Shown here one piece after another: positions 1 to 64,000 of a stretch of 64,000 nucleotides of DNA. Each line of letters opens with the position of its first letter. The first letter of the stretch is position 1. Below the pieces are notes generated by a model that ran no database searches, was not told the DNA's origin, and was given only the letters and a program-made list of their open reading frames with translations. A program made the translations under genes and the position numbers. This stretch comes from Tetraselmis striata (Eukaryota; Chlorophyta; Chlorodendrophyceae; Chlorodendrales; Chlorodendraceae). The DNA lies in contig VCJN01003151.1 of NCBI GenBank assembly GCA_006384855.1, forward strand, positions 310,001 through 374,000, read 5' to 3'.

Positions 1-67
1 TATCGGTTAGTCGCAAGGGCTGAGGGCGCGTAGGGCAGAAATCACGGAAAATTGTCGTAATTAGCGG

Positions 68-991
68 GTTCCCGCAAAAAATATAGCTCTAATTAGATAG
101 CACTTTGTTGACACGTCAGCGCGTAACGCCCGCGTACGCGCAATTAGATAGCTCTCCCAGCTATCTAATTGCTCGCAAATAGATAGCTCGCCGCGATTTG
201 GATAGCTTCTGTTATGACCGGTAAAATGAATTGGATAGCTCTTAAATTCCGCGGCCCGTGGGACCGCTGGGGAGGTCCACCCGCGCGAGCTCCACTCTGC
301 ATCTTCCAGCAACCCACGTCCGCCGCCACCGCTTGCACCCACTCAACACCAAGTGACCCGCGCCCTGTTATCCAGTATGTCCCGCGCAGCCGAGAAGACC
401 AGCAACCACTCGTCCGGGTACGGTTGGTCACAGCGGTGGGACAGCGAACTCGCGTGGTTCTTGGCGCTGCGGCGCGCCGCCGACAGCGCAGGCGTCCCCG
501 CGTACTGGCGGTCGAAGCAGTGGGGGGATTAGGCATAGCTGGAGTCTAAGCTGCGCGAGGATCTGCTGGAGGTGGCTCCAGAAACGGACATTGAGCTGCC
601 GGTGGGGAAAAACCTGTCGGAGACGGTGAAGGCCATGGTGGCGGTGTGGCGGGCGGGTAGCGAGCGGAAGGCCGACATGAACGACAGTCAGTGGTCGGCG
701 GTCAAGAACCAACAGCGCGATCCCACGGTCGTGCTGAAAAAGGGCGAGGCCGGGTTCAAGGAGTGGGATGACCTGCGGAACTGGCTGAAGCAGACGGGTT
801 GGGTGGACGTGGAGTGGGAGGACGAGGAGGGGGACCCTCGGGCGCCCGACGAGGGCGCGATCGCAGACGCGGCGGAGGTAAAGCAGTTGCGGAGTAGCAC
901 AGCGGCGGTAAATTACATAAACCGCGGCTATGCGGGCGACGCGGCGCGATGTCGAGAGCTATCTAATTTGAGCTATATATTTAGCGGGAAC
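68..991. mobile_element. Small TIR DNA element (~0.92 kb) with subterminal repeats
   Basis: Inverted repeats of about 34 bp lie at 68-101 and 958-991 and match at about 31 positions. Both read GTTCCCGC, then an A-rich stretch, then ATATAGCTC and AATTAGATAGC when oriented outward. Inside the left end the motif ATT(A/G)GATAGCT recurs at least six times between 91 and 240, once as a perfect palindrome. The interior holds one reading frame (377-994). Terminal repeats, subterminal arrays and a single ORF are the layout of a DNA transposon. I do not recognise the superfamily, and no target-site duplication is obvious. A non-autonomous derivative of a larger element is equally possible. Confidence 0.6.
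141..171. repeat. Perfect 13-bp palindrome of the subterminal motif
   Basis: Arms 141-153 (CAATTAGATAGCT) and 159-171 are exact reverse complements around a 5-bp spacer. The motif is the one repeated singly through the left end of the 68-991 element, so this is probably a transposase-binding subterminal repeat able to form a hairpin. Confidence 0.7.
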
Positions 992-994
992 TAA
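377..994 (+). pseudogene. ORF of the small TIR element, unknown protein, two in-frame TAG
   Basis: From an ATG at 377 the frame reads a protein-like sequence rich in W, E and K (MSRAAEKTSNHSSGYGWSQR at its start). It is interrupted only by TAG at 530-532 and 536-538, then stays open to 994, where it runs into the right inverted repeat. Motifs such as WSQRWDSELAWFLALRR and EWDDLRNWLKQTGW suggest a helical DNA-binding protein. I do not recognise a family and no catalytic triad is visible. Both TAG codons sit where Gln would read naturally (GD-Q-A-Q-LESKLRED). The true 3' end, or a splice site before the inverted repeat, is unknown. Confidence 0.5.
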
Positions 995-1321
995 CCCTCT
1001 ATTGCGGACCAATGAAGGATTCGATGTTTGCGTTCAAAGGTCGGCAGACGACCCGGCGACGGGCGCGGGCGCGGGCGCTACTCGTAGGATTGGGCAGGCC
1101 CCGCGGAGATGGGACTATGGGGAGCGGGAGGGAGGAGGGGAGGGGGGGGGGGGGCAAGGGGGGCGGGGGGGGGGATGGGCGGGCGCCCGAGCGGCTGAGG
1201 GTGGTGGAGAGGGATCGTGTATTGGTCAATGTACTGGGGTATTTAAAATTACGTAATAAAAACGCAAACCATGCGGAAGTATAACAGAAAACAGATGTTT
1301 CATTTAATATTATAGAACAGA
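992..1321. other. G-rich spacer, no gene seen
   Basis: The stretch separates the TIR element from the LINE-like fragment. It contains purine-rich sequence with G runs near 1,138-1,175. Open frames here are low-complexity Arg/Gly and look like by-products of composition. Confidence 0.5.
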
Positions 1322-2732
1322 GTGCAGGCGTTATTATCACGGATCGCCATCAACGGGCTACTTGTTTTAAAATACCAGCAGACAGGAGTACTACTATTTC
1401 TGCAACACAAGGCGGGGTATTGGCTCCGCAATTGTCTTCCGTCCGAGGTGGAGGCCTTTGCGGAGGCGGTGGATACCACCATGCTCGCGGCGGTCGAACG
1501 GGTGCTAGGGGTCTTTGATCCCTCCACGTACGGCACCGACACCAATCCGGTGGTCACCGATTTCTTGGCGGAGCTTTTGCACGACCCCGACCCCATGGCA
1601 GCGGAGGTGGCTACCTTGAGCGAGGATGCAGTGGCCAGGGCGCGCAGCAGGCTTCACCTCCCCACTCGGTTGAAGGGAGCTGGCATCCGCCGCATGGCTA
1701 CCGTTCGTGATGCCGCCTTCATCGGATGCATGAATGCCATCCTTCCAAGGTTCCTGACTAGGAACTCCGGCACCAACACCCCCACCCCTGGCTGGTTTCT
1801 TCGACCCACAGCTCGGGTCCGTACTTGGCCGAGGTAGCTTCAACGCAACTTCTTCCGCTCGCCAATATGACCACTTCATCCTCAACGATGCTCACGGGTC
1901 GGAGAGCTACGCCGCGGAGATGCGCGAGGCGTGGGGCTGCCTCCAAGCGGCTACTGCTGGCCATCTCGGCGACGCACTCGCGCGCCAGATGGAGCGGGAA
2001 GTGGAGGCTGCGTCGAGCTCGCAAAAGGAGCTGACGGCATTCCTAGACCAGGCCACCAACTATCGGCTTCGAAATGAGGTGTGCGCTCTCCCTGCCACAA
2101 TTAGGGAACGGATCTTGTTCAACCAACTCGACGCGGCGTCAGGCATGTGGACAGTGGCCATCCCCACCACGCGGACAGCCATGATTCCGCATGAGCTGCG
2201 GGAGGTCACTGCCGGGTACTTCCTTCTGCCTAGCTCGTGCTTGGCCCCGGTGGTCGGGAGCCAGTTCATTCTGCCCTCGACGGGGCACATCCCCGTCACT
2301 GTTGACCTATACGGCGACGCGCGCATGAACCTCCCGGCGCCTGGAGACGCTCACTGGCGTGTACAACACGACGCTATCGCAGATGCCTTCCGCGATCACT
2401 GTGTTCACGACCTAGGTATCGCGGCACGGCGGGAGGTGGATGACTTGTTCCAGCAGGCAGTGCCTCTCGGCAACACCGTACCCAGGGATGAACTCAAGGA
2501 CCTAGTGCCGGACGCAGAGCTCTCCCTTCCGGCGTTCAACGTCGTGACCGGGAGTTATGATCCCGGGAGCTTGAAGTCCACGCTGCTGGAGTTCAAGACT
2601 ATGCGGTACGGGGTCAAGTACACTGCGGTGCCCCGGGCCACGGCTGTGGATCGGTTTGAGCGCTCCCTGTTGGGCGACATACAACGGGGGTTGGCTGCGC
2701 GGGATGCGGCGTGGCACAACACGGAGCCATGA
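1322..2732 (+). mobile_element. 3' end of a LINE-like element: RT tail plus PD-(D/E)XK-like nuclease
   Basis: Two overlapping frames read as one protein. The first (1,322-~1,790) has RLHLPTRLKGAGIRRM and AFIGCMNAILPRF, the kind of tail that follows reverse transcriptase in many algal and protist non-LTR retrotransposons. The second (~1,790-2,732) continues with FFDPQLGSVLGRGSFNA and ends in LKSTLLEFKTMRYGVKYT and AVDRFERSL. There, acidic residues followed by E-x-K resemble a PD-(D/E)XK restriction-like endonuclease. One frameshift near 1,790 separates the halves. The catalytic RT core is absent, as expected of a 5'-truncated LINE copy. The stop is TGA at 2,730-2,732. Family assignment is from remembered sequence style, not a search; a host gene is less likely. 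Confidence 0.5.
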
Positions 2733-2803
2733 CAGAAGGGTCCTCTTCGAGACATCATGGATATGGGAAAAAGGGCGATTATTGAGTCAAAATGGGCACA
2801 TTT

Positions 2804-2873
2804 CTGGACTCAAAATTGCACCCCCCTTAACTCAATATTGTACCCCTTTTGGGGGGTGCAAATTTGAGTCCAG
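2804..2873. repeat. Long hairpin, 23-bp arms (CTGGACTCAAA type)
   Basis: Arms 2,804-2,826 and 2,851-2,873 are inverted copies matching at 22 of 23 positions, beginning CTGGACTCAAA and ending in six C. The hairpin lies just downstream of the LINE-like stop codon. The arm shares TGAGTCCAG and a G-rich flank with a second hairpin at 8,181-8,232, so the two may be ends or copies of one small repeat family. Confidence 0.7.
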
Positions 2874-4028
2874 CCTAACACTGTACGAATGTACTGTGAA
2901 ACTGGCTTCCTTTTCTTGCCAACACTGTACGAGGTACTGTTCAGTGAAATGAACCTTCACTATGTACTACACGCATGTCCACCGCCCTTTGACGAGGTGC
3001 GTCGCTACCCTTCCACGCCAACGTTTTTTCTGGCCTCGAATGCTACGCCACCACTGTGCTTCCCACTCATCTACCCCTCGCAAGCTCCCTCGCGCTTGTA
3101 TTCTTTGAGGCATCTTAACGCTTCTCGGTGCACAAAAGCATGGCAGACCGTCCTCGCAGAGCAAAACGCACATCTGCCCGCTTGCACAGTTCTGTGCGTG
3201 GCGGGGACATCTGCGGCTGCACTTGGATTTGACCCAACGAGCAGGGCTCTCGACACACTGCTAGTGACCCCCATGGCGCAAGATTCTCCGCAGATGCACT
3301 TGCGTTCCGGCAGGAGGGCGTCTCAGGCGCCAATACTCAGCCCATGAGGCCCATGCAGCCGGGCGGTGGGCAACATGGAAGCGGACCGCTATGGCCCGGG
3401 GCCGGAGATTCGCAGCCTTCGCCTCACGGCGAGCCTCAGCCTGACCCCCCAAGCCTCAAGGTGTGCCACCTTTGGTCCCTCTCCCAGGAGCGACTCCAAC
3501 GGTATGCGGACTCGCATCTTCGCTTGCATCTCTCATCAGGGCGCCGTGGGTTGCGTTAAGCGCACCTCGCCGTCGCGCATCTCGACATGAGTGGTGACAC
3601 CCGCCCCGTTTCCCACCCGCTTCGTGTTTTCGTCCTTGTCTGCCAACGACCTCTAACACATCATGCACGATCCGCGATACCCGATGACCTCAGACTGCAA
3701 GAGAGGGGCAGGAGCGAGAGGCAGCACGGTGAACATGCGGGCCTTCTTGGCCTCTGAAGACCACCGGCTTGTGTACAACGAGTTGCGGGGGATTTGCAAC
3801 GAGTATGTCCAAGAAGCTCACCGGCAGATGCGAATCTCGTCCCCTGGTAAAATGGCCCGGCAAAAGCCCTCGTCATGGCAGACCCGGACTACGGCTCGGG
3901 TCCTGCCAATGTCGACAGCGTGGCGGGGGAGGGGGGGGGGGGCTGCTCCTCATCATCTTTCTCAATTGCTGCGCGCCACTCACTGCCGTCAGGAGGGGGC
4001 GGGATGTGACAATTGTCGACGCCTTGAA
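2874..4028. other. No clear gene; CGCATCT-rich sequence
   Basis: Several overlapping frames are open on both strands but none gives a recognisable domain. The frame at about 3,737-3,850 (AFLASEDHRLVYNELRG) has natural-looking composition and could be an exon of an unknown gene, but I see no family match or consistent splice sites. Confidence 0.4.
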
Positions 4029-5297
4029 GTTGGTCGTCGGACGAGATTCGGCGACTTTAAGGGCGCATCTCTCGGAGCACCTCGGCAAGCAACGTGGGTT
4101 CGTGTATGCGAGACAGCGAGAACCATGGCGGCGGCGAGAGATGCGGCACTGGAACCCGGAGGCCCACATTGGGGACGACGGGTACGTCCTCATGGACGTC
4201 AAAGCAGCTGTGGCTGAAGCCACCGCTGGCACGACTGACGAGCAAGAGATGCGGAGGGTGGAGAGAATTTAAAGGTAGAGGGTGGGATTACCCGCATCTC
4301 CGCAGTGGGGGCATATGAGCGCTCGCATCTCTCGCGTACAAACCCGTGAACTATCGCTCCTAGCTCTTGTAACGCTGCCCGGTGCAAGGATCCCTTTGTC
4401 GTTGTCACGTCGCCTTGGTTCACTCACCTGAATTTGCTCCTACCGCTTCTGCCGGCCTACAAGGCGGAAATCTGTTGCGTGCAGATTCCGAGCACCTCCT
4501 TGACGCAAGGGCCCCGCCCGCAAATGAACTACCTATCCACAGTCTGTTGAAAGCGGGTCGTGCACTTCTCATCGCGTCAAAGCACCCAAGAAACCCCGAC
4601 ACCAACAGACGCGCCTTGTGGTTGGTCGTCGGACGAGATTCGGCGACTTTAAGGGCGCATCTCTCGGAGCACCTCGGCAAGCAACGTGGGTTCGTGTATG
4701 CGAGACGGCGAGAACCATGACGGCGGCGAAAGAGATGCGGCACTGGAACCCGGAGGCCCACATTGTAGACGACGGGTACGTCCTCCCGGACGTCAAAGCA
4801 GCGGTGGCTGAGGCCACCGCTGGCACGACTGACGAGCAAGAGATGCGGAGGGTGGAGAGAATTTAAAGGTAGGGGGTGGGATTACCCGCCGCATCTCCGC
4901 AGTGGGGGCATATGAGCGCTCGCATCTCTCGCGTGCAAACCCGTGTACTGTCGCTCTTAGCTCTTGTAACGCTGCCCTAGGCAAGGAGCCCTTTGTCGTT
5001 GTCATGTCGCCTTGGTTCACTCACCTGAATTTGCTCCTACCGCTGCTGCCGGCCTACAAGGCGGAAATCTGTTGCGTGCAGATTCCGAGCACCTCCTTGA
5101 CGCAAGGGCCCCGCCCGCAAATGAACTACCTATCCACAGTCTGTTGAAAGCGGGTCGTGTACTGTTCATCGCGTCAAAGCACCCAAGAAACCCCGACACC
5201 AACAGACGCGCCTTGTGGTTGGTCGTCGGAAGAGATTCGGCGACTTTAAGGGCGCATCTCTCGGAGCATCTCGGCAAGCAACGTGGGTTCGTGTCTG
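4029..5297 (+). repeat. ~595-bp tandem duplication (2.1 copies)
   Basis: Copies begin at 4,029, 4,621 and 5,218 with GTTGGTCGTCGG and are nearly identical; the third stops at about 5,294. Each full copy carries an open frame ending in MRHWNPEAH, (G/V)DDGYVL and RRVERI, then a 3' stretch rich in CCGCATCTCCGC. The spacing is 592 and 597 bp. The frame is reminiscent of a coding exon, but nothing in it supports a named function. A recent local tandem duplication explains the pattern. Confidence 0.75.
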
Positions 5298-5460
5298 GTC
5301 CGTGACAAGGGATTCATGCAGTTTGAAATTCGCTGCCATAGCTCCCTGGACAATACCTCATTAATCATAATCAACTATCACAACAAATCATTCTCAACCG
5401 CAGATAAGAGTTTAATCGACTCCCGTCCGTCGATTTCACAAACCGCACTTCCTTTGCTAG

Positions 5461-5610
5461 CGCGGCCGGGGCAGCGGGGCGCCAACGCGCCGCGGCCGGC
5501 GCAGCGGCGCGCCAACGCGCCGCGGCCGGCGCAGCGGGGCGCCAACGCGCCGCGGCCGGCGCAGCGGGGCGCCAACGCGCCGCGGCCGGCGCAGCGGGGC
5601 GCCAACGCGC
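5461..5610. repeat. 30-bp GC-rich minisatellite, 5 units
   Basis: Five consecutive 30-bp units start at 5,461, 5,491, 5,521, 5,551 and 5,581, each beginning CGCGGCCGG and ending GGCGCCAACGCGC, with one or two substitutions between units. All frames remain open because 30 is a multiple of three; the encoded decapeptide repeat is probably not a protein. A related array lies at 45,611-45,760. Confidence 0.85.
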
Positions 5611-5642
5611 CAACGCGCGGCGACCGGCGCATGTTGGTGATT

Positions 5643-6716
5643 CATGCAGCCCCGCATACTAAATGGTTTGCAGCCATCTAGACAATCAAAGCATGCTTAA
5701 AGGCAGCATCTGCGGTGCAGCGCTGCAGCAATCTGCGGCGTGCCGCCAGCAAATATAACGTATTATCCCTACTGCCCTGCAATCTGTATGGTATCGACAA
5801 GCAGGTGCGTATTCATATCCCTTCTATGCCATGCAGCCCCGCATACTAATAAATGGTTTGCAGCCATCCAGGCAATTGAAGCATGCCTTAAGGCAGCATC
5901 TGCGGTGCAGCGCTGCGGCAATCTGCGGCGTGCCGCCAGCAAATATAACGTATTAGCCCTACTGCCTTGCAATCTGCATAGTATCGTCAAGTAGGTGCGT
6001 GTTCATATCCCTTCTATGCCATGCAGCCCCGCATACTAATAAATGGTTTGCAGCCATCCAGTCAATTAAAACATGCCTTGAGGCAGCATTTGCGGTGCAG
6101 CGCTTCAGCAATCTGCGGCGTGCCGCCAGCAAATATCAGGCATTAGCCCTACTGCCTTGCAGTCCGTATAGTATCGTCAAGCCGGTGCGTGTTCACATCC
6201 CTTTCATGCCATGCAGCCCCGCATACGAAATGGCTTGCAGCCATGTAGGCAAATGGCTGCAGCAATCTGCGGCGTGCCGCCAGCAAATATAACGTATTAG
6301 CCCTACTGCCTTGCAGTCCGTATAGTATCGTCAAGCCGGTGCGTGTTCACATCCCTTTCATGCCATGCAGCCCCGCATACTAATAAATGGTTTGCAGCCA
6401 TCTAGACAATTAAAGCATGCCTTAAGGCAGCATCTGCGGTGCAGCGCTGCAGCAATCTGCGGCGTGCTGCCAGCAAATATCAGGCATTAGCCCTACTGCC
6501 TTGCAATCTGTATAGTATCGTCAAGCAGGTGCGTGTTCACATCCCTTCTATGCCATGCAGCCCCGCATACGAAATGGTTTGCAGCCATCTAGACAATCAA
6601 AGCATGCCTTAAGGCAGCATCTGCGGTGCAGCGCTGCAGCAATCTGCGGCGTGCCGCGAGCACATATCAGGCATTAGTGGTACTGCCTTGCAATCTGTAT
6701 AGTATTGTAAAGCATA
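5643..6716. repeat. ~188-bp satellite, six units
   Basis: Units begin with CATGCAGCCCCGCATAC at 5,643, 5,830, 6,020, 6,210, 6,364 and 6,554. Spacings are 187, 190, 190, 154 and 190, so the fourth unit carries a ~36-bp internal deletion. Shared internal blocks include GCAGCATCTGCGG and GCCGCCAGCAAATAT. No coding function is supported. Confidence 0.85.
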
Positions 6717-7083
6717 TGGGCAATTAAATCCCCTTTTTGTCATAAAAATCCTCATACTGGAAGGTTGCCGAGCCGGCTCTTTACCCCCCACCGTCTTGGT
6801 CGACGACCGCTACTACCAGGTCGTAGCGGCGCCGCGTCAGGCTGGCGGGTCCTCTAAGCCCGCATCTCAACCACCGCCACCGGGGTCCGGCGGAGATGGC
6901 TCCCAAAACGGCGCTGCAGCAGGTCTCTTGATAGAGCTTCGAGCAGCTCCGTCCCTCCCCCGAGCAGGCTTGGTCCCTCGGAGACTGCCAAGCCGCCGAG
7001 TGAGCCTCAGCCTTCGAGTGCGACGAAGCGCCCGCACGGTGCGTTGAGCACGGGAGGCAAGATCAGCTTGTCGCCCATTAAGC

Positions 7084-7960
7084 TGCGCAAAAAGCATTCC
7101 AAGAAGCGCGGGCCGAGTCCTCCTTCAAGATGGCGATAGAGTTGGAGGACGACGACCCCTTCCAGACGCCTAAGCCGAAACGCGAAGCCACGTCAAGCCG
7201 TCAGGCGCCTTCGGGTGCCGCTGGTGGGAGTCGCAGGGCCACATCTTCCCGTGGCGGTGCCGCATCTCCGCCTCCCCGACCCGCATCTCCGCCTATGGAG
7301 GCAAGAGCAGCAGCTTGTAGCCCAATAAGCTGCGCAAGAAGCATTCCAAGAAGCGTGGGCCGAGTCCTCCTTTAAGATGGCGATAGAGTTGGAGGACGAC
7401 GACCCCTTCCAGGCGCCTAAGCCGAAACGCGAAGCCCCGTCAAGCCGTCAGGCGCCTTCGGGTGCCGCTGGTGGGAGTCGCAGGGCCACATCTTCCCGTG
7501 GCGGTGCCGCGGTGCCGCATCTCCGCCTCCCCGACCCGCATCTCCGCCTATGGAGGCAAGAGCAGCAGCTTGTCGCCCATTAAGCTGCGCAAAAAGCATT
7601 CCAAGAAGCGTGGGCCGAGTCCTCCTTTAAGATGGCGATAGAGTTGGAGGACGACGACCCCTTCCAGGCGCCTAAGCCGAAACGCGAAGCCCCGTCAAGC
7701 CGTCAGGCGCCTTCGGGTGCCGCTGGTGGGAGTCGCAGGGCCACATCTTCACGTGGCGGTGCCGCATCTCCGCCTCCCCGACCCGCATCTCCGCCTAAGG
7801 AGCCCTCATCTCGGGACGCGAAGCCCGCACCGCCGCCTGCGCCGACATCTCGCCCCAACGCCGCGTCGCTGTCAGCAGGGTTCAGAGGTAGCATCTCGTT
7901 GCGACGAACACAATCTCTGAGGTCGGCGATAGACTCGTAGGCCCGGGGCGTCTTCTCTGC
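7084..7960 (+). repeat. Coding-like ~250-bp segment in three tandem copies
   Basis: The segment starting GCGCAA(A/G)AAGCATTCC recurs at 7,084, 7,332 and 7,587, spacing 248 and 255 bp. Each copy contains an ATG (7,130, 7,377, 7,632) opening MAIELEDDDPFQ, then a basic/Pro-rich stretch (APKPKREAPSSRQAP). Just upstream in another frame is KLRKKHSKKRGPSPP, which looks like a nuclear-localisation type basic cluster. It may be an exon triplicated inside a gene encoding a disordered nuclear protein. The opposite strand is also open (MATAFQAFQAWKSSLTRAEK near 7,990), so strand and gene status are uncertain. I do not recognise the protein. Confidence 0.45.
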
Positions 7961-8180
7961 GCGAGTGAGGCTCGATTTCCAGGCTTGAAACGCTTGAAAC
8001 GCAGTCGCCATGCCCTCGCGTCCGCAATCTTCCAAGGTGAGGCGGATAGTACTTCACGCGACTGAGGGCGCGAAGAGGACACGCCGATGTGCCATTTCTA
8101 GTACTCTCGTATAGTATTGCGTTGCACCTGAAATGTGACCGAAAAATGGGTACATATCCCAGCCAAAGCGATCACGTGGG

Positions 8181-8232
8181 GGGCACATTTTTGAGTCCAG
8201 GAATTGGACCGTTTTGACTCAAAAATGTGCCC
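8181..8232. repeat. Perfect 17-bp hairpin (GGGCACATTTTTGAGTC)
   Basis: Arms 8,181-8,197 and 8,216-8,232 are exact reverse complements around an 18-bp loop. The left arm, followed by CAG and preceded by a G run, resembles the right arm of the 2,804-2,873 hairpin, pointing to one repeat family. Confidence 0.75.
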
Positions 8233-9033
8233 TGTACCAGGTGAGGCTTGCTGACATCTATGCACCCCCTTCTTGCCTCATTACTTGCCCCATGCCTTAT
8301 TATTATCTTAATGTCTGCTCTGCTATGTTGCGCCCACTGATGATGCTTTTGCGCTGATGGCCAGGTGATGCAGATGGAGGCCTCATTGATGCCGAGTTAC
8401 AGACTGCTTGCCTACAACATAGTTTTCCCCCTATGCAAAGCCTATGAGCGTGCCGGGTACCAGGTGCTTGTGAGAGGCGCCAAGGCCAACTGTGCTGAGA
8501 AGCTGCATGAGCTAGATAGGCAGGCAGCATTGCGTAGCAGGGGTGAGCAGAGGGCTGAGCAGCTACAGCAATAATAGCAACAAGTAGCAGCGCGACATAC
8601 AACAGGTCAGCGGCAGCATAGCACTACATGGAGGGATGGATATGGCCAGCATATGGTTGGGTTGCCTTGATGCTGACTGTAATTTGCTGATGGTTCCAAA
8701 AAGTGTCCCACCCCCTCTCCGTTTTATGCTTGCATATGGCATGGAACACCCTCCTGCACACAGCCATGCATTGAAAGAGTCCAGAAAAGTCATGCCAGTG
8801 GGAGTTTTTTATGTAGTTCAGGGCATGTTCAACTAAGTACTGTCAGACACAATAAAAGATAGTTGAGAGGGGCGTAAAATTGGGCGGGGGGGCGGAGGGG
8901 GGGGGGGGGGGCGGGGGGGACCTAAACATAACATGTAATCGTAACTGCCTTATTTATTTATTATTTCGTCCTTTCTGGGAGCCACGCAGCACCTACCGCC
9001 GCCGAGGGCCGCCGCGCGCCCGGCGTTCCGTCC
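8233..9033. other. No gene recognised; poly-G tract
   Basis: A short frame at 8,365-8,574 is open but matches nothing I know. A G-rich tract with a 14-nt G run lies at about 8,884-8,920. This interval precedes the hydrolase gene and should contain its promoter, but no promoter element could be assigned. Confidence 0.4.
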
Positions 9034-10795
9034 ATGCCCCCTCCAGCACCTGGGTACCGGTACGCAGGTAAGAAGTAAAGTACACATACCTGTACCGCGC
9101 CAATCATTACGCGCCGGTTGGCGGGGCTGAGACGCGTTTACCGGGGCCGAGGCGGACGACGATGAAGCTCTGTGCAAAGCACACGTTCAGACGGCACCTT
9201 CCGACCGCACCACTATCAGCAATACCCGTACGGCCAGAACACCCACAACCACCGTGTGCCAGAACCCAAACCCAAGCTCAGCATGGAGGCACTCGGTGCT
9301 ATCCCCGTGCCGCTGATCAGAGGCGGCGCGGTGCTGCTGGACGGCGGTGCCGGCGGCGAGGCGGCGCGCCGTGGAGGTGAGGACGGCTGGATGGCGAGCT
9401 GCCCCGCCGCGGGCATCGTGGAGGGCACGCAGCACGTGGCGCTGCGCTACGGGCGGACCGCCTTCTGCCTGAAGGACGCGTCCCCGGAGTCGTGAGAGAA
9501 AAACGAGGCGGACGGTGCGATGCGCTCACTCCCTAGCGTTGCGCGCAGTTTGGGTGTCTTCGCCGCGCTTGTCCCCCCCCCCCCCCCGCCTACGCACCAT
9601 TGCACGACTTGTATTTGTTGTCGCAAGGGACTTACTGTTGTCAGTTCTCCCCTGGGGGCGGCAAACACACACGCGCGCACACACCACCCCCCAACAAAAA
9701 AACTGAAAATATTAGAAACCAAAGCGAGCCCAGCGATCCTCCACTGCCTTCGGACAACATACCTTATTGCCTCCCTACGTGTCCTGTGCCCGCACAGACC
9801 GTCCCATCGTGGTGCTCATCCACGGCCTGGGATTCTGGAGCTTTGTGTGGACGCGCCTGGCGGACACCTTGCTGGGTACGGCCGGAGCCTGGCGCAGCCA
9901 GAGACAAAAACCGATTCGCTGTAATTATTATTGACAGTAAAATAATACCATTGCTTTCTTCAGCGCTTGTTGCGCCACCCCTCATCCCGCTTGTGGTGTC
10001 GGACGCGCAGCCACGGGGCGCTGCAAGGCGGTGCTGACGTACGACCGCTACGGGCGCGGCTTCAGCGACGTCGCGACGGACCAGACCTCCGGCCGCACGG
10101 TCCCGCACTCGCCGGCGCTCTTCGCGCAGCAGCTGGACGAGCTGCTGCTGGCGGTGCGCCTGCGCGGCGGGCGGCCCGCGCGCGCCGAGGCGCTCTGTCT
10201 GGCGGGCGCGTCCATGGGCGGCGCGATCGCGACGGCTTATGCGGCCGCGCCGCCGCCGGACGTCGCCGTCCGCCGCCTGGTGCTCATGGCGCCCGCCGCG
10301 TTGCGCGCGCCGGCTCCCATGGCCAATCTCGGCACCCGGCTCTCGACGCTGCCGCTGCTCGGCCCCTGCCTGTACGGCCTGTTTGGGGCGGGGGCGCAGC
10401 GGCGCATGATGGCGGAGCGCAAGTTTGCGGACGACGTGCCTGGCCTGGAGACCGACGACCCCGCGCTGCTGGCGGACCTCAGCGCCTGCATGACCTGGCA
10501 GCTAGACACCAAGCCCGACTACGTATGGGACTTGTACCGCGACGTCGTGGGCATGCCGTGGAACGGACTTCAGGCAGAGGCCGCGGCGGTGGGCGCGGCC
10601 GGGCTGCCGGTGCAGCTGGTGTGGGGGGAGGTGGATGCGGTGGTGCCGCCGGCGTACGCGGAGCTGTGGACCTCCAAGGTGCCGGGCGCGGCGATAGCCA
10701 CGCTGCCCGGCGCCGCGCACTCGCCCTACCTGCAGCCGGCCAACCTGCCGGCGCTCGCGGACCTCATCCTGCCGCCCCCCAGCACGACAGCATGA
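9034..10795 (+). CDS. Alpha/beta hydrolase-fold protein, spliced
   Basis: Exons: 9,034-9,067 (MPPPAPGYRYA), 9,191-9,491, about 9,798-9,875 and 10,011-10,795. The third exon carries the oxyanion-loop motif IHGLGFWSF. The last has YDRYGRGFSD, the nucleophile elbow GASMGG (Ser), an acid in WGEVDAVVP and a His in GAAHSPYL, so the Ser-Asp-His triad is complete. It is probably a soluble esterase/lipase or epoxide-hydrolase-like enzyme; substrate unknown. Exon 1 to 2 and exon 3 to 4 keep phase with GT-AG sites. The exon 2 to 3 junction does not with the obvious sites (GT at 9,492, AG at 9,796-9,797). There may be a non-canonical site, a missed micro-exon or a 1-bp error. Stop is TGA. Confidence 0.8.
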
Positions 10796-12229
10796 CAACC
10801 AACACACCCGAGGCCGCCCGCTCGTGGGAACCAGGTCGGCCCATAGCTAGATATCGAAATCGACATCGACATACAATGTGCAAACATGCTGCTCGCCACC
10901 GCCCAGCAAGGCACATTGTGACCCTGGTTGTAGCCCAACATTCGTTAGGGCTTTGTTCATGGTCGCTTTGAAAACCGCCGAGGCCGGATGTCTCACGGCC
11001 CGATCGTATAAGGCCGGTGGTTAGGCCCATTGCATGCATGCCTATGAAGGCCAAGTTAGTACCCCCCCCCTACCCACCCGTAAATTGGAACTGAATTTGG
11101 TTACAACATGCTTGTCTGCTCAGACTGTCCTCCGCTCGGACTGAGTTGCCCTAAGGGCCTGCCGTCTCTATCCGCTATGGGAAACGTATTGTGTACTTAC
11201 AGCTCAAGCTACCTGCCTTCCTCTTCTGCTTCCAAGCCCGACCTCACCCATAACCTAGCCCAATGCATCCCGGTGTGCCTCGGGGCCTAAAGGCCTCATA
11301 CATCCCCGTCCGCCTACGCCCCAGCATTAATGTTGCTATGGTGGGCCTGACATCCGTTGTTGTAGCTATATGACCCCTACCCGGCCACGTACAAGGTATG
11401 TGCCGCCTGGGCAGGGCAGGTGCTACTTTCATGCTGTTGCCCGGGCCAGTTCAGGAATGGTTTTCCCGGGGCATGTATCCCCCCCCCCTCCCCCCCCGGC
11501 CCCCAACAGCCTTCCCCACTATCCTCCTACGGCTTGCCAGTGTAGGCCGACTAAACACAGAAAAAATGTGTTCAAGTTCTTGTGTATTTATTGATGGAAT
11601 CAGTATATGTATTCATTGTGTATGTATGTATATGATATAATCCAGGGAAGCGTTGATTTTTCGGCGGTGAGCTTTATTGCCGTACGGGTACCCGTATATA
11701 GTGCAGCGGATCAGGCCTATAGATAGCCCATAGGCTATAGGTGCATGACTAAAGCGCTTATCTACTGACATGTACTACTAAGTACTATAATCCATCCACC
11801 CGCCCACTTGCCCGCCCACGGTCCTTAATTACACAACCGTCCGATTACGATCTCACGGTTGGGAGGATATGAGTACTGGTACTCACTACTCGCTGCTGGT
11901 AATGGAAAAAAAACTCAGGTACTTCAAAGCGCTGGCAATGCAATTGATGGAACTGCAGGCCAGTGATATAGCACCCGTTCTCTTAAAAATTCTGAAAAAT
12001 CGACGCATCTCTGATTCAACTGTCAAGTTACTTCATATAGAATAGTTGGGGACGAGGTCACGATATATATACCCCGCACAGCGCGCAGTCCTGTACATAT
12101 CGATACACCTCTCCACATAGGTTCCAGCAGGCCCCTTTTTGCCGAATCTGACTTTACGAATAGTACAGCGCAGCTGAATATCATATGAATATATAGGTAC
12201 CTGAATCTGGAATGTGGCGCATGCATTTA
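10796..12229. other. Intergenic, no gene seen
   Basis: Only short frames of random composition. Features are C-rich runs near 11,480-11,500 and AT-rich sequence from 11,550 onward. No terminator or promoter signal could be assigned. Confidence 0.45.
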
Positions 12230-13765
12230 TGTTCAGCCTTTGTCACTATATGTCTTAATCAAGCCGTATGGCCCATCCAGCAGCACACCATCAAGCGCTC
12301 TAGAGTTCCATTGTGCCAAATCGTTGCCAATGTGCAGCATGATGAGGTACACGAAGGAAACTCTTGTGGTGTTGCCGTCGATGAATTTAGAGCATCGCTG
12401 ACAGGCAGCAACAGGTTCACAACGCACTGCATGTCCTCCCACGACATCCACGACATCCAGGAACAACTCCCGGTTTGCCATAGCGCTGCCATCCTTGTTT
12501 TGTGAAACGTCCTCCCAAGAGGCGCCGTCAACCACGTTGCGTAGGTGCCGTTGGTTGTTCAGGACACTCTGCATCATGAGGCATGCATTCCCAAACCTGG
12601 TATCTGGGAATGTCCGCAGGCCAACGCCCTGTGGCCCTTTGATCCGCAGGAACAACGGGCGCACGCGGTCATGTTGAACAATGAAGAGCACAATCATCTT
12701 AGCAGTGTCCACAATCTCGTCCAACAATTTGGTGAAGTCCTCGCACAACAAGTCCAGAGCGTGTGCCACACATCCGATACAGAGCAAGGTGGGAAACAGT
12801 CCCCCAAGAGCCGTGAGGGTATTCCGCATGTATCCAACTTTGTCCGCCATGACGCTGGCCAATCTGTGATAGGGCGAGTTTCAAGCTGAGCCTTAAACAA
12901 AGGAACGTACTCTTTCACATCCTCACAACCTAAGCCTACCAGATGGGAGTCCTTGAAGGCCAACCACGATTGAAGTTGCTCAGTGAAGTTCACTACCTTG
13001 TTGCCTGCCTCGGCCTCGAAGCCGTCACTGGCCAGGGTATACGACGACGTAGTTGCAGTGTTGTTGAACGACTTGGCCAGCCGCTCTTTGATTTGAGCAC
13101 ACAGGTCGTCCAAGCCCTTGGTGCTGAACCACGATCTTGACATCGGCCAGTCGTCGACAACAAACCCGGGCTGAAGAACGCCTAGAAGAGCAATGAAGTA
13201 TGCACTCTGCACAATGAATGGCATAGGGCAGTTGACAGCCCACAATGCACTTGGTGATGGCCATATTGATCTCTGCAGCTTGCTGTCCAGTCACTGAGTC
13301 CACGAGCTGCAGCATAGGCCCTTTACGGGCAGCCTGCTGGCCGGCTGGCTGGCACGCTGGCTGCGCAACATGCTGAGACATGTTGACTGGGGCTGCACAG
13401 TTGCCGCCACCATGGTTGCCAACTTGCGCTGACTCAGAGACCAGGGGGTGCATGACCACGCTCTGAGTTTTGCGGCCCCCGCAACCTCTGCAATGCCGTT
13501 GAAATGAGCTTGAAGTTGCGTTGTTGAGCTCTGGTGTCTTGTCCTACATGTTGCAAAATATATATTCAAGTACTTGGTACTTGCATGTACATATACAGTT
13601 ATTGTGCGCATGAAGCATGGCAAACGAAATCAAGTTCACGGCTTACCTCAGGCCGCTCGGTAAACTTCAAAAAATGTTCCAGCATCTTGATCGTGGGCAG
13701 GTTTCCCTTCTGGGCTTTCAGCTAGTGGCAGCAAAAGCTACACTCAAAGGCCTTTATCGGCGGAC
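12230..13765 (-). pseudogene. hAT-type transposase (BED finger + DUF659-like), decayed
   Basis: Reading on the minus strand, a BED-type zinc finger (ECSFCCH then LKAQKGNLPTIKMLEHFLKF) lies at about 13,650-13,765, followed by a donor-like GAG-gtaag. Further down come INMAITKCIVG, PMPFIVQSAYFIALLGVL, TLASDGFEAEAGNKVVNF and GCVAHALDLLCEDF. They continue with IVQHDRVRPLF and TFPDTRFGNACLMMQSVL, the block order of hAT transposases with a DUF659 region. Frames change near 13,235 and near 12,890. TAG at 13,722-13,724 sits in the BED finger where Gln would fit. No C-terminal dimerisation block or terminal repeats were found. The copy is not functional as read. Confidence 0.7.
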
Positions 13766-14907
13766 ATCGAATGTCTAGCTGTGTCACCGTTGATGAAGCT
13801 CTCATTGACAGACGTCTCGCGGCCTAGAAACCGAGCGAGAACGGAACAGGGAAACAGGCGAGAAGGGCATACCTGGCGCGGCGGGAAGAGATGACCCTGC
13901 ACCTTGCGCGAGCGAGCTCCTAGACGCGTCCATACTACGCACTAGCTAGCTCGGAAAACAAGGGGCAGCGCTTGTGAGGTGAGTAGGCGACAGCGTGAGC
14001 TATGAGGTATGAGGTAGGCTGCCGAGTGTAGCAGCCGCGTGATCATCGGCTGTTCGCCGAGACTATGTGTAAAGCAGCCGCGCCAATGCGGGGCGATGTT
14101 GCGGTTGCGGGGCGGGAGCGAGCGACGCGCCCTAGAAATGAAGTCCGGAATGTCGAAAGAACGGAGGCCGAATCGTCGAATCATTCTGAATCGTACTGCT
14201 AGAATTATCCTCATTTGAAACATTCGGAATCATTCCCTTAGCGCAGGTAAATCCTTACCGCAGACTGCCAAAGACTAATCCTGATGTGTGCTTGCGGCAG
14301 GGGCCACTACTTCGAGCAAACACTGAAATGTAATAATGTATACCTTACATCAGGGCGTTCACAAAAGCGCACTACAACAGAACTATTAACAGCAACTGTG
14401 AAAGGTTGCCAGCAAAACAGAGACATAAGCCTGAAACCAAGGTCGAGCAGGAGGACAGGCGGGAGCCACACGTAATAATGTGGTTAGCGACTACATCTCA
14501 AATTCTCGATTGAGTGCGGCCCAGCCCCTCCAAAAAACATATCAGCACTGCGCGCGCCTGCTGCGCTGCTGCGCTGCGCCGATGGCGACGACGACGAAGA
14601 GCGACGCTATAGCTACTAAGGATTAGGCGGTCTCTAGCTGGCAGCTCTCTAGCAGCGCTCTGATCGCAGGGACTGGCAGGTAGTGACCGAATCCTTGTCT
14701 CATACCTCTCACTGCTGCTCTGCGCTTTCTTATTGCGCGATTATCGTCCTGCGAAACCCAGCGCAGCAGTCGGCGAACTGTAGTCGTATCAACAGCGGAA
14801 CGAGGACCAAGCCTCTAGCGCGAGCCTAAAGAATCGCGTTTGCCCCTTCTGAGACGCGCTGACGAGTTGGGCTCGTTGCTGTAGAGGAGCTTGCCGAAGC
14901 GCCCGCC
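13766..14907. other. Intergenic / promoter-proximal region, no gene seen
   Basis: No supported frame. The region lies upstream of the ClpF-like gene at 14,908 and must hold its promoter and 5' UTR, but no motif could be assigned with confidence. Confidence 0.4.
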
Positions 14908-16420
14908 ATGGAGGTCGGCGCCGTAGTGAGCAGGGAGGCCACGCCCGCGCTCCTCGCTCCTCGGGCTTCCCTCAGCGCACTTCGCCTTCACCGGCGACCC
15001 GCGTCGACACACTCACGCCCCCCGCCACCGCGGGCTCGGGCGCACGCGCCACGCCCACCCCCGCGTGCCATATCACCCAGTAAGAGGAGCTTGCGCCAGG
15101 GTCGCTGCTTTGGTTGGCGGAGCGCTGCCAGCGGCCGGAGTGCGGCATCGACGGCGGCCCTGCTGGACGACATTCAGGTGAGGGCGGCGGCGGTCAGAGT
15201 CCCTGTGGGACCTCTCGTTCGATGCGCCGACTCCCCGACCTGCCCCACGCCTCCACCCTTAATCCCCTCCGCAGCCCTTCGCTCCGCGTTTTCTAGCACG
15301 GAAAAGGCGAGACAGCGCCACCTACCCGGCCTTTGTAGGCCGCCATTCAATTGCGGACGAAGGCCTCACAATGTCGAAAGCTCCGTTTCACTCAGCGAAA
15401 ACACCGCAAAAACATAAACAAAACACCGCGGGACACTCCAGAACAAAATGTTCTCCACACGATGTCATTGCTCCCTCCGTTACACCTCGCTTTATGTGGT
15501 CGGAGGGGGCACAGGAGAGGTCGCGGAGTGCGCTTCCTGTCTTGTCCTCCGACCCATGACCCCCCCCCCCCCCCCCCCCCCCTTTCTTGCCCGTCGGCCT
15601 CCATCAGGGCGACTGGGAGGATGACGTGGGCAACGCGATCCGCGTGACGGGCGACCAGGCGCGCTTCAGCGACGGGTCGGGCTCGTGGGCCATCCAGTCC
15701 CGGGAGGAGGACGGGGTGCTGCAGCTCCGGGGCGCAGAGCTCGTGGGTGTGGACCTCGGGAGCGAGCCGCGGTGGCGGTTCCCCAATGGCGTGGAGCGCA
15801 CCTGGGCCAGGCCGCGCCCCGTCTTCTCCGCCGCGGACGGGTCCGCCTGGTCGGCCTCCTTCCATGCCTACAAAGCCACCCGCCTGCAGCTCCGGCGGCG
15901 CCTCTGGTCCAGCGTCGCCTCTGAGGACTTTGGCGCGGCGGCCGAGCTGCAGCAGAGCTGGCAGTCCGGGGCGCCCTTCCCGGAGGGCTGCGCGGCGGAG
16001 GAGGCGGCGAGGTTGGCCGCGGGGCGGTGGCTCGTGCCCGGGGTGCCCTGCCTGCACCGCCGCTACGGCTACCGCTGCGTTGTGATCGGCTGCGAGCCCT
16101 GGTGCCGGGCGCCCACGTCATGGCGGCAGATGATGGGGGTGGCCACGCTGCCGCGCGGGGAGACGCAGCCGTTCTACCACTGCATCGTGGACGAGCGCGA
16201 CCGCCCCGGGTCGCAGGTCACCTTTGTGGGGGAGGAGAACCTGGATCCCAACGGCGCGGCCTTCCCGCTCGAGAGCCGCCTCGTGGGGCCCCTGTTGGTG
16301 CAGTGCGACGAGCTCCGGGGCTACCTGCCTTCCCCGAGGCTCGAGGCAGTGCTGCGGGATCAGACGGCGGAGACAACCCTCGACTTCAGCATCATGTCGG
16401 ATATATCGGATACCCCCTGA
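14908..16420 (+). CDS. ClpF-like plastid protein (UVR motif + YccV/HspQ domain)
   Basis: Exon 1 is 14,908-15,177 (ATG; CAG|GTGAGG donor) and exon 2 is 15,608-16,420 (CATCAG acceptor), joined in phase 0 to give 360 residues ending in TGA. The first ~85 residues are rich in Ala, Arg, Ser and Pro with hardly any acids, like a plastid transit peptide. Next is a small domain beginning GDWEDDVGNAIRVTGDQARF. A UVR motif follows (~176-206, SEDFGAAAELQQS). Last is a YccV/HspQ-type domain (~241-330: RYGYRCVVIGCEPWC, QPFYHCIVDE, FVGEENLDPNG). UVR plus YccV in this order is the arrangement of plant ClpF, which pairs with ClpS1 to deliver substrates to the stromal Clp protease. That role is inferred from family. 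The intron's pyrimidine tract is a ~22-25-nt C run. Confidence 0.75.
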
Positions 16421-18241
16421 TGAACATCTAGAACGCACCGCGGCTTGTCCTCCGCAGGGATGGTCACAGCGCGGCCCTAATGCAGTGGCGCAGTGGCGGC
16501 GCAAACTCCTCCAAGATTTCAAAATCCAGCACCACGCCCACACCGGCAAACCTCAAGGGGAACACAGCGCCAAACACACCCGGAAGCGCAAGCCGCCGGG
16601 ATAATCTCACCGACAAAGTGCCACGTAGTTAGACACCCTCCCCCACCCCCCAGTGGGCCGGGGGACAGGGGCTGCGAGGGTGACACCACTCTCTCTCTTA
16701 GGACTATCTGTAGGGACCAAGCCTTCGAAGGACTGCATGACACGGGCTCAGCCGCCCCTATGCGGGGTCGCATGCAATCGTGCCATTGGGCAACAGCTAG
16801 TCTGCGGCGCTGCCCGGGATCCACTACGGCGTTCACATTCATTTGCGATGGCGCTTCAAACCTTGAGGGCGTAAGACAAGGCACGGCGCAACCTACGGCT
16901 GCTTGCAAGGGCTGCGGGAATCAAACCGAACAGCCGTGCTTCGCTGCGACCCCCGGGGCTCTCGAGTCCCGGGCGCGCTGCACGTCCCGCCACAGCCTGG
17001 CACGGTGGCGGGGCTCAGGGGACCGCCCTCTGGACGACGGCTGTCGCGCGTCGGGCGATCTGGGCCGTCATGTTCACCGGACTGGCGGAGCATCTCGCAA
17101 GTGCCACACCCACCATCTTCCCAACGCCCTGGCACGGGAAAGGAGGCTGTAAGCACGGGCGGCATGTGCGACCACCGGCGTGTGCGAATTGTAGGGGTCA
17201 CCTCGTATGGGTGACACACAATTCAAAATGTCAATTATGGCCATATTCTCACAACTTCAGTCCTGTTATTTTTTCGAAGCTACGCATGCCAACATGGCTC
17301 ACGGCCCGGCTGGACGAACCAGCACGGGGTCGGTTGCTGTCGCATTGCCCGCAACGTGCAGCCCTCTGATGGCCGAGTAGTTGTGTTCGAAGGTGCGGTT
17401 GCTGTCGGAGAGCGGCTTCATGTGTGGCGGCAGCGTATGATGTGCCGGGGACGCTCGGGACGCAATCCACGCCGCGGCGGTGTCCGTGGTCAAGGTGTCC
17501 TCTATTTTTTTTTAATTACACCGTATCATCAAAAGAGTGGCAGCGAATGGGGGCGCCGGAATACACACACACCAGGCTGTGTCTGGGTGCGTCCTCCTCA
17601 TCACCTGGCGCCCCTCGCTTAACCCTAAAAGCCAAACCCTAACTATAAAGGCTAAACCCTGAACCCTAAAAGCCCCATGATCACCGCCCTTGTCACCCCC
17701 TTGGATGTATGTCCTTGTATAGCGCATGGCGGTACGAGACATACCATGTTGACCCTGTGAAGCAGCCTCTACTACTACGCCCCTGATGAGTATGTGATGG
17801 CCGATCGATGCTGCGCGCTGATGCTGGAAGTGATGCGGCGGAGGATGCCGATACACTACTGTGCCACACATATATGTGGTACGTACTGTATTCTAGGTGC
17901 TCTGTTGCTAGTGTTGTTTGTACTACCACTAGTCCCTATGGTGCGCAAGTGAAGATGTAATACGGCTTTTATACCGCTGTACAGAAGAAACGGAATGTAC
18001 GTTGTACGTTGCTGGAAGTTCCGCTCGCTTGGGACGCAAACTGTGTCTAGGTAGCAGGGCCCAGGGCGCCATTCTGCAAGGTTGCGTTTCAGTCCGCATC
18101 CTTGCACAGTCTTTTGACCAACCCATCGTAAATGACGCATTTGGAATCAGCTTTGCAGGAGACATGAACAAAGTGTTGTGGAGCAACTTCCACATCAGTG
18201 CGGCAGCATTCTAACGTGATAATTACAAAGCCAAAGCACTT
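16421..18241. other. Intergenic, no gene seen apart from telomere-like repeat
   Basis: Open frames here have no domain signal. A short interstitial telomere-like tract lies at 17,617-17,680. The 16,430-17,160 part is compositionally ordinary GC-rich sequence. Confidence 0.4.
17617..17680. repeat. Interstitial degenerate telomere-like repeat (CCCTAAA type)
   Basis: Repeated AACCCTAAA / AAACCCTAA units with spacers (for example CCCTAAAAGCC occurring twice). The unit is that of plant and many green-algal telomeres. Genes on both sides make this interstitial rather than a chromosome end. Confidence 0.7.
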
Positions 18242-19348
18242 CTAGCTAGTACAATGTGGATACAGCTGCCGTACTCGTGGGATGGACAGTACATGCTTTA
18301 GGTTTGGAAGGTCGCTGTGGTGTTGTGAGGTGGTGACAATCGCCAACGCTTTGGTCAGTAGGTGCCGCTGACGCAGCAGGGGCTGCCACCTTCCTGTGCC
18401 GGCAGGAGCAACCCCCTGGCGCTGCCCCCCTTGGCGCTTCAGTGCCTCCGCCAGGCTGGCGAGCACCTCCCACGGGCGCTTCTCAGCGATGGCGGCCGTC
18501 AGCACCGGCCGGCCCGCCCGGTCCCGGAGCGTGCGCGGGTCGACGGAGCGCAGCTCCTCCGCCGGGGCGCCTCCCCCGGCCGGGAATCCGCCCTTGATCA
18601 TGATGGCCGCCAGCGCAAAGCGCCTCCGCTGCGCCCGCCGCATCCCTTCCAGCACATCCTGCTTCCCCGGGCTGAAGTAGAGCAGCATCCGGGCCGCCTC
18701 GTCCACCACCGCGCTGCTCTGGATATCCACGCCCCGCTCCTCCACCAGCCACGGCCAGCAGCTCCCCAACCAGCCCCCCGAGGCCAGTATTGACTAGCCG
18801 ATGGTGAGCTCCACCGAGTGGCGGTGGCGGTGCCTCTCCGCCGGAGGGGCGTCCGGTCGCGCCCCGCTCGCCTCCACCAGCAGCTTCAGCAGCCGCGGAG
18901 GGGTGCCGAGAGTGGCCGGCGCCGCGGACGCCTCATCGCCCACCTCGCCTTGCTCCTGGGACCGATTGATGTGCAACATGCCAAAGCGGCGCCAGTACAC
19001 CCCGCACAGCACCTCCTGGCACGACACCTCGAGCAACTCCAGGGCGGGCCGCGCCGTGGGCGCCCCCCGTGACCCAAGCACGCTGTCCGCGCAGCGGATC
19101 GCCAGGAGGTTGGCGAGGGAGGTGCCGTCAATGGCGGCCCCGCCCTCGTCTAGAGTATCCTCCTTCGACTCCCGCACGTCAGCCCGGCAGAGCTGGCAGT
19201 CCCACAGCTCGTGGCAGCTGCTGACGTTCGGCTCGCCAGGGGGAGCGGCGCTAATCGCCCTCCGCGCGGCCACGTGCCGCTGCCACGCTCCCTGCAACCG
19301 GGGAAGGGGGGGGCACGCGACACACACGCGGCATAAAGTTGGTTGCAT
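18242..19348 (-). pseudogene. Ankyrin-family-like protein, copy 1, one in-frame TAG
   Basis: On the minus strand one frame runs from 19,348 to 18,242, interrupted only by TAG at 18,794-18,796. It has a CxxC pair in ELWDCQLCRADV, the block SLANLLAIRCADSVLG, LLKLLVEASG, then ELTIG-TAG-SILASGGW, PWLVEERGVDIQ, RFALAAIMIKGGF and DPRTLRDRAGRPVLTAAIA. That last block has the spacing of an ankyrin-repeat helix pair (D-x-x-G-x-x-x-L-x-x-A). In the paralogue at 38.9-39.7 kb the aligned position of the TAG is CAG (ELTIRQVM), so the TAG replaces a Gln codon. Function unknown; ankyrin-type protein-binding role is likely. N-terminal exons were not identified. Confidence 0.55.
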
Positions 19349-20689
19349 TTGGTGGGGGCCGTTGGGGCGGTCAACGCGGGACGGGTGGGCGAGGACTCCA
19401 TGAGGACGCAGGCGGCCGGGGGTGTGTGGAGGACTACCCTATGGTGCTCGCGCGGCACTAAGAAAATGTGCACAAGAGGCTTTGGGGGGTCGCCAGGCAC
19501 ACTTTTCTAAATTTCGTGGTAACATCGCTGTATATACACATATACATGTATATGTATCTGTATCTGTATCTGCATATGAATCTGTATATATATATATATA
19601 CATACATATATATATATACCCGTCCAACTCTGGATACAGGTCGAGAAAGTGGTGAATTCCTTAGTGCCGCATGGGCACCCGTATATCATCATGCACAGGT
19701 AACATGCTTTATGACAATGATTCACCAAGTTGGATTGAAATCGAACTAGTACACTGCTACAATGGCGAGGGTGCGCGTTAGCCCCACACGTGGATCCACT
19801 CGTACACACAGCGTATGTAATCGGCATAGAGGCGTACTTTTCATGCTGACAGATCCACGGATCCGAAATCATTACGAGCTGCCCCTATGCAAAATGGGAA
19901 TAAGGATAAACCTGGAAAATTGAAAGGGTGAGCGGCGTATTTGAACTAAACGTGCCAATACCTATAATAATTCTTCATGTTTTTCATGTCATACAAGGAT
20001 CCCCTCATGAGCCGTCATCATCACAATGCTTCATACTTTATAGCAGATTTGGTACTTCAGCATTCCTTCATAAAATCAGGAAACTTGCTACACTAAGATA
20101 TAATAAACTTGGAAGGGCTACAAGTATTTCAGGTTCATGTCGCCAATATATGAAGTATATTGGATATGAACATTGACATATGATATGATATGATACTGTA
20201 TATGAATATATGAAGAAAAAATACATACGACATGAGACTTCGCATGTACATTGACTTCATTAAATGCATTTTTTGACACAAACTTTAACCACTTTGAACC
20301 CTTTAACTTTGAATGAAACCCTTATTAGCGTGTAAGTTTCCTAATTTTATGAAGGAAATGCTGAATAAGTGCCTTGCTACTCTTTAACCTATTATTGATG
20401 GTTTACTCAGTACGCTGTCGCTATTGCGATCAAGTCAGCGAGTGACACGTGTACCTTTCATCCAAATCAGAATTCATAAAACTATAGCTGATTGATCACG
20501 CCCATTAATCTACGAAAATCTTAGAAAACACTTGTCACTGAGTACAGGTAGTCACTGTAGTTGTATTGTATGTTTTGGGGTGCGGAATCGATGCAGCAAG
20601 AATCAACCATGTGATCGGCGGTCTACATTACTCTTTATGGTCCGACCATTCATGCCTCGGCAGGCGGGCGAGTAGTGTCCATTATATTA
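19349..20689. other. Intergenic, AT-rich, no gene seen
   Basis: Contains a TA/CA-rich microsatellite at 19,530-19,625 and AT-rich sequence to about 20,570. No frame has domain signal. Confidence 0.5.
19530..19625. repeat. TATATACA / GTATCT microsatellite
   Basis: Alternating purine-pyrimidine sequence with repeated TGTATCTGTATCTG and (TA)n blocks; simple-sequence DNA. Confidence 0.8.
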
Positions 20690-23600
20690 CCTTGGCCAGC
20701 CCCAGGTGACCATTCATGGCCGCCACGCCGGCAACGCGGAAGGAGGCGATGAGAGCGGCTCGGCCGTCATCACGGCGGTCCAGCAGCCACAGCGCCAGAT
20801 GAGCGAGGCCGCGCTTGGCGGAGTAGCACAGCGGCATGGTAGAGCTCGCACCGGGGTAGATGTCCTCGTCGAAGCGCGCCGTCATCCACCGCTCGGACGG
20901 GTCCGCAAACGTATTCTCGCCGTGCGTCCTCATAAAGGCGCACTGCCGGAGAGACTCCGGGATCCGAGACGCGCACGCCGACATCGCTTCCACCGCCGCG
21001 CGGGCCGCCTCCACGCTGCCGCCCTCCAACATGGCGCGGGAAAAGTCGTCGGCCTTGGCCGTGGCGAGCCTCTTATCTTGATCTCCAGTTGGCGGTCCGC
21101 CTCGTCAAAAACGTCCCGAAAAAGCCGCAGCTCCACAGAGCCCAGCACCCACTTGGACGCGGCCGCCGTCACCGCATCCCGGCTCGCAAAACTCGGGCCC
21201 GCGGGTATCGCAAAGTGCGCCCAGCGCTGCCAGTCCAGCTCCAGCCACATCCAGCGCAGCACGTCGGCGCGGCCGTGCCGGACGACCTGTTCGTCCACAA
21301 AGCGGCGCAGCACGTGGTCCCCCATGTTGGGCGCCGCCTGCTCCGCTCCGCTCCCAGGCTCACGCCGGAGACGTCATCGCCACCCTCCCGAGCGCGCACG
21401 ACGCCGGCAGCGTAGGCGGCCGCGGCGATCTCGCTCTGCCGGTAAATCTCCGTCCTCTGGTAGTCCTCCATGGCCCGCTCCATGCAGCGGTTCCGCTCCA
21501 GCTGCTAAACCACCTCCGCCAGCAGGCACCCCGACCGCAGCCGCTCCTCCAGCCCGCCGCCCAGCACCGCCTGCGCCACGTGCCACTCCGCGGCGCCGCG
21601 GACCGTCTCGTTGCCGAAAGCCAGGGCCATCCCTACCCAGGCGCCCCGCGGCGCCTCCTCTCCGCCGGCCGGGTCCGGGAGGCGCGCCTCCATGTCCAGC
21701 AGCCGGTCAAAGGCGGGCCCCTCGAGGCACACCTCCACGGCCGCCTCCAGCGGCCGCCGGCCTTGCTGATCCAGGCAGAGGAGCAGCGCCGGGGCCCGGC
21801 TAGCATGCTCCAGCAGCCAGAGCGCGCTGCCGGACGCCGTCTGCTCGCGCGCGGTGTGCAGTAGCGAGCGCCCCCCGAGCCGGCAGAACGGGTCCACTCC
21901 CGCCGCCACCAGGTTCTCGACAAGGCGCAGGGAGCTCATGACGACCGCCAACCCCAGCAGGACGGCCCCAGGGGGAGGCTAGGGCAGGGAGGCGGCAGCC
22001 CGGAGGGGAACAGCCAGGGCGCGGCGCCGGGCAGGTCGCCGCGCAGCTTCACCGTGACGTCGCTGTGGGCAAAGCGGGGAAACGGCGCCTGATGGACACA
22101 TGGGCGTGACAGTGGGGGGTTAGTAGGGACATCGCCCGGAGTGAGTAGGGGCGCCGCTTGATGGACCTTACCCAGCCTCCCAGTGCAGCATGGCGGCGGG
22201 AGGGTGGGAACGCAGGGGGGGACGATCAACAACGTGGCAGCCAGGGCCGAGGGCTGAGGCGCTCCCGCACTCACCACGCGGCGGCACAAGGGGCAGCTGA
22301 AGGCTCCAATGCCCGTCCCTCCGGTGGCTGCTGGAGATGACGGGAGGTGCTGGATGAGGCCGCGGGTGCGGCTGCGGCAGAGCGTGTGGCCGCACTGCAG
22401 GACGCAGCAGAGCGCGGGGATGCGCAGGGGTTCAATGCAGACGGGGCAGACGGCCTCGTCCTCCTCCTCCTCCTCGCCTCCCCTCCTCGCCAGCCCCGCT
22501 GTCCGCAAAGGGCGCTCGCGGGTCGATGACGTTCTGGCTGAGGAGCAACTCAAACACCTGCCAGGTGCCGGACTGCGTCCGGGTGGCTGCGGACAGTTGG
22601 TGTCAGCGTCCCATGATGGGAAGAGGGTGGGGGGGGGAGAGGGGGGAGAGGGGGGGGGGAATCAGTACAGAATTGAGGTCAGAGAGTCCCCGACCGCCCG
22701 CACTGTAGCCTTGGCTATTGCGCCGTCGTGTGCGGACTTGCCTGCACCAGGAGGTTGAGCCGCGGGACGGCGCGCTGGTTGAAGCGGTCGAGCTCCAGCG
22801 TGGCGGAGAGCGCCGCCCTTGGCCTCCAGGCCGTCCAGCAGCCGGAGCCGTTGCTTCATACTCTCCTCGATCTGGTACTCGCGGCTGTCGCCTGGCTCAT
22901 TCGCCAGCGCCTGCTTGGTGATCCTCACCGAGTCGGACACTGGCATGGGCCCGTCCGTATATCCGGCGAGCCAATGCCCAAGGTGCCCTCTCCACAGACT
23001 CATGTCCTCCGCCGTGTCCACCCTCCGCGCCTTTACCTCCCCCCCCGCCGCACGCGTGGTCCGAGAGGGAGTACACCAGGTCCCGCAGCTGGGCGGCCTC
23101 GAAATCGACGCCCCAGACGTCCAGGAGCCACTCCACCATGCTGGGCTGCGTCGCGTTGACGGCGCTCTTGATGGCCACAAACTCAGCCCACTTCTCCTGC
23201 GGACCCGCCGGCTCCCGCGTGCCGGCCTGGCGCTGCGCCTGGAACCTCCCCCATCATGGCCGAGCCTCCGCCCTGCGCCGGACCTCGCCCAGCTTGCACT
23301 CCCACGTTCGGGTCCGGCGACTGCTAAGGCTCAGCGGGTCCCGGACAGCCGTGTCGACATCGTAGAGGCCCATGACCCAGAGCAGCCTCTCCATGGCGCG
23401 CAGCATGCGCTTCAGCCGCCTGTGGACGTTCCTCCCGGCAGTGGAGTCCGACACCGCCTGCGTCGCCTCCCGGTAGGCCCGGCAGACCGCTGCGCCTTGC
23501 GCCGTATCCGTATCGAATATGGAGAGATCGTCCGCTACGTCGCTGCCGCACATGGCCTCCACCGCCTCCATGTACTGCTCGCGCACCGCCTGCAGCAGCG

Positions 23601-23840
23601 GCGTCGTGCCACCCGCATCCTCCCTCAACCAGAGATCGCTGCCGTGCTTGCAGCCATGCGAGAGCAGCCAGTAGATGACGCCCTGGCAGCGGTGGAGCAC
23701 CGCCTCGTGCGGGGCGGTCCTGCCCTCATGGTACACCTCGACGCCGGAGATGTGCAGCTCCCCGACGAGCAGAGCGAGCGCATTGGCGTTGTCGCTGCAG
23801 ATGGCGATGAACGCCAGCTCACCACGGGTGCGCAGTAGCA
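20690..23840 (-). pseudogene. Ankyrin-repeat / RING-finger protein locus, multi-exon, broken
   Basis: Minus-strand blocks in order: ankyrin exon ~23,830-23,254 (GELAFIAICSDNANALALLV, PHEAVLHRCQGVIYWLLSHG, GTTPLLQAVREQYMEAVEAM); ~23,193-22,737 (AIKSAVNATQPSMVEWLLDV, later ATLELDRFNQRAVPRLNLLV before a donor); RING exon ~22,570-22,270; ~22,092-21,940; then ankyrin-like 21,951-20,690 (GRSLLHTAREQTASGSALWL, ending AAMNGHLGLAKV). The RING reads VCPVCIEPL, CVLQCGHTLCRSR, CPLCRRVV. The Cys expected after CRS is Arg, so one zinc ligand is missing. Frames change near 23,045 (G run), 22,815, within the Glu run before the RING, and twice below 21,400; TAG lies at 21,505-21,507. As a working gene it would be an E3 ubiquitin ligase; this copy looks like a pseudogene or a poorly sequenced gene. 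Confidence 0.6.
22270..22460 (-). other. RING-type zinc finger exon with a Cys-to-Arg ligand change
   Basis: Within the ankyrin/RING locus. The ligand series is C-x2-C, then C-x-H-x2-C, then the expected C replaced by R, and finally C-x2-C. A codon change TGC to CGC would account for it. A conserved GT donor (GTGAGT) follows RRVV. The long insert between the third and fourth ligand pairs (HLPSSPAATGGTG) is typical of divergent algal RING domains. Confidence 0.65.
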
Positions 23841-23914
23841 GAGCCGGCGATCAGAGGCCGGTGAGAAGCGTGATGAAACGCTGCCTGGCTGTCAGAGCGA
23901 CAGGCGAGAGCATC

Positions 23915-23990
23915 GGGCTCTAGGGTTTGGGATATAAGGTTTTGAAACCCTATACGTTTCCTGAACCCTAAAATACAATCCCTAAAATTA
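23915..23990. repeat. Interstitial telomere-like tract
   Basis: Both strand senses occur: TAGGGTTTGGG on the left and GAACCCTAAAATACAATCCC on the right, flanking AAACCCTATACG. It lies just upstream (minus-strand sense) of the ankyrin/RING locus. Confidence 0.6.
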
Positions 23991-24269
23991 AGGTGCGCAG
24001 TGGCACTGGCTCCGCCGGGGCACCGCTGGGTGGGTGCTGAGAGCATGCCAAATCTCTCGCCGGACCCCCCTCGGGTCACTCACATGCACAGGCCCCCCCC
24101 CAAACACCGCGTCGGCAGGCACTGGCTCCGCAACCACCCATCCAATGATGAGCCCGCGCTGCCGTAGGATTTGCCTTGTGGTCCAGCCACCACACGCTGC
24201 TGTCAACCTCCCCACTCTGTCAGCCAATGCCCTGTTTCCGTACTTCGAACTCGCCAATGTATTAGGATG

Positions 24270-24680
24270 CCAGCGCGGCAGAATATAATTAAAAACGTCT
24301 TCATGATTTGGACTTCTTAAGAAATCTGCTGACCGATACATCTCAATGTGAATTACGAATAGATTTTGGTAAGCACTACGGAGATTTTTCTTGTGTATTG
24401 CCCATTTGCACACATTGTTTGTAAGTAGCAATACATGAATCATGCGGACCAAAGCACTACGATAAGGTTACATCAAGGATTGATACAAACATACGTGTTA
24501 TTATCAGTGCGATGAGTACCGGGCACGTGTAATACATCGTGCTGGTAGTACCAGCCAGTACATGAGCAATCAGGTTTATGGCACGCGGTTTCTTCCAGCA
24601 ACGCTACAAGGGTGGCAAGTTCAAACACGGCCAGGCACCGCCGCCGTTTCAAATTGATTCCCACCTATGCGCTTGTAATA
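24270..24680 (+). repeat. AT-rich interspersed repeat, copy 1
   Basis: Shares with 36,690-37,310 a left block (AGAAATCTG, GATACATCT), a middle block (GTATT(G/A)CCCATTT) and a right block (AACACGGCCAGGC, CACCTA-GCGC) in the same order and orientation. A shorter inverted relative is at 28,560-28,690. No coding capacity. Probably a SINE- or MITE-like family; ends are not defined. Confidence 0.6.
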
Positions 24681-27300
24681 AGGATGACAACGAATGAGGC
24701 CGTGTCTTCGCCCTGTGGAGAGGGTGTCCTGGATGCCGTGCACGTCACAGCACGGCACGGTATCTGTGCGAAGATGGGTGTACGGATAAGAGCGGATCGC
24801 GGGCTAGCAGCGCCATGGGGTGAGCGCTGCGCCCGCGTGCGGTCTCACCGAAATCAGACGCAGGTCCACGGCGAGGTCGGTCAGTGCAGCGCTCTGGCGA
24901 GCCTCTTCACTGAGGCCTTCTCCCGGATGAGCCGGCCAAGCTGCTGAAGCGCCTCCGAGGTGCTCATGCTTCGGGCGGGAGTAGCGGCCGTCAGCGGTCA
25001 CTCTGCGGGGCGGGGATTTGTCCTGTCACGGGTACCTGCGCTGCGGGGAGGGAGCAGCAGTACTTTGTGCATGTTGCCAGCTTTGGTACCAGGTACACTG
25101 TAACATTGTAAAATGATGATAGTAATACCAAATGATTTGCAATGACTAACGAGATGAGGACGAATTGTGTAGCCTATATTGAACGGTGGACGACCGCAAG
25201 CAGTGTTTGGAAACCCCCCCCCCCCGGGCGAGCTGATTGGGCAAAATAGGTTTTTCATTCCTTGGACGAGGTCTGGACCGGGACTACAGTACGGCTGCAC
25301 TGATCAAGTACCGATGTCCCCTATTCGTTGACGTGTTTTCACCTGCTGGTTGCGGCCGCCTTGCTAATAGCGACTAACGCAAGTGAGCAGTTTCCAGAAC
25401 CGTCTGATATGTTGTGGCGCGGCATGCCCTGTCACACGTATCGCTCAGTGATGCGCCTCCCCTCTCAACTACGCTATTAATAAGCCGATTGCCATGTCAC
25501 GCATATATGTAATTACTCCGACACCGCTCTCTCTCCTGCTGTATCGCCGATGGTAGTGAGTATGCGGGCGTTGTGGCATCAAAACCCTGCACACCCTACG
25601 GGTACGACGATGCTATGACGCCTTTGGAGTTACTGCCCATCCCTCCACCCACTGTTCCTGAACCATGCGCGCTGCAGGGTCGCAGCATAGAAATTCCTTC
25701 GTAGCTCGTCGAAATTCGATGATTTAGGGTGTGAGAGGCGGGGAAGGAGGGGGGAGGGGGGGGGGGGGGGGGGGGGTCGCAACGCGCGGCATCGCAGATG
25801 CTCGGCGGCAGCGGCGGCGGCATACCGGGCGCGTAGGGTGCGCGGCGGGTCGAACGTGCCGATCGGCCTCGTCGCGCGGGGGTTCTGGGCTCGCCGGAGT
25901 CCAAGCTACAGAATGGGCAGCTCGCCGGGACTCTGGGTAGGGTCCGAGGATGACGGAGTTAGTAGCGCGTGGCGGCCGGTTGCGTCGCGCAGGGGCGCTG
26001 AAGTGGGCTGTTGAAGTATGCTGCCGGCAGCGCTGACCACGCGCATATTAACATGAAGTCGCGCGATGTCGTTAACCGCTGTAATACAGGGTAGTAGCAA
26101 CTGCAGGGACCGGGTTGTAGGGTTTTAAAACCCGGTACCGGTCTTTCCCGCCTGGTGTGTTGGGGGGTGCAGCCGTAGCGACAACTCAGCGTACAAATTC
26201 CGCTATTAATGCCCGCCGCGCTCGAAGGTGGATTCGATTCCAAAGCGCGGCAAGGGAACAAGAGCTCTGTCCGGAAAGCCCGTAGCGCGAGAACGCAGGC
26301 CGCCGCCACATTTACTGCGGAGGCTTGGCCCGACTGGGTTCTCTCGCCGCCCAATCCAGTGCTTTGGGTGATAGGTACGTTTCTGTTTAAACGAGGGTGA
26401 CCTGCCTCATCGTCTCGTGCATAATCACACCGCCCGAGGGGAACAAGGGGAGCCATAGCTGCCCTGTAACATTGTACACCAAAGTATTAACCGCAGGACG
26501 CACACTAAGTTAATAAGCTACGGGTATAGCGGCTGGTGTGTCAAGAATATCATTCCCGGCAGCGAGCGAGGGGGTAATATATTCTGACAACCGCCAATCA
26601 CTTGTGTGTAATAACATATTCAACTGCAATATCCCATGCCGTTGTGCCCGGTGCCTGCACTCCATCGAGTAGGATGTATTTACTAAGATATGCGATCCTG
26701 GCGTTGCTCCTACAGACAACCTCTCAGCCCATGCTGTGAAGCCTGCATCGGCTGAGTGCACACAGCAAAAGGATGCCCACATTGCCTTCCGTTTCCCCTT
26801 TCCAGCATGTGAAAGCCACGCCGTCAAGCCAAGATGCATCAGGTGTGGTGAATCCACCGGCGTGGAGGCGAAGTGGCTCCACTGACTATCTCAGGTATGT
26901 CAATTCCATCTTTGATGAACCCAGCTTAAATACGCATGTCCTGCATAGTGAACAATATCGTCCTGGGCCGGGTGGGGGGGGGGGGGGGGAGACTTCTGGA
27001 CCCGCATCAGCCAGGCTCGTTATTGCATGTCTGTGGCGCATGTCTAGACGTGCCTGCGCTTCGGACCCCCCCCCCCCCCCCCTCACTCCACTTCCTTGCG
27101 TTGCTAGCGCCGATGTTGCCTGCCCATTGAGCTCGCTGGCGGAGCACGCTGTGCGCGTCTGGCGAACCCTAGAAGAAACCTAACTAGAAACGGTAGCGAC
27201 CTGGGGGATAGCGCCGCCTGGGCGCTGCCCGCCTAACATGCCGCCTCGCTGGGTGCCTTCATGAACTCGGCGATATCAAGTATATATATTTAGCGTAGTA
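24681..27300. other. No gene recognised
   Basis: Mixed composition with poly-G/poly-C runs at about 25,751-25,776, 26,974-26,990 and 27,066-27,081. A minus-strand block at 24,890-24,970 (MSTSEALQQLGRLIREKAS) could be a first exon of the ankyrin/RING locus, but the join is not supported. The frame 26,857-26,510 (minus) is open without recognisable domain. Confidence 0.35.
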
Positions 27301-28004
27301 AGTTCGGTGGCGCAAGTTTGTTGGGCATCTATTCTGCGCCCAACCCGCGCAGCAGATCATGTTTTATACTCGTAACGCCCTGGCGCTGACCCTGTTGTGG
27401 GCAGTTTCAATTTGGCTGATGGTTCCCAAATCAGCGGCGCATCGGCAGCACCATCATCGTATCTATTTGGTGGCGCACAACAGGTTGCCCCTCAGATCAT
27501 GGGAGCGTCTTATCATGCGGAGCGGGAATCTGCCGCTTGAACTGCTGCGCAGTTTCTCTGTCATGAGCCATATATTGCTGCCGATAGCTTGCCATACCCT
27601 GCACCATCAATGCCAAGGGAAGAAGGGCACTTGAGCTGGCTTGAAGATGTCGCGCATGAGCGAAACCCATGAGCAGAGACAACAAATCTGAGTAGGGTGA
27701 CAAACCTGAGGTTGTGTGAAATGGATACGGGCGGCGAGGGCTGCCATGTGGCGGCATGTTATGATGCAATGTGACATTTTCATCAACATCAACCTCAGTC
27801 CCTGGCTATTGCGTTGCATATGTAGATGCATATTGACTGGCTCCACCCCGTCTCATCCCTGCTGGCTGTTGGTGCATGTCTGAGCAGCAGCGCTTTACTC
27901 GCAATATCTTCTCAATCATATCCATGTTGCTCGCCTGCGGTTTTGTCCTCTTTCCATCATCCCGCTGCGGTGAAGCTTTGTGATTTCGTGGTCACCCAAT
28001 CTCT

Positions 28005-28012
28005 GTCTCTCT

Positions 28013-28049
<37 letters not shown>
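28005..28049. repeat. (CT)n microsatellite
   Basis: About 45 bases of almost pure CT dinucleotide with a short CCCC interruption; simple-sequence DNA. Confidence 0.9.
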
Positions 28050-28050
<1 letters not shown>

Positions 28051-28559
28051 ATTTTCTGTCCGGTCTGAATGGCAGCTTCCCACTTGCTCCAGCAGCCTCA
28101 TGCCGGCCAGGTGCAAACCCTTACAAATGATGTGTACAGTACATGCAATGGTATGGCGGTCTGACAGCGCTGGTCAGAAGCAGCAGGCTGCGCGGCGCGC
28201 GGTGATATGTGGAGTACCGATGTACGTTTTCCACAAATTGTGTACTACCGTATTAATGTGTAGTAATAATATTCGTGAATCAGGCATCGTATATAAGAGG
28301 ATTACTAGCTAGGCGTACGTGGCAATTACTGTATTACGGCGGTGCCTGACCGTGTCTTGATTTGCCACCCTTCTAGCGCGTTACAATAAACTGCGTGTGA
28401 TACACCTGAGTACGCAAATATTTGTATAAATAGGAAGATTAATATATTATCATACGGGCCGTGGACTCGTCATCGTACGACTAGCTAGTAAGTAACGCGT
28501 ATTTAGGAGTCGTCAACGTAATATCATTGTCGCGCATTGGTCCGCGTTCATTTCTTACT

Positions 28560-28690
28560 ATCTATTTCGAAACAATGTAAGTAAACTTTCTTGGAAAAAT
28601 GGGCAATACACAATAATAATAATAAATGTCTATCCGAAATCAGTTCGCAATAATATGACTGATGTATCTGTAGTCAGTTTATTCCTTCAA
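28560..28690 (-). repeat. AT-rich interspersed repeat, inverted partial copy
   Basis: Reverse complement gives GATACATC, GTGTATTGCCCATTT and ACATTGTTT in the same order as copy 1 at 24,270-24,680. Confidence 0.5.
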
Positions 28691-30390
28691 GAAAAGTCAA
28701 AATATCAGGGCATTTTCTATGTTTTCTATTTCCAATTCCGTTCTATTCCAATTCCCCAACGTTGGTACATCCATCCTAATGGACGGGTGAGTCTGCCCAA
28801 TGTGGTGCTGCCTATTCTAGCCAAATCACTGTCTTGCAGTGCTGCTGGCGAAGACGGACTATGTACAAGTAGCACATGGCATGGTTTACAGCTCAAAATG
28901 TGGCGATTTGTAATATGTGTATCTGAGCATCTTTATAGAATTTTCCCTCTTCCCTGATCTGAGCATTTGATACCGCGCGCAGACTACTTACCATTGCGCA
29001 ATACTAGCAATGTATGATATATCGTACCGAACAGCACAATACGTGTGCATATTGTGGCTCCGCGCCCGAAATTACTACTAGCAGACTATCTATTTGTTGT
29101 CTATATACGTGTGATTATATACTCATTTTGGGTAACAACTATAGGGACATCCCGCGCGAAAATACTCAAATTTAACGGAACGGCGGAACGGAACGGAACG
29201 GTTTTGCTGAAACTGCTCCGAAACCAGCAGCAACCCGTTACATAGCCGTGAGTCGGCGGAATGATGTTGCTGCGTTGCCGGAACATACATCACAACCGAA
29301 CGGGGCTGTGGGTGGTATATATGCTGTCGCCGGCACACCTTTGTATGGGTCTGACGGCGGAATAACGGATAGGTCTGCATCGCGGTGGAAGCAATCAGTT
29401 CGTTATCATTGCTCGTGATAATAGTGCGGTGAAGAAATTGCTTATTTTCCGAACCGACAAAACAATGTGAATATGTATTAATGGAACCGACGCCGGATGC
29501 AGCGCGTACGGCCGATGCACATATTGCAGGGTGGACAGCACCCAACAGTGTTGTCTGCATCATTATGCCCTATTGGGCAGCGTGATTGTATATTATTAAT
29601 ACAAGAGTATAAGAGATGACGATCACTGCGCTGATATGGCTCCAAAACCAACACTGAAAGTACCCCCTCCCCAATACACACAGCTCATACGTTGCATTGC
29701 CTGAAAACGCGTCAACAGTTATCAGCTGTATCCGAGCATGATATAATTATCAACGATGCTGATATCATCATTTTATACATAATGTATGAGAACGGCATGT
29801 TGTTAATATAACAATAACATGTTGTGCGCTTCATTGTGTCGCGATCCAGTGAATACCATGTACCCGCCAATCATAATAGCAAATAAACGTATCATTATAA
29901 ACGATATCATGTGCTATGGCGGGATTGTATTTTTGCATTTTATTATGTGATATCATATGCTGGTGATACAGTTATACATAGGTAAATAGATAGATAGACA
30001 TACATAAGTAGTGATTAACCGCAGGTACACCACAATGGTATGAGTTGTAATGTAATGTAATGTAGTATTCGTATTGTATGTAAAATGAGAACTACGGCAT
30101 TCATGATCACCAGCATCATATCTTTTTGTCACAGATACAGAGGGAGAGGGAGTAGGTAAGGGATTGAAAATTAAATTAAAAACGCGCGTTGTATGAACAT
30201 GCCGCCGACTGTGCACTGGTGCGGGCTGCGCACCGGAATAACAGTTTCCGAGGTGGTGGAATGGCAATATCAATTTCTCAATCCATATTGACAACGCCCA
30301 TTGGGTGGATGTCAATGCAAGATTGTCTTATATTGAGAAAAGTACCGTCTATGCTCTAGTCTTCCCAATTATTATGTTTTGGACCATCGG

Positions 30391-30395
<5 letters not shown>

Positions 30396-30434
<39 letters not shown>
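30396..30434. repeat. (GA)n microsatellite
   Basis: About 38 bases of uninterrupted GA dinucleotide. Confidence 0.9.
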
Positions 30435-30437
<3 letters not shown>

Positions 30438-31419
30438 GGCAAGGAGTCAGTAGAGTGCACAGGGAGAGTAGAGTGCATCGGGAGAGAAGGTACATTATTC
30501 ACTACATACATCATGTTTATTGGCTGTATCGGCAGCAGACCGAATAGCACTATATATAGTGCAGTAGTGCACTACTATTGTAGGTTGTTGCTGCTAAATC
30601 CATAAAACTTTGATGCCGAGGTCGTCCTAATGAAACAGCTATATACAGCATATACAGCAATAGACGCGCATGCAATTTGGCAAATAGCATTATGTCGTTT
30701 TAAAATCAATGTAGATATAATACCGGTGTATCTTATGCTATACACACCGCCGGTATATCTACATCACAACGACTCATTGTCAGCAGTTTATGTACGCACA
30801 CAAATACTCGCGGGAGATTACGGGCACATTATAACTAACAATCCGTAAATCTAAAATATTTTTTTGGTGGCTTCTGAAATTAAACAAAGCTCGCATATCC
30901 TCGTATACAATGCAATTGCGTACTAAAATAATGACAACCTTTCATAGTTGGTGTTAGTTCTGTTTATAGTGCGCTTTTATGAAAGCCCTTATGTAATAAT
31001 AAAAGAATGATTTTGACTGGGATGTTACGAATTTTACCTACTAATTGCACCGGCCTGGAAATTCAATAATTTGACAATGCACTGAGGTCTGAGGATAATT
31101 ATACGACCCCCATGATTTATTTATCTTTGACAAGTCATCAAAATACCCCCATGATTTGGAAACATTCCGTCCGAGGCGGTCCCTTATTTTTATCATTCGC
31201 CGCCGATGATGTGCGCTGTGCGTGTGATATGTGCGATGGATCTGCTGCTGCGCTGAATAATCATGGAAAAGCTTCGTCCACCGCCCCGTCAGCAGCCCGT
31301 GCAGCAGCGCATATGTATTCACTGCTCGCGCCCGCCCACTCAGCCCTCGGTGCGATAGACGAGAGCGCCACTGACTGGGAAGACGCAGCTCGGTGGGATC
31401 CTCCCCTGGAAGAATAGCC

Positions 31420-34400
31420 ATGTACACTAGCAGCGACGAGGACGGCGCACACTACAGCGATGACGCCGACAGCCATAGCTGTAGCTCCGGCGGCAGTGAG
31501 CACGAAGCGCGCAACAAGCGCCGACGCGACGTCGAAGCTGATCAGCTCGCGGCGTACCGCAGCGGGCGCGCCCGGTTGCGCTTCACTGGTGACAATGACT
31601 CGGTGTTCTGCCCCGTCTGCACGAGTCGAGACCCGAAACTCGATCTGCAAGCGCTCTGGCAGCATGCCAAAGACGTGGCGGTCTCCCAGTGGGTGCCCTC
31701 CTCGCCGCTGCCTCCGGCTGCCCTTCCACTAACCGGCGCTTTCCCACTTCGAGTCTTCGAGTAATAACACGTACAGGCTCGTCCTGGTGTCAACATCGCC
31801 GTAGCGCCCACTGGGTGTCAGGGTGTCACTATGTGTCGATGCTTAGCTCCAATCATTGTATATGCCGCTCCATGTTGCACGTGTACTGTGGTGTGCCATT
31901 GCTAGGCCCCCACCCGCTCTGTGCAGCAATATCGTCCCGCTCGTGGACAGAAGAGAGGTGCCTCCCCCACAGTAGGGCTCACCTGCTCATGGGATCGCTC
32001 ACCTGCGCGTGGCCTCGGCATGTGCGCCCGCACCAGTAACGCGAAGAAGCGCCCGCAGGAGCACGCCGCGCTGCAGACATTTGTAGCTGTGGACCTGCTC
32101 CGGCTGCCCAGCGGCCGGGTCCCACCTATGGATGTGGCGCGGGCTTGCGCCGAGTGGAAGCAGCGAAAGTCGGCTCGGCAGGCAGGGCAGCCTCCCCCGC
32201 CGCCACCGGCCGACGTGCCTCCACCTCCGCCTCCGCTTTCTCCTGCCCAGAATCAGCCGGCCACCGACCCAGCCGAGCGGCCAGCCAAGCTGTACAAGGC
32301 CTTCGTCGACATCACCAAGAAGGCCGCCGATGAGCTGGACACCCTGCAGATCGCCTGGCCCCCCTGCGTCATCATCTCCAGCGTCACGCAGGTGAGATGG
32401 TCACCACCCGATGCCCCATCCGATGCGCAGCATGTCAGCGCCCCCGCCCACCATGCCTGCTGCTGAGTGGACATGCCTCGTTGGATGTGCCGGCAGGGGA
32501 CCGGCAGCCGGCCCAGCAGCTCGGATGCAAGGGCGCGATTTCAGCGTGACAGGGACCTGGTGCGAGCGCGGGCAATGCCATGCCGACACCTGTGCTTGCG
32601 CAGCCACTCCCGGCCCCGCCAACAGTCCGGCGTTCCCCCGGCCATTGGTGCCCCCACTGAGCGTAAAGCGGGGACTTGATCCTCGCGTTGGGTGTCCTGG
32701 CCGGCAGGTGCAGGAGTGGATGCAGAGCCTGGCCAAGTTTGATCTGTACGACAAGATTACGTTCAAGTCTAGGTGCGCTCCTCGGCATGTAACCTGTGTC
32801 TTGGCATAGGCGGGCAGTTGTCGCCATCGGCCTCACCACGCCGCGATGGGCGCAGGTGGACGGCGGACGGCCCCACAGGCGACATCCTGTGCAAGTTTCC
32901 CGACCGGCTGGACGGCTTCCTGGAGGCGGTGCACCTGGACCTGCTGCTGCGCAGCAACGCGCGCCACCGCATCGGCAGCAAGGGCATCAGCCTCCGGGGC
33001 AGCCTTGCGCTCGCCGCCGATGTTAAAAACGGCTGGAGGCAGGCGGGCGTGAGGTGCATGCCAAGGCGCCCTTCCCCACTAGCAGGCGGCGCCTGTGACC
33101 CTCAAAGCGCTGCGCTGTGATGACGACACTCATGTGACGTGGCAATGTGGTTTGACTGTGCTGCTGCGTGCAGGGACGCCCTGTTCCGTGCCACCATCCT
33201 CAAGAATTACAGGCGCGAGGCGCAGATCCGACTGAACACACTCACTGAGAACATGTGACCCCCCCCCCCCCCCCCCCCGCCAAACATGGCGGAGCATGCC
33301 GTTAGATGCGGCAAAGTGCCCTCAAGAGTTTCAGCGATGACTGAGACACCGCGCACCATGCTGGGCACAGGGAGAAGGAGACGGAGGTGCGGAGCCTGCA
33401 AGACGAAGCCAGCGCCTCCATGAGCAGGTTCAACACCACCAAGCAGGAGGTGCGTCCCCGTCTCTGCGCGGCGGGCCGGCAGGCGCTGCCGTGAGCGGGG
33501 CCGGCGGCGCTGCCGTGCCGTGCCCCATGACCGGGGCTCGGGCTGCTGGCTGTTGTGTAGCTGGAGAGGGAGCTGGGCGAGACAAAGGCGCTGGCGCTGG
33601 AGGTGGAGCGATGCATGCAGGCCCAGATTGCCGAGCAGCGCGCCAGGTACACGGTCGCCCTGCGTGGTTGCATGTTGGCCGTCATGATGAGCACCCAGCC
33701 GGCCGTACGTATGTTGCGACCCGTGTGGACATGGCCTCATTTGTACATGGGACGTCCCATTTGTACATCAGCCCCCTGATGATAGCGTTATGTTAGGGTT
33801 AGGGTTTTAGGGTTTGTGGCAAAAGTAAAAGGGTTTGTGGTATTGATGATTGTTTGGTTAGGTTAGGTAAAGATTTGGGTTTTAGGGTTTGTGGCAAAAG
33901 TAAAAGGGTTTGTGGTTTGATGATTGTTTGGGGTTTTGGGGTTTGGTTTTATGGAATAGGATTTAGGGTTTAGGCCACATGTACACATGGCACGCGTGTA
34001 CACAGGGATCGTGACACATAGCTAGCGAAAGCGAAACTCACACTAGCGGAAGCGAAAGCTGATCACTCTCGACGCTTTGGCCAGGCTCGCCGCTATACAG
34101 GATCAGTTCCGGGAGCAGCTGACAGCCAAGGACGGGGAGATGGATGCGGTCAGCCGGGAGATGCAGCAGCTGTCACTTCAAATGGAGGTACGAGTATGCC
34201 CGCTCATGCAGCGCCTCCCTCGGGGAGGAGGGGGGTCCTTGGCCCAGGACTTGGTTGCGCTGTTGGATCTGCTGCCCGCTGCAGCAGCAGGTTTGGCCAG
34301 TGTCCGGAACGGCGCCATGACCCCCCCGCTTTCCGCTTTGATGTGCGCAGATGCGGCAGGAGCAAGAGCTGGACCGCAAGACCCGGGAGCTCACCCAGAA

Positions 34401-37400
34401 GTGCGCCCCCCGCCCTCCCTGCGGTGTCCCATCGCTGAGCGTCGCGCTCGCCTCCGGCAACGTCAGGGGTAGCCCGCCCTGACGACTCGAGGTGCAGTCG
34501 CTGGCGAGAACTCCTCTCCCCCCTGGTCAGACGCAGCTCAGCGCATGCGGGTAGACAAGGCATCGTGTAGCCAGGAGACTGGCGGGAAACCTGAAGAACG
34601 CCGCCCAACATGCCCCGGGGAGGGAAGGGGGGCAGTACAATGAGACACTCACAGTACTGTCAGCCGCATAGTTGGCGCCCGACGCTGGCGGTGAGATGGG
34701 ACAAGACGGCCGCGTCATCATTGGAGTATCTTGCTGCAGCCGTATCGCAGTGTGATTGTCATCGTAATGATGACACGCTCCCGCCCCCAGGTACCACGAG
34801 GAGCGGCAGCAGCTGGTCGCGGACCACAAGAGGGCCACGCTTGACGAGAAGGCCAAGTACGAGGAGGAGCTGGCCAAGGTGCGGCGCCAAGCTCGTGCTG
34901 CCATAAAGAGCCCATTCACTGTTTCACTCCAGCATGTGCATGGGAGATATCCCCGTGACGGTCCGTGCAGCACCGGACTCAACGGGTAGCACCGGAGCAA
35001 CACTCGGCGGTGGTGCTCGGCAGCGGCATGTGATGGGTTCTATGCATTGGTGGGAGCCGCCACCGTGTGGCTGAGCAGAGTATGCGGCGTGCGGTTCGAT
35101 GCGGTGTGCTCCGCAGATGAAAAACTCCAGCAACAACGTGGAGTCCACCCGGCGGGATCTGGAGGCCGCCAAGCGCAACCGTGCGTGGGTGCTCCAGGAG
35201 CGGCGGCTCAATGATGAGCACAAGAAGGAAATGGAGAGGTAACGCCGCTCCGCGTTTAACGCCCCGGGTACTTGGGTCAGTGGTACGCTGAAGAAATGGC
35301 ACCTGGTACCTTGCCATGCTGTGGTGTGGCCTGGTGGTGTGGTCAATCGTATTTAACTTGATGTGACGGGGTCCTAGGAAAATGAGCATCATGAGGAAGG
35401 CTATGGAGGAAGAGTTCGCGAACAACATGTGCAAGTTCAAGGAGAAGTACGACAGCGAGGTGGACGCGGTCTCGGAACACAGGGACTGGTATGAGAGCAT
35501 GGTGAATGCGCTTCACACCAAGTTTGTCACCGCCAACGATATGGTGCGCTCCCACAAAGAGAACGAAGAAGAAAAAGTAGAGAGAGAGCAAGGCGGAAAG
35601 GGAAAGAAACACAGCATGCTCCATTACCACGACAGGCAGCCGGGCTGACACCAACCCCCATCATAACCATCATTATGGTGATGATCATCATCACTATCAC
35701 CACCACCATCATCATCATCACCACCACCACCACCATCAACATCGTCGTCACCATCATCATCATCATCTCAATCTCCATCATCGTCACCACCATCATTATC
35801 TCCACCATTATCACCATCATCAATGACATCGCCATCGCCGCCCCCTTGTTAGTAACCGCCGATTACAGGTCTGCATGGATTGCGCCAGGCATAGTGCATG
35901 AGCGGTTTCTGTGGCTGGGATAATTCCATTGCATTGTTGCCAGGTCACCCAAGTCAATGACTACTCAAAAACCATGGACGAGGAGAGTCACTGGGCGCTC
36001 GGAACGGCCTGTCAACACATATTCAAATACCCTTCACCCATCTACATCCGCTGGGTGCGCCGGCCTCACTTCTGCGTGCTGTACAGTATGGCTTAAATGC
36101 TTACGTCCAATCATCGTTGCGTCACAGTAGCCGTCATGCGCATGCATGCCACTGATTTGCACGCCTTTGGGATGACCCCCCTCCCATCCTGAACCCAATC
36201 CTCGCCCCCTTGGGCACCCGCCACATACATTGGCGGGTCGGTTTTTTTTGACACCTTGACGCGTGGCATCTGGTCTTACTTTCTATGGCCCTCTGTGTAA
36301 CAGATTGGAGATCTTTCCACGGATGCGGCATTCAATGAGCGCATGTGGCGCAGCATCCTGGAGAAGCACAACTTCCCCGCTCACTGGACCATGACACAGG
36401 CGGCCCCGGACAGGTGAGGCAGCCTCTGTGCGCTTGTTGGTTCATTGACGGGCCGCAAGAAGCTGGGGCAGCTGAGAGCAGGATGCCTCCACGTTAAATT
36501 TTCCAGGGACATCGACATTGAGAAGTTTGAGCGCGCCCACTTGCTACATGCCACGGCGACCTCGACCCTGCAGGAGGTCTACATCAAGAACCCGGAGTGG
36601 ATGCCATTCAGGACTGTTCCTACTCAAGATGGTGGCGGTGAGTGCGGCGGCAAGTGGACCGACCAGTCTCTGTTACGATGGAAGCTCGGCAATTATAAAT
36701 GCAATAGAATATGAATAGGAAATGTGTTGATAAGTTGGATTTCCTTGAAAGAAATCTGACTGATACATCTTGTACTGCGAGTCGATTTCAGAAGTGCATT
36801 GTTTGAGCTTGTATTACCCATTTATCAAGGAAAAATGTACGTGCATTGCTTGACAGTGTAAAGCGACGCCGGAATGCGTACCGATGCAAAACGAGAAGAT
36901 TGCGATGACGGTTACTACGCGTTATTAGATGTGGGTTATATCTTATTGTATCATCGAAATTCTTACTGGTACTGTGTACAAGTACCGGTAAATTACCGGC
37001 TGAACTCAGCGCGTATGTATACAACGCGTACATATTGGTAAGGATAGTACATAGCTCGTTCGGTAAGGATTGCAATAGACAATGTGCTTGTAGTCCAGCA
37101 GTGTAGACATGAATGATCACATACTCCTTAGCATCGCGTCTGAATAGTCTACCGCGATGGAATATCTACAGCAATAATACGAACAATCAAAGAAAATGAA
37201 TAGCGGAATATATCAGAAATCGAAAAAAACGCTAGAATGATGGCAAATTAAACACGGCCAGGCCGCCCGGCCGTTTAGAATTATGTGCCACCTACGCGCC
37301 AGTATGTATTAGGTCTATATTCACCAAAATAAATTGTGACACCTCTGACAATTACCATCGCTGGGCAGCCAAGGAGGTGCCCGTGGAGGAGGCCATCTCG

Positions 37401-38117
37401 GCGCTCGTCCAGGAGCATGGTCGGGCCGTCGCCGAAGCTGTGCGGGCGGTGAAGAAGGAGCTGTTGCAATACAACGCGTCGGGGGACTATGAGGTCCGCG
37501 TGTTCTGGAACACGGAGGCCAGCCCGCAGCGCCGGGCCACGCCACTCGAAGTCCTGGAGGTCATGGACAAAAGGTCGGTCCGCGCAAGCAAAGTCGGAAT
37601 TCCAATTTTGTTTTGACTATATTCCCGCCAGTTTTTCAACCGCACAGGCCAGCTGTCTTACGGCCCGACCGACATGAACCTGCTTAGGGTCTGCTGCCCC
37701 GGTTAGGTGGCATTGCACGTAGCATGTGGTCTTATGAAGGCCAAGCGGCGCAGGCGTTGGCGTCCTGCGTGCCATGCGTGTGTTGTACCCGCGGGATGGG
37801 GGTTGGCATCTCTTTGGGGCAGGCGGACCGTGGGCCTTCCATGCCAGCATCGCCACGCCCTCTGTGCCCCCTCGGATGCGGGCGTCGCCCAGGCTCACCG
37901 AGCACCCGATGCCGCGTGTGCTTCGCTCCTCGTGCATGTCAGGGGTCGCGAGCTGCAGCGGATGCTGGGGAAGCAAGCGAAGCCTCGAGCCGCGCGGCGG
38001 GCCACTCGCAGCGGGTCGCGCCAGGCCAGCGCGAGCGCGCGCAGCCAGTCGCGCCCTGCGCAGCGACGAAGGCGCGAGCTGGCGCTGGGGTCTGAATCCT
38101 CTGAGGACGACGACTGA
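31420..38117 (+). CDS. zf-XS / XS / coiled-coil / XH protein, SGS3-IDN2(FDM)-like, 16 exons
   Basis: Exons: 31,420-31,688; 32,037-32,391; 32,708-32,772; 32,856-33,053; 33,174-33,254; 33,371-33,449; 33,561-33,646; 34,085-34,187; 34,351-34,400; 34,791-34,878; 35,117-35,238; 35,378-35,576; 36,304-36,413; 36,507-36,637; 37,369-37,573; 37,943-38,117. All are GT-AG with consistent phase; 771 residues, TGA stop. Residues ~62-105 form a zf-XS finger (FCPVC, LWQHAKDVAV, EHAAL). Residues ~190-296 fit XS (WPPCVIISS, GDILCKFPDRLDGFLEAV). Residues ~297-565 are coiled coil. Residues ~565-713 are XH (IGDLSTDAAF, NPEWMPFRTV, ELLQYNASGDYEVRVFWN, RRATPLEVLEVM). The tail is Arg-rich and ends ESSEDDD. In land plants such proteins bind double-stranded RNA and act in RNA-directed DNA methylation (IDN2/FDM) or siRNA amplification (SGS3, which lacks XH). 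The XH domain favours the IDN2/FDM type. Confidence 0.85.
33790..33972 (+). repeat. Telomere-like repeats inside an intron of the XS-XH gene
   Basis: Intron between 33,647 and 34,084 carries GTTAGGGTTAGGGTTTTAGG and repeated GGTTTGTGG(C/T) blocks, with two near-identical ~70-bp sub-blocks. The sense (TTTAGGG) matches plant-type telomeric repeats. Confidence 0.75.
35683..35826 (+). repeat. CAT/CAC trinucleotide tract in an intron
   Basis: About 140 bases of (CAT/CAC)n with local variation, in the intron between 35,577 and 36,303 of the XS-XH gene. It produces Met-rich or Ile-rich open frames that are not genes. Confidence 0.85.
36690..37310 (+). repeat. AT-rich interspersed repeat, copy in the XS-XH gene's largest intron
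   Basis: Lies wholly within the 36,638-37,368 intron (731 bp) and accounts for its size. Shares ordered blocks with 24,270-24,680, ending in AACACGGCCAGGC and CCACCTACGCGC. The intron keeps good splice sites (GTGAGT and GGGCAG), so the insertion is tolerated. Confidence 0.6.
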
Positions 38118-38879
38118 GGTAGGTCGGCGCCCAGCCTCTCTCCAGTCTCTGCTGCAGGGTGTGCGCTTTCCGCCTTTTTTCTCTCCATCCGTACCGGCCA
38201 CCCGCTGTCTGTTACCTCGCCTTGCCTTCCCTGGCCCGACTGACTGGCTGTGCACTGTGCTGCCGGCAGCATTTCCACGGCACGCAAGTGCGTCGCTGCT
38301 GCCTCACCAACACCTTCTCGCGGCAACCTCCCTGACTTCCTCTCGGCCTCAGCCGCCGCATCGGCCGTTACGCGAGCACATTGTGGCGGCTGCGACCCAC
38401 CATGACCTATCTGGGTCAGATAGGTTTTCATACCCTGGTCAATAACCCAGCTAGGGTAAGAGTATACTACTATAACGAGGCGTGGCCGACATCACATCAC
38501 CGCGCACTTATTAGTGACTGCCTGGGTCCTCACTGGATTACGTGGCACAGTGTACATATCTCCTTGCATGTCTCCATAGATCTAAACAGTACTCGCAAGT
38601 AGTCACCAGGAGCCCTGAGTGATAAAACACGGCTGGGGCTCCCTCTACGCTTAGCATCGCAGCGACAAGACAAACACATAGTTGCTATATACTTTTTCTA
38701 ATGAGAGGCCACGCTCCGGCAGGGTCCGACACCGCCCCGTGCACGAGAGCAGCGTGCCCGCACCATATCAGCACAACTGCATGTCATACATCAATACAAC
38801 ACTTAGACGAAAATGGCTACAACCAGTACGCCCGTGCTGGCTTTAATGGATTTCGATTTCGGCCGCAGTGCAGACACCC
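38118..38879. other. Intergenic, no gene seen
   Basis: 3' flank of the XS-XH gene. No open frame with domain signal and no poly(A) signal that I could fix with confidence. Confidence 0.4.
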
Positions 38880-39700
38880 TTTTAGCGTTTTTTTTCCTGG
38901 AGCTTCCGGGCGTTCGTAGTGCTATCGAGCACCTCATGCGGGCGCTGCTCGGCGATGGCGGCCGTCAGCACCGGCCGACCCGCCCGGTCCCGGAGCGCAT
39001 GAAGGTCGACGGAGCGCAGCTCCTCCGCCTGCGCGCCCCCATCAGCCGGGAACCCACGATCGACGAGGATGGCGGCCAGATCAAAGCGCCTCCGCTGCTC
39101 GCGCATCAGCCTCTGGGATCCAACAAATTCCGGTTGCACCGGAAGAGTCTCGCCGCCTCGTCCACAATCTCGCTGCTCCGGATGTCGACGCCTCGCTCCT
39201 CCACCAGCCACGGCCAACTGTTCTCGAGCTAGCCCCCGAGGTAATCATCACCTGCCGAATCGTCAGCTCAGGCATATGGTAGGTCGTGATTCTCTCGGCG
39301 GACGCGGCGTCCAGGCTCGCGGCTCGCGCCGCCCAAATCCACCAGCAGCCGCAGCAGAATGGGGTTCCGCTCGGCGGGCGCCGCCTCGGCGGATGCCACT
39401 ACGTCACCCGACGCCTCGTGCTGCCGCAGTCGGCACAGGATGCTCGTGCCAAGCAGGCGCCAGTCGATGCCGCACGGCACCTCGCGGCATGCCACCTCGG
39501 GCCGCGCCAGCATCCATTCCAGGGCGGGCAACGCGGCATCCCCCGGCGCTCCGCCACCCCGGCTCGTCGTCGCCAGGGCTGAACACGTTTTGCGCGCAGC
39601 GGATGGCCAGAAAGTTGGCGAGGGCGACGTCCCTGTCGAGCTCGTCTGCCCTGGACTGTTCAATATAGTGTCGGCAGAGCTGGCAGTCCCACAGCTCCGG
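38880..39700 (-). pseudogene. Ankyrin-family-like protein, copy 2, frameshifted relic
   Basis: Minus-strand blocks match the 18,242-19,348 locus in order: ELWDCQLCRHYIEQS, LANFLAIRCAQNVFS, LRLLVDLGG, ELTIRQVMITSG, SWPWLVEERGVDIRSS, RRFDLAAILVDRGF, DLHALRDRAGRPVLTAAIAE. Several frame changes separate the blocks. At the position where copy 1 has an in-frame TAG, this copy has CAG. The locus sits next to the outer LTR at 39,867. Confidence 0.6.
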
Positions 39701-39866
39701 AGAGCTGGCTGGTGGCTCTTGCGCCGCAGCGACGATGCCTCCCCTCCCCTCTGCTACAATCCCCTGCCACGATTCCTATACGTGGCACCACACATGCGAA
39801 ACATGGAATCAGAAGCACGCGCCGCCGGTTGTGCTGCGCTTTTGTACATAGCGTTGCCTCCGTTAC

Positions 39867-40156
39867 TAATGAACTTTCAGACTAACAACAGGTGATTGCA
39901 CAGTGACAGTAGAGACTGTAAGGTTTGGTGGGAAACAAAGAAGTGATTACAATGTCAGTGATTCTAGAAATATTATAGTTGCTGGCTATTGCTGCACCTC
40001 ACGCTCTCAGCACTCCAATTGCTGGAGGGTTGTAGATTCTAAGGCTGTATCACAGCACATGTAAGCTCATGAGATTTTGCTGCAACAAGCAAGGCTGTAT
40101 CATTGTCTGGCTGTCCCTTTGTTGAACAATTGTGAATAGTTTCCTGCTTGACTGTA
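39867..40156 (-). repeat. LTR-like terminal repeat, lower-coordinate copy
   Basis: About 290 bp from the ACTTTCAGACTAACAACAGG block to TTTCCTGCTTGACTGTA, matching 56,028-56,318 in the same orientation at about 90 % by eye. It lies about 230 bp beyond the RNase H region, as a 3' LTR would for a minus-strand element. Confidence 0.75.
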
Positions 40157-40387
40157 CCCGGGTAGCACACTAAATCGCTGTGTAATATACAATTGCTATA
40201 CATTTATCATGTGTAAGTTCAGGTCCTGCCCTGAAGGGGCATGCCGTTATTAATCCTGCACTGACTACTGTCTCATTTAGTACATTCGTACAGATTATGA
40301 CTCAGTTACTTCGACCCCCCTCCTAACTGAGGACATGTGATGGATGACGACACATGCAGAAATGAATATATAATAATTGCACAGTGA

Positions 40388-43300
40388 TCAGCGCCTTTTC
40401 ACCACATTCATAATCCTAGTCGACTGAGGATTGCTGACCGGCTTGGTGAAGATATCAGCAAGCGTAGAGCTGCTGGGCTCGTAGTAGATCTTGATGATGC
40501 CATCCCTGTGGGCGTCGCGCACAAAGTGCAGGCGAATATCCAGGTGTTTGGTGCGGCTGGATGTGCTGCCCGTTGTCGCAATAGCAATGCATGCGTGGCT
40601 GTCTTCTGCAATGGGGGTTGGCAGTGTTTGCGGGAACCCTAACTCCCCCATCATTTGACACGGGAGCCTCAGCTGTGGAGAGGGTTACTAGGGGCTGCAG
40701 TTTGGAGGCATAACTGACAGCTGCGCCGCACATGATGAAGACGTAGCCGGTGGTGCCTTTGCAACTACTGCGATAAGTGGTCGCGTAGTTGGCGTCACTG
40801 AACCCAGTCACAAAGATTGAGCGTGCTTCCCCCAATAAAGGTGAGACCTTGACCATGTGTATGGCTGAGGTAGCGCAGGCGAGTTCTGGCGTCCTCTAGA
40901 TGCGAACGAGTGGGAGTGCACATAAACCGAGTGATACAATTGGTTGACTGTCTGGGTGATGTCTGGTTGTGTAGCAACTGATGCATAGAGTAATGCACCC
41001 GCAAGACTGCGGTGGTGTGAAGCCATATCGTTGTCCAGTGGTGGTGATACGCGGGGGTCGTTGGCGGATGTTGGCAGTGCGGTGGGCTTGCAGTTGTCCA
41101 TCCCGTAGCGCCGAAATAGGTCCTTAATATACTGACTCTGGTGAATGGTGATGGTGCGTGCTGACAGGTTGCGTTCAATGGCCACGCCCAACAGCCATCT
41201 GCAAGTCCCGAGACCCTTGATGTCAAAGGTGGCGCCGACAGCAGATTTGAAGTCGGCAATCCAGGTGGGTGGCGTGCTGCAGATCAGGATGTCGTCGACA
41301 TAGACAACAATAACGCTGAATATTTCGTTATGGTGTCAGTGCTGCGATAGCCACATGCGCCAGGGTCGGTTCTGAGTTGGATACAGCCTTGGCTGCGCAG
41401 CAAAAAGTTGAAGAAAAGAATCCAGCAGCTGCGGGGTGCCTGCTTGAGCCCATATATTGCCGCCTTGAGAAGGCAAACCAGGCGCGTGCCTTCCGTGCCG
41501 CGTTGAACAAATCCATCTGGATCCGTATAGATATCCTCCTCAAGGTTTGCATAGAGGAAAGCACAGTCAACATCAGTTTGCTCGCAATATGGAGGCCAAG
41601 GTGGGCAACAAGGCTGAAGATGACTCGGAGAGTGGGGAACTTAGGTGCGAAGGTCCCCGTGAAGTCCAGCCCTTGTACATGGGAAAACCCCTTTGCACAC
41701 ATGCGCGCCTTGTGCCGTGCAATGCTGCCATCAGCATGGTGCTTTGTTTTGAAAACCCATTTGCATTTGACTGTCTTTCTGCCAGCAGGAAGAGTGACAA
41801 GCTCCCGTGTGACGCGGCTGAGGAGGGAATCATATTCGGCTTGGATAGCGAGTTGCCATTCGGCAGCATGAGGTGAGGCGGGGGCCTCCCTGTAGGTCTG
41901 CGGGTCACCCGGGGATTCGCCTGCTACCAGTGCAGCTGGCAGCTGATATCCGTGTGAGGGGAACACATTGTCTGTAGCAGGAATTCTGACATTTGGTGTG
42001 ATGCTGCGGCGCGGTCGTGGAGCTGGGTTCAATTGTTGTTGGCTAGTGGTATCGCTGATCAGTGTGTCAGGCTGGCCGGTGGGGGACGACACCTGCTGCT
42101 GGTTGGTTGGCTGCATTACCGGCGCATGCCTCAGACTGGCTGCTCGGGTCAGCTGCGGTGGTGGATGTTGAGGTCGGAATCGGCTGCATCGGAATGGGCT
42201 GGCTAACAACGGGATCACTTGTCGAGTGTTGGGCTTTTGAGGAACTGGTGGTGCAGCTGGGGTTGTCGGACTAGGTGTAGGCTGGAGGGGAGCTTGCTGA
42301 GCAGGTTCCATCGGTGGCGGTGTGTGTCGTCGTTGCAGAGGGGCAATCGGGCACTGCAGGTTGTCGTCATCATCATCAGAAGAGTCGCTGTCCGAGGGAT
42401 GGATAGGCTGCCCCTCCTGAGGTGAGTGCCCCTCCCCAGTTGGCTGCCCCTGTTGAAGTGATGTATCTCCTGTACCTGCTGAGGAAGAGCTGTACCGCCC
42501 CTGATGAGTGGCTGCATGCCACTCATCAGGCAGCTCTGGATCAAATCGTCCGAGTCGGTCAGACTCGTTAAAGGCAACACTGCGACTGGACACCACCATT
42601 CGAGTGACATGCATCCACTGTTACCAGCCACGCTGGTGAATCATGTTAGTATCCCTCGAAGTTGCCTTCAAGCGAAGAGGCTGCAATCTTGTTGCGATTA
42701 ACGCGGGGCACGTACACGTAGGCTGGACAGCCAAATGTGTAAAGGGAGGAGAGGCACAGAGTAACGCCAGTGAGGCGACGCAGTGGGATGTCGCTGATAC
42801 CACGACGGAAGGTGTGCGATTATGTACATGCACAATGGTAGCCATGGCAAATTCCCAAAATTCGGCACCGAGGCCAGCGTAGTCTAGCATGCGTTAGGGT
42901 CCAGGTAGCTTGGGTATTATACCAAGTGCGCTCAAGTAAATCGTTATGGAATTGACTGTAGGGCGCAGCGTTTTCCCGACTGGTTCGAGATTCATCCGTT
43001 GCGAATAAGAACTCAGCGCTGCGAAATGCGGTTTCGTCAAGGCGCAGTGTTTCTAAGCGATCCTAACCCCGGGCTGAAGCCATGGTGCGATACGCTTTGA
43101 GGAAATTATTGGAGGCCGCGCGAGAACGGCAGGTGTAGAACGCCACGACTGAAGTGGCACAGTCGATGGCTCCGACCACTTGAGTAAATATCGCCTTGTA
43201 AAGATGGGACGTGATTCTGCCAGAAATCCCAGCCAGTGCGTTGAAATGGCCGTGTGGGCTTGACGTGCAGGCCTCTAGGACGGGGGGCGGCAGTTGATGT

Positions 43301-43577
43301 GATGAGGGCGCACGTCCGGCAGAACGGCAAAGAGCAGGGTCCGGCAGGAAGGATGTTTACGCCGCTGCGGGTAAGTGATGCCGTACCACGCCCGCTGATG
43401 TGTCCGAGACAAGCATGCCATAGTTGATGAGGTGATGTCATGTTAGCGAAGAGAGCAGTAGATGGAGGCATAGGAATAGGGCGGCGAGGCTTGGGCTGGA
43501 TGATGTGGGAGGAAAGGGTTCGTAGGCGCCCGTGGGTCAGGATGGGAACAACAGTTCTGTTGGGCAATAGGAGCCGA
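40388..43577 (-). mobile_element. Copia pol part: pre-integrase, integrase, RT and RNase H regions
   Basis: Recognisable parts on the minus strand: pre-integrase block (LWHACLGHISGRG) near 43,400-43,460; integrase C-terminal block (GAEFWEFAMATIVHVHNRTP) near 42,810-42,880; Pro/Ser-rich linker 42,000-42,600; RVT_2 block (KCKWVFKTKHHADGSIARHK, GFSHVQGLDF) near 41,640-41,800; RNase H block (SDANYATTYRSSCKGTTGYV) near 40,720-40,800. The region is a fossil with several interruptions. Confidence 0.8.
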
Positions 43578-43599
43578 CACTGTGAGATTCAGATGTGAC

Positions 43600-44161
43600 G
43601 CAAGTGTGCCCTACTGGTGACGAACGACGACATACGGGGACGATACGGGACGGACGAGGGACGTGGATTTCATACCCAGTAGCGACGACTATCGCGCGCG
43701 ACCTGTAAAGTACTATATGAATTTCTCGTTTCCATAATTTCATCAAATTGATATGCGCACGCGGGCTCGCGTGTCGCCCGCCGACGCGGAGTACCCGGGC
43801 TAAGTACAGGCGGCTGCAAGTACTCGCTGCACATCGCTGCACATCGCCGCGGTGTGCGGCGGTGTGCGGCACAACGGGCGGAGGTGTGGGCGGATGTAGG
43901 TGGTACGGTAGGTGGTAGGCGGTAGATAGGTGGTGTTCGTAGGTGCGCGTTTTAATGCAGCCGCCCTAACTGCTGATGATTGTGTAACGCCCATGCACGC
44001 GCATGAAGTACGGGGTCGCCTGGCGGTCACCGCCGCTCACCGCTGAACCAAGCGCGGACAGCCGCGCACTCGCATTTGTGCTCCCTGCCGGTGGTGGGCT
44101 ACATCCACCCCAACTCTCAACCCCCCCCCCCCCCCCCCCCCGCGCGCGCGCGGCAGCAGGC
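43600..44161. other. Left subterminal region of the CACTA-like element
   Basis: Contains repeats of GCACATCGC and GCGGTGTGCGGC near 43,825-43,872 and GGTGGTA-type repeats to 43,935. The reverse complement GCCGCACACCGCCGCACA occurs near 49,371-49,390 towards the other end. Such inverted subterminal motifs are typical of CACTA elements. A C run of ~22 nt lies at 44,120-44,141. Confidence 0.5.
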
Positions 44162-45590
44162 ATGCCGGGAGAGGGATGGATGTCGAGTGTGTCGAAGAAT
44201 GGCGTGTACACATGCAAGCACTGCCACGGCATCGTGACGGGCAGTAGTGAAAGGACGGCGCGAGAGCGGCACTTCCGGAAATACCCGAACTGTAGCCACT
44301 CGTTGAAGCGTGCGGCTAAGTTGCATTGCAAGGCCGCCTTATTACAAGCAGCAGCAGCAGGGCGGCAGCAGTAGCAGCAGCAGCGGCAGGGGCGGCAGCA
44401 GGAGTAGCTGCAGCCGTCGGAAACGGCCCGCCGGCGCCGGTCTCGGAGGACGATGTGATGGGTCTGGGGAAGGACCCCGTTGGCGAAGACGGTGTGGACA
44501 TCGACGCGCCTGCGTGGCCGCCGGCGGACGTGGAAGCTGCCGATGAGGGCGTGATACGGAAAGGCGATCCCGGTGACTTCTACATGAAGGCCATCGCCAA
44601 GAAGTTCCGGGGAGTATGGCACTACGGCGTGATAACCGGCGTCGTTACCGAGTGGGTGTTGGAGGACTACGGCGGGGCGACCCAGTGGCGCGCTGTTTTC
44701 GAGGACGGTGACATTGTGGACCTTCTGCGTTCAGAGGTGAGTGGGCCCGGCCTGCGTGCGGGTGGCACCACTCAACTGCGGTTGTATGGAATCACACGCA
44801 CCCGCCCGGTCGGCGTGGCAGGTTGTGGAGGCTATGGCGGCTGCCCATGAGCACCCCCCTGTGGATGCGGACGGGGATGCTCGCTTGGTAACCGTCCATG
44901 AAGGCGATGACTTGTCCAGTGAATCACGCACCTTGCCCGGCGTGCGTTCAACACAACCCGGCTGGCGGAGGCCAAGCACAACACTGGCTGCCATGGCGTG
45001 TGCCATGTGCATGTGGTCATGGGCTATGTCAGCATGGTCAACCTCTTCCCCCTCGCGCCGTTCCACCTGTTTTTATTTGGCTTGGGAAGGGACTTCTGGA
45101 GGAAATTTGTCACCGTGCAGGGTCACATTGGATTCCGAGCTATGAAGCAAGAAGACCGGCGCCAGGCTTTAGTCCCGATACCCAGCAACTTTGAACGCGG
45201 GTTGCGCCCTTCGTTTGCAGTGTCCAAGAATCGAAAGGTAACCCCCCCCCCCCCCCCCGGGCGTGGGCGTGCGTGGGCGTGGGCGTGACGGCATTCCCCT
45301 CCATGACTGCAGGGTCAGGCAAGGTGACGGTGCAGTCCGGCTCGGTCATGGAGGACTGCTTGAACCACATGGAAACGTTTTCCATTCTTAACGCCGGTCC
45401 GCTGCTCGAGGAGGCCCGGGTGAAGGCGATCATGACCGAGAAGGAGCTTCGCGTCCCCAGGCGGTGCTTGGGCACATGTACAAGCGCATGCAAGGAGCTG
45501 CGTGGTTCGTCACGCGGTGGGGGTTGCAGAATGTGGTGACGGAGGAGGACGGCCCCGAGCGCAAGGCGCAGGTGGACGCGCTCACCAGGG
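44162..45590 (+). pseudogene. CACTA-element gene: C2HC-type finger, DGD domain, tnp2-like block
   Basis: ATG at 44,162 starts a finger region (YTCKHCHGIV, REHFRKYPNCS-like spacing C-x2-C...H...C). A CAG-rich tract (44,341-44,410) follows, across which the sensible frame changes. The next block, GDFYMKAIAKKFRGVWHYGV...WRAVFEDGDIVDLL, resembles Tudor/agenet-like DGD domains of plant and algal transposon proteins. A donor follows at 44,737 and an acceptor at 44,821 (VVEAMAAAHEHPP). Further blocks are GCHGVCHVHVVMGYVSMVNL with FPLAPFHLFLFGLGRDFWRK, then AVLGHMYKRMQGAAWFVTRW up to the minisatellite. The FPLAPFHLFLFG block recalls tnp2-type transposases, which suits a CACTA element, but this is a weak match. 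At least three frame changes make the copy non-functional. Confidence 0.5.
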
Positions 45591-45610
45591 AGGGGAGGAC
45601 TCTAGACCCA

Positions 45611-45760
45611 GCGCGGCGCCAAGGCGCAGCGGCCGGGGCAGCGCGGCGCCAAGGCGCGGCGCCAAGGCGCGGCGGCCGGGGGAGCGCGGCGCCAAGGCGC
45701 GGCGGCCGGGGCAGCGCGGCGCCAAGGCGCGGCGGCCGGGGCAGCGCGGCGCCAAGGCGA
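45611..45760. repeat. 30-bp GC-rich minisatellite, second array
   Basis: About five units of GCGCGGCGCCAAGGCGCGGC plus GGCCGGGGCA, with one 12-bp partial insertion. The unit differs from the 5,461-5,610 array at only about four positions. Confidence 0.8.
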
Positions 45761-46490
45761 GTGGGATGGGCGGGGCAGCGGTTGCCACCGAGTGAGGCGT
45801 AGCATCGTTTGCAGTAGCAACGCAGCCTTTCCGGTTGCATAGTGTGACGCCGCCTGGATGTAACCCAGCAGTACGCGCAAAGTGCAAATGCAAGCTGCTG
45901 GTGGCGGGGATCCACGCGAGGTCGCAGGACGGTGCGCGAGGGGGGGGGGGGGGGGGGGGCAGCGGCTGTGGGATAGGCGGGGCAGCGGTTGCTACCGAGT
46001 GAGGCGTAGCATCGTTTGCAGTAGCAACGCAGCCTTTCCGGTTGCATAGTGTGACGCCGCCTGGATGTAACCCAGCAGTACGCGCAAAGTGCAAGTGCAA
46101 GCTGCTGATGGCGGGGATCCCGCGGGGGGGGGGGGGGGGGGCAGCGGCTGTGGGATAGGCGCGGCAGCGGTTGCTACAGAGTGAGGCGTCGCATCGTTTG
46201 CAGTAGCAACGCAGCCTTTCCGGTTGCATAGTGTGACGCCGCCTGGATGTAACCCAGCAGTATGCGCAAAGTGCAAGTGCAAGCTGCTGGTGGCGGGGAT
46301 CCACGCGAGGTCGCAGGACGGTGCGCGAGGGGGGGGGGGGGGGGGGGCAGCGGCTGTGGGATAGGCGGGGCAGCGGTTGCTACCGAGCGAGGCGTAGCAT
46401 CGTTTGCAGTAGCAACGCAGCCTTTCCGGTTGCATAGTGTGACACCGCCTGGATGTAACCCAGCAGTACGCGCAAAGTGCAAGTGTTACA
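45761..46490. repeat. ~185-207-bp tandem repeat with poly-G runs, ~3.9 units
   Basis: Each unit contains GGCAGCGGTTGC, CGTTTGCAGTAGCAACGCAG and GGATGTAACCCAGCAGTA. G runs of roughly 17-19 nt occur at 45,941-45,959, 46,125-46,141 and 46,329-46,347. Copies are nearly identical apart from G-run length and a short deletion in the third. Strong quadruplex-forming potential. Confidence 0.85.
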
Positions 46491-46527
46491 CGTCCGTGTG
46501 CCCCACCCAATGACATTGCGCCCGACC

Positions 46528-47250
46528 TCACTGACGGCATGTCTCGCTCTCCTTCAGCTCCTGGGCCGTCCGCCGCCTCACCCTGCGCACCCCACCAGCC
46601 GCGCGTGCCTTCTCGGAAGCCTCACACACGGCGGCGCGAGTCGCGTCGTGGAACGCGTCCCTGACATGGCGGAACTCCGCCCTCACCGTGGCCGTGGTCG
46701 GGCAGGGGACTGCCCGTTGATGGGTCGCCATGCATGGGTAATTGGGGCCGCACAAAGCCGGGGTGCCGTCGCAGCAACACTCCCAGTCCGTCCGTTGGCC
46801 GCAGTCCACGCACATGATAGTGCATGTGGCCGCCTCCCGCCACTGCTCGTAGTGCTCCGGTCAACATGGCGACGAGCAAGTCGGCATGTCCCGCAGGTGG
46901 CTGCGGGGCGGGTGGCGCGAGCACAGCCTCGCTCGCCTCAACAACCCCCTCAGCCCGATCAGTCGCCTCGACCACGGCCTCCTCCGCCTCCTGACGCGGC
47001 GCACCAGGCGCATCATCGTCGCCTGGCAGGGCGTCCCCCCCCGCAACGGCGCCGTCGGCGGTGGCCGACGCCGTCGTGGCGGGGTGTTGTGAGGAGGTGG
47101 CCCTAGACATAGGTGGGGCCGGCACCGCCATGTGTTGCTCCACATGCGGTGCGGTTCCTGACGCGACAGCTCCGTCGCACCAGTACCGGCGCCGGCACCC
47201 CACGCCTGCTAGGCTTACCACCAACCGGCATGTTTCCTTTGGGAGGCGGT
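46528..47250 (-). pseudogene. Cys-rich ORF inside the CACTA-like element
   Basis: Minus-strand reading: an Ala/Glu-rich segment (VEATDRAEGVVEASEAVLAP) from about 47,220 to 46,850. After a frame change near 46,850 comes a dense Cys/His cluster (MCVDCGQRTDWECCCDG, LCGPNYPCMATHQRAVPC) at about 46,690-46,815, followed by a basic tail ending at 46,528. The Cys spacing suggests a zinc-binding domain of unknown kind. It could be a second transposon protein or a captured gene piece. I do not recognise a family. Confidence 0.4.
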
Positions 47251-48139
47251 TCATTCGCGTCGGAGGTGAGCGGCGGTGCCAGTGTGGGTGTGAATACTGC
47301 CCGGCCATTAGGGCTCCCGCCGCATGCCGCTCCGCCGACCCACGCCGCGGCGTGTGCTGCGCCCCGCATAGTCGCCTCGAATATATTATACATGACGCGG
47401 GGACGGGGGGGGGGGGGGGGGATTCGTGCGTTTCGTATGTCGGCGGAACGGCGTGCGAAGCTGCGGCTGGCGAAGGTGGTGGAAGTAAGCGTGGCGGCGT
47501 CGGCGGCGTATTACCGTGCGTGCATGCGTGCGCAACCCCGCGGCAGCAAGCCCCGGACTCGGCGTGTGCCGGCGGCAGAGCTGCGAAGCCATGGACACGG
47601 TACGGGATGCCAAGTCTGGCTAAGCAACTGCCGAGGCTGGCGGCTTAACCCCCATGTCCGGCGGTTGAGGGACGGAAAGTGCGTAGAAGTTGATCGGCAA
47701 AGCGGGCATATAAGCCTGGCTGTGCTAGGTTCCTATTAAGTAATGGCGGTTTGTGCTAAGTAATTCGTAGGGGTGGACCAGGCAGCGCAGGTAGGGGGCG
47801 GTATAAATGAGGCCGGGCACATATACTGCTCCACGAATCGACACTGTGGCACGTGTAGTTCAATAGACCCCCCCCCCCCCCCCCCCCCCCACCCCCCGCC
47901 GGGTCGGCCCGCCGGGTCGGCCCGCCGACCCGCCACGGCATGTAATATCTGTCATGCATCGCCGGGGTATGTGTGAGTGGATGCCCCGCCGCCACATCCC
48001 CCCCCCCCCCATTTACACTTGTGCACTCATTAAGTTTGGGCTGGTTTCGGAGCAGTACATGTACGTATGTATATACATACAATGGAACGTAGGACCTGCG
48101 TGGAAAGAGGCGGGGCTGGCGGAGTGCGTTGGGGGTGCG
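47251..48139. other. Spacer with long G and C runs
   Basis: A ~16-nt G run at 47,405-47,420 and a ~21-nt C run at 47,869-47,890. A plus-strand frame (MSAERRAKLRLAKVVEVSVA, 47,437 onward) is open but not recognised. Confidence 0.4.
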
Positions 48140-49265
48140 TAGAGTAGCGTGTTGGTGAGATTCGGGGTGCATCGGACGCCGGATGCCCATCCACCCGGCG
48201 TAAAAGGCGCGTACGTAATATTCACACTATATTAACACACAAATGTGTGAAAACCGGACATTCCGTGCCGGATGGGTGGGAATACGGCGTCCGATGCAGC
48301 CAAAACCCTAGCAACACGCTATTCTATGCACCGCCAATGCACTCCGCCAGCACCGCCTCATTCTCCGTCGATTTCGAAAACGCCTTCACATTATCCACCG
48401 CTAATAATTGCAATTGCCACCGTGTAATGTTGTCACGATGTGCGCACACAACAACACTTACTACCGGTTCCGACGCGGATGGAGGCGGGGCTTGCGGAGT
48501 GCGTTGGCGGTGCACAGACTAGCGTGCTGCAAATAATTGGGGTGCATCGGACGCCGGATGCCCATCCACCCGGCGTAAAAGACGCGTAATATTCACACTA
48601 TATTAACACGCAAATGTGTGAAAACCGGACATTCCGTGCCGGATGGGTGGGAATACGGCGTCCGATGCAGCCAAAACCCCAGCAACACGCTATTCTATGC
48701 ACCGCCAATGCACTCCGCCAGCACCGCCTCATTCTCCGTCGATTTCGAAAACGCCTTCACATTATCCACCGCTAATAATTGCAATTGCCACCGTGTAATG
48801 TTGTCACGATGTGCGCACACAACAACACTTACTACCGGTTCCGACGCGGATGGAGGCGAGGCTTGCGGAGTGCGTTGGGGGTGCGTAGAGTAGCGTGCTG
48901 CAACTAATTGGGGTGCATTGGACGCCGGATGCCCATCCACCCGGCGTAAAAGACGCGTAATATTCACACTATATTAACACGCAAATGTGTGAAAACCGGA
49001 CATTCCGTGCCGGATGGGTGGGAATACGGCGTCCGATGCAGCCAAAACCCCAGCAACACGCTATTCTATGCACCGCCAATGCACTCCGCCAGCACCGCCT
49101 CATTCTCCGTCGATTTCGAAAACGCCTTCACATTATCCACCGCTAATAATTGCAATTGCCACCGTGTAATGTTGTCACGATGTGCGCACACAACAACACT
49201 TACTACCGGTTCCGACGCGGATGGAGGCGAGGCTTGCGGAGTGCACTGGCGGTGCACAGACTAGC
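48140..49265. repeat. 371-bp foldback repeat, three tandem copies plus a leading half
   Basis: GTGTGAAAACCGGACATTCC starts copies at 48,246, 48,617 and 48,988, exactly 371 bp apart and almost identical. Within each, the left ~110 bp (GGATGGGTGGGAATACGGCG, CGTCCGATGCA, ACACGCTATTCTATGCACCG) is mirrored by the right ~110 bp (CGGTGCACAGACTAGCGTG, TGCATCGGACGCCGGATGCC, CCATCCACCCGGC). Each unit can therefore fold into a long hairpin. A partial unit (48,100-48,245) precedes the first. This is a foldback/MITE-like element amplified in tandem. Confidence 0.85.
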
Positions 49266-49689
49266 GGGAGACTAGATCCATTGTCGCTTATTTACAAGCA
49301 CGGGCGGTGCTGCCAGACCTGATCGTCTACGGCCGATATAATATTCACACTATATTAACATCGGTGCACACCGCCGCACACCGCCGCACAACGCTGCGCG
49401 CGCACATTCGTCGCGCACATATACGCGCGCCCTACCGCACACATTATCCCGGATTCACTCGCCGTATCCATTACGCCGTGCTACTTCAACAATAAACATT
49501 GCGAAATTACACCGACACAATGCCGCACCGACTAGCTCTTGACAATACGTGCATATAAATAGTAGTGGCGCGCTGCTCCTCGCCTCCGATGTGTCGTTGA
49601 CTGCTGCGGAAGGCGGTCGTCGACTGGGTGTTAGTTTCTCCACCTCGCCCCCCCCCCCCCCCCCTTTCACCGCTCACAGCGCCATGGCC

Positions 49690-49972
49690 GACCTCGCCCC
49701 CCCGGGCAAAAGTGGGCGGCGAGCCTTGTTGTCTCGCGTGTCCGCGCCGCCGGCATCGAGGAGGACGAGAAAGACATGAGGAAACGCGTGACAAGGTGGG
49801 CGCGCAACAAAACACTCCATCCTCCACATTAGCACGCACCCACTCGTGGCTAACTTGTGCCGCGCGCAGGTTCGTCCGGGAGCGCCGTAAGGCCCACCTC
49901 AACGCCAAGGCTTCCACAGTGCCAGCGGCGCAACTCGTGGTGGCCGAGGAGGCCGCATCCTCAGCCGCTTAA
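49690..49972 (+). CDS. Small two-exon ORF, unknown, basic
   Basis: Blocks GQKWAASLVVSRVRAAGIEE and DEKDMRKRVTR end at an AG|GTGGGC donor near 49,794. They join in phase to FVRERRKAHLNAK and VPAAQLVVAEEAASSAA, ending in TAA at 49,970-49,972. The acceptor is CGCGCAG at 49,863-49,869. The nearest ATG (49,684) is out of frame across a seven-C run, so the start is uncertain. Lies inside the CACTA-like element and may be the 3' part of one of its genes. No family recognised. Confidence 0.4.
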
Positions 49973-50045
49973 AGGCGAAACGATTGTGGCTTGTTGTTGG
50001 TGTCTGGGCACAAGGGGGCGTCCCGACGCGAAGGTAAGGAAGCTC

Positions 50046-50261
50046 ATGGCGGCGTCGTCGACGGCACAGCCTCCCGGGGTGGTGAAGACACTGACGGATG
50101 ATAAGAAGCGGAAGAGGCCAGTGAAGAAACGCCGAGGTAAGAAACTGACGGTCGCGGAGTCGGAGGCGGAGTCGGAGGCGGAGGCGGAGGCGGAGGCGGA
50201 GGCAGCGAGATCGTCGAAGCGGAGGGTCCCCCGGGCACGCAAGAACAAGAACAAGCAGTAG
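50046..50261 (+). CDS. Basic/acidic low-complexity ORF, unknown
   Basis: A frame in phase with the preceding stretch reads MAASSTAQPPGVVKTLTDD, DKKRKRPVKKRRGKKLT, then an (EAESEAEA)n run and SSKRRVPRARKNKNKQ before TAG. The charge pattern suggests a nuclear or nucleic-acid-binding tail. It may be the last exon of a gene of the CACTA-like element. Real coding status is uncertain. Confidence 0.35.
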   Translation: MAASSTAQPPGVVKTLTDDKKRKRPVKKRRGKKLTVAESEAESEAEAEAEAEAARSSKRRVPRARKNKNKQ

Positions 50262-50949
50262 CCCCCGCCCCCTTACCCCCCTCCCCTCACTCCCCCGGCG
50301 GGAGCGGCGGGGGGGGGGGGGGGGGGCGGCGGGGGGACCACGCCCGCCCGCCTCCCCCCCCCCCCCCCCCCCGGGCCACATTCCCCGATGGCAGCTGTCG
50401 CGAATATTGTAATTCAATCATTCTTCGGCAAACCGCTGCCTGCCCCCGCCCTACCCCTCGCGAATATTTATGTAACGTGAGCACTCTTTGGCAAAACATG
50501 GCAGCCAAACCGCCCATCTGATGACCTTTGATCGGACGGCTGGCAGGCCCGTTCAGCAGTACTAGCTACAATGTACACAAAATTCCCCAGTGTTACCAAA
50601 TACAACGGCTGCGATTTGCGCTCCCATGTACTAATAGTCGTAGTTATCCACAGGACCACTCGTCATCGTGCCCGGGTACCGGGTACCGGGTACTAGATAC
50701 CCGGTACCGGCTCAATAAATATATCGCGTACTACCCGGTACTACACGGACAACCTTGTACCTTATACGTCAGTGCCATGTAACAATTTACCGGGCTAGTA
50801 CGACTACCAGAATGATGACAAAAAGGATTTATCGCCCGCCGGCAATAACGCCGGATGTACTCGCACGTAACTGGATGGACGTGCCGCCACCAGCAGCAGC
50901 CTTCACGGATAAATAATAGTCGCTAGTAGTAGTGCTTCGTCACCCGTAT
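50262..50949. other. Right subterminal region of the CACTA-like element
   Basis: Holds a G run and C run (50,308-50,373), two CGCGAATATT sites (50,399 and 50,459) and tandem GGTACCGGGTACCGGGTA-type repeats at 50,668-50,710. No gene seen. Confidence 0.5.
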
Positions 50950-50971
50950 GTCACATCTGAATCTCACAGTG

Positions 50972-52097
50972 CGAGGCTTCGGTAGCTGTTCGGATAATCT
51001 CGAGACCGGCATTGGCATCCCATGCTTGGCGGCTGCTGAATAGCCGCCGTGTTGTGTGTCCTTGTTGGTCGTGGCGGCAAGGTCGGGGACATGGAGGCAG
51101 TGCTGAAGATTAATGCGCACTGGTGTCCCTGTGTTATCCTGCAGGTAGAGGTGGGCGTTGTCCCCCCCAACCGTTGTCCAGGCACAGTGTTTGTAAGCGA
51201 TACTAACCCCGGGCTGAAGCCATGGTGCGGTTCGCTTTGAAGCAATTCGTTGAGGCCGCGCGAGAACGGCAGGTGTTGAGCGCCACGACCGAAGTGGCAT
51301 AGTCGATGGCTCCGACCGCATGAGTGAACATTGCCTTGCAAAGATGTGACGCGATTCTGCCAGAAATCCCAGCGAGTAGTGCGTTGAAATGGCTGTGTGG
51401 GCTTTGCGCGTAGGCCTCTAGGACGGGGGGCGGCAGTCTATTTGATCACGTCAGGCAGAACGGCAGAGCGGGTGCGGCATGAAGGCTGTTCACGCCGCTG
51501 CGGGTATGTGATGCCGTACCACGCCCACTGATGTGCCCGAGACGAGCATGCCAGAGTTAAAGAGTATTCGGTGTGGGCTATGTCATGTTAACGAAGAGAG
51601 CAGTAGATGGAGCCATGGGGGTATAGCGGCGAGGCTTGGGCTGGATGATGTGGGAGAAAAGGGTTCGTAGGGGCCGGTGTGTCAGGATGGGAACAACGGT
51701 TCTGTCGGGCAATAGGAGCCGAGGCTTCGGTAGCTGTTCGGATAATCTCGAGACCGGCATTGGCATCCCATGCTTGGCGGCTGCTGAATAGCCGCCGTGT
51801 TGTGTGTCATTGTTTGTCTTGGCAGCAAGGACGGGGACATGGAGGCAGTGCTGAAGATCAATGCGCACTGTTGTCCCTGTGTTATCCTGCAGGTAGAGGT
51901 GGATGTTGCAGTCCCCGACTGCGTATGCGCCGAGGCCGTTCATCCAACGGCGTGGAATGGTGCGGTACTCTGCGAAGTCGTTCGAAAAGTTGCGCGGTCA
52001 TGTGTGTAGTCGCGCCAGTGCCAAACACCCACATGTCTGAAAATGACTGAATGCTGTCGTGTGCTGAGTGAGCGACAGATGAAGTAATGGCAGACAC
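50972..52097 (-). mobile_element. Copia protease and pre-integrase parts, duplicated segment
   Basis: A protease block (MWVFGTGATTHMTAQLF) lies near 51,980-52,040, followed on the minus strand by the chain HLYLQDNTGTTVRIDLQHCL and pre-integrase sequence. A stretch of about 0.75 kb here (51,185-51,960) duplicates 43,051-43,577 plus 50,972-51,180, the two parts split by the CACTA-like insertion. Fossil; interrupted. Confidence 0.7.
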
Positions 52098-52286
52098 AAG
52101 CCATCAACAGAAATTGGAATCCACGCAAGCGCCGGATTCCAAAATCCCAGCAGGCTGCGCCGAGTGTCTTCCGACAAGGCAGGATGTTGCAGCATGCTGT
52201 CGGGATAACCCATAGCGATAGCCCGAACATCACAGCATGGTTTAGTCCACTCCCCGCAGAGTCTGAGCATGCCGCGGCCAGGGCCA

Positions 52287-53000
52287 TCAGGATGGGTGAC
52301 ACGGTATGCATAGCTGCCGCGTCGAGAGACAAACTTCGGGCAGATTCTGTTTTGCAAATGTGGTGGCGCCTACCTGGCACGCAGGTGAGAAGCCATACTG
52401 CTTGATGAGGTCACTGACCGGTGGTGGACGGCAAAGGGAGGAATGAAAGTGTTGCTGACGGGTATAGGTGTCAAGGATGTTGGTCCATAGTAAGATAATC
52501 CGACGAGCCGAAGAGCCGAGTTCGTGAGCACATGCAAGGAATGGATCCTCAAGAGCAGCGCGCAATGCGGGGAATCGCGCCGCCCCAGGTCCATTTTCAA
52601 TGATATAGTTCAATACCCCACGTTGTAGTTTGGTAAGCTGGGCAATGATGTCACACACAGCGTAGAAGGGCGTGGCGTACGGGTCGCGAAGTCCATGTTG
52701 CAGTCCGGCAGTAGAGAAGGGACTGCATGGTGGAGTAGCGGTGACTAGATCGACATACGGAAGTTGGACGAGATGCGCGCCGGTGATGGACATGATGTCT
52801 TGAGGAAGCCGCGTATGCGCTGCTTGCACTGCAGACGGTGGAAGCGTGTCAGGTGATGCAGAGCACAGCTTCAGAAGCTCAATTATGTCCATGGCGTCAC
52901 GTGCAGTCTCGTCCGAGTCCACCAAGGTGAGCATGCCAATAGGCAGACCGGCCGCTGCAATGTGACTGGTGAACCCTGGCACAGCGCCAGAAGAAAGGAG
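52287..53000 (-). mobile_element. Cytosine-5 DNA methyltransferase region of the copia element (DRM/DNMT3-like)
   Basis: Minus-strand parts recognisable in order: a motif I-II-like stretch (GLPIGMLTLVDSDETARD), motif IV with the catalytic Pro-Cys (VTATPPCSPFSTAG), motif VI (ENGPG) and motif VIII-like RRIILLWTN. An R-x(4)-W-x-N ending of this kind is characteristic of DNMT3/DRM-type enzymes (RxRxxWxN) rather than DNMT1 (PQxRxR). The region sits between Gag and protease in the same orientation as both. Retrotransposon-borne C5 methyltransferases are known from a charophyte alga and from Symbiodinium. The enzyme would methylate DNA in the nucleus; whether this copy ever did is unknown. Confidence 0.7.
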
Positions 53001-53198
53001 AAGGATATGAAGTGGCGCCGGTGTTTAAAAGTAGACGCTAAAGGCTGGAAGTGGAGCACTGGCGGGGGTGGTGCCGGTCCAGATTCAGTGGTTTGTAGAG
53101 CTGTGTTCTCATTCGCGATGAGTGCGCAATCAGTACAAGGACTGGATGTGGGAAATGTGGTGACTTGTTGGCGGTCAGCGGCCACGGCAGTGTTCCAA

Positions 53199-54485
53199 TC
53201 AGAAGCGGCAAGGGGCTGCTGTTGGACTTCCGCAAAGACTGCGCTGTAGAATGACTGCATAATTGGGTAGCAAGGGTCCATGGGGCGCTGTGACGGTCCA
53301 GCGCGCCAAAGGGCGCGATAGAGCTGCATCTGCCAAATCAGTCTCATTGTCGTAGTGGATGCAGGGTATGTTGTGGAAACCCTGCGCCACAAGCCGCCTT
53401 GTAAGAGCGTTGCCACGCAAATCACGGCGAATGCCCCAGTGGCAGCGCAGACGGGTGCCGCAGATGGGAAACGCAGAAAAGTCAGGGATGCGTCGGCTGT
53501 CGGCAACATCGGACAAGTTGCTGAGCTCCGCCTGAAAGGCTCCGTGCCACACATGCTAGGCAGGAGCTTGGACAGGAACACGGCGCCACTTGCCGCAGGC
53601 AATGCTGCCACAAGCCCGGCGACGGATGTAGTTGATGAGGCGAGTGGCTGGTGGAGGTGGAGGTGGAGTGAAGTCCGGCATATCCCGAAGGTGAGCCGCA
53701 ATTGCAGCATTGAATGCAGCATCACGCAGGCAGGTAGTATCGGCGCGGTGGCGAGCGGAGCGCATACGATTGCGGTTGCGACGCTGGTATGTGGTATCGC
53801 GAAGCCGTGCGCCACAAGGCACGTGCGTGTTGTTGATGCGATCCAGCGCCACGTGAGTCAGGTCGATGCGGGGTTGGTAGGCATCGAGGTCTGCAGTAGA
53901 GAACGTGTCGTTGTCGTTTGGCGAGGCGGCGTCTTCGACATAGAGAATGCGGTAACGGGAGACTCGATTGTTGATAGGCATGGCAACGACCCGCAGTTCG
54001 GCTTGCTGCTGAAAGTCCGCCATCTCCACATCGTAGCTGCGCTGACGGGCTGCAGCTTGTGACACCTAGAAGGGATCCGCATGGCGCTTGAATGGACGCT
54101 GGATGGGAAACGGCTGTTGGAGGAAGATCATGGACGGAGGAAGAGGTGCCTCGGCCTGCTTAATCGCAGAGGGCGAGGTACAACGAATGAAGTGAAGGAC
54201 GGAGTCCTCATACTCCTTTCCGTGTGCGTTTGCATCCGCCTCTATCACGGCGGTGGCAGCAAGGTCACACGCGAGGTCGGCCTAGTCGAAGGCCCTCTGA
54301 GCAGCCGTGATGTCCGCAGGGTAGTGACGATAGCTGGCGCGCACTCGTCGGGCAACCAAGCGGGACACTAAGTTGAAGCTTGTTGATGGGCGACGCTAGC
54401 AGTGTCGGTGCGGAGCTGAGCGGCCATGGCATCGACACCGTTCATCTCAACCACCAAAGTAGCCATAGCGATGGATGGCAGAGAG
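53199..54485 (-). mobile_element. Copia element region of unknown function between Gag and methyltransferase
   Basis: Protein-like blocks on the minus strand include YDVEMADFQQQAELRVVAMP, YRILYVEDAASPNDND and IPCIHYDNETDLADAALSRP. No domain was recognised; part may belong to the methyltransferase protein's N-terminal region. Fossil. Confidence 0.5.
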
Positions 54486-55767
54486 TTAGTGTGTGGCAAT
54501 AGGTGAAGGGCGGGCTGCACAGGCGCGGCGGAATGAATCGAGGTGGCGCTCATCAGTTTTGTCGTCGCAGATGTCGTCACTGATTTCGGCGCATTTCGGA
54601 TGACTCGGAGGTGAAGTGTCGAATAAGGTATCAGCAGTGGCAACGCTGTTGTCTTCACATGTATAGTTGACTGGCTTCTCGACCTGGGCTACCATGTCCC
54701 ATGGGACAGTGCCACCAGCTGAGGGCTCAGGGGCAGGTGAAGTTGAATTGATGCCAACAACCACGGCGGTGTCGCTTGCTCCAGAGCGCTCCCGGCGCTC
54801 GATGTCGCGCTTCCTCTTGAAACACTCGTAGTCCATGGTGTGGCCACGCTTGTCGCAGAACTTGCAGATGGGCACGTCTCCACGTGGGCGTGACGGCGGT
54901 GGCGGGGCGTTATTGCCAAGCGCGCGACGGAAGAAACCATGCTCTCCATGTTGGTGCTCAGCATCTTTAGGGTGGACAGGATGGCAGAGTTGGATTCGAC
55001 GGCGACATTTGAAGAGCCGTCTGCTGCAAACGTTGAGGTAGGCTGATCAGCGGGCTCTGGATCCACAGTAAGCATGGAGTCCCTGGCATGTTGGACAGCG
55101 GCATCAAGGGTGGTAGCAGTGACAGCTTCAGTAGGAAGCATCTGCGCAGCGGTTCGGAACTCGTCGCGAAGGTCCTTGATGAACGCGACGACTAGCGTTG
55201 ACTCATCAGGCGCCTTGTCCATGCACTCCAGCTCCATACGCACCATGTTAAGACGCTTCTCGTAATCCGTGAGGTCCTCGGTTATCTTCGTTCGCATGCG
55301 TAGCGCCTCATTACAGGCTGAGCACGAAAGCGAGGTGACCGTAGAAAGGTGGCGAGAAGCGCGTCGATCGCTATACGACCACGCACTACGGGGTCGGTGC
55401 TGACGGTGAAGCGGAGAAGCTCGGTTCTGGCTTGCTTGTCTAGAACGATCTGGTTGAGGATAGACATGAAGGTAGCATGATGTTGTGGGCTGGTATCAAT
55501 AGTCCATAGCTCATCAAAGCCCGGCTTGGAACTGACATCCGCCTTGACTTGCAGCCACCGGACCAAAGTGCCAGTGGCCTCCTTGGCATTGTGGAGAGGA
55601 AGGTGTTTGAAGCCCTTGAGGCGAAGAGGGGCCACAGAGGAGTCATGGTCGGCAGGCATGCTGACAGGCGAGTTGAGAAGCTGGAGCGATAGAAAGAACA
55701 AGTTGTTGAAGCACAGAAAGATGTAGTTGGTTGGAGCTGTAGCAGGCAGAACTGCAGCAGCATGTAT

Positions 55768-55770
<3 letters not shown>
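54486..55770 (-). mobile_element. Copia Gag region with zinc knuckle
   Basis: Minus-strand parts: an N-terminal Gag block (LKGFKHLPLHNAKEATGTLV), a UBN2-like core (MELECMDKAPDESTLVVAFI, LRDEFRTAAQML) and a CCHC-type knuckle (CKFCDKRGHTMDYEC) near 54,830-54,875. This is the copia Gag arrangement. The leader between Gag and the LTR holds a (GA)n tract at 55,769-55,813. Fossil. Confidence 0.75.

Positions 55771-55813
<43 letters not shown>
55769..55813. repeat. (GA)n microsatellite in the element leader
   Basis: About 44 bases of GA dinucleotide between the LTR-like repeat and the Gag region. Confidence 0.9.
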
Positions 55814-55817
<4 letters not shown>

Positions 55818-56027
55818 GTGGGCAGCAATGTCAACATGGGACCAAGGCTGGGACAGCTGTGTCGAGCCGACGAGCAGGTGAGTGTCGTGTAGAGCACAGT
55901 TGAAGAAGGCAGTTGGTGATACCAAGTACAGGCACAAAGCTCACAGGTGAGCATGTATGTGTGCAGATCACAGGTGGCAGAGAAGGTAACTGGAGAAGGC
56001 AGCTTTCAGTGAGAGGGCCCATAGCTT

Positions 56028-56318
56028 AATGAATTTTCAGACTTACAACAGGTGTGATTGCACAATGACAGTAGAGACTGCAAGATTTGGTGGGAAACAA
56101 ACTAGTGATTACAGTGTTAGCGATTTTAGAAATATTTAGTTGCTGGCTATTGCTGCATCTCACGCTCTCAGCACTCCAATGGCTGGAGGGTTGTAGATTC
56201 TAAGGCTGTATCACAGCACATGCAAGCTCATGAGAATTTGCTGCAACAAGCAAGGCTGTATCATTCTCTGCTTGTGCCTTTGTTGAACAACTGTCATTAG
56301 TTTCCTGCTTGACTGTAT
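56028..56318 (-). repeat. LTR-like terminal repeat, higher-coordinate copy
   Basis: Matches 39,867-40,156 in the same orientation at about 90 % by eye and lies upstream of the Gag region for a minus-strand element, as a 5' LTR should. Confidence 0.75.
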
Positions 56319-58000
56319 CGTACATGTGTTATATTTAATACTGCGTTCTATATTTACTAAGCGGCGCTTCGCGCCGGGGATTTGTGGAGGTGCCCCTACC
56401 TCTTGGGTTGAGCCTGGTGCGGGCTGCGGGCCGCTTTTAGCCGGCTTGTAGTGTTGATCTTGTAATACTGTTGTTTCCTGGTAATACTCCTTTTAGCGTT
56501 AGATTTGTCAGTAATTTATTTTTAAGAGAAGTCTTAATTTGTAAAACATATTAAATCTGCAAGTGTCACAACGTACAACGTTTCAGCGTACGCATGCGCG
56601 CGTACAGGGACTTGCTTACTTGGCATACCGGCGAATACTCGTCGCCTGTCATACGGGTATCAATTTTAGTACTTGCAGTACTGCGTTGTATGTGTATGCC
56701 TGATGTCCAAGCGAGCAGTCACCCATGGCGCAACGACCAACTGTCTGTCGCTCAGCTCTCACCTAGAACCACCGACAGACCTAGGGCCCGTACCAACGGC
56801 TAACTTCCGCCAACCACGGCGCCCGTGCAGACCAATAGCGCGTGGGAAGGCCTAGGGGCTTAGTCGGCTCGCGCGCCCGCGGAATGCTTTAGCATCCTGT
56901 CGGCGCGCTGCCCGACCACTCTTTGGCTTTCCAAACGTCTCATCCCACCCATCTTGTAACCACGCTACTACACCACAAACACCTCGACTCTGTGCACATC
57001 ACACATGCACGTGCCTCGTCTATTGCTGTCCATCAAGGGCAGTACAACCTGCTGTCGAGCTGCGAGTGATATCGCGCAGCAAGCAACGGTGGTGAGTCGC
57101 GGTTACACCTGTGTTTGCGTCGTGACGCCCGTCTTGCTTTTACCTCCTGTGAACCCGTCGCACCGACTGCCTGGACTTGTCGACCGACCGACCGACCAAT
57201 TAGCGTACCGAACGTGCATGATCAGCACTGGCTTGCTTGTTGCCATATGCGAGCAGTCGGTACTGCGCGTCGTCGTCGTCGAGTCGTGTCGTGATACCGT
57301 ACGCGTACGCATATGCGCGCGTGCGGGCACTCGTAGTCCATTCGCGAGAGGCATGTCGTGCGGCACAGGGTGAGGAGTGCTTGACGTATTTCGCGTCGAT
57401 CGACCACACACACACACACACCTCTGTCACGCCGAGTAACCAAGCAACTCGCACGCGTGTGTAGTGCCGGCCAATAGGGCCGATGACACTGTGAGACGTA
57501 CTTCTACTGGAGTCATAGGAACCGAGGCCAAGAGTCAGCAAGTCTTAGACAGAGACTTAGAGGCCAGGACACGTACATAAGACCACATGCCTAAGAGTCT
57601 GTTAGGCGATCGTTTGGAAAGCCAAAGAGTGGCTGTTCCTAAGTGGTCTTAGTCCTGAACGCCCACACCCCAATACCCCCACTTAGACGCTGACCTCGAG
57701 GTTGTTCAGGGGACGCCCTCACCTCCTGCAGTCAGCCACGTCTTCACAACTGGAGGGAGCAAGTCATCACAGTGCAACGTTCATCGGCGCCGATCTTCTG
57801 CGCTATTGTTGGCAAGGCACTGTGCAAGGCGCGCGTAGGAGGCATCGCCTACACCTACAACGCGTGCAACGAGCTGAGAGGAGCCGCGTGTGGTGGTTAC
57901 CTCAGCCTGGAGCGCGTTCGTCGGCAACCGCTTCATCAACCTGTTCAGTCCAGACTTCCGCGCGCCAATTGGGGGGGGGGGCGGTCACTGAGCAAGGCGC
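56319..58000. other. Spacer / possible leader of the next LTR element
   Basis: No supported gene. Contains a perfect 22-bp inverted repeat (56,916-56,937 and 57,611-57,632, beginning CCACTCTTTGGC), a (CA)n tract near 57,407-57,421, and open low-complexity frames on both strands. Confidence 0.4.
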
Positions 58001-60886
58001 ATGTCAGAGGGAGAGAGCCCGCGCCAACTCAGACGACGCTTCACGAGGAGTACCGGAGCACCTGTGGCAGCACCCTTATTGGAGCCGGAGCGCGTCTTGC
58101 GTCAAGCGCTCCGTGACGCCATGGCGCAGCGCGGTGGAGACCCCAGCGCCGTAGGATCTCGAACACCATCAAGACGACGACCACCTGGAAGTCAGCACTA
58201 CACGCCCAATCAGATCATGGGTGACCTGAGTGCAGCGGAGGAGCGTATCTACGAGGAGCGAGAAGACGCGCGGACAATCGCCGGTGGTCTACGCAAGGAG
58301 ACAACACCACGCCATGAGCGCTTCGACGGCGCTACCTCAATATGGACGGAGTGGTTCAGTTCATTCAACGCCAACGTCTTGGTGCCATACGCGCTTACCA
58401 AGGCGCCACCAACATCAGCCCCGAGGGCTGACGGAGCTGGTTCATCGGCGGGCGAGAGCACCGGACCGGAGTGGGTGTTCAGCCCAGCACACTCCCTTCA
58501 GCTTCTTCAAGAGTATGTCGAGATCAACGCCGTCACCAGGCCCATCATCGATCAATGGCAGAAGGACACTCTACGCTATCAACAACGAACTCTCCGCTTC
58601 GACCCTGCATCCGGACGCATTAGATTGCCATCGCGCGAGGATGCGGACGCCTTTCACGAGTTCCGCTATCGACGCTACGTGGAGCTCTTTGAGACCAAGT
58701 TCAATGAGGCGCCGAAGATGCGCACTAGGTACGACGCCTACACCCGTGAGGGCTTCCGCGAGACCCCTGCCAGCTTGGCGATGACTCTTCGCGAGCTCAA
58801 GGCGCATCTACCAGACCTCACGTGGGACAAGGTCAACCAGAAAGCGTTCGACGTCATGACCTCTGTGTGGCGCTCTATTCCGGCGCTCAAGCAGTCCCTC
58901 GACGCTGGCTTCCACCAGCTCAAGGACATCGCTGTTCTACGTCAGTCTCATGAGGACCGCTTGGACGAGCTAGCTGCGGAGGTGGAGCGCTATGAGGACA
59001 TCGTGAGGCAGGATGAGATTCGAATGGCGGAGGCCTTGACGGCTGCCCAACACTTCGCAGAACTGACTGGAGCATCGGCGCCGGCAGCTGGTGGAGGACG
59101 GCAGCACGGCACCAGCACTCAAGAACCGGTCATCACATGGACCATGGTCAACGGACGTCGTGTGCGAGCGCAGCTTGTCGTCGTGAAGGACACCCACCAG
59201 ATCCGCCCGTTGTGCGAGGCATGCACAAAGGCGCGTGGACGTGACATCTTTCACGGAGCCAACTACCGAGAGTGTGCCAACAAGTTCGGCTCAACCATGT
59301 ATGTCAACGACGCCGCTGGTGGCCGTGGCGGCCGTGGAGGCGGCCGAGGCGCAGGCCAAGGCGGCCGTGGTGGTCATGGCGGTGGACGCGGCGATGGAGG
59401 CGCACCCGGAGGCGGACGAGGACCGTGCTGGAACGCTGGGTGCGACGGCGCTCACAACTTTATTGAGTGCGACAAGCCAATCACTGACCCTACGCTCATC
59501 GCACGACTGAAGCGCAACAAGCGGGAGCGAGAGCGCCGCCTTGCCTATGCACAGCAACGCGGATGGGCTATGGACGTGGAGACCGGACTGTCCAAGCTCG
59601 AGATGGACTTGGCGAGGAAAGCCGGACACATGCTCACTGGGCGACACGACGCCCATGTTGACGGAGCGGCGACATCATCAACAATGGCAGACCTGGAGGC
59701 CATGTTCTCTCGCATCCTCGAGAAGTCTCAAGCTGCCCATGGTGCTACGGGTGCCATGCGCTTGGCCGTGGAGGTGCCATACCCCTTTCTGGATTGCGTT
59801 GACACCGACGATCACGGCACTTTGCTACATGGAGCGTCGTGTGTGGAGCTGCCCGTGCGTGAGCTGCGTGAAGTCTTCTTTGGAGCTCCAGGTCGTGCGA
59901 AACCTGTGGGGGCTGACTGGACGCCGGAGTCGACTGTGCCAAGACCGCGTGGACGCCCGGCAGTGCTACCTCCAGGATCGGCGCGGAACCCTGAACTTCG
60001 CATGCGCCAACCCGGATGGGACGCCCAACGCGAGCAACTCTCCAAGCAGCGGCCCCAAGGTTTTGAGCCGGCAGTCGAGCAGGAGGCTCTTGCGTCCTAC
60101 GAAGGCCGCCGTGGAGGAGGAGCGATCAACTCGGACATGTTGGACATCCGCAATCAGCAGCTCCTGCAGCACCTGCGCACAGCGCTACAGCACGCCAAGT
60201 TCCCTGGTCTACCCGTTGCTGTGGTATCGGACATGACACCCGAGCATGCTGCAAGGTGGTTGGAGGCACGCAACACTGCACTGCGTGGAGGACTTGAAAC
60301 TCGTGACCACATGGCCGTAGCATGGGAGACGGTGCTTCAGCAAGCCGTCCGACGCTTCGAGGCGACAGCGCGGCTCACCTGGGTTGACTACACGCACCTC
60401 GACTTGACGCGCGTCTTTGCCGCAGCCGTGCAGAGCGTCTATGGTCTGTCTCTCCCACGCGTCAGTGTCCCGCCACTGTCCTCGCCATCAGCGGAGCCCC
60501 AAGCCAACATTCATCCAGTGGACGTGGTGCAACATGGCGTCAAGCCTCTGGAGTCTCGGCGCCCGCTGTCAGCGACATCTTCGGAACTTCAGCAACTGCG
60601 AGAGGTGCAGCGCAGCGCATACCCTGACTACCCGGAGTATGACCGCCACATTGCTTTCTACGTGGACTGCAAGTTGACAGTCATCGTCATCGGCGGCGTG
60701 CGCATCCGGATGGCCTTGTTAGACACCGGCTGCGACTACAGCGGTGTGCACCGGCGCGTGGTGGATTGCATGAAGCCGGGCGAGGCGGACGCCAACAGTA
60801 ATTTAACCTATTTTGCGCCGTGGAATTCATTTTGCACCGTAGGGTTTGTTTATACCCTAGTTCCAGGGTTTACTATCAGTACTTAA
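58001..60886 (+). mobile_element. LTR retrotransposon fragment: Gag-protease ORF (961 codons)
   Basis: A long open frame encodes a helical Gag-like N-terminal two-thirds, a Gly/Arg-rich stretch (~residues 430-475), a zinc-knuckle-like CWNAGCDGAHNFIEC (~477-491) and, near the end, a retroviral-type aspartic protease motif (MALLDTGCDYSGVH, ~residue 905). No RT, RNase H or integrase follows; sequence after ~60,800 is unrelated. This is therefore the 5' part of an element whose remainder is absent or beyond an insertion. A Ty3/gypsy-type assignment is possible but not proven. The coding part in view looks whole. Confidence 0.65.
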
Positions 60887-61082
60887 GACTCACTGGTGAT
60901 GTAGCTTGGGTTTGTAGACCTTGGGTGCAGTGCAGCATTCAACAGCATGAAGGCCAGCCGCGACGCATATCCAATGTTGGTTTTGGAGCATTTTGTCCAA
61001 AATGGGACAAGATGAGGCAATGAAATCAATATTTATTATGATTATTACATCCACCGGCTAGCCACAAGACGTTGCTAATAGT

Positions 61083-63403
61083 TTATTCGTTGAGCATCCC
61101 CAACTCAAGCAAGTCCTTCTTCGTGGCTGCGTTAAACTTGACGACTCCGCCGGGTTTGCGTTGCGCTGGGGTGGTTGACATGACGTGGACGCGGTTGTTT
61201 CGTGGCTGGCTGATTTGCCACCCAGTTTGCGCATATGTCTTCACGACTTGGACGCTTTTACCGTACCACTTCTTTTTGACCATGGTGCCGTCCTCGTTGA
61301 ACACCTCTCGACTTCCCGACGCGTCGTGGATGGCCTTCGCGTACGATAGGGGGACGGCTTCAACAAGCTTCCAAGGAAGCGTCAGGCACTTCTCCCAGCT
61401 TGTGTCAACTGGCTTCTTCCCTCCTTTTGTCTGCGCGTACAACCATAGGGGCATGAGGGGTTTGCCCTTTGCATCGGCATGGAAGGGCTCGTATACGGCC
61501 ACGGTCGACGTGTCTTCGGTAGTCTCGCGCGACTTCACAAGCCCGATGACGAATCTCGACTCCCAATCACCAAGAGTTTCAGGACACTTGTCTTCCTCAT
61601 GCACCTAACGATGACCCAGACCGCGAGCTATGTTAGTCCCGAGCGAGACGCCACGCCATTTTTGTCCCAGTTGGGACAAAATAACAAGCAAGGTAGAAGA
61701 ACCAAATCGTTTTGTCCCGTAAAGGACAAAAATGACAAACAATGGGACTCACATCGGAGACGTCGATGACGACGAGGTTCGAGCCCTTTGCATCGCTGGG
61801 CGATGTATTGGCATGAAGCCTCTCCTTGGCGCCGGCGTGAACTCCCCGGAAGGCGCTGTCATCTTGAAGCACTTGAGCACGAACCTCGGCTTCAACGCGA
61901 GCGGCTTAGGCATTGTTGAGGTCTGCGTTGGTAGCCATCGTGTGACGTGCCTCAGCAGGCGCGGTCTGCCCGTGCTCGCGCAAGAAGTCGTCAACTTCCT
62001 CTTTCCGTTGCGGCCAGAACCCGGAGAAAGCTGCCGAAGGAGCAGTTTGCATCTCATCCAAGTCGTCGAGCAGATTCTTCCAGCTCTCGCGCTCGACTGG
62101 GGAGAAGTGCCACTGGACCGCCAACTCCGTGATGTACGACCTGACCTTCTTGAAATCATCCAAGTACCTCTGGACCTTCACCGCGTCGGGCTTCTTTTTG
62201 TCGCAGAGAGCGTACAAAAGGGGCCGGCCCGCACGAATCTCGGGCGTCCCAGTTGGCGCGCTCTTCAAGATCTGCACGGGCTCAGAAAGCGGTGTGTTGG
62301 ACCACAAGGCGGTGCGCAACGAGCCGCCAGACGCGGCGGCGTCGTCACGGGTGAACTCGAATTTGTGCGGCTTACTGATGTCCTGAATGTGGTCTTGGAA
62401 ATGGGGCCTTAACCACTCAGAGAAGTCGAGGGAGAATGAGAGCTCAGCAATCTCCGGAGTGGGCGAGAATGCCTTCGCCACCAAGTCAAGAAAGGGCTCG
62501 ATTGTGTAGGCGGAGCTGCGAGATAGCGCAAGACTAATTCGGCTGAAGATCTGGTCAACCCGTTCGTGAGTGTGCCCGACAGGCAAGAAGACCAAATGAA
62601 TGACGTCGCAGATGCCGATAGACACAAGCCAATTGCAGAGGGCCGCCACGTTCCTATTCTTGTTCTCCTTGACGGTGTTGTCCATCTGGATTCTGATGTA
62701 CGGAATCTTTCTACCACGGTGTTGAATTTCCTGCATCGCAGACAAGATTTCATCAGTCCATGGCTACCGGACAACCACGGCGAACCTATCGGGAGGCTAA
62801 CGAGCTCACCTTCATGATCGTGATCCATATCAGAGTGCACGTCGTGGACGAATCGTGGGGGATGGTGTTGGTGTAGTAGTAGATGCCGTCCGGGCGGTAT
62901 CCGTCGTACTTCACACAGGTGAGGTGGTACTTGAGGAGCATGTCGGGCTTCACAGTCTTGGGGATGCGAACCCAGTGAGGCAGCAAGGTCTTCGCGGAGT
63001 CCATGCTATCAATTTCGAAGAAGAAGAAGTTTCCATGGCCAAGGCGCGACTGGAAGACGGCGTTGTTCAGATCCCTTCGTTCCTGGCGCACTCTCTCGAG
63101 GTGTACCTTCTGCTCAGCTCTGACCTGACGCCTCACCAGCTGCTGATGTTGACGGTGCACTTGACGTTCCTCTGGCGTCATGTCCTTTGTGCAAATCTCG
63201 CGAGCTTGGTCTCTGAGTGCTTTGCCCGCCGCGCATATGGGACAGTGGCTGAATCGCTTCACCTTCGGCGTGGTGACATCCGGGAAGTCTTCCTTCCAAG
63301 TCCGGCGGAAAGTGTCGAACGATGCGAGCTTCACTTCGCTCTCGGTAGCCAAATCTACAAAGGGGCAGGGGCATGATAGGTCGGTATACAAATAAGGTCT
63401 CAT
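61083..63403 (-). CDS. DUF7869-type transposon protein, spliced, one in-frame TAA
   Basis: Minus strand: exon ~63,403-62,810 (FSHCPICAAGKALRDQ, FFFFEIDSMDSAKTLLPHW, KYHLTCVKYDGY), then a 79-bp GT-AG intron (62,809-62,731). The next exon runs from 62,730 with IPYIRIQMDNTVKENKNRNV and FLPVGHTHERVDQIFSRIS, the signature of the DUF7869 family. TAA at 61,906-61,908 is followed in the same frame by AARVEAEVRAQVLQDD to a GTGAGT donor near 61,750. That joins in phase to the last exon (~61,607-61,083, LGDWESRFVIGLVKSRETT), ending in TAA. DUF7869 proteins are multi-copy in algae, oomycetes and animals and behave like transposon genes; the reaction is unproven. The inner TAA fits a Gln position (NNA-Q-AARVE). 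Repeats with GGGACAAAA lie on both sides. Confidence 0.7.
61655..61735. repeat. Palindromic TTTTGTCC / GGACAAAA motifs in an intron
   Basis: TTTTGTCCCAGTTGGGACAA is a near-perfect palindrome at 61,660-61,681, followed by TTTTGTCCCGTAAAGGACAA at 61,710-61,729. The same motif occurs near 60,990 (TTTTGTCCAAAATGGGACAA). They match the core of the 63.47-64.0 kb array. Confidence 0.7.
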
Positions 63404-63469
63404 ACTGCGAGGCAGAAAAGTTCGGTCTAAAGTGGTCGAAATAATTATATCGGTAGTGGGTGAATAATT

Positions 63470-64000
63470 CTGTAATCAGCATGGCGAAACAATCTGTCAT
63501 CAGTGTGACGAAACGGTATGTCAGTAGTGGGACAAAACCGTCTCTCAGCAGTGGGACAAGACGTTCTCTCAGCAGTGGGACGATATCGGCTAATTATGTG
63601 GGACAAATACTTTTGTGGTCGGTGGGACGAAACGGTATGCCATGAGCGGTGCGAAACGTTCTGTCATCAGTGGGACGAAATCGGTCCGGCGTCGGTGGGA
63701 CTAAACGTTCTGGCGATAGCGGGACGAAACGGTTTGTCATCAGTGGGACAAAACGGTTTTCTCATCAGTGGGACAAAACGGCATGTCATCAGTGGGACAA
63801 AACGATTTGTCATCAGCGGAACGAAACGGTTTGTCATCAGTGGGACGAAACGGTTTGTCATCAGTGGGACGAAACGGTTTGTCATCAGTGGGACGAAACG
63901 GCTTGTCATCAGTGGGACGAAACGGTTTGTCATCAGCGGGACGAAACGGTCTGTCATCAGTGGGACGAAACGGTTTGTCATCAGCGGGACAAAACGGTAT
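63470..64000. repeat. 24-bp tandem array (GGGACGAAACGGTTTGTCAT), runs off the window
   Basis: About 22 units of 24 bp, degenerate at the left (63,470-63,700) and nearly uniform from 63,720 to the end of the window. Both strands stay open and give 8-residue repeats, which are not real proteins. Array position and the GGGACAAAA core link it to the DUF7869 element as a probable subterminal repeat. Confidence 0.85.

What the first reader, a model, noticed from the sequence alone, without database searches (positions are those of the whole stretch)
52287..56318. A copia-type retrotransposon that carries a DRM/DNMT3-like cytosine DNA methyltransferase
Seen: PPCSPFSTAG (motif IV), ENGPG (motif VI) and RRIILLWTN (motif VIII-like) lie between a copia Gag with zinc knuckle and a copia protease, all in one orientation and flanked by LTR-like repeats. 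Known: C5-methyltransferases have been found in retrotransposons of Klebsormidium and Symbiodinium, but such cases are few. Inference: the element could have methylated its own DNA, either to tolerate host silencing or to mask its copies. The Gag-MTase-protease order and the DRM/DNMT3-like ending may be a separate acquisition.
Basis: partly seen in the sequence, partly recalled or inferred. Interest (0 to 1): 0.85.

Follow-up and report, generated by a model that had tools for sequence, protein, structure and literature searches.

The report
Copia retrotransposon carrying a DNA methyltransferase
A jumping gene in the genome of a green alga (probably Tetraselmis striata) carries its own enzyme of the kind that puts methyl marks on DNA; the copy in this window is old and broken, but intact young relatives exist elsewhere in the genome.

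Summary
The genome matches Tetraselmis striata gene models (three at 99-100%, one at 94%). The methyltransferase (MTase) sits in an old, broken Ty1/copia element on the minus strand, running from about 39,867 to at least 56,317 and split by a 7.4-kb insert; integrase and RT lie at 40.4-43.6 kb. Elsewhere the MTase lies within single open frames of 2,011-2,483 codons, between Gag and protease. Of 19 stretches fetched, 12 held elements with LTRs 98.5-100% identical; 12 of 12 have 5-bp target duplications. The MTase is DNMT3-like by profile and fold; its canonical motif order excludes DRM. MTase and RT trees agree, suggesting long co-inheritance. At least one copia family lacks it and spreads. 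CpG mutation between copies is no higher in MTase carriers than in MTase-free ones. MTase-carrying retrotransposons are known (Klebsormidium Gypsy; Symbiodinium LINE and DIRS; PMC5890265), so this is a new variant. Most likely role: methylating the element's own cDNA; inferred, not shown.

The parts
39867..40315 (-). 3' LTR of the element
   Evidence: 39,867-40,156 is 91.4% identical to 56,027-56,317 over 292 columns; 39,866-40,315 matches the LTR of the C551 relative
40406..41930 (-). reverse transcriptase and RNase H region, in shifted frames
   Evidence: tblastn of relatives' polyproteins; Pfam RVT_2 1.8e-10 in frame 41,328-42,620
42601..43577 (-). GAG-pre-integrase and integrase region, in two frames
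   Evidence: tblastn; DNA match to L010/L011/L012 ending at 43,577
43578..50971 (.). 7.4-kb insert that splits the element (not part of it)
   Evidence: DNA matches to three relatives stop at 43,577 and resume at 50,972-50,981
50972..51171 (-). second copy of the 51,720-51,919 piece, at the insert border
   Evidence: direct repeat D6, 93% over 200 nt; 95% over 189 columns
51173..52133 (-). protease (Pol beta-barrel) region and what follows it
   Evidence: tblastn to residues about 1102-1420 of the L016 polyprotein
52145..52369 (-). C-terminal part of the MTase (motifs IX-X), frame -1
   Evidence: tblastn: L022 residues 808-878 and L023 932-1005
52374..53060 (-). MTase core, motifs I to VIII, frame -3
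   Evidence: 46.6% identical to L016 residues 795-1028; PF00145 3.4e-7 in frame 52,287-53,024
54486..55830 (-). Gag region in three overlapping frames, with a zinc-knuckle-like CxxC....H.....C
   Evidence: frames; no matching Pfam hit; DNA match to the same region of L010/L011; assignment by position and pattern
56027..56317 (-). 5' LTR, the part that pairs with the 3' LTR

Best explanation
The window holds an old, inactivated copy of a Ty1/copia LTR retrotransposon whose single Gag-Pol frame includes a DNMT3-like cytosine-C5 methyltransferase between the Gag zinc knuckle and the protease. Shown: the domain order in intact relatives, independent insertions with 5-bp target duplications, recent activity (identical LTRs), agreement of MTase and RT trees, and purifying selection between families. 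Inferred: as part of Gag-Pol the MTase is packaged into the virus-like particle, where it methylates the element's own cDNA during or just after reverse transcription, so that the new copy enters the nucleus already marked. In three families and in the window copy the LTRs have few CpGs while the bodies keep them, which would let the body be methylated while the promoter escapes; this link is a lead only.
Against: No activity was measured. CpG transitions are 1.1-2.2 times other C/G-site transitions per site in MTase carriers and 1.9-2.0 in MTase-free copies, so no MTase-specific footprint; six young LTR pairs give 3 at 114 CpG sites against 5 at 1,149 others, too few to weigh, and two old LTR pairs show no clear excess. 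A copia family without MTase is abundant and recent, so the MTase is not needed to transpose here. LTR CpG depletion is absent in families L022 and L023, which carry the MTase (0.83, 0.86), and weaker in L010 of the window's own family (0.55); only one MTase-free family was measured (0.92). Family L023 has a degenerate motif I, and in L022 the proline before the catalytic Cys is a Cys. HaeIII MTase (2e-8) and DNMT2 (3e-8) score close to DNMT3A. In PMC5890265 the Klebsormidium Gypsy MTase and the SymbioLINE MTase gave no methylation in yeast (called inconclusive there).
Confidence: 0.5

Rival explanations
1. The MTase acts on the host genome rather than on cDNA: it marks new insertions for silencing (self-restraint) or alters host chromatin to the element's benefit.
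For: SymbioDIRS MTases methylated both yeast genome and plasmid (PMC5890265 section 10); many MTase copies in this genome.
Against: Position inside Gag-Pol next to the nucleocapsid favours packaging over a free nuclear enzyme (inference). No CpG loss in this 64-kb window: background CpG o/e 0.97; the rest of the genome was not measured.
Confidence: 0.2
2. The MTase acts on RNA, as DNMT2 does: it modifies the packaged genomic RNA or a primer tRNA.
For: As a single sequence the window frame matches DNMT2 best among solved structures (4e-4); de Mendoza et al. raise RNA for SymbioLINE.
Against: With an alignment DNMT3A becomes the best match and the fold comparison puts DNMT3 first.
Confidence: 0.12
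3. The domain is a catalytically idle nucleic-acid-binding or structural part of Gag-Pol.
For: Motif I is degenerate in family L023 and motif IV reads PCC in L022; dN/dS of the MTase is higher than that of RT.
Against: The catalytic Cys and the key residues of motifs VI, VIII and X are invariant in the eight aligned MTases, young families included.
Confidence: 0.13
4. The MTase region is a separate host gene into which a copia element fell.
For: None beyond the broken state of this copy.
Against: The MTase lies inside one open frame with Gag and Pol in many insertions, 12 of which were shown to be independent.
Confidence: 0.01

Closest known systems
KnitGypsy-Dnmt3 of Klebsormidium nitens (PMC5890265 section 9)
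   Same: LTR retrotransposon of a green-lineage alga with an unrearranged DNMT3-type MTase in the polyprotein, under purifying selection
   Different: Gypsy superfamily, MTase in the Pol frame, repeat structure described as DIRS-like; here copia, ordinary LTRs, MTase between Gag and protease, chlorophyte host
SymbioDIRS-Dnmt3 of Symbiodinium (PMC5890265 sections 6, 7, 10)
   Same: DNMT3-type MTase in the same frame as RT, many copies, no significant CpG loss against DIRS without DNMT
   Different: DIRS with tyrosine recombinase; activity shown in yeast; that paper says the Symbiodinium copia elements lack DNMT
SymbioLINE-Dnmt (PMC5890265 section 6)
   Same: retroelement with a C5-MTase; a LINE-like element with an MTase also exists in this genome (L024)
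   Different: MTase in ORF1 upstream of RT, orphan clade, CpG-depleted; in L024 the MTase follows RT and a PCIF1_WW domain
Retrotransposon DNMT3s mentioned in Sarre et al. 2025 (PMC12344493 section 5)
   Different: the cited 2018 paper calls the streptophyte element Gypsy; Tetraselmis does not occur in the main text; supplements could not be read here, so a copia case in their data is not excluded

Membership tests
Ty1/copia LTR retrotransposon | two LTRs and a 5-bp target duplication | tested here: met
   12 of 12 relatives with LTR pairs; the window copy has the LTR pair, its target duplication was not looked for
Ty1/copia LTR retrotransposon | integrase upstream of RT; RT of RVT_2 type | tested here: met
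   RVT_2 in 5 of 6 polyproteins scanned (L018 ends before it), rve in 5 of 6 and always upstream; window
Ty1/copia LTR retrotransposon | Gag with CCHC zinc knuckle | tested here: met
   above Pfam's cut-off in L016, below it in L018, L019 and L020, none listed in L022 and L023; window copy pattern only
C5 cytosine methyltransferase (PF00145) | profile match, motifs I, IV, VI, VIII, X in order | tested here: met
   L020 scores 18.5 bits, below the cut-off of 22
DNMT3 | groups with DNMT3 rather than with other C5-MTase families | tested here: inconclusive
   best by profile and by fold; no full cellular DNMT3 sequence was at hand for a tree, and a tree with one DNMT3A segment was badly gapped and put it among bacterial MTases with weak support
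DRM | rearranged motif order, VI-X before I-V | tested here: not met
   canonical order in all nine aligned sequences, one of which starts after motif I
Known DNMT retrotransposons (Klebsormidium, Symbiodinium) | same element superfamily: Gypsy, LINE or DIRS | tested here: not met
   copia by RVT_2 and integrase-before-RT order
Active DNA methyltransferase | methylates DNA | not testable with these tools
   needs an enzyme assay or a methylome

The most novel reading that the evidence does not exclude
One lineage of DNMT3-like MTases belongs to retroelements themselves rather than to any one host: it entered a copia ancestor before the Tetraselmis families diverged, has travelled with the RT since, also passed between copia and a LINE that carries a second, PCIF1-like domain, and works by methylating the element body while CpG-poor LTRs keep the promoter free.
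Probability: 0.2. Interest if true: 0.82.

Novelty: new variant of a known kind. Interest (0 to 1): 0.56.

Why it matters
It adds the copia superfamily and a core chlorophyte to the few retrotransposons reported to carry a silencing-type enzyme, with young intact copies, an MTase-free copia family and an internally deleted copy in the same genome. That set makes the open question of why a transposon would carry a DNA methyltransferase directly testable in an alga.

Tried and rejected
DRM: rejected on motif order. Chance frame and separate host gene: rejected. Viral origin: one scan of viral contigs kept 80 of 109 relatives, all matched over part of the domain at 26-64% identity. My motif VIII pattern matched none of the printed frames, but it was too narrow: L034-L037 and L039 read QNRKRLYWTN. 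The five viral MTases put in a tree fall outside the retroelement group. PHROGs and NCBIfam gave generic MTase models and a few chance-level ones.

CpG footprint of self-methylation: tested between copies, in LTR pairs and against MTase-free copies; not MTase-specific. LTR CpG depletion: seen in families 1-3 and the window copy, weaker in L010, absent in L022 and L023; one MTase-free control family only (L110); kept as a lead. One search, meant to find more MTase-free copia families, listed mostly L023-like rows (78 of 1,345 candidates scored) and I identified no new family from it. DNMT1-RFD search of the genome: no hit, but the control set was empty too, so it shows nothing. DRM did not appear among the 50 rows; that is no test. 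Rfam and tRNA scans of the window found nothing.

Full report
Names used. Family 1: L014-L017, L028. Family 2: L018, L019. Family 3: L020, L021, L026. Families 4 and 5: L022 and L023. Window family: the window copy, L010, L011, L012. The families are my grouping.

What was checked. The minus-strand frame 52,287-53,024 contains the three quoted motifs and matches PF00145 at 3.4e-7. Among solved structures a single-sequence search gives weak DNMT2 matches (4e-4).

Host. A search with an intact relative found four proteins named jgi/Tetstr1, three 99-100% and one 94% identical in the MTase region. I take this as Tetraselmis striata (reading of the JGI code recalled; lineage: Chlorophyta, Chlorodendrophyceae). 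The species rests on this alone; the rRNA search did not complete.

Extent of the window element. Three relatives (C551 = L010, C1047 = L011, C2711 = L012) align by DNA at 81-94% over pieces from about 39,866 to 43,577 and from about 50,972 to 56,330 or beyond. The LTR pair 39,867-40,156 / 56,027-56,317 is 91.4% identical. Relatives' polyproteins align in order along the minus strand: MTase 53,060-52,145, protease region, then after the insert integrase, RT and RNase H to 40,406, in several frames. RVT_2 hits frame 41,328-42,620 at 1.8e-10. The copy is dead by frame breaks and is old.

Intact relatives. A search with the window MTase reports 151 matches, the window included (447 first-look candidates, 150 scored, so a lower bound); 25 rows lie in open frames of 2,011-2,483 aa with no stop, and one in a 3,505-aa frame that proved LINE-like. 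All 12 have a perfect 5-bp target duplication, 12 different sequences, and LTRs beginning TGTTG (small shifts of the borders were allowed). Pfam on six polyproteins, at E <= 0.01: zinc knuckle 4 of 6 (one above the cut-off) - DNA_methylase 6 of 6 (L020 below the cut-off) - Pol_BBD 5 of 6 - gag_pre-integrs 6 of 6 - rve 5 of 6 - SH3 6 of 6 - RVT_2 5 of 6 (L018 ends before it). The protease motif DSGATSH follows the end of the MTase closely in L016. The several hundred residues between knuckle and MTase give no BLAST match between L016 and L019.

History. RT and MTase trees give the same unrooted topology for seven elements: (L016,L019), L020, then L010, then P0005, then (L022,L023); the nodes at L010 and L020 are weak in the RT tree (46, 73) and better in the MTase tree (79, 93). 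MTase-free L110 joins the branch to L022/L023 (89), so it is either a loss or an outgroup. In the protein database (profile search, 7,997 candidates scored), 73 hits: 25 Tetstr1 models, four strong hits from other sources (P0018, P0026, P0031, P0033) and 44 weaker ones (1e-8 to 1e-3). P0005, a copia polyprotein of 2,106 aa from an unnamed source, is 35% identical in the MTase and has PF00145 between CCHC and Pol_BBD. In a tree of 25 sequences the copia, LINE and fragment MTases separate from the five bacterial and five viral ones with full support, and the LINE MTases fall among the copia ones with weak support for the exact place (43-81). The element type of the fragments P0018, P0026 and P0031 is not known, and DNMT3 is missing from that tree.

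Selection and footprint. MTase dN/dS is 0.24-0.29 between family 1 and families 2 or 3 (dS 1.7 or more; saturated between 2 and 3), 0.26-0.42 in pairs with family 5, and within families there are too few changes to tell; RT 0.09-0.20 among families 1-3, 0.23-0.35 with 4 and 5. CpG o/e inside elements is 0.80-0.97; window background 0.97. CpG transitions exceed other C/G-site transitions per site by 1.1-2.2 in MTase carriers and by 1.9-2.0 in MTase-free copies. Six young LTR pairs show 3 CpG transitions at 114 sites against 5 at 1,149 others: suggestive but tiny. LTR CpG o/e: families 1-3, 0.13-0.40; window copy 0.16 and 0.31; L010 0.55; L022 and L023 0.83 and 0.86; MTase-free L110 0.92. With so few families this is a lead.

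MTase is dispensable for spread. One copia with a 1,561-aa frame, L110, was read in full: no MTase, and 392-bp LTR pieces 100% identical. At least 40 of the 150 RT rows listed lie in frames of exactly that length, which I take as the same family. A family-3 copy, L112, lacks residues about 220-1,226, MTase included, and has 99.55% identical LTRs; whether it moved in that state is not known.

Literature. PMC5890265 (abstract and sections 6, 7, 9, 10, 11 read) reports the Klebsormidium Gypsy and the Symbiodinium LINE and DIRS cases, activity of SymbioDIRS MTases in yeast, and copia elements without DNMT in Symbiodinium. PMC12344493 (passages and section 5 read) has one sentence naming LTR Copia; I cannot tell whether it means an element like this one or the earlier Gypsy one. 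PMC9998398 (passages) reports DNMT6 transcripts in three Tetraselmis and DNMT5a in T. astigmata. PMC6338049 (passages) discusses accessory domains; copia is not in its main text. Searches listed no paper whose title or shown abstract reports a copia element with a DNMT in Tetraselmis; most listed papers were not opened, and the library lacks most subscription journals and preprints.

Verdict. A real, multi-copy, recently active copia group with a built-in DNMT3-like enzyme; the window copy is a relic. Confidence: anatomy about 0.97, DNMT3-like about 0.85, methylation of own cDNA about 0.45.

Noticed in passing
L024:1-7695 (C2687): A LINE-like element in the same genome with RVT_1, PCIF1_WW, DNA_methylase and RNase_H in one frame (2,565 aa in the stretch, 3,505 aa); P0007 has the same set plus an endonuclease domain, P0006 has RVT_1, DNA_methylase and a near-cut-off endonuclease.
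   Followed up: partly
LTRs of L014-L023, L026, L028, L010; window 39867-40315 and 56027-56317: LTRs of families 1-3 and of the window copy are CpG-poor while the bodies are not; L010 is intermediate, two other MTase families and one MTase-free family are not CpG-poor.
   Followed up: partly
window 43036-43577 / 51176-51722 and 50972-51160 / 51720-51908: Pieces of the element are present twice on either side of the 7.4-kb insert (85% and 95% identical), as if two copies had been joined or the insertion came with a duplication.
   Followed up: no
window 48214-49255: Three tandem copies of a 371-bp unit, 98-99% identical, inside the insert, with partial inverted matches.
   Followed up: no
window 57992-60886 (+): A 964-aa open frame with a zinc-knuckle-like stretch and DTGCDYSG near its end, perhaps Gag and protease of another retroelement; no Pfam hit above cut-off.
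   Followed up: no
G000:C1993, C776, C1647, C2337, C355, C1455: Six C5-MTases in single 325-aa frames matching nearly all of PF00145, unlike the retroelement ones, plus others of 323-341 aa; origin not examined.
   Followed up: no
L112 (C553): Family-3 copia copy with the MTase and neighbouring residues missing but nearly identical LTRs.
   Followed up: partly
L034-L037, L039: Viral contigs with a C5-MTase that reads QNRKRLYWTN where DNMT3 has motif VIII.
   Followed up: no
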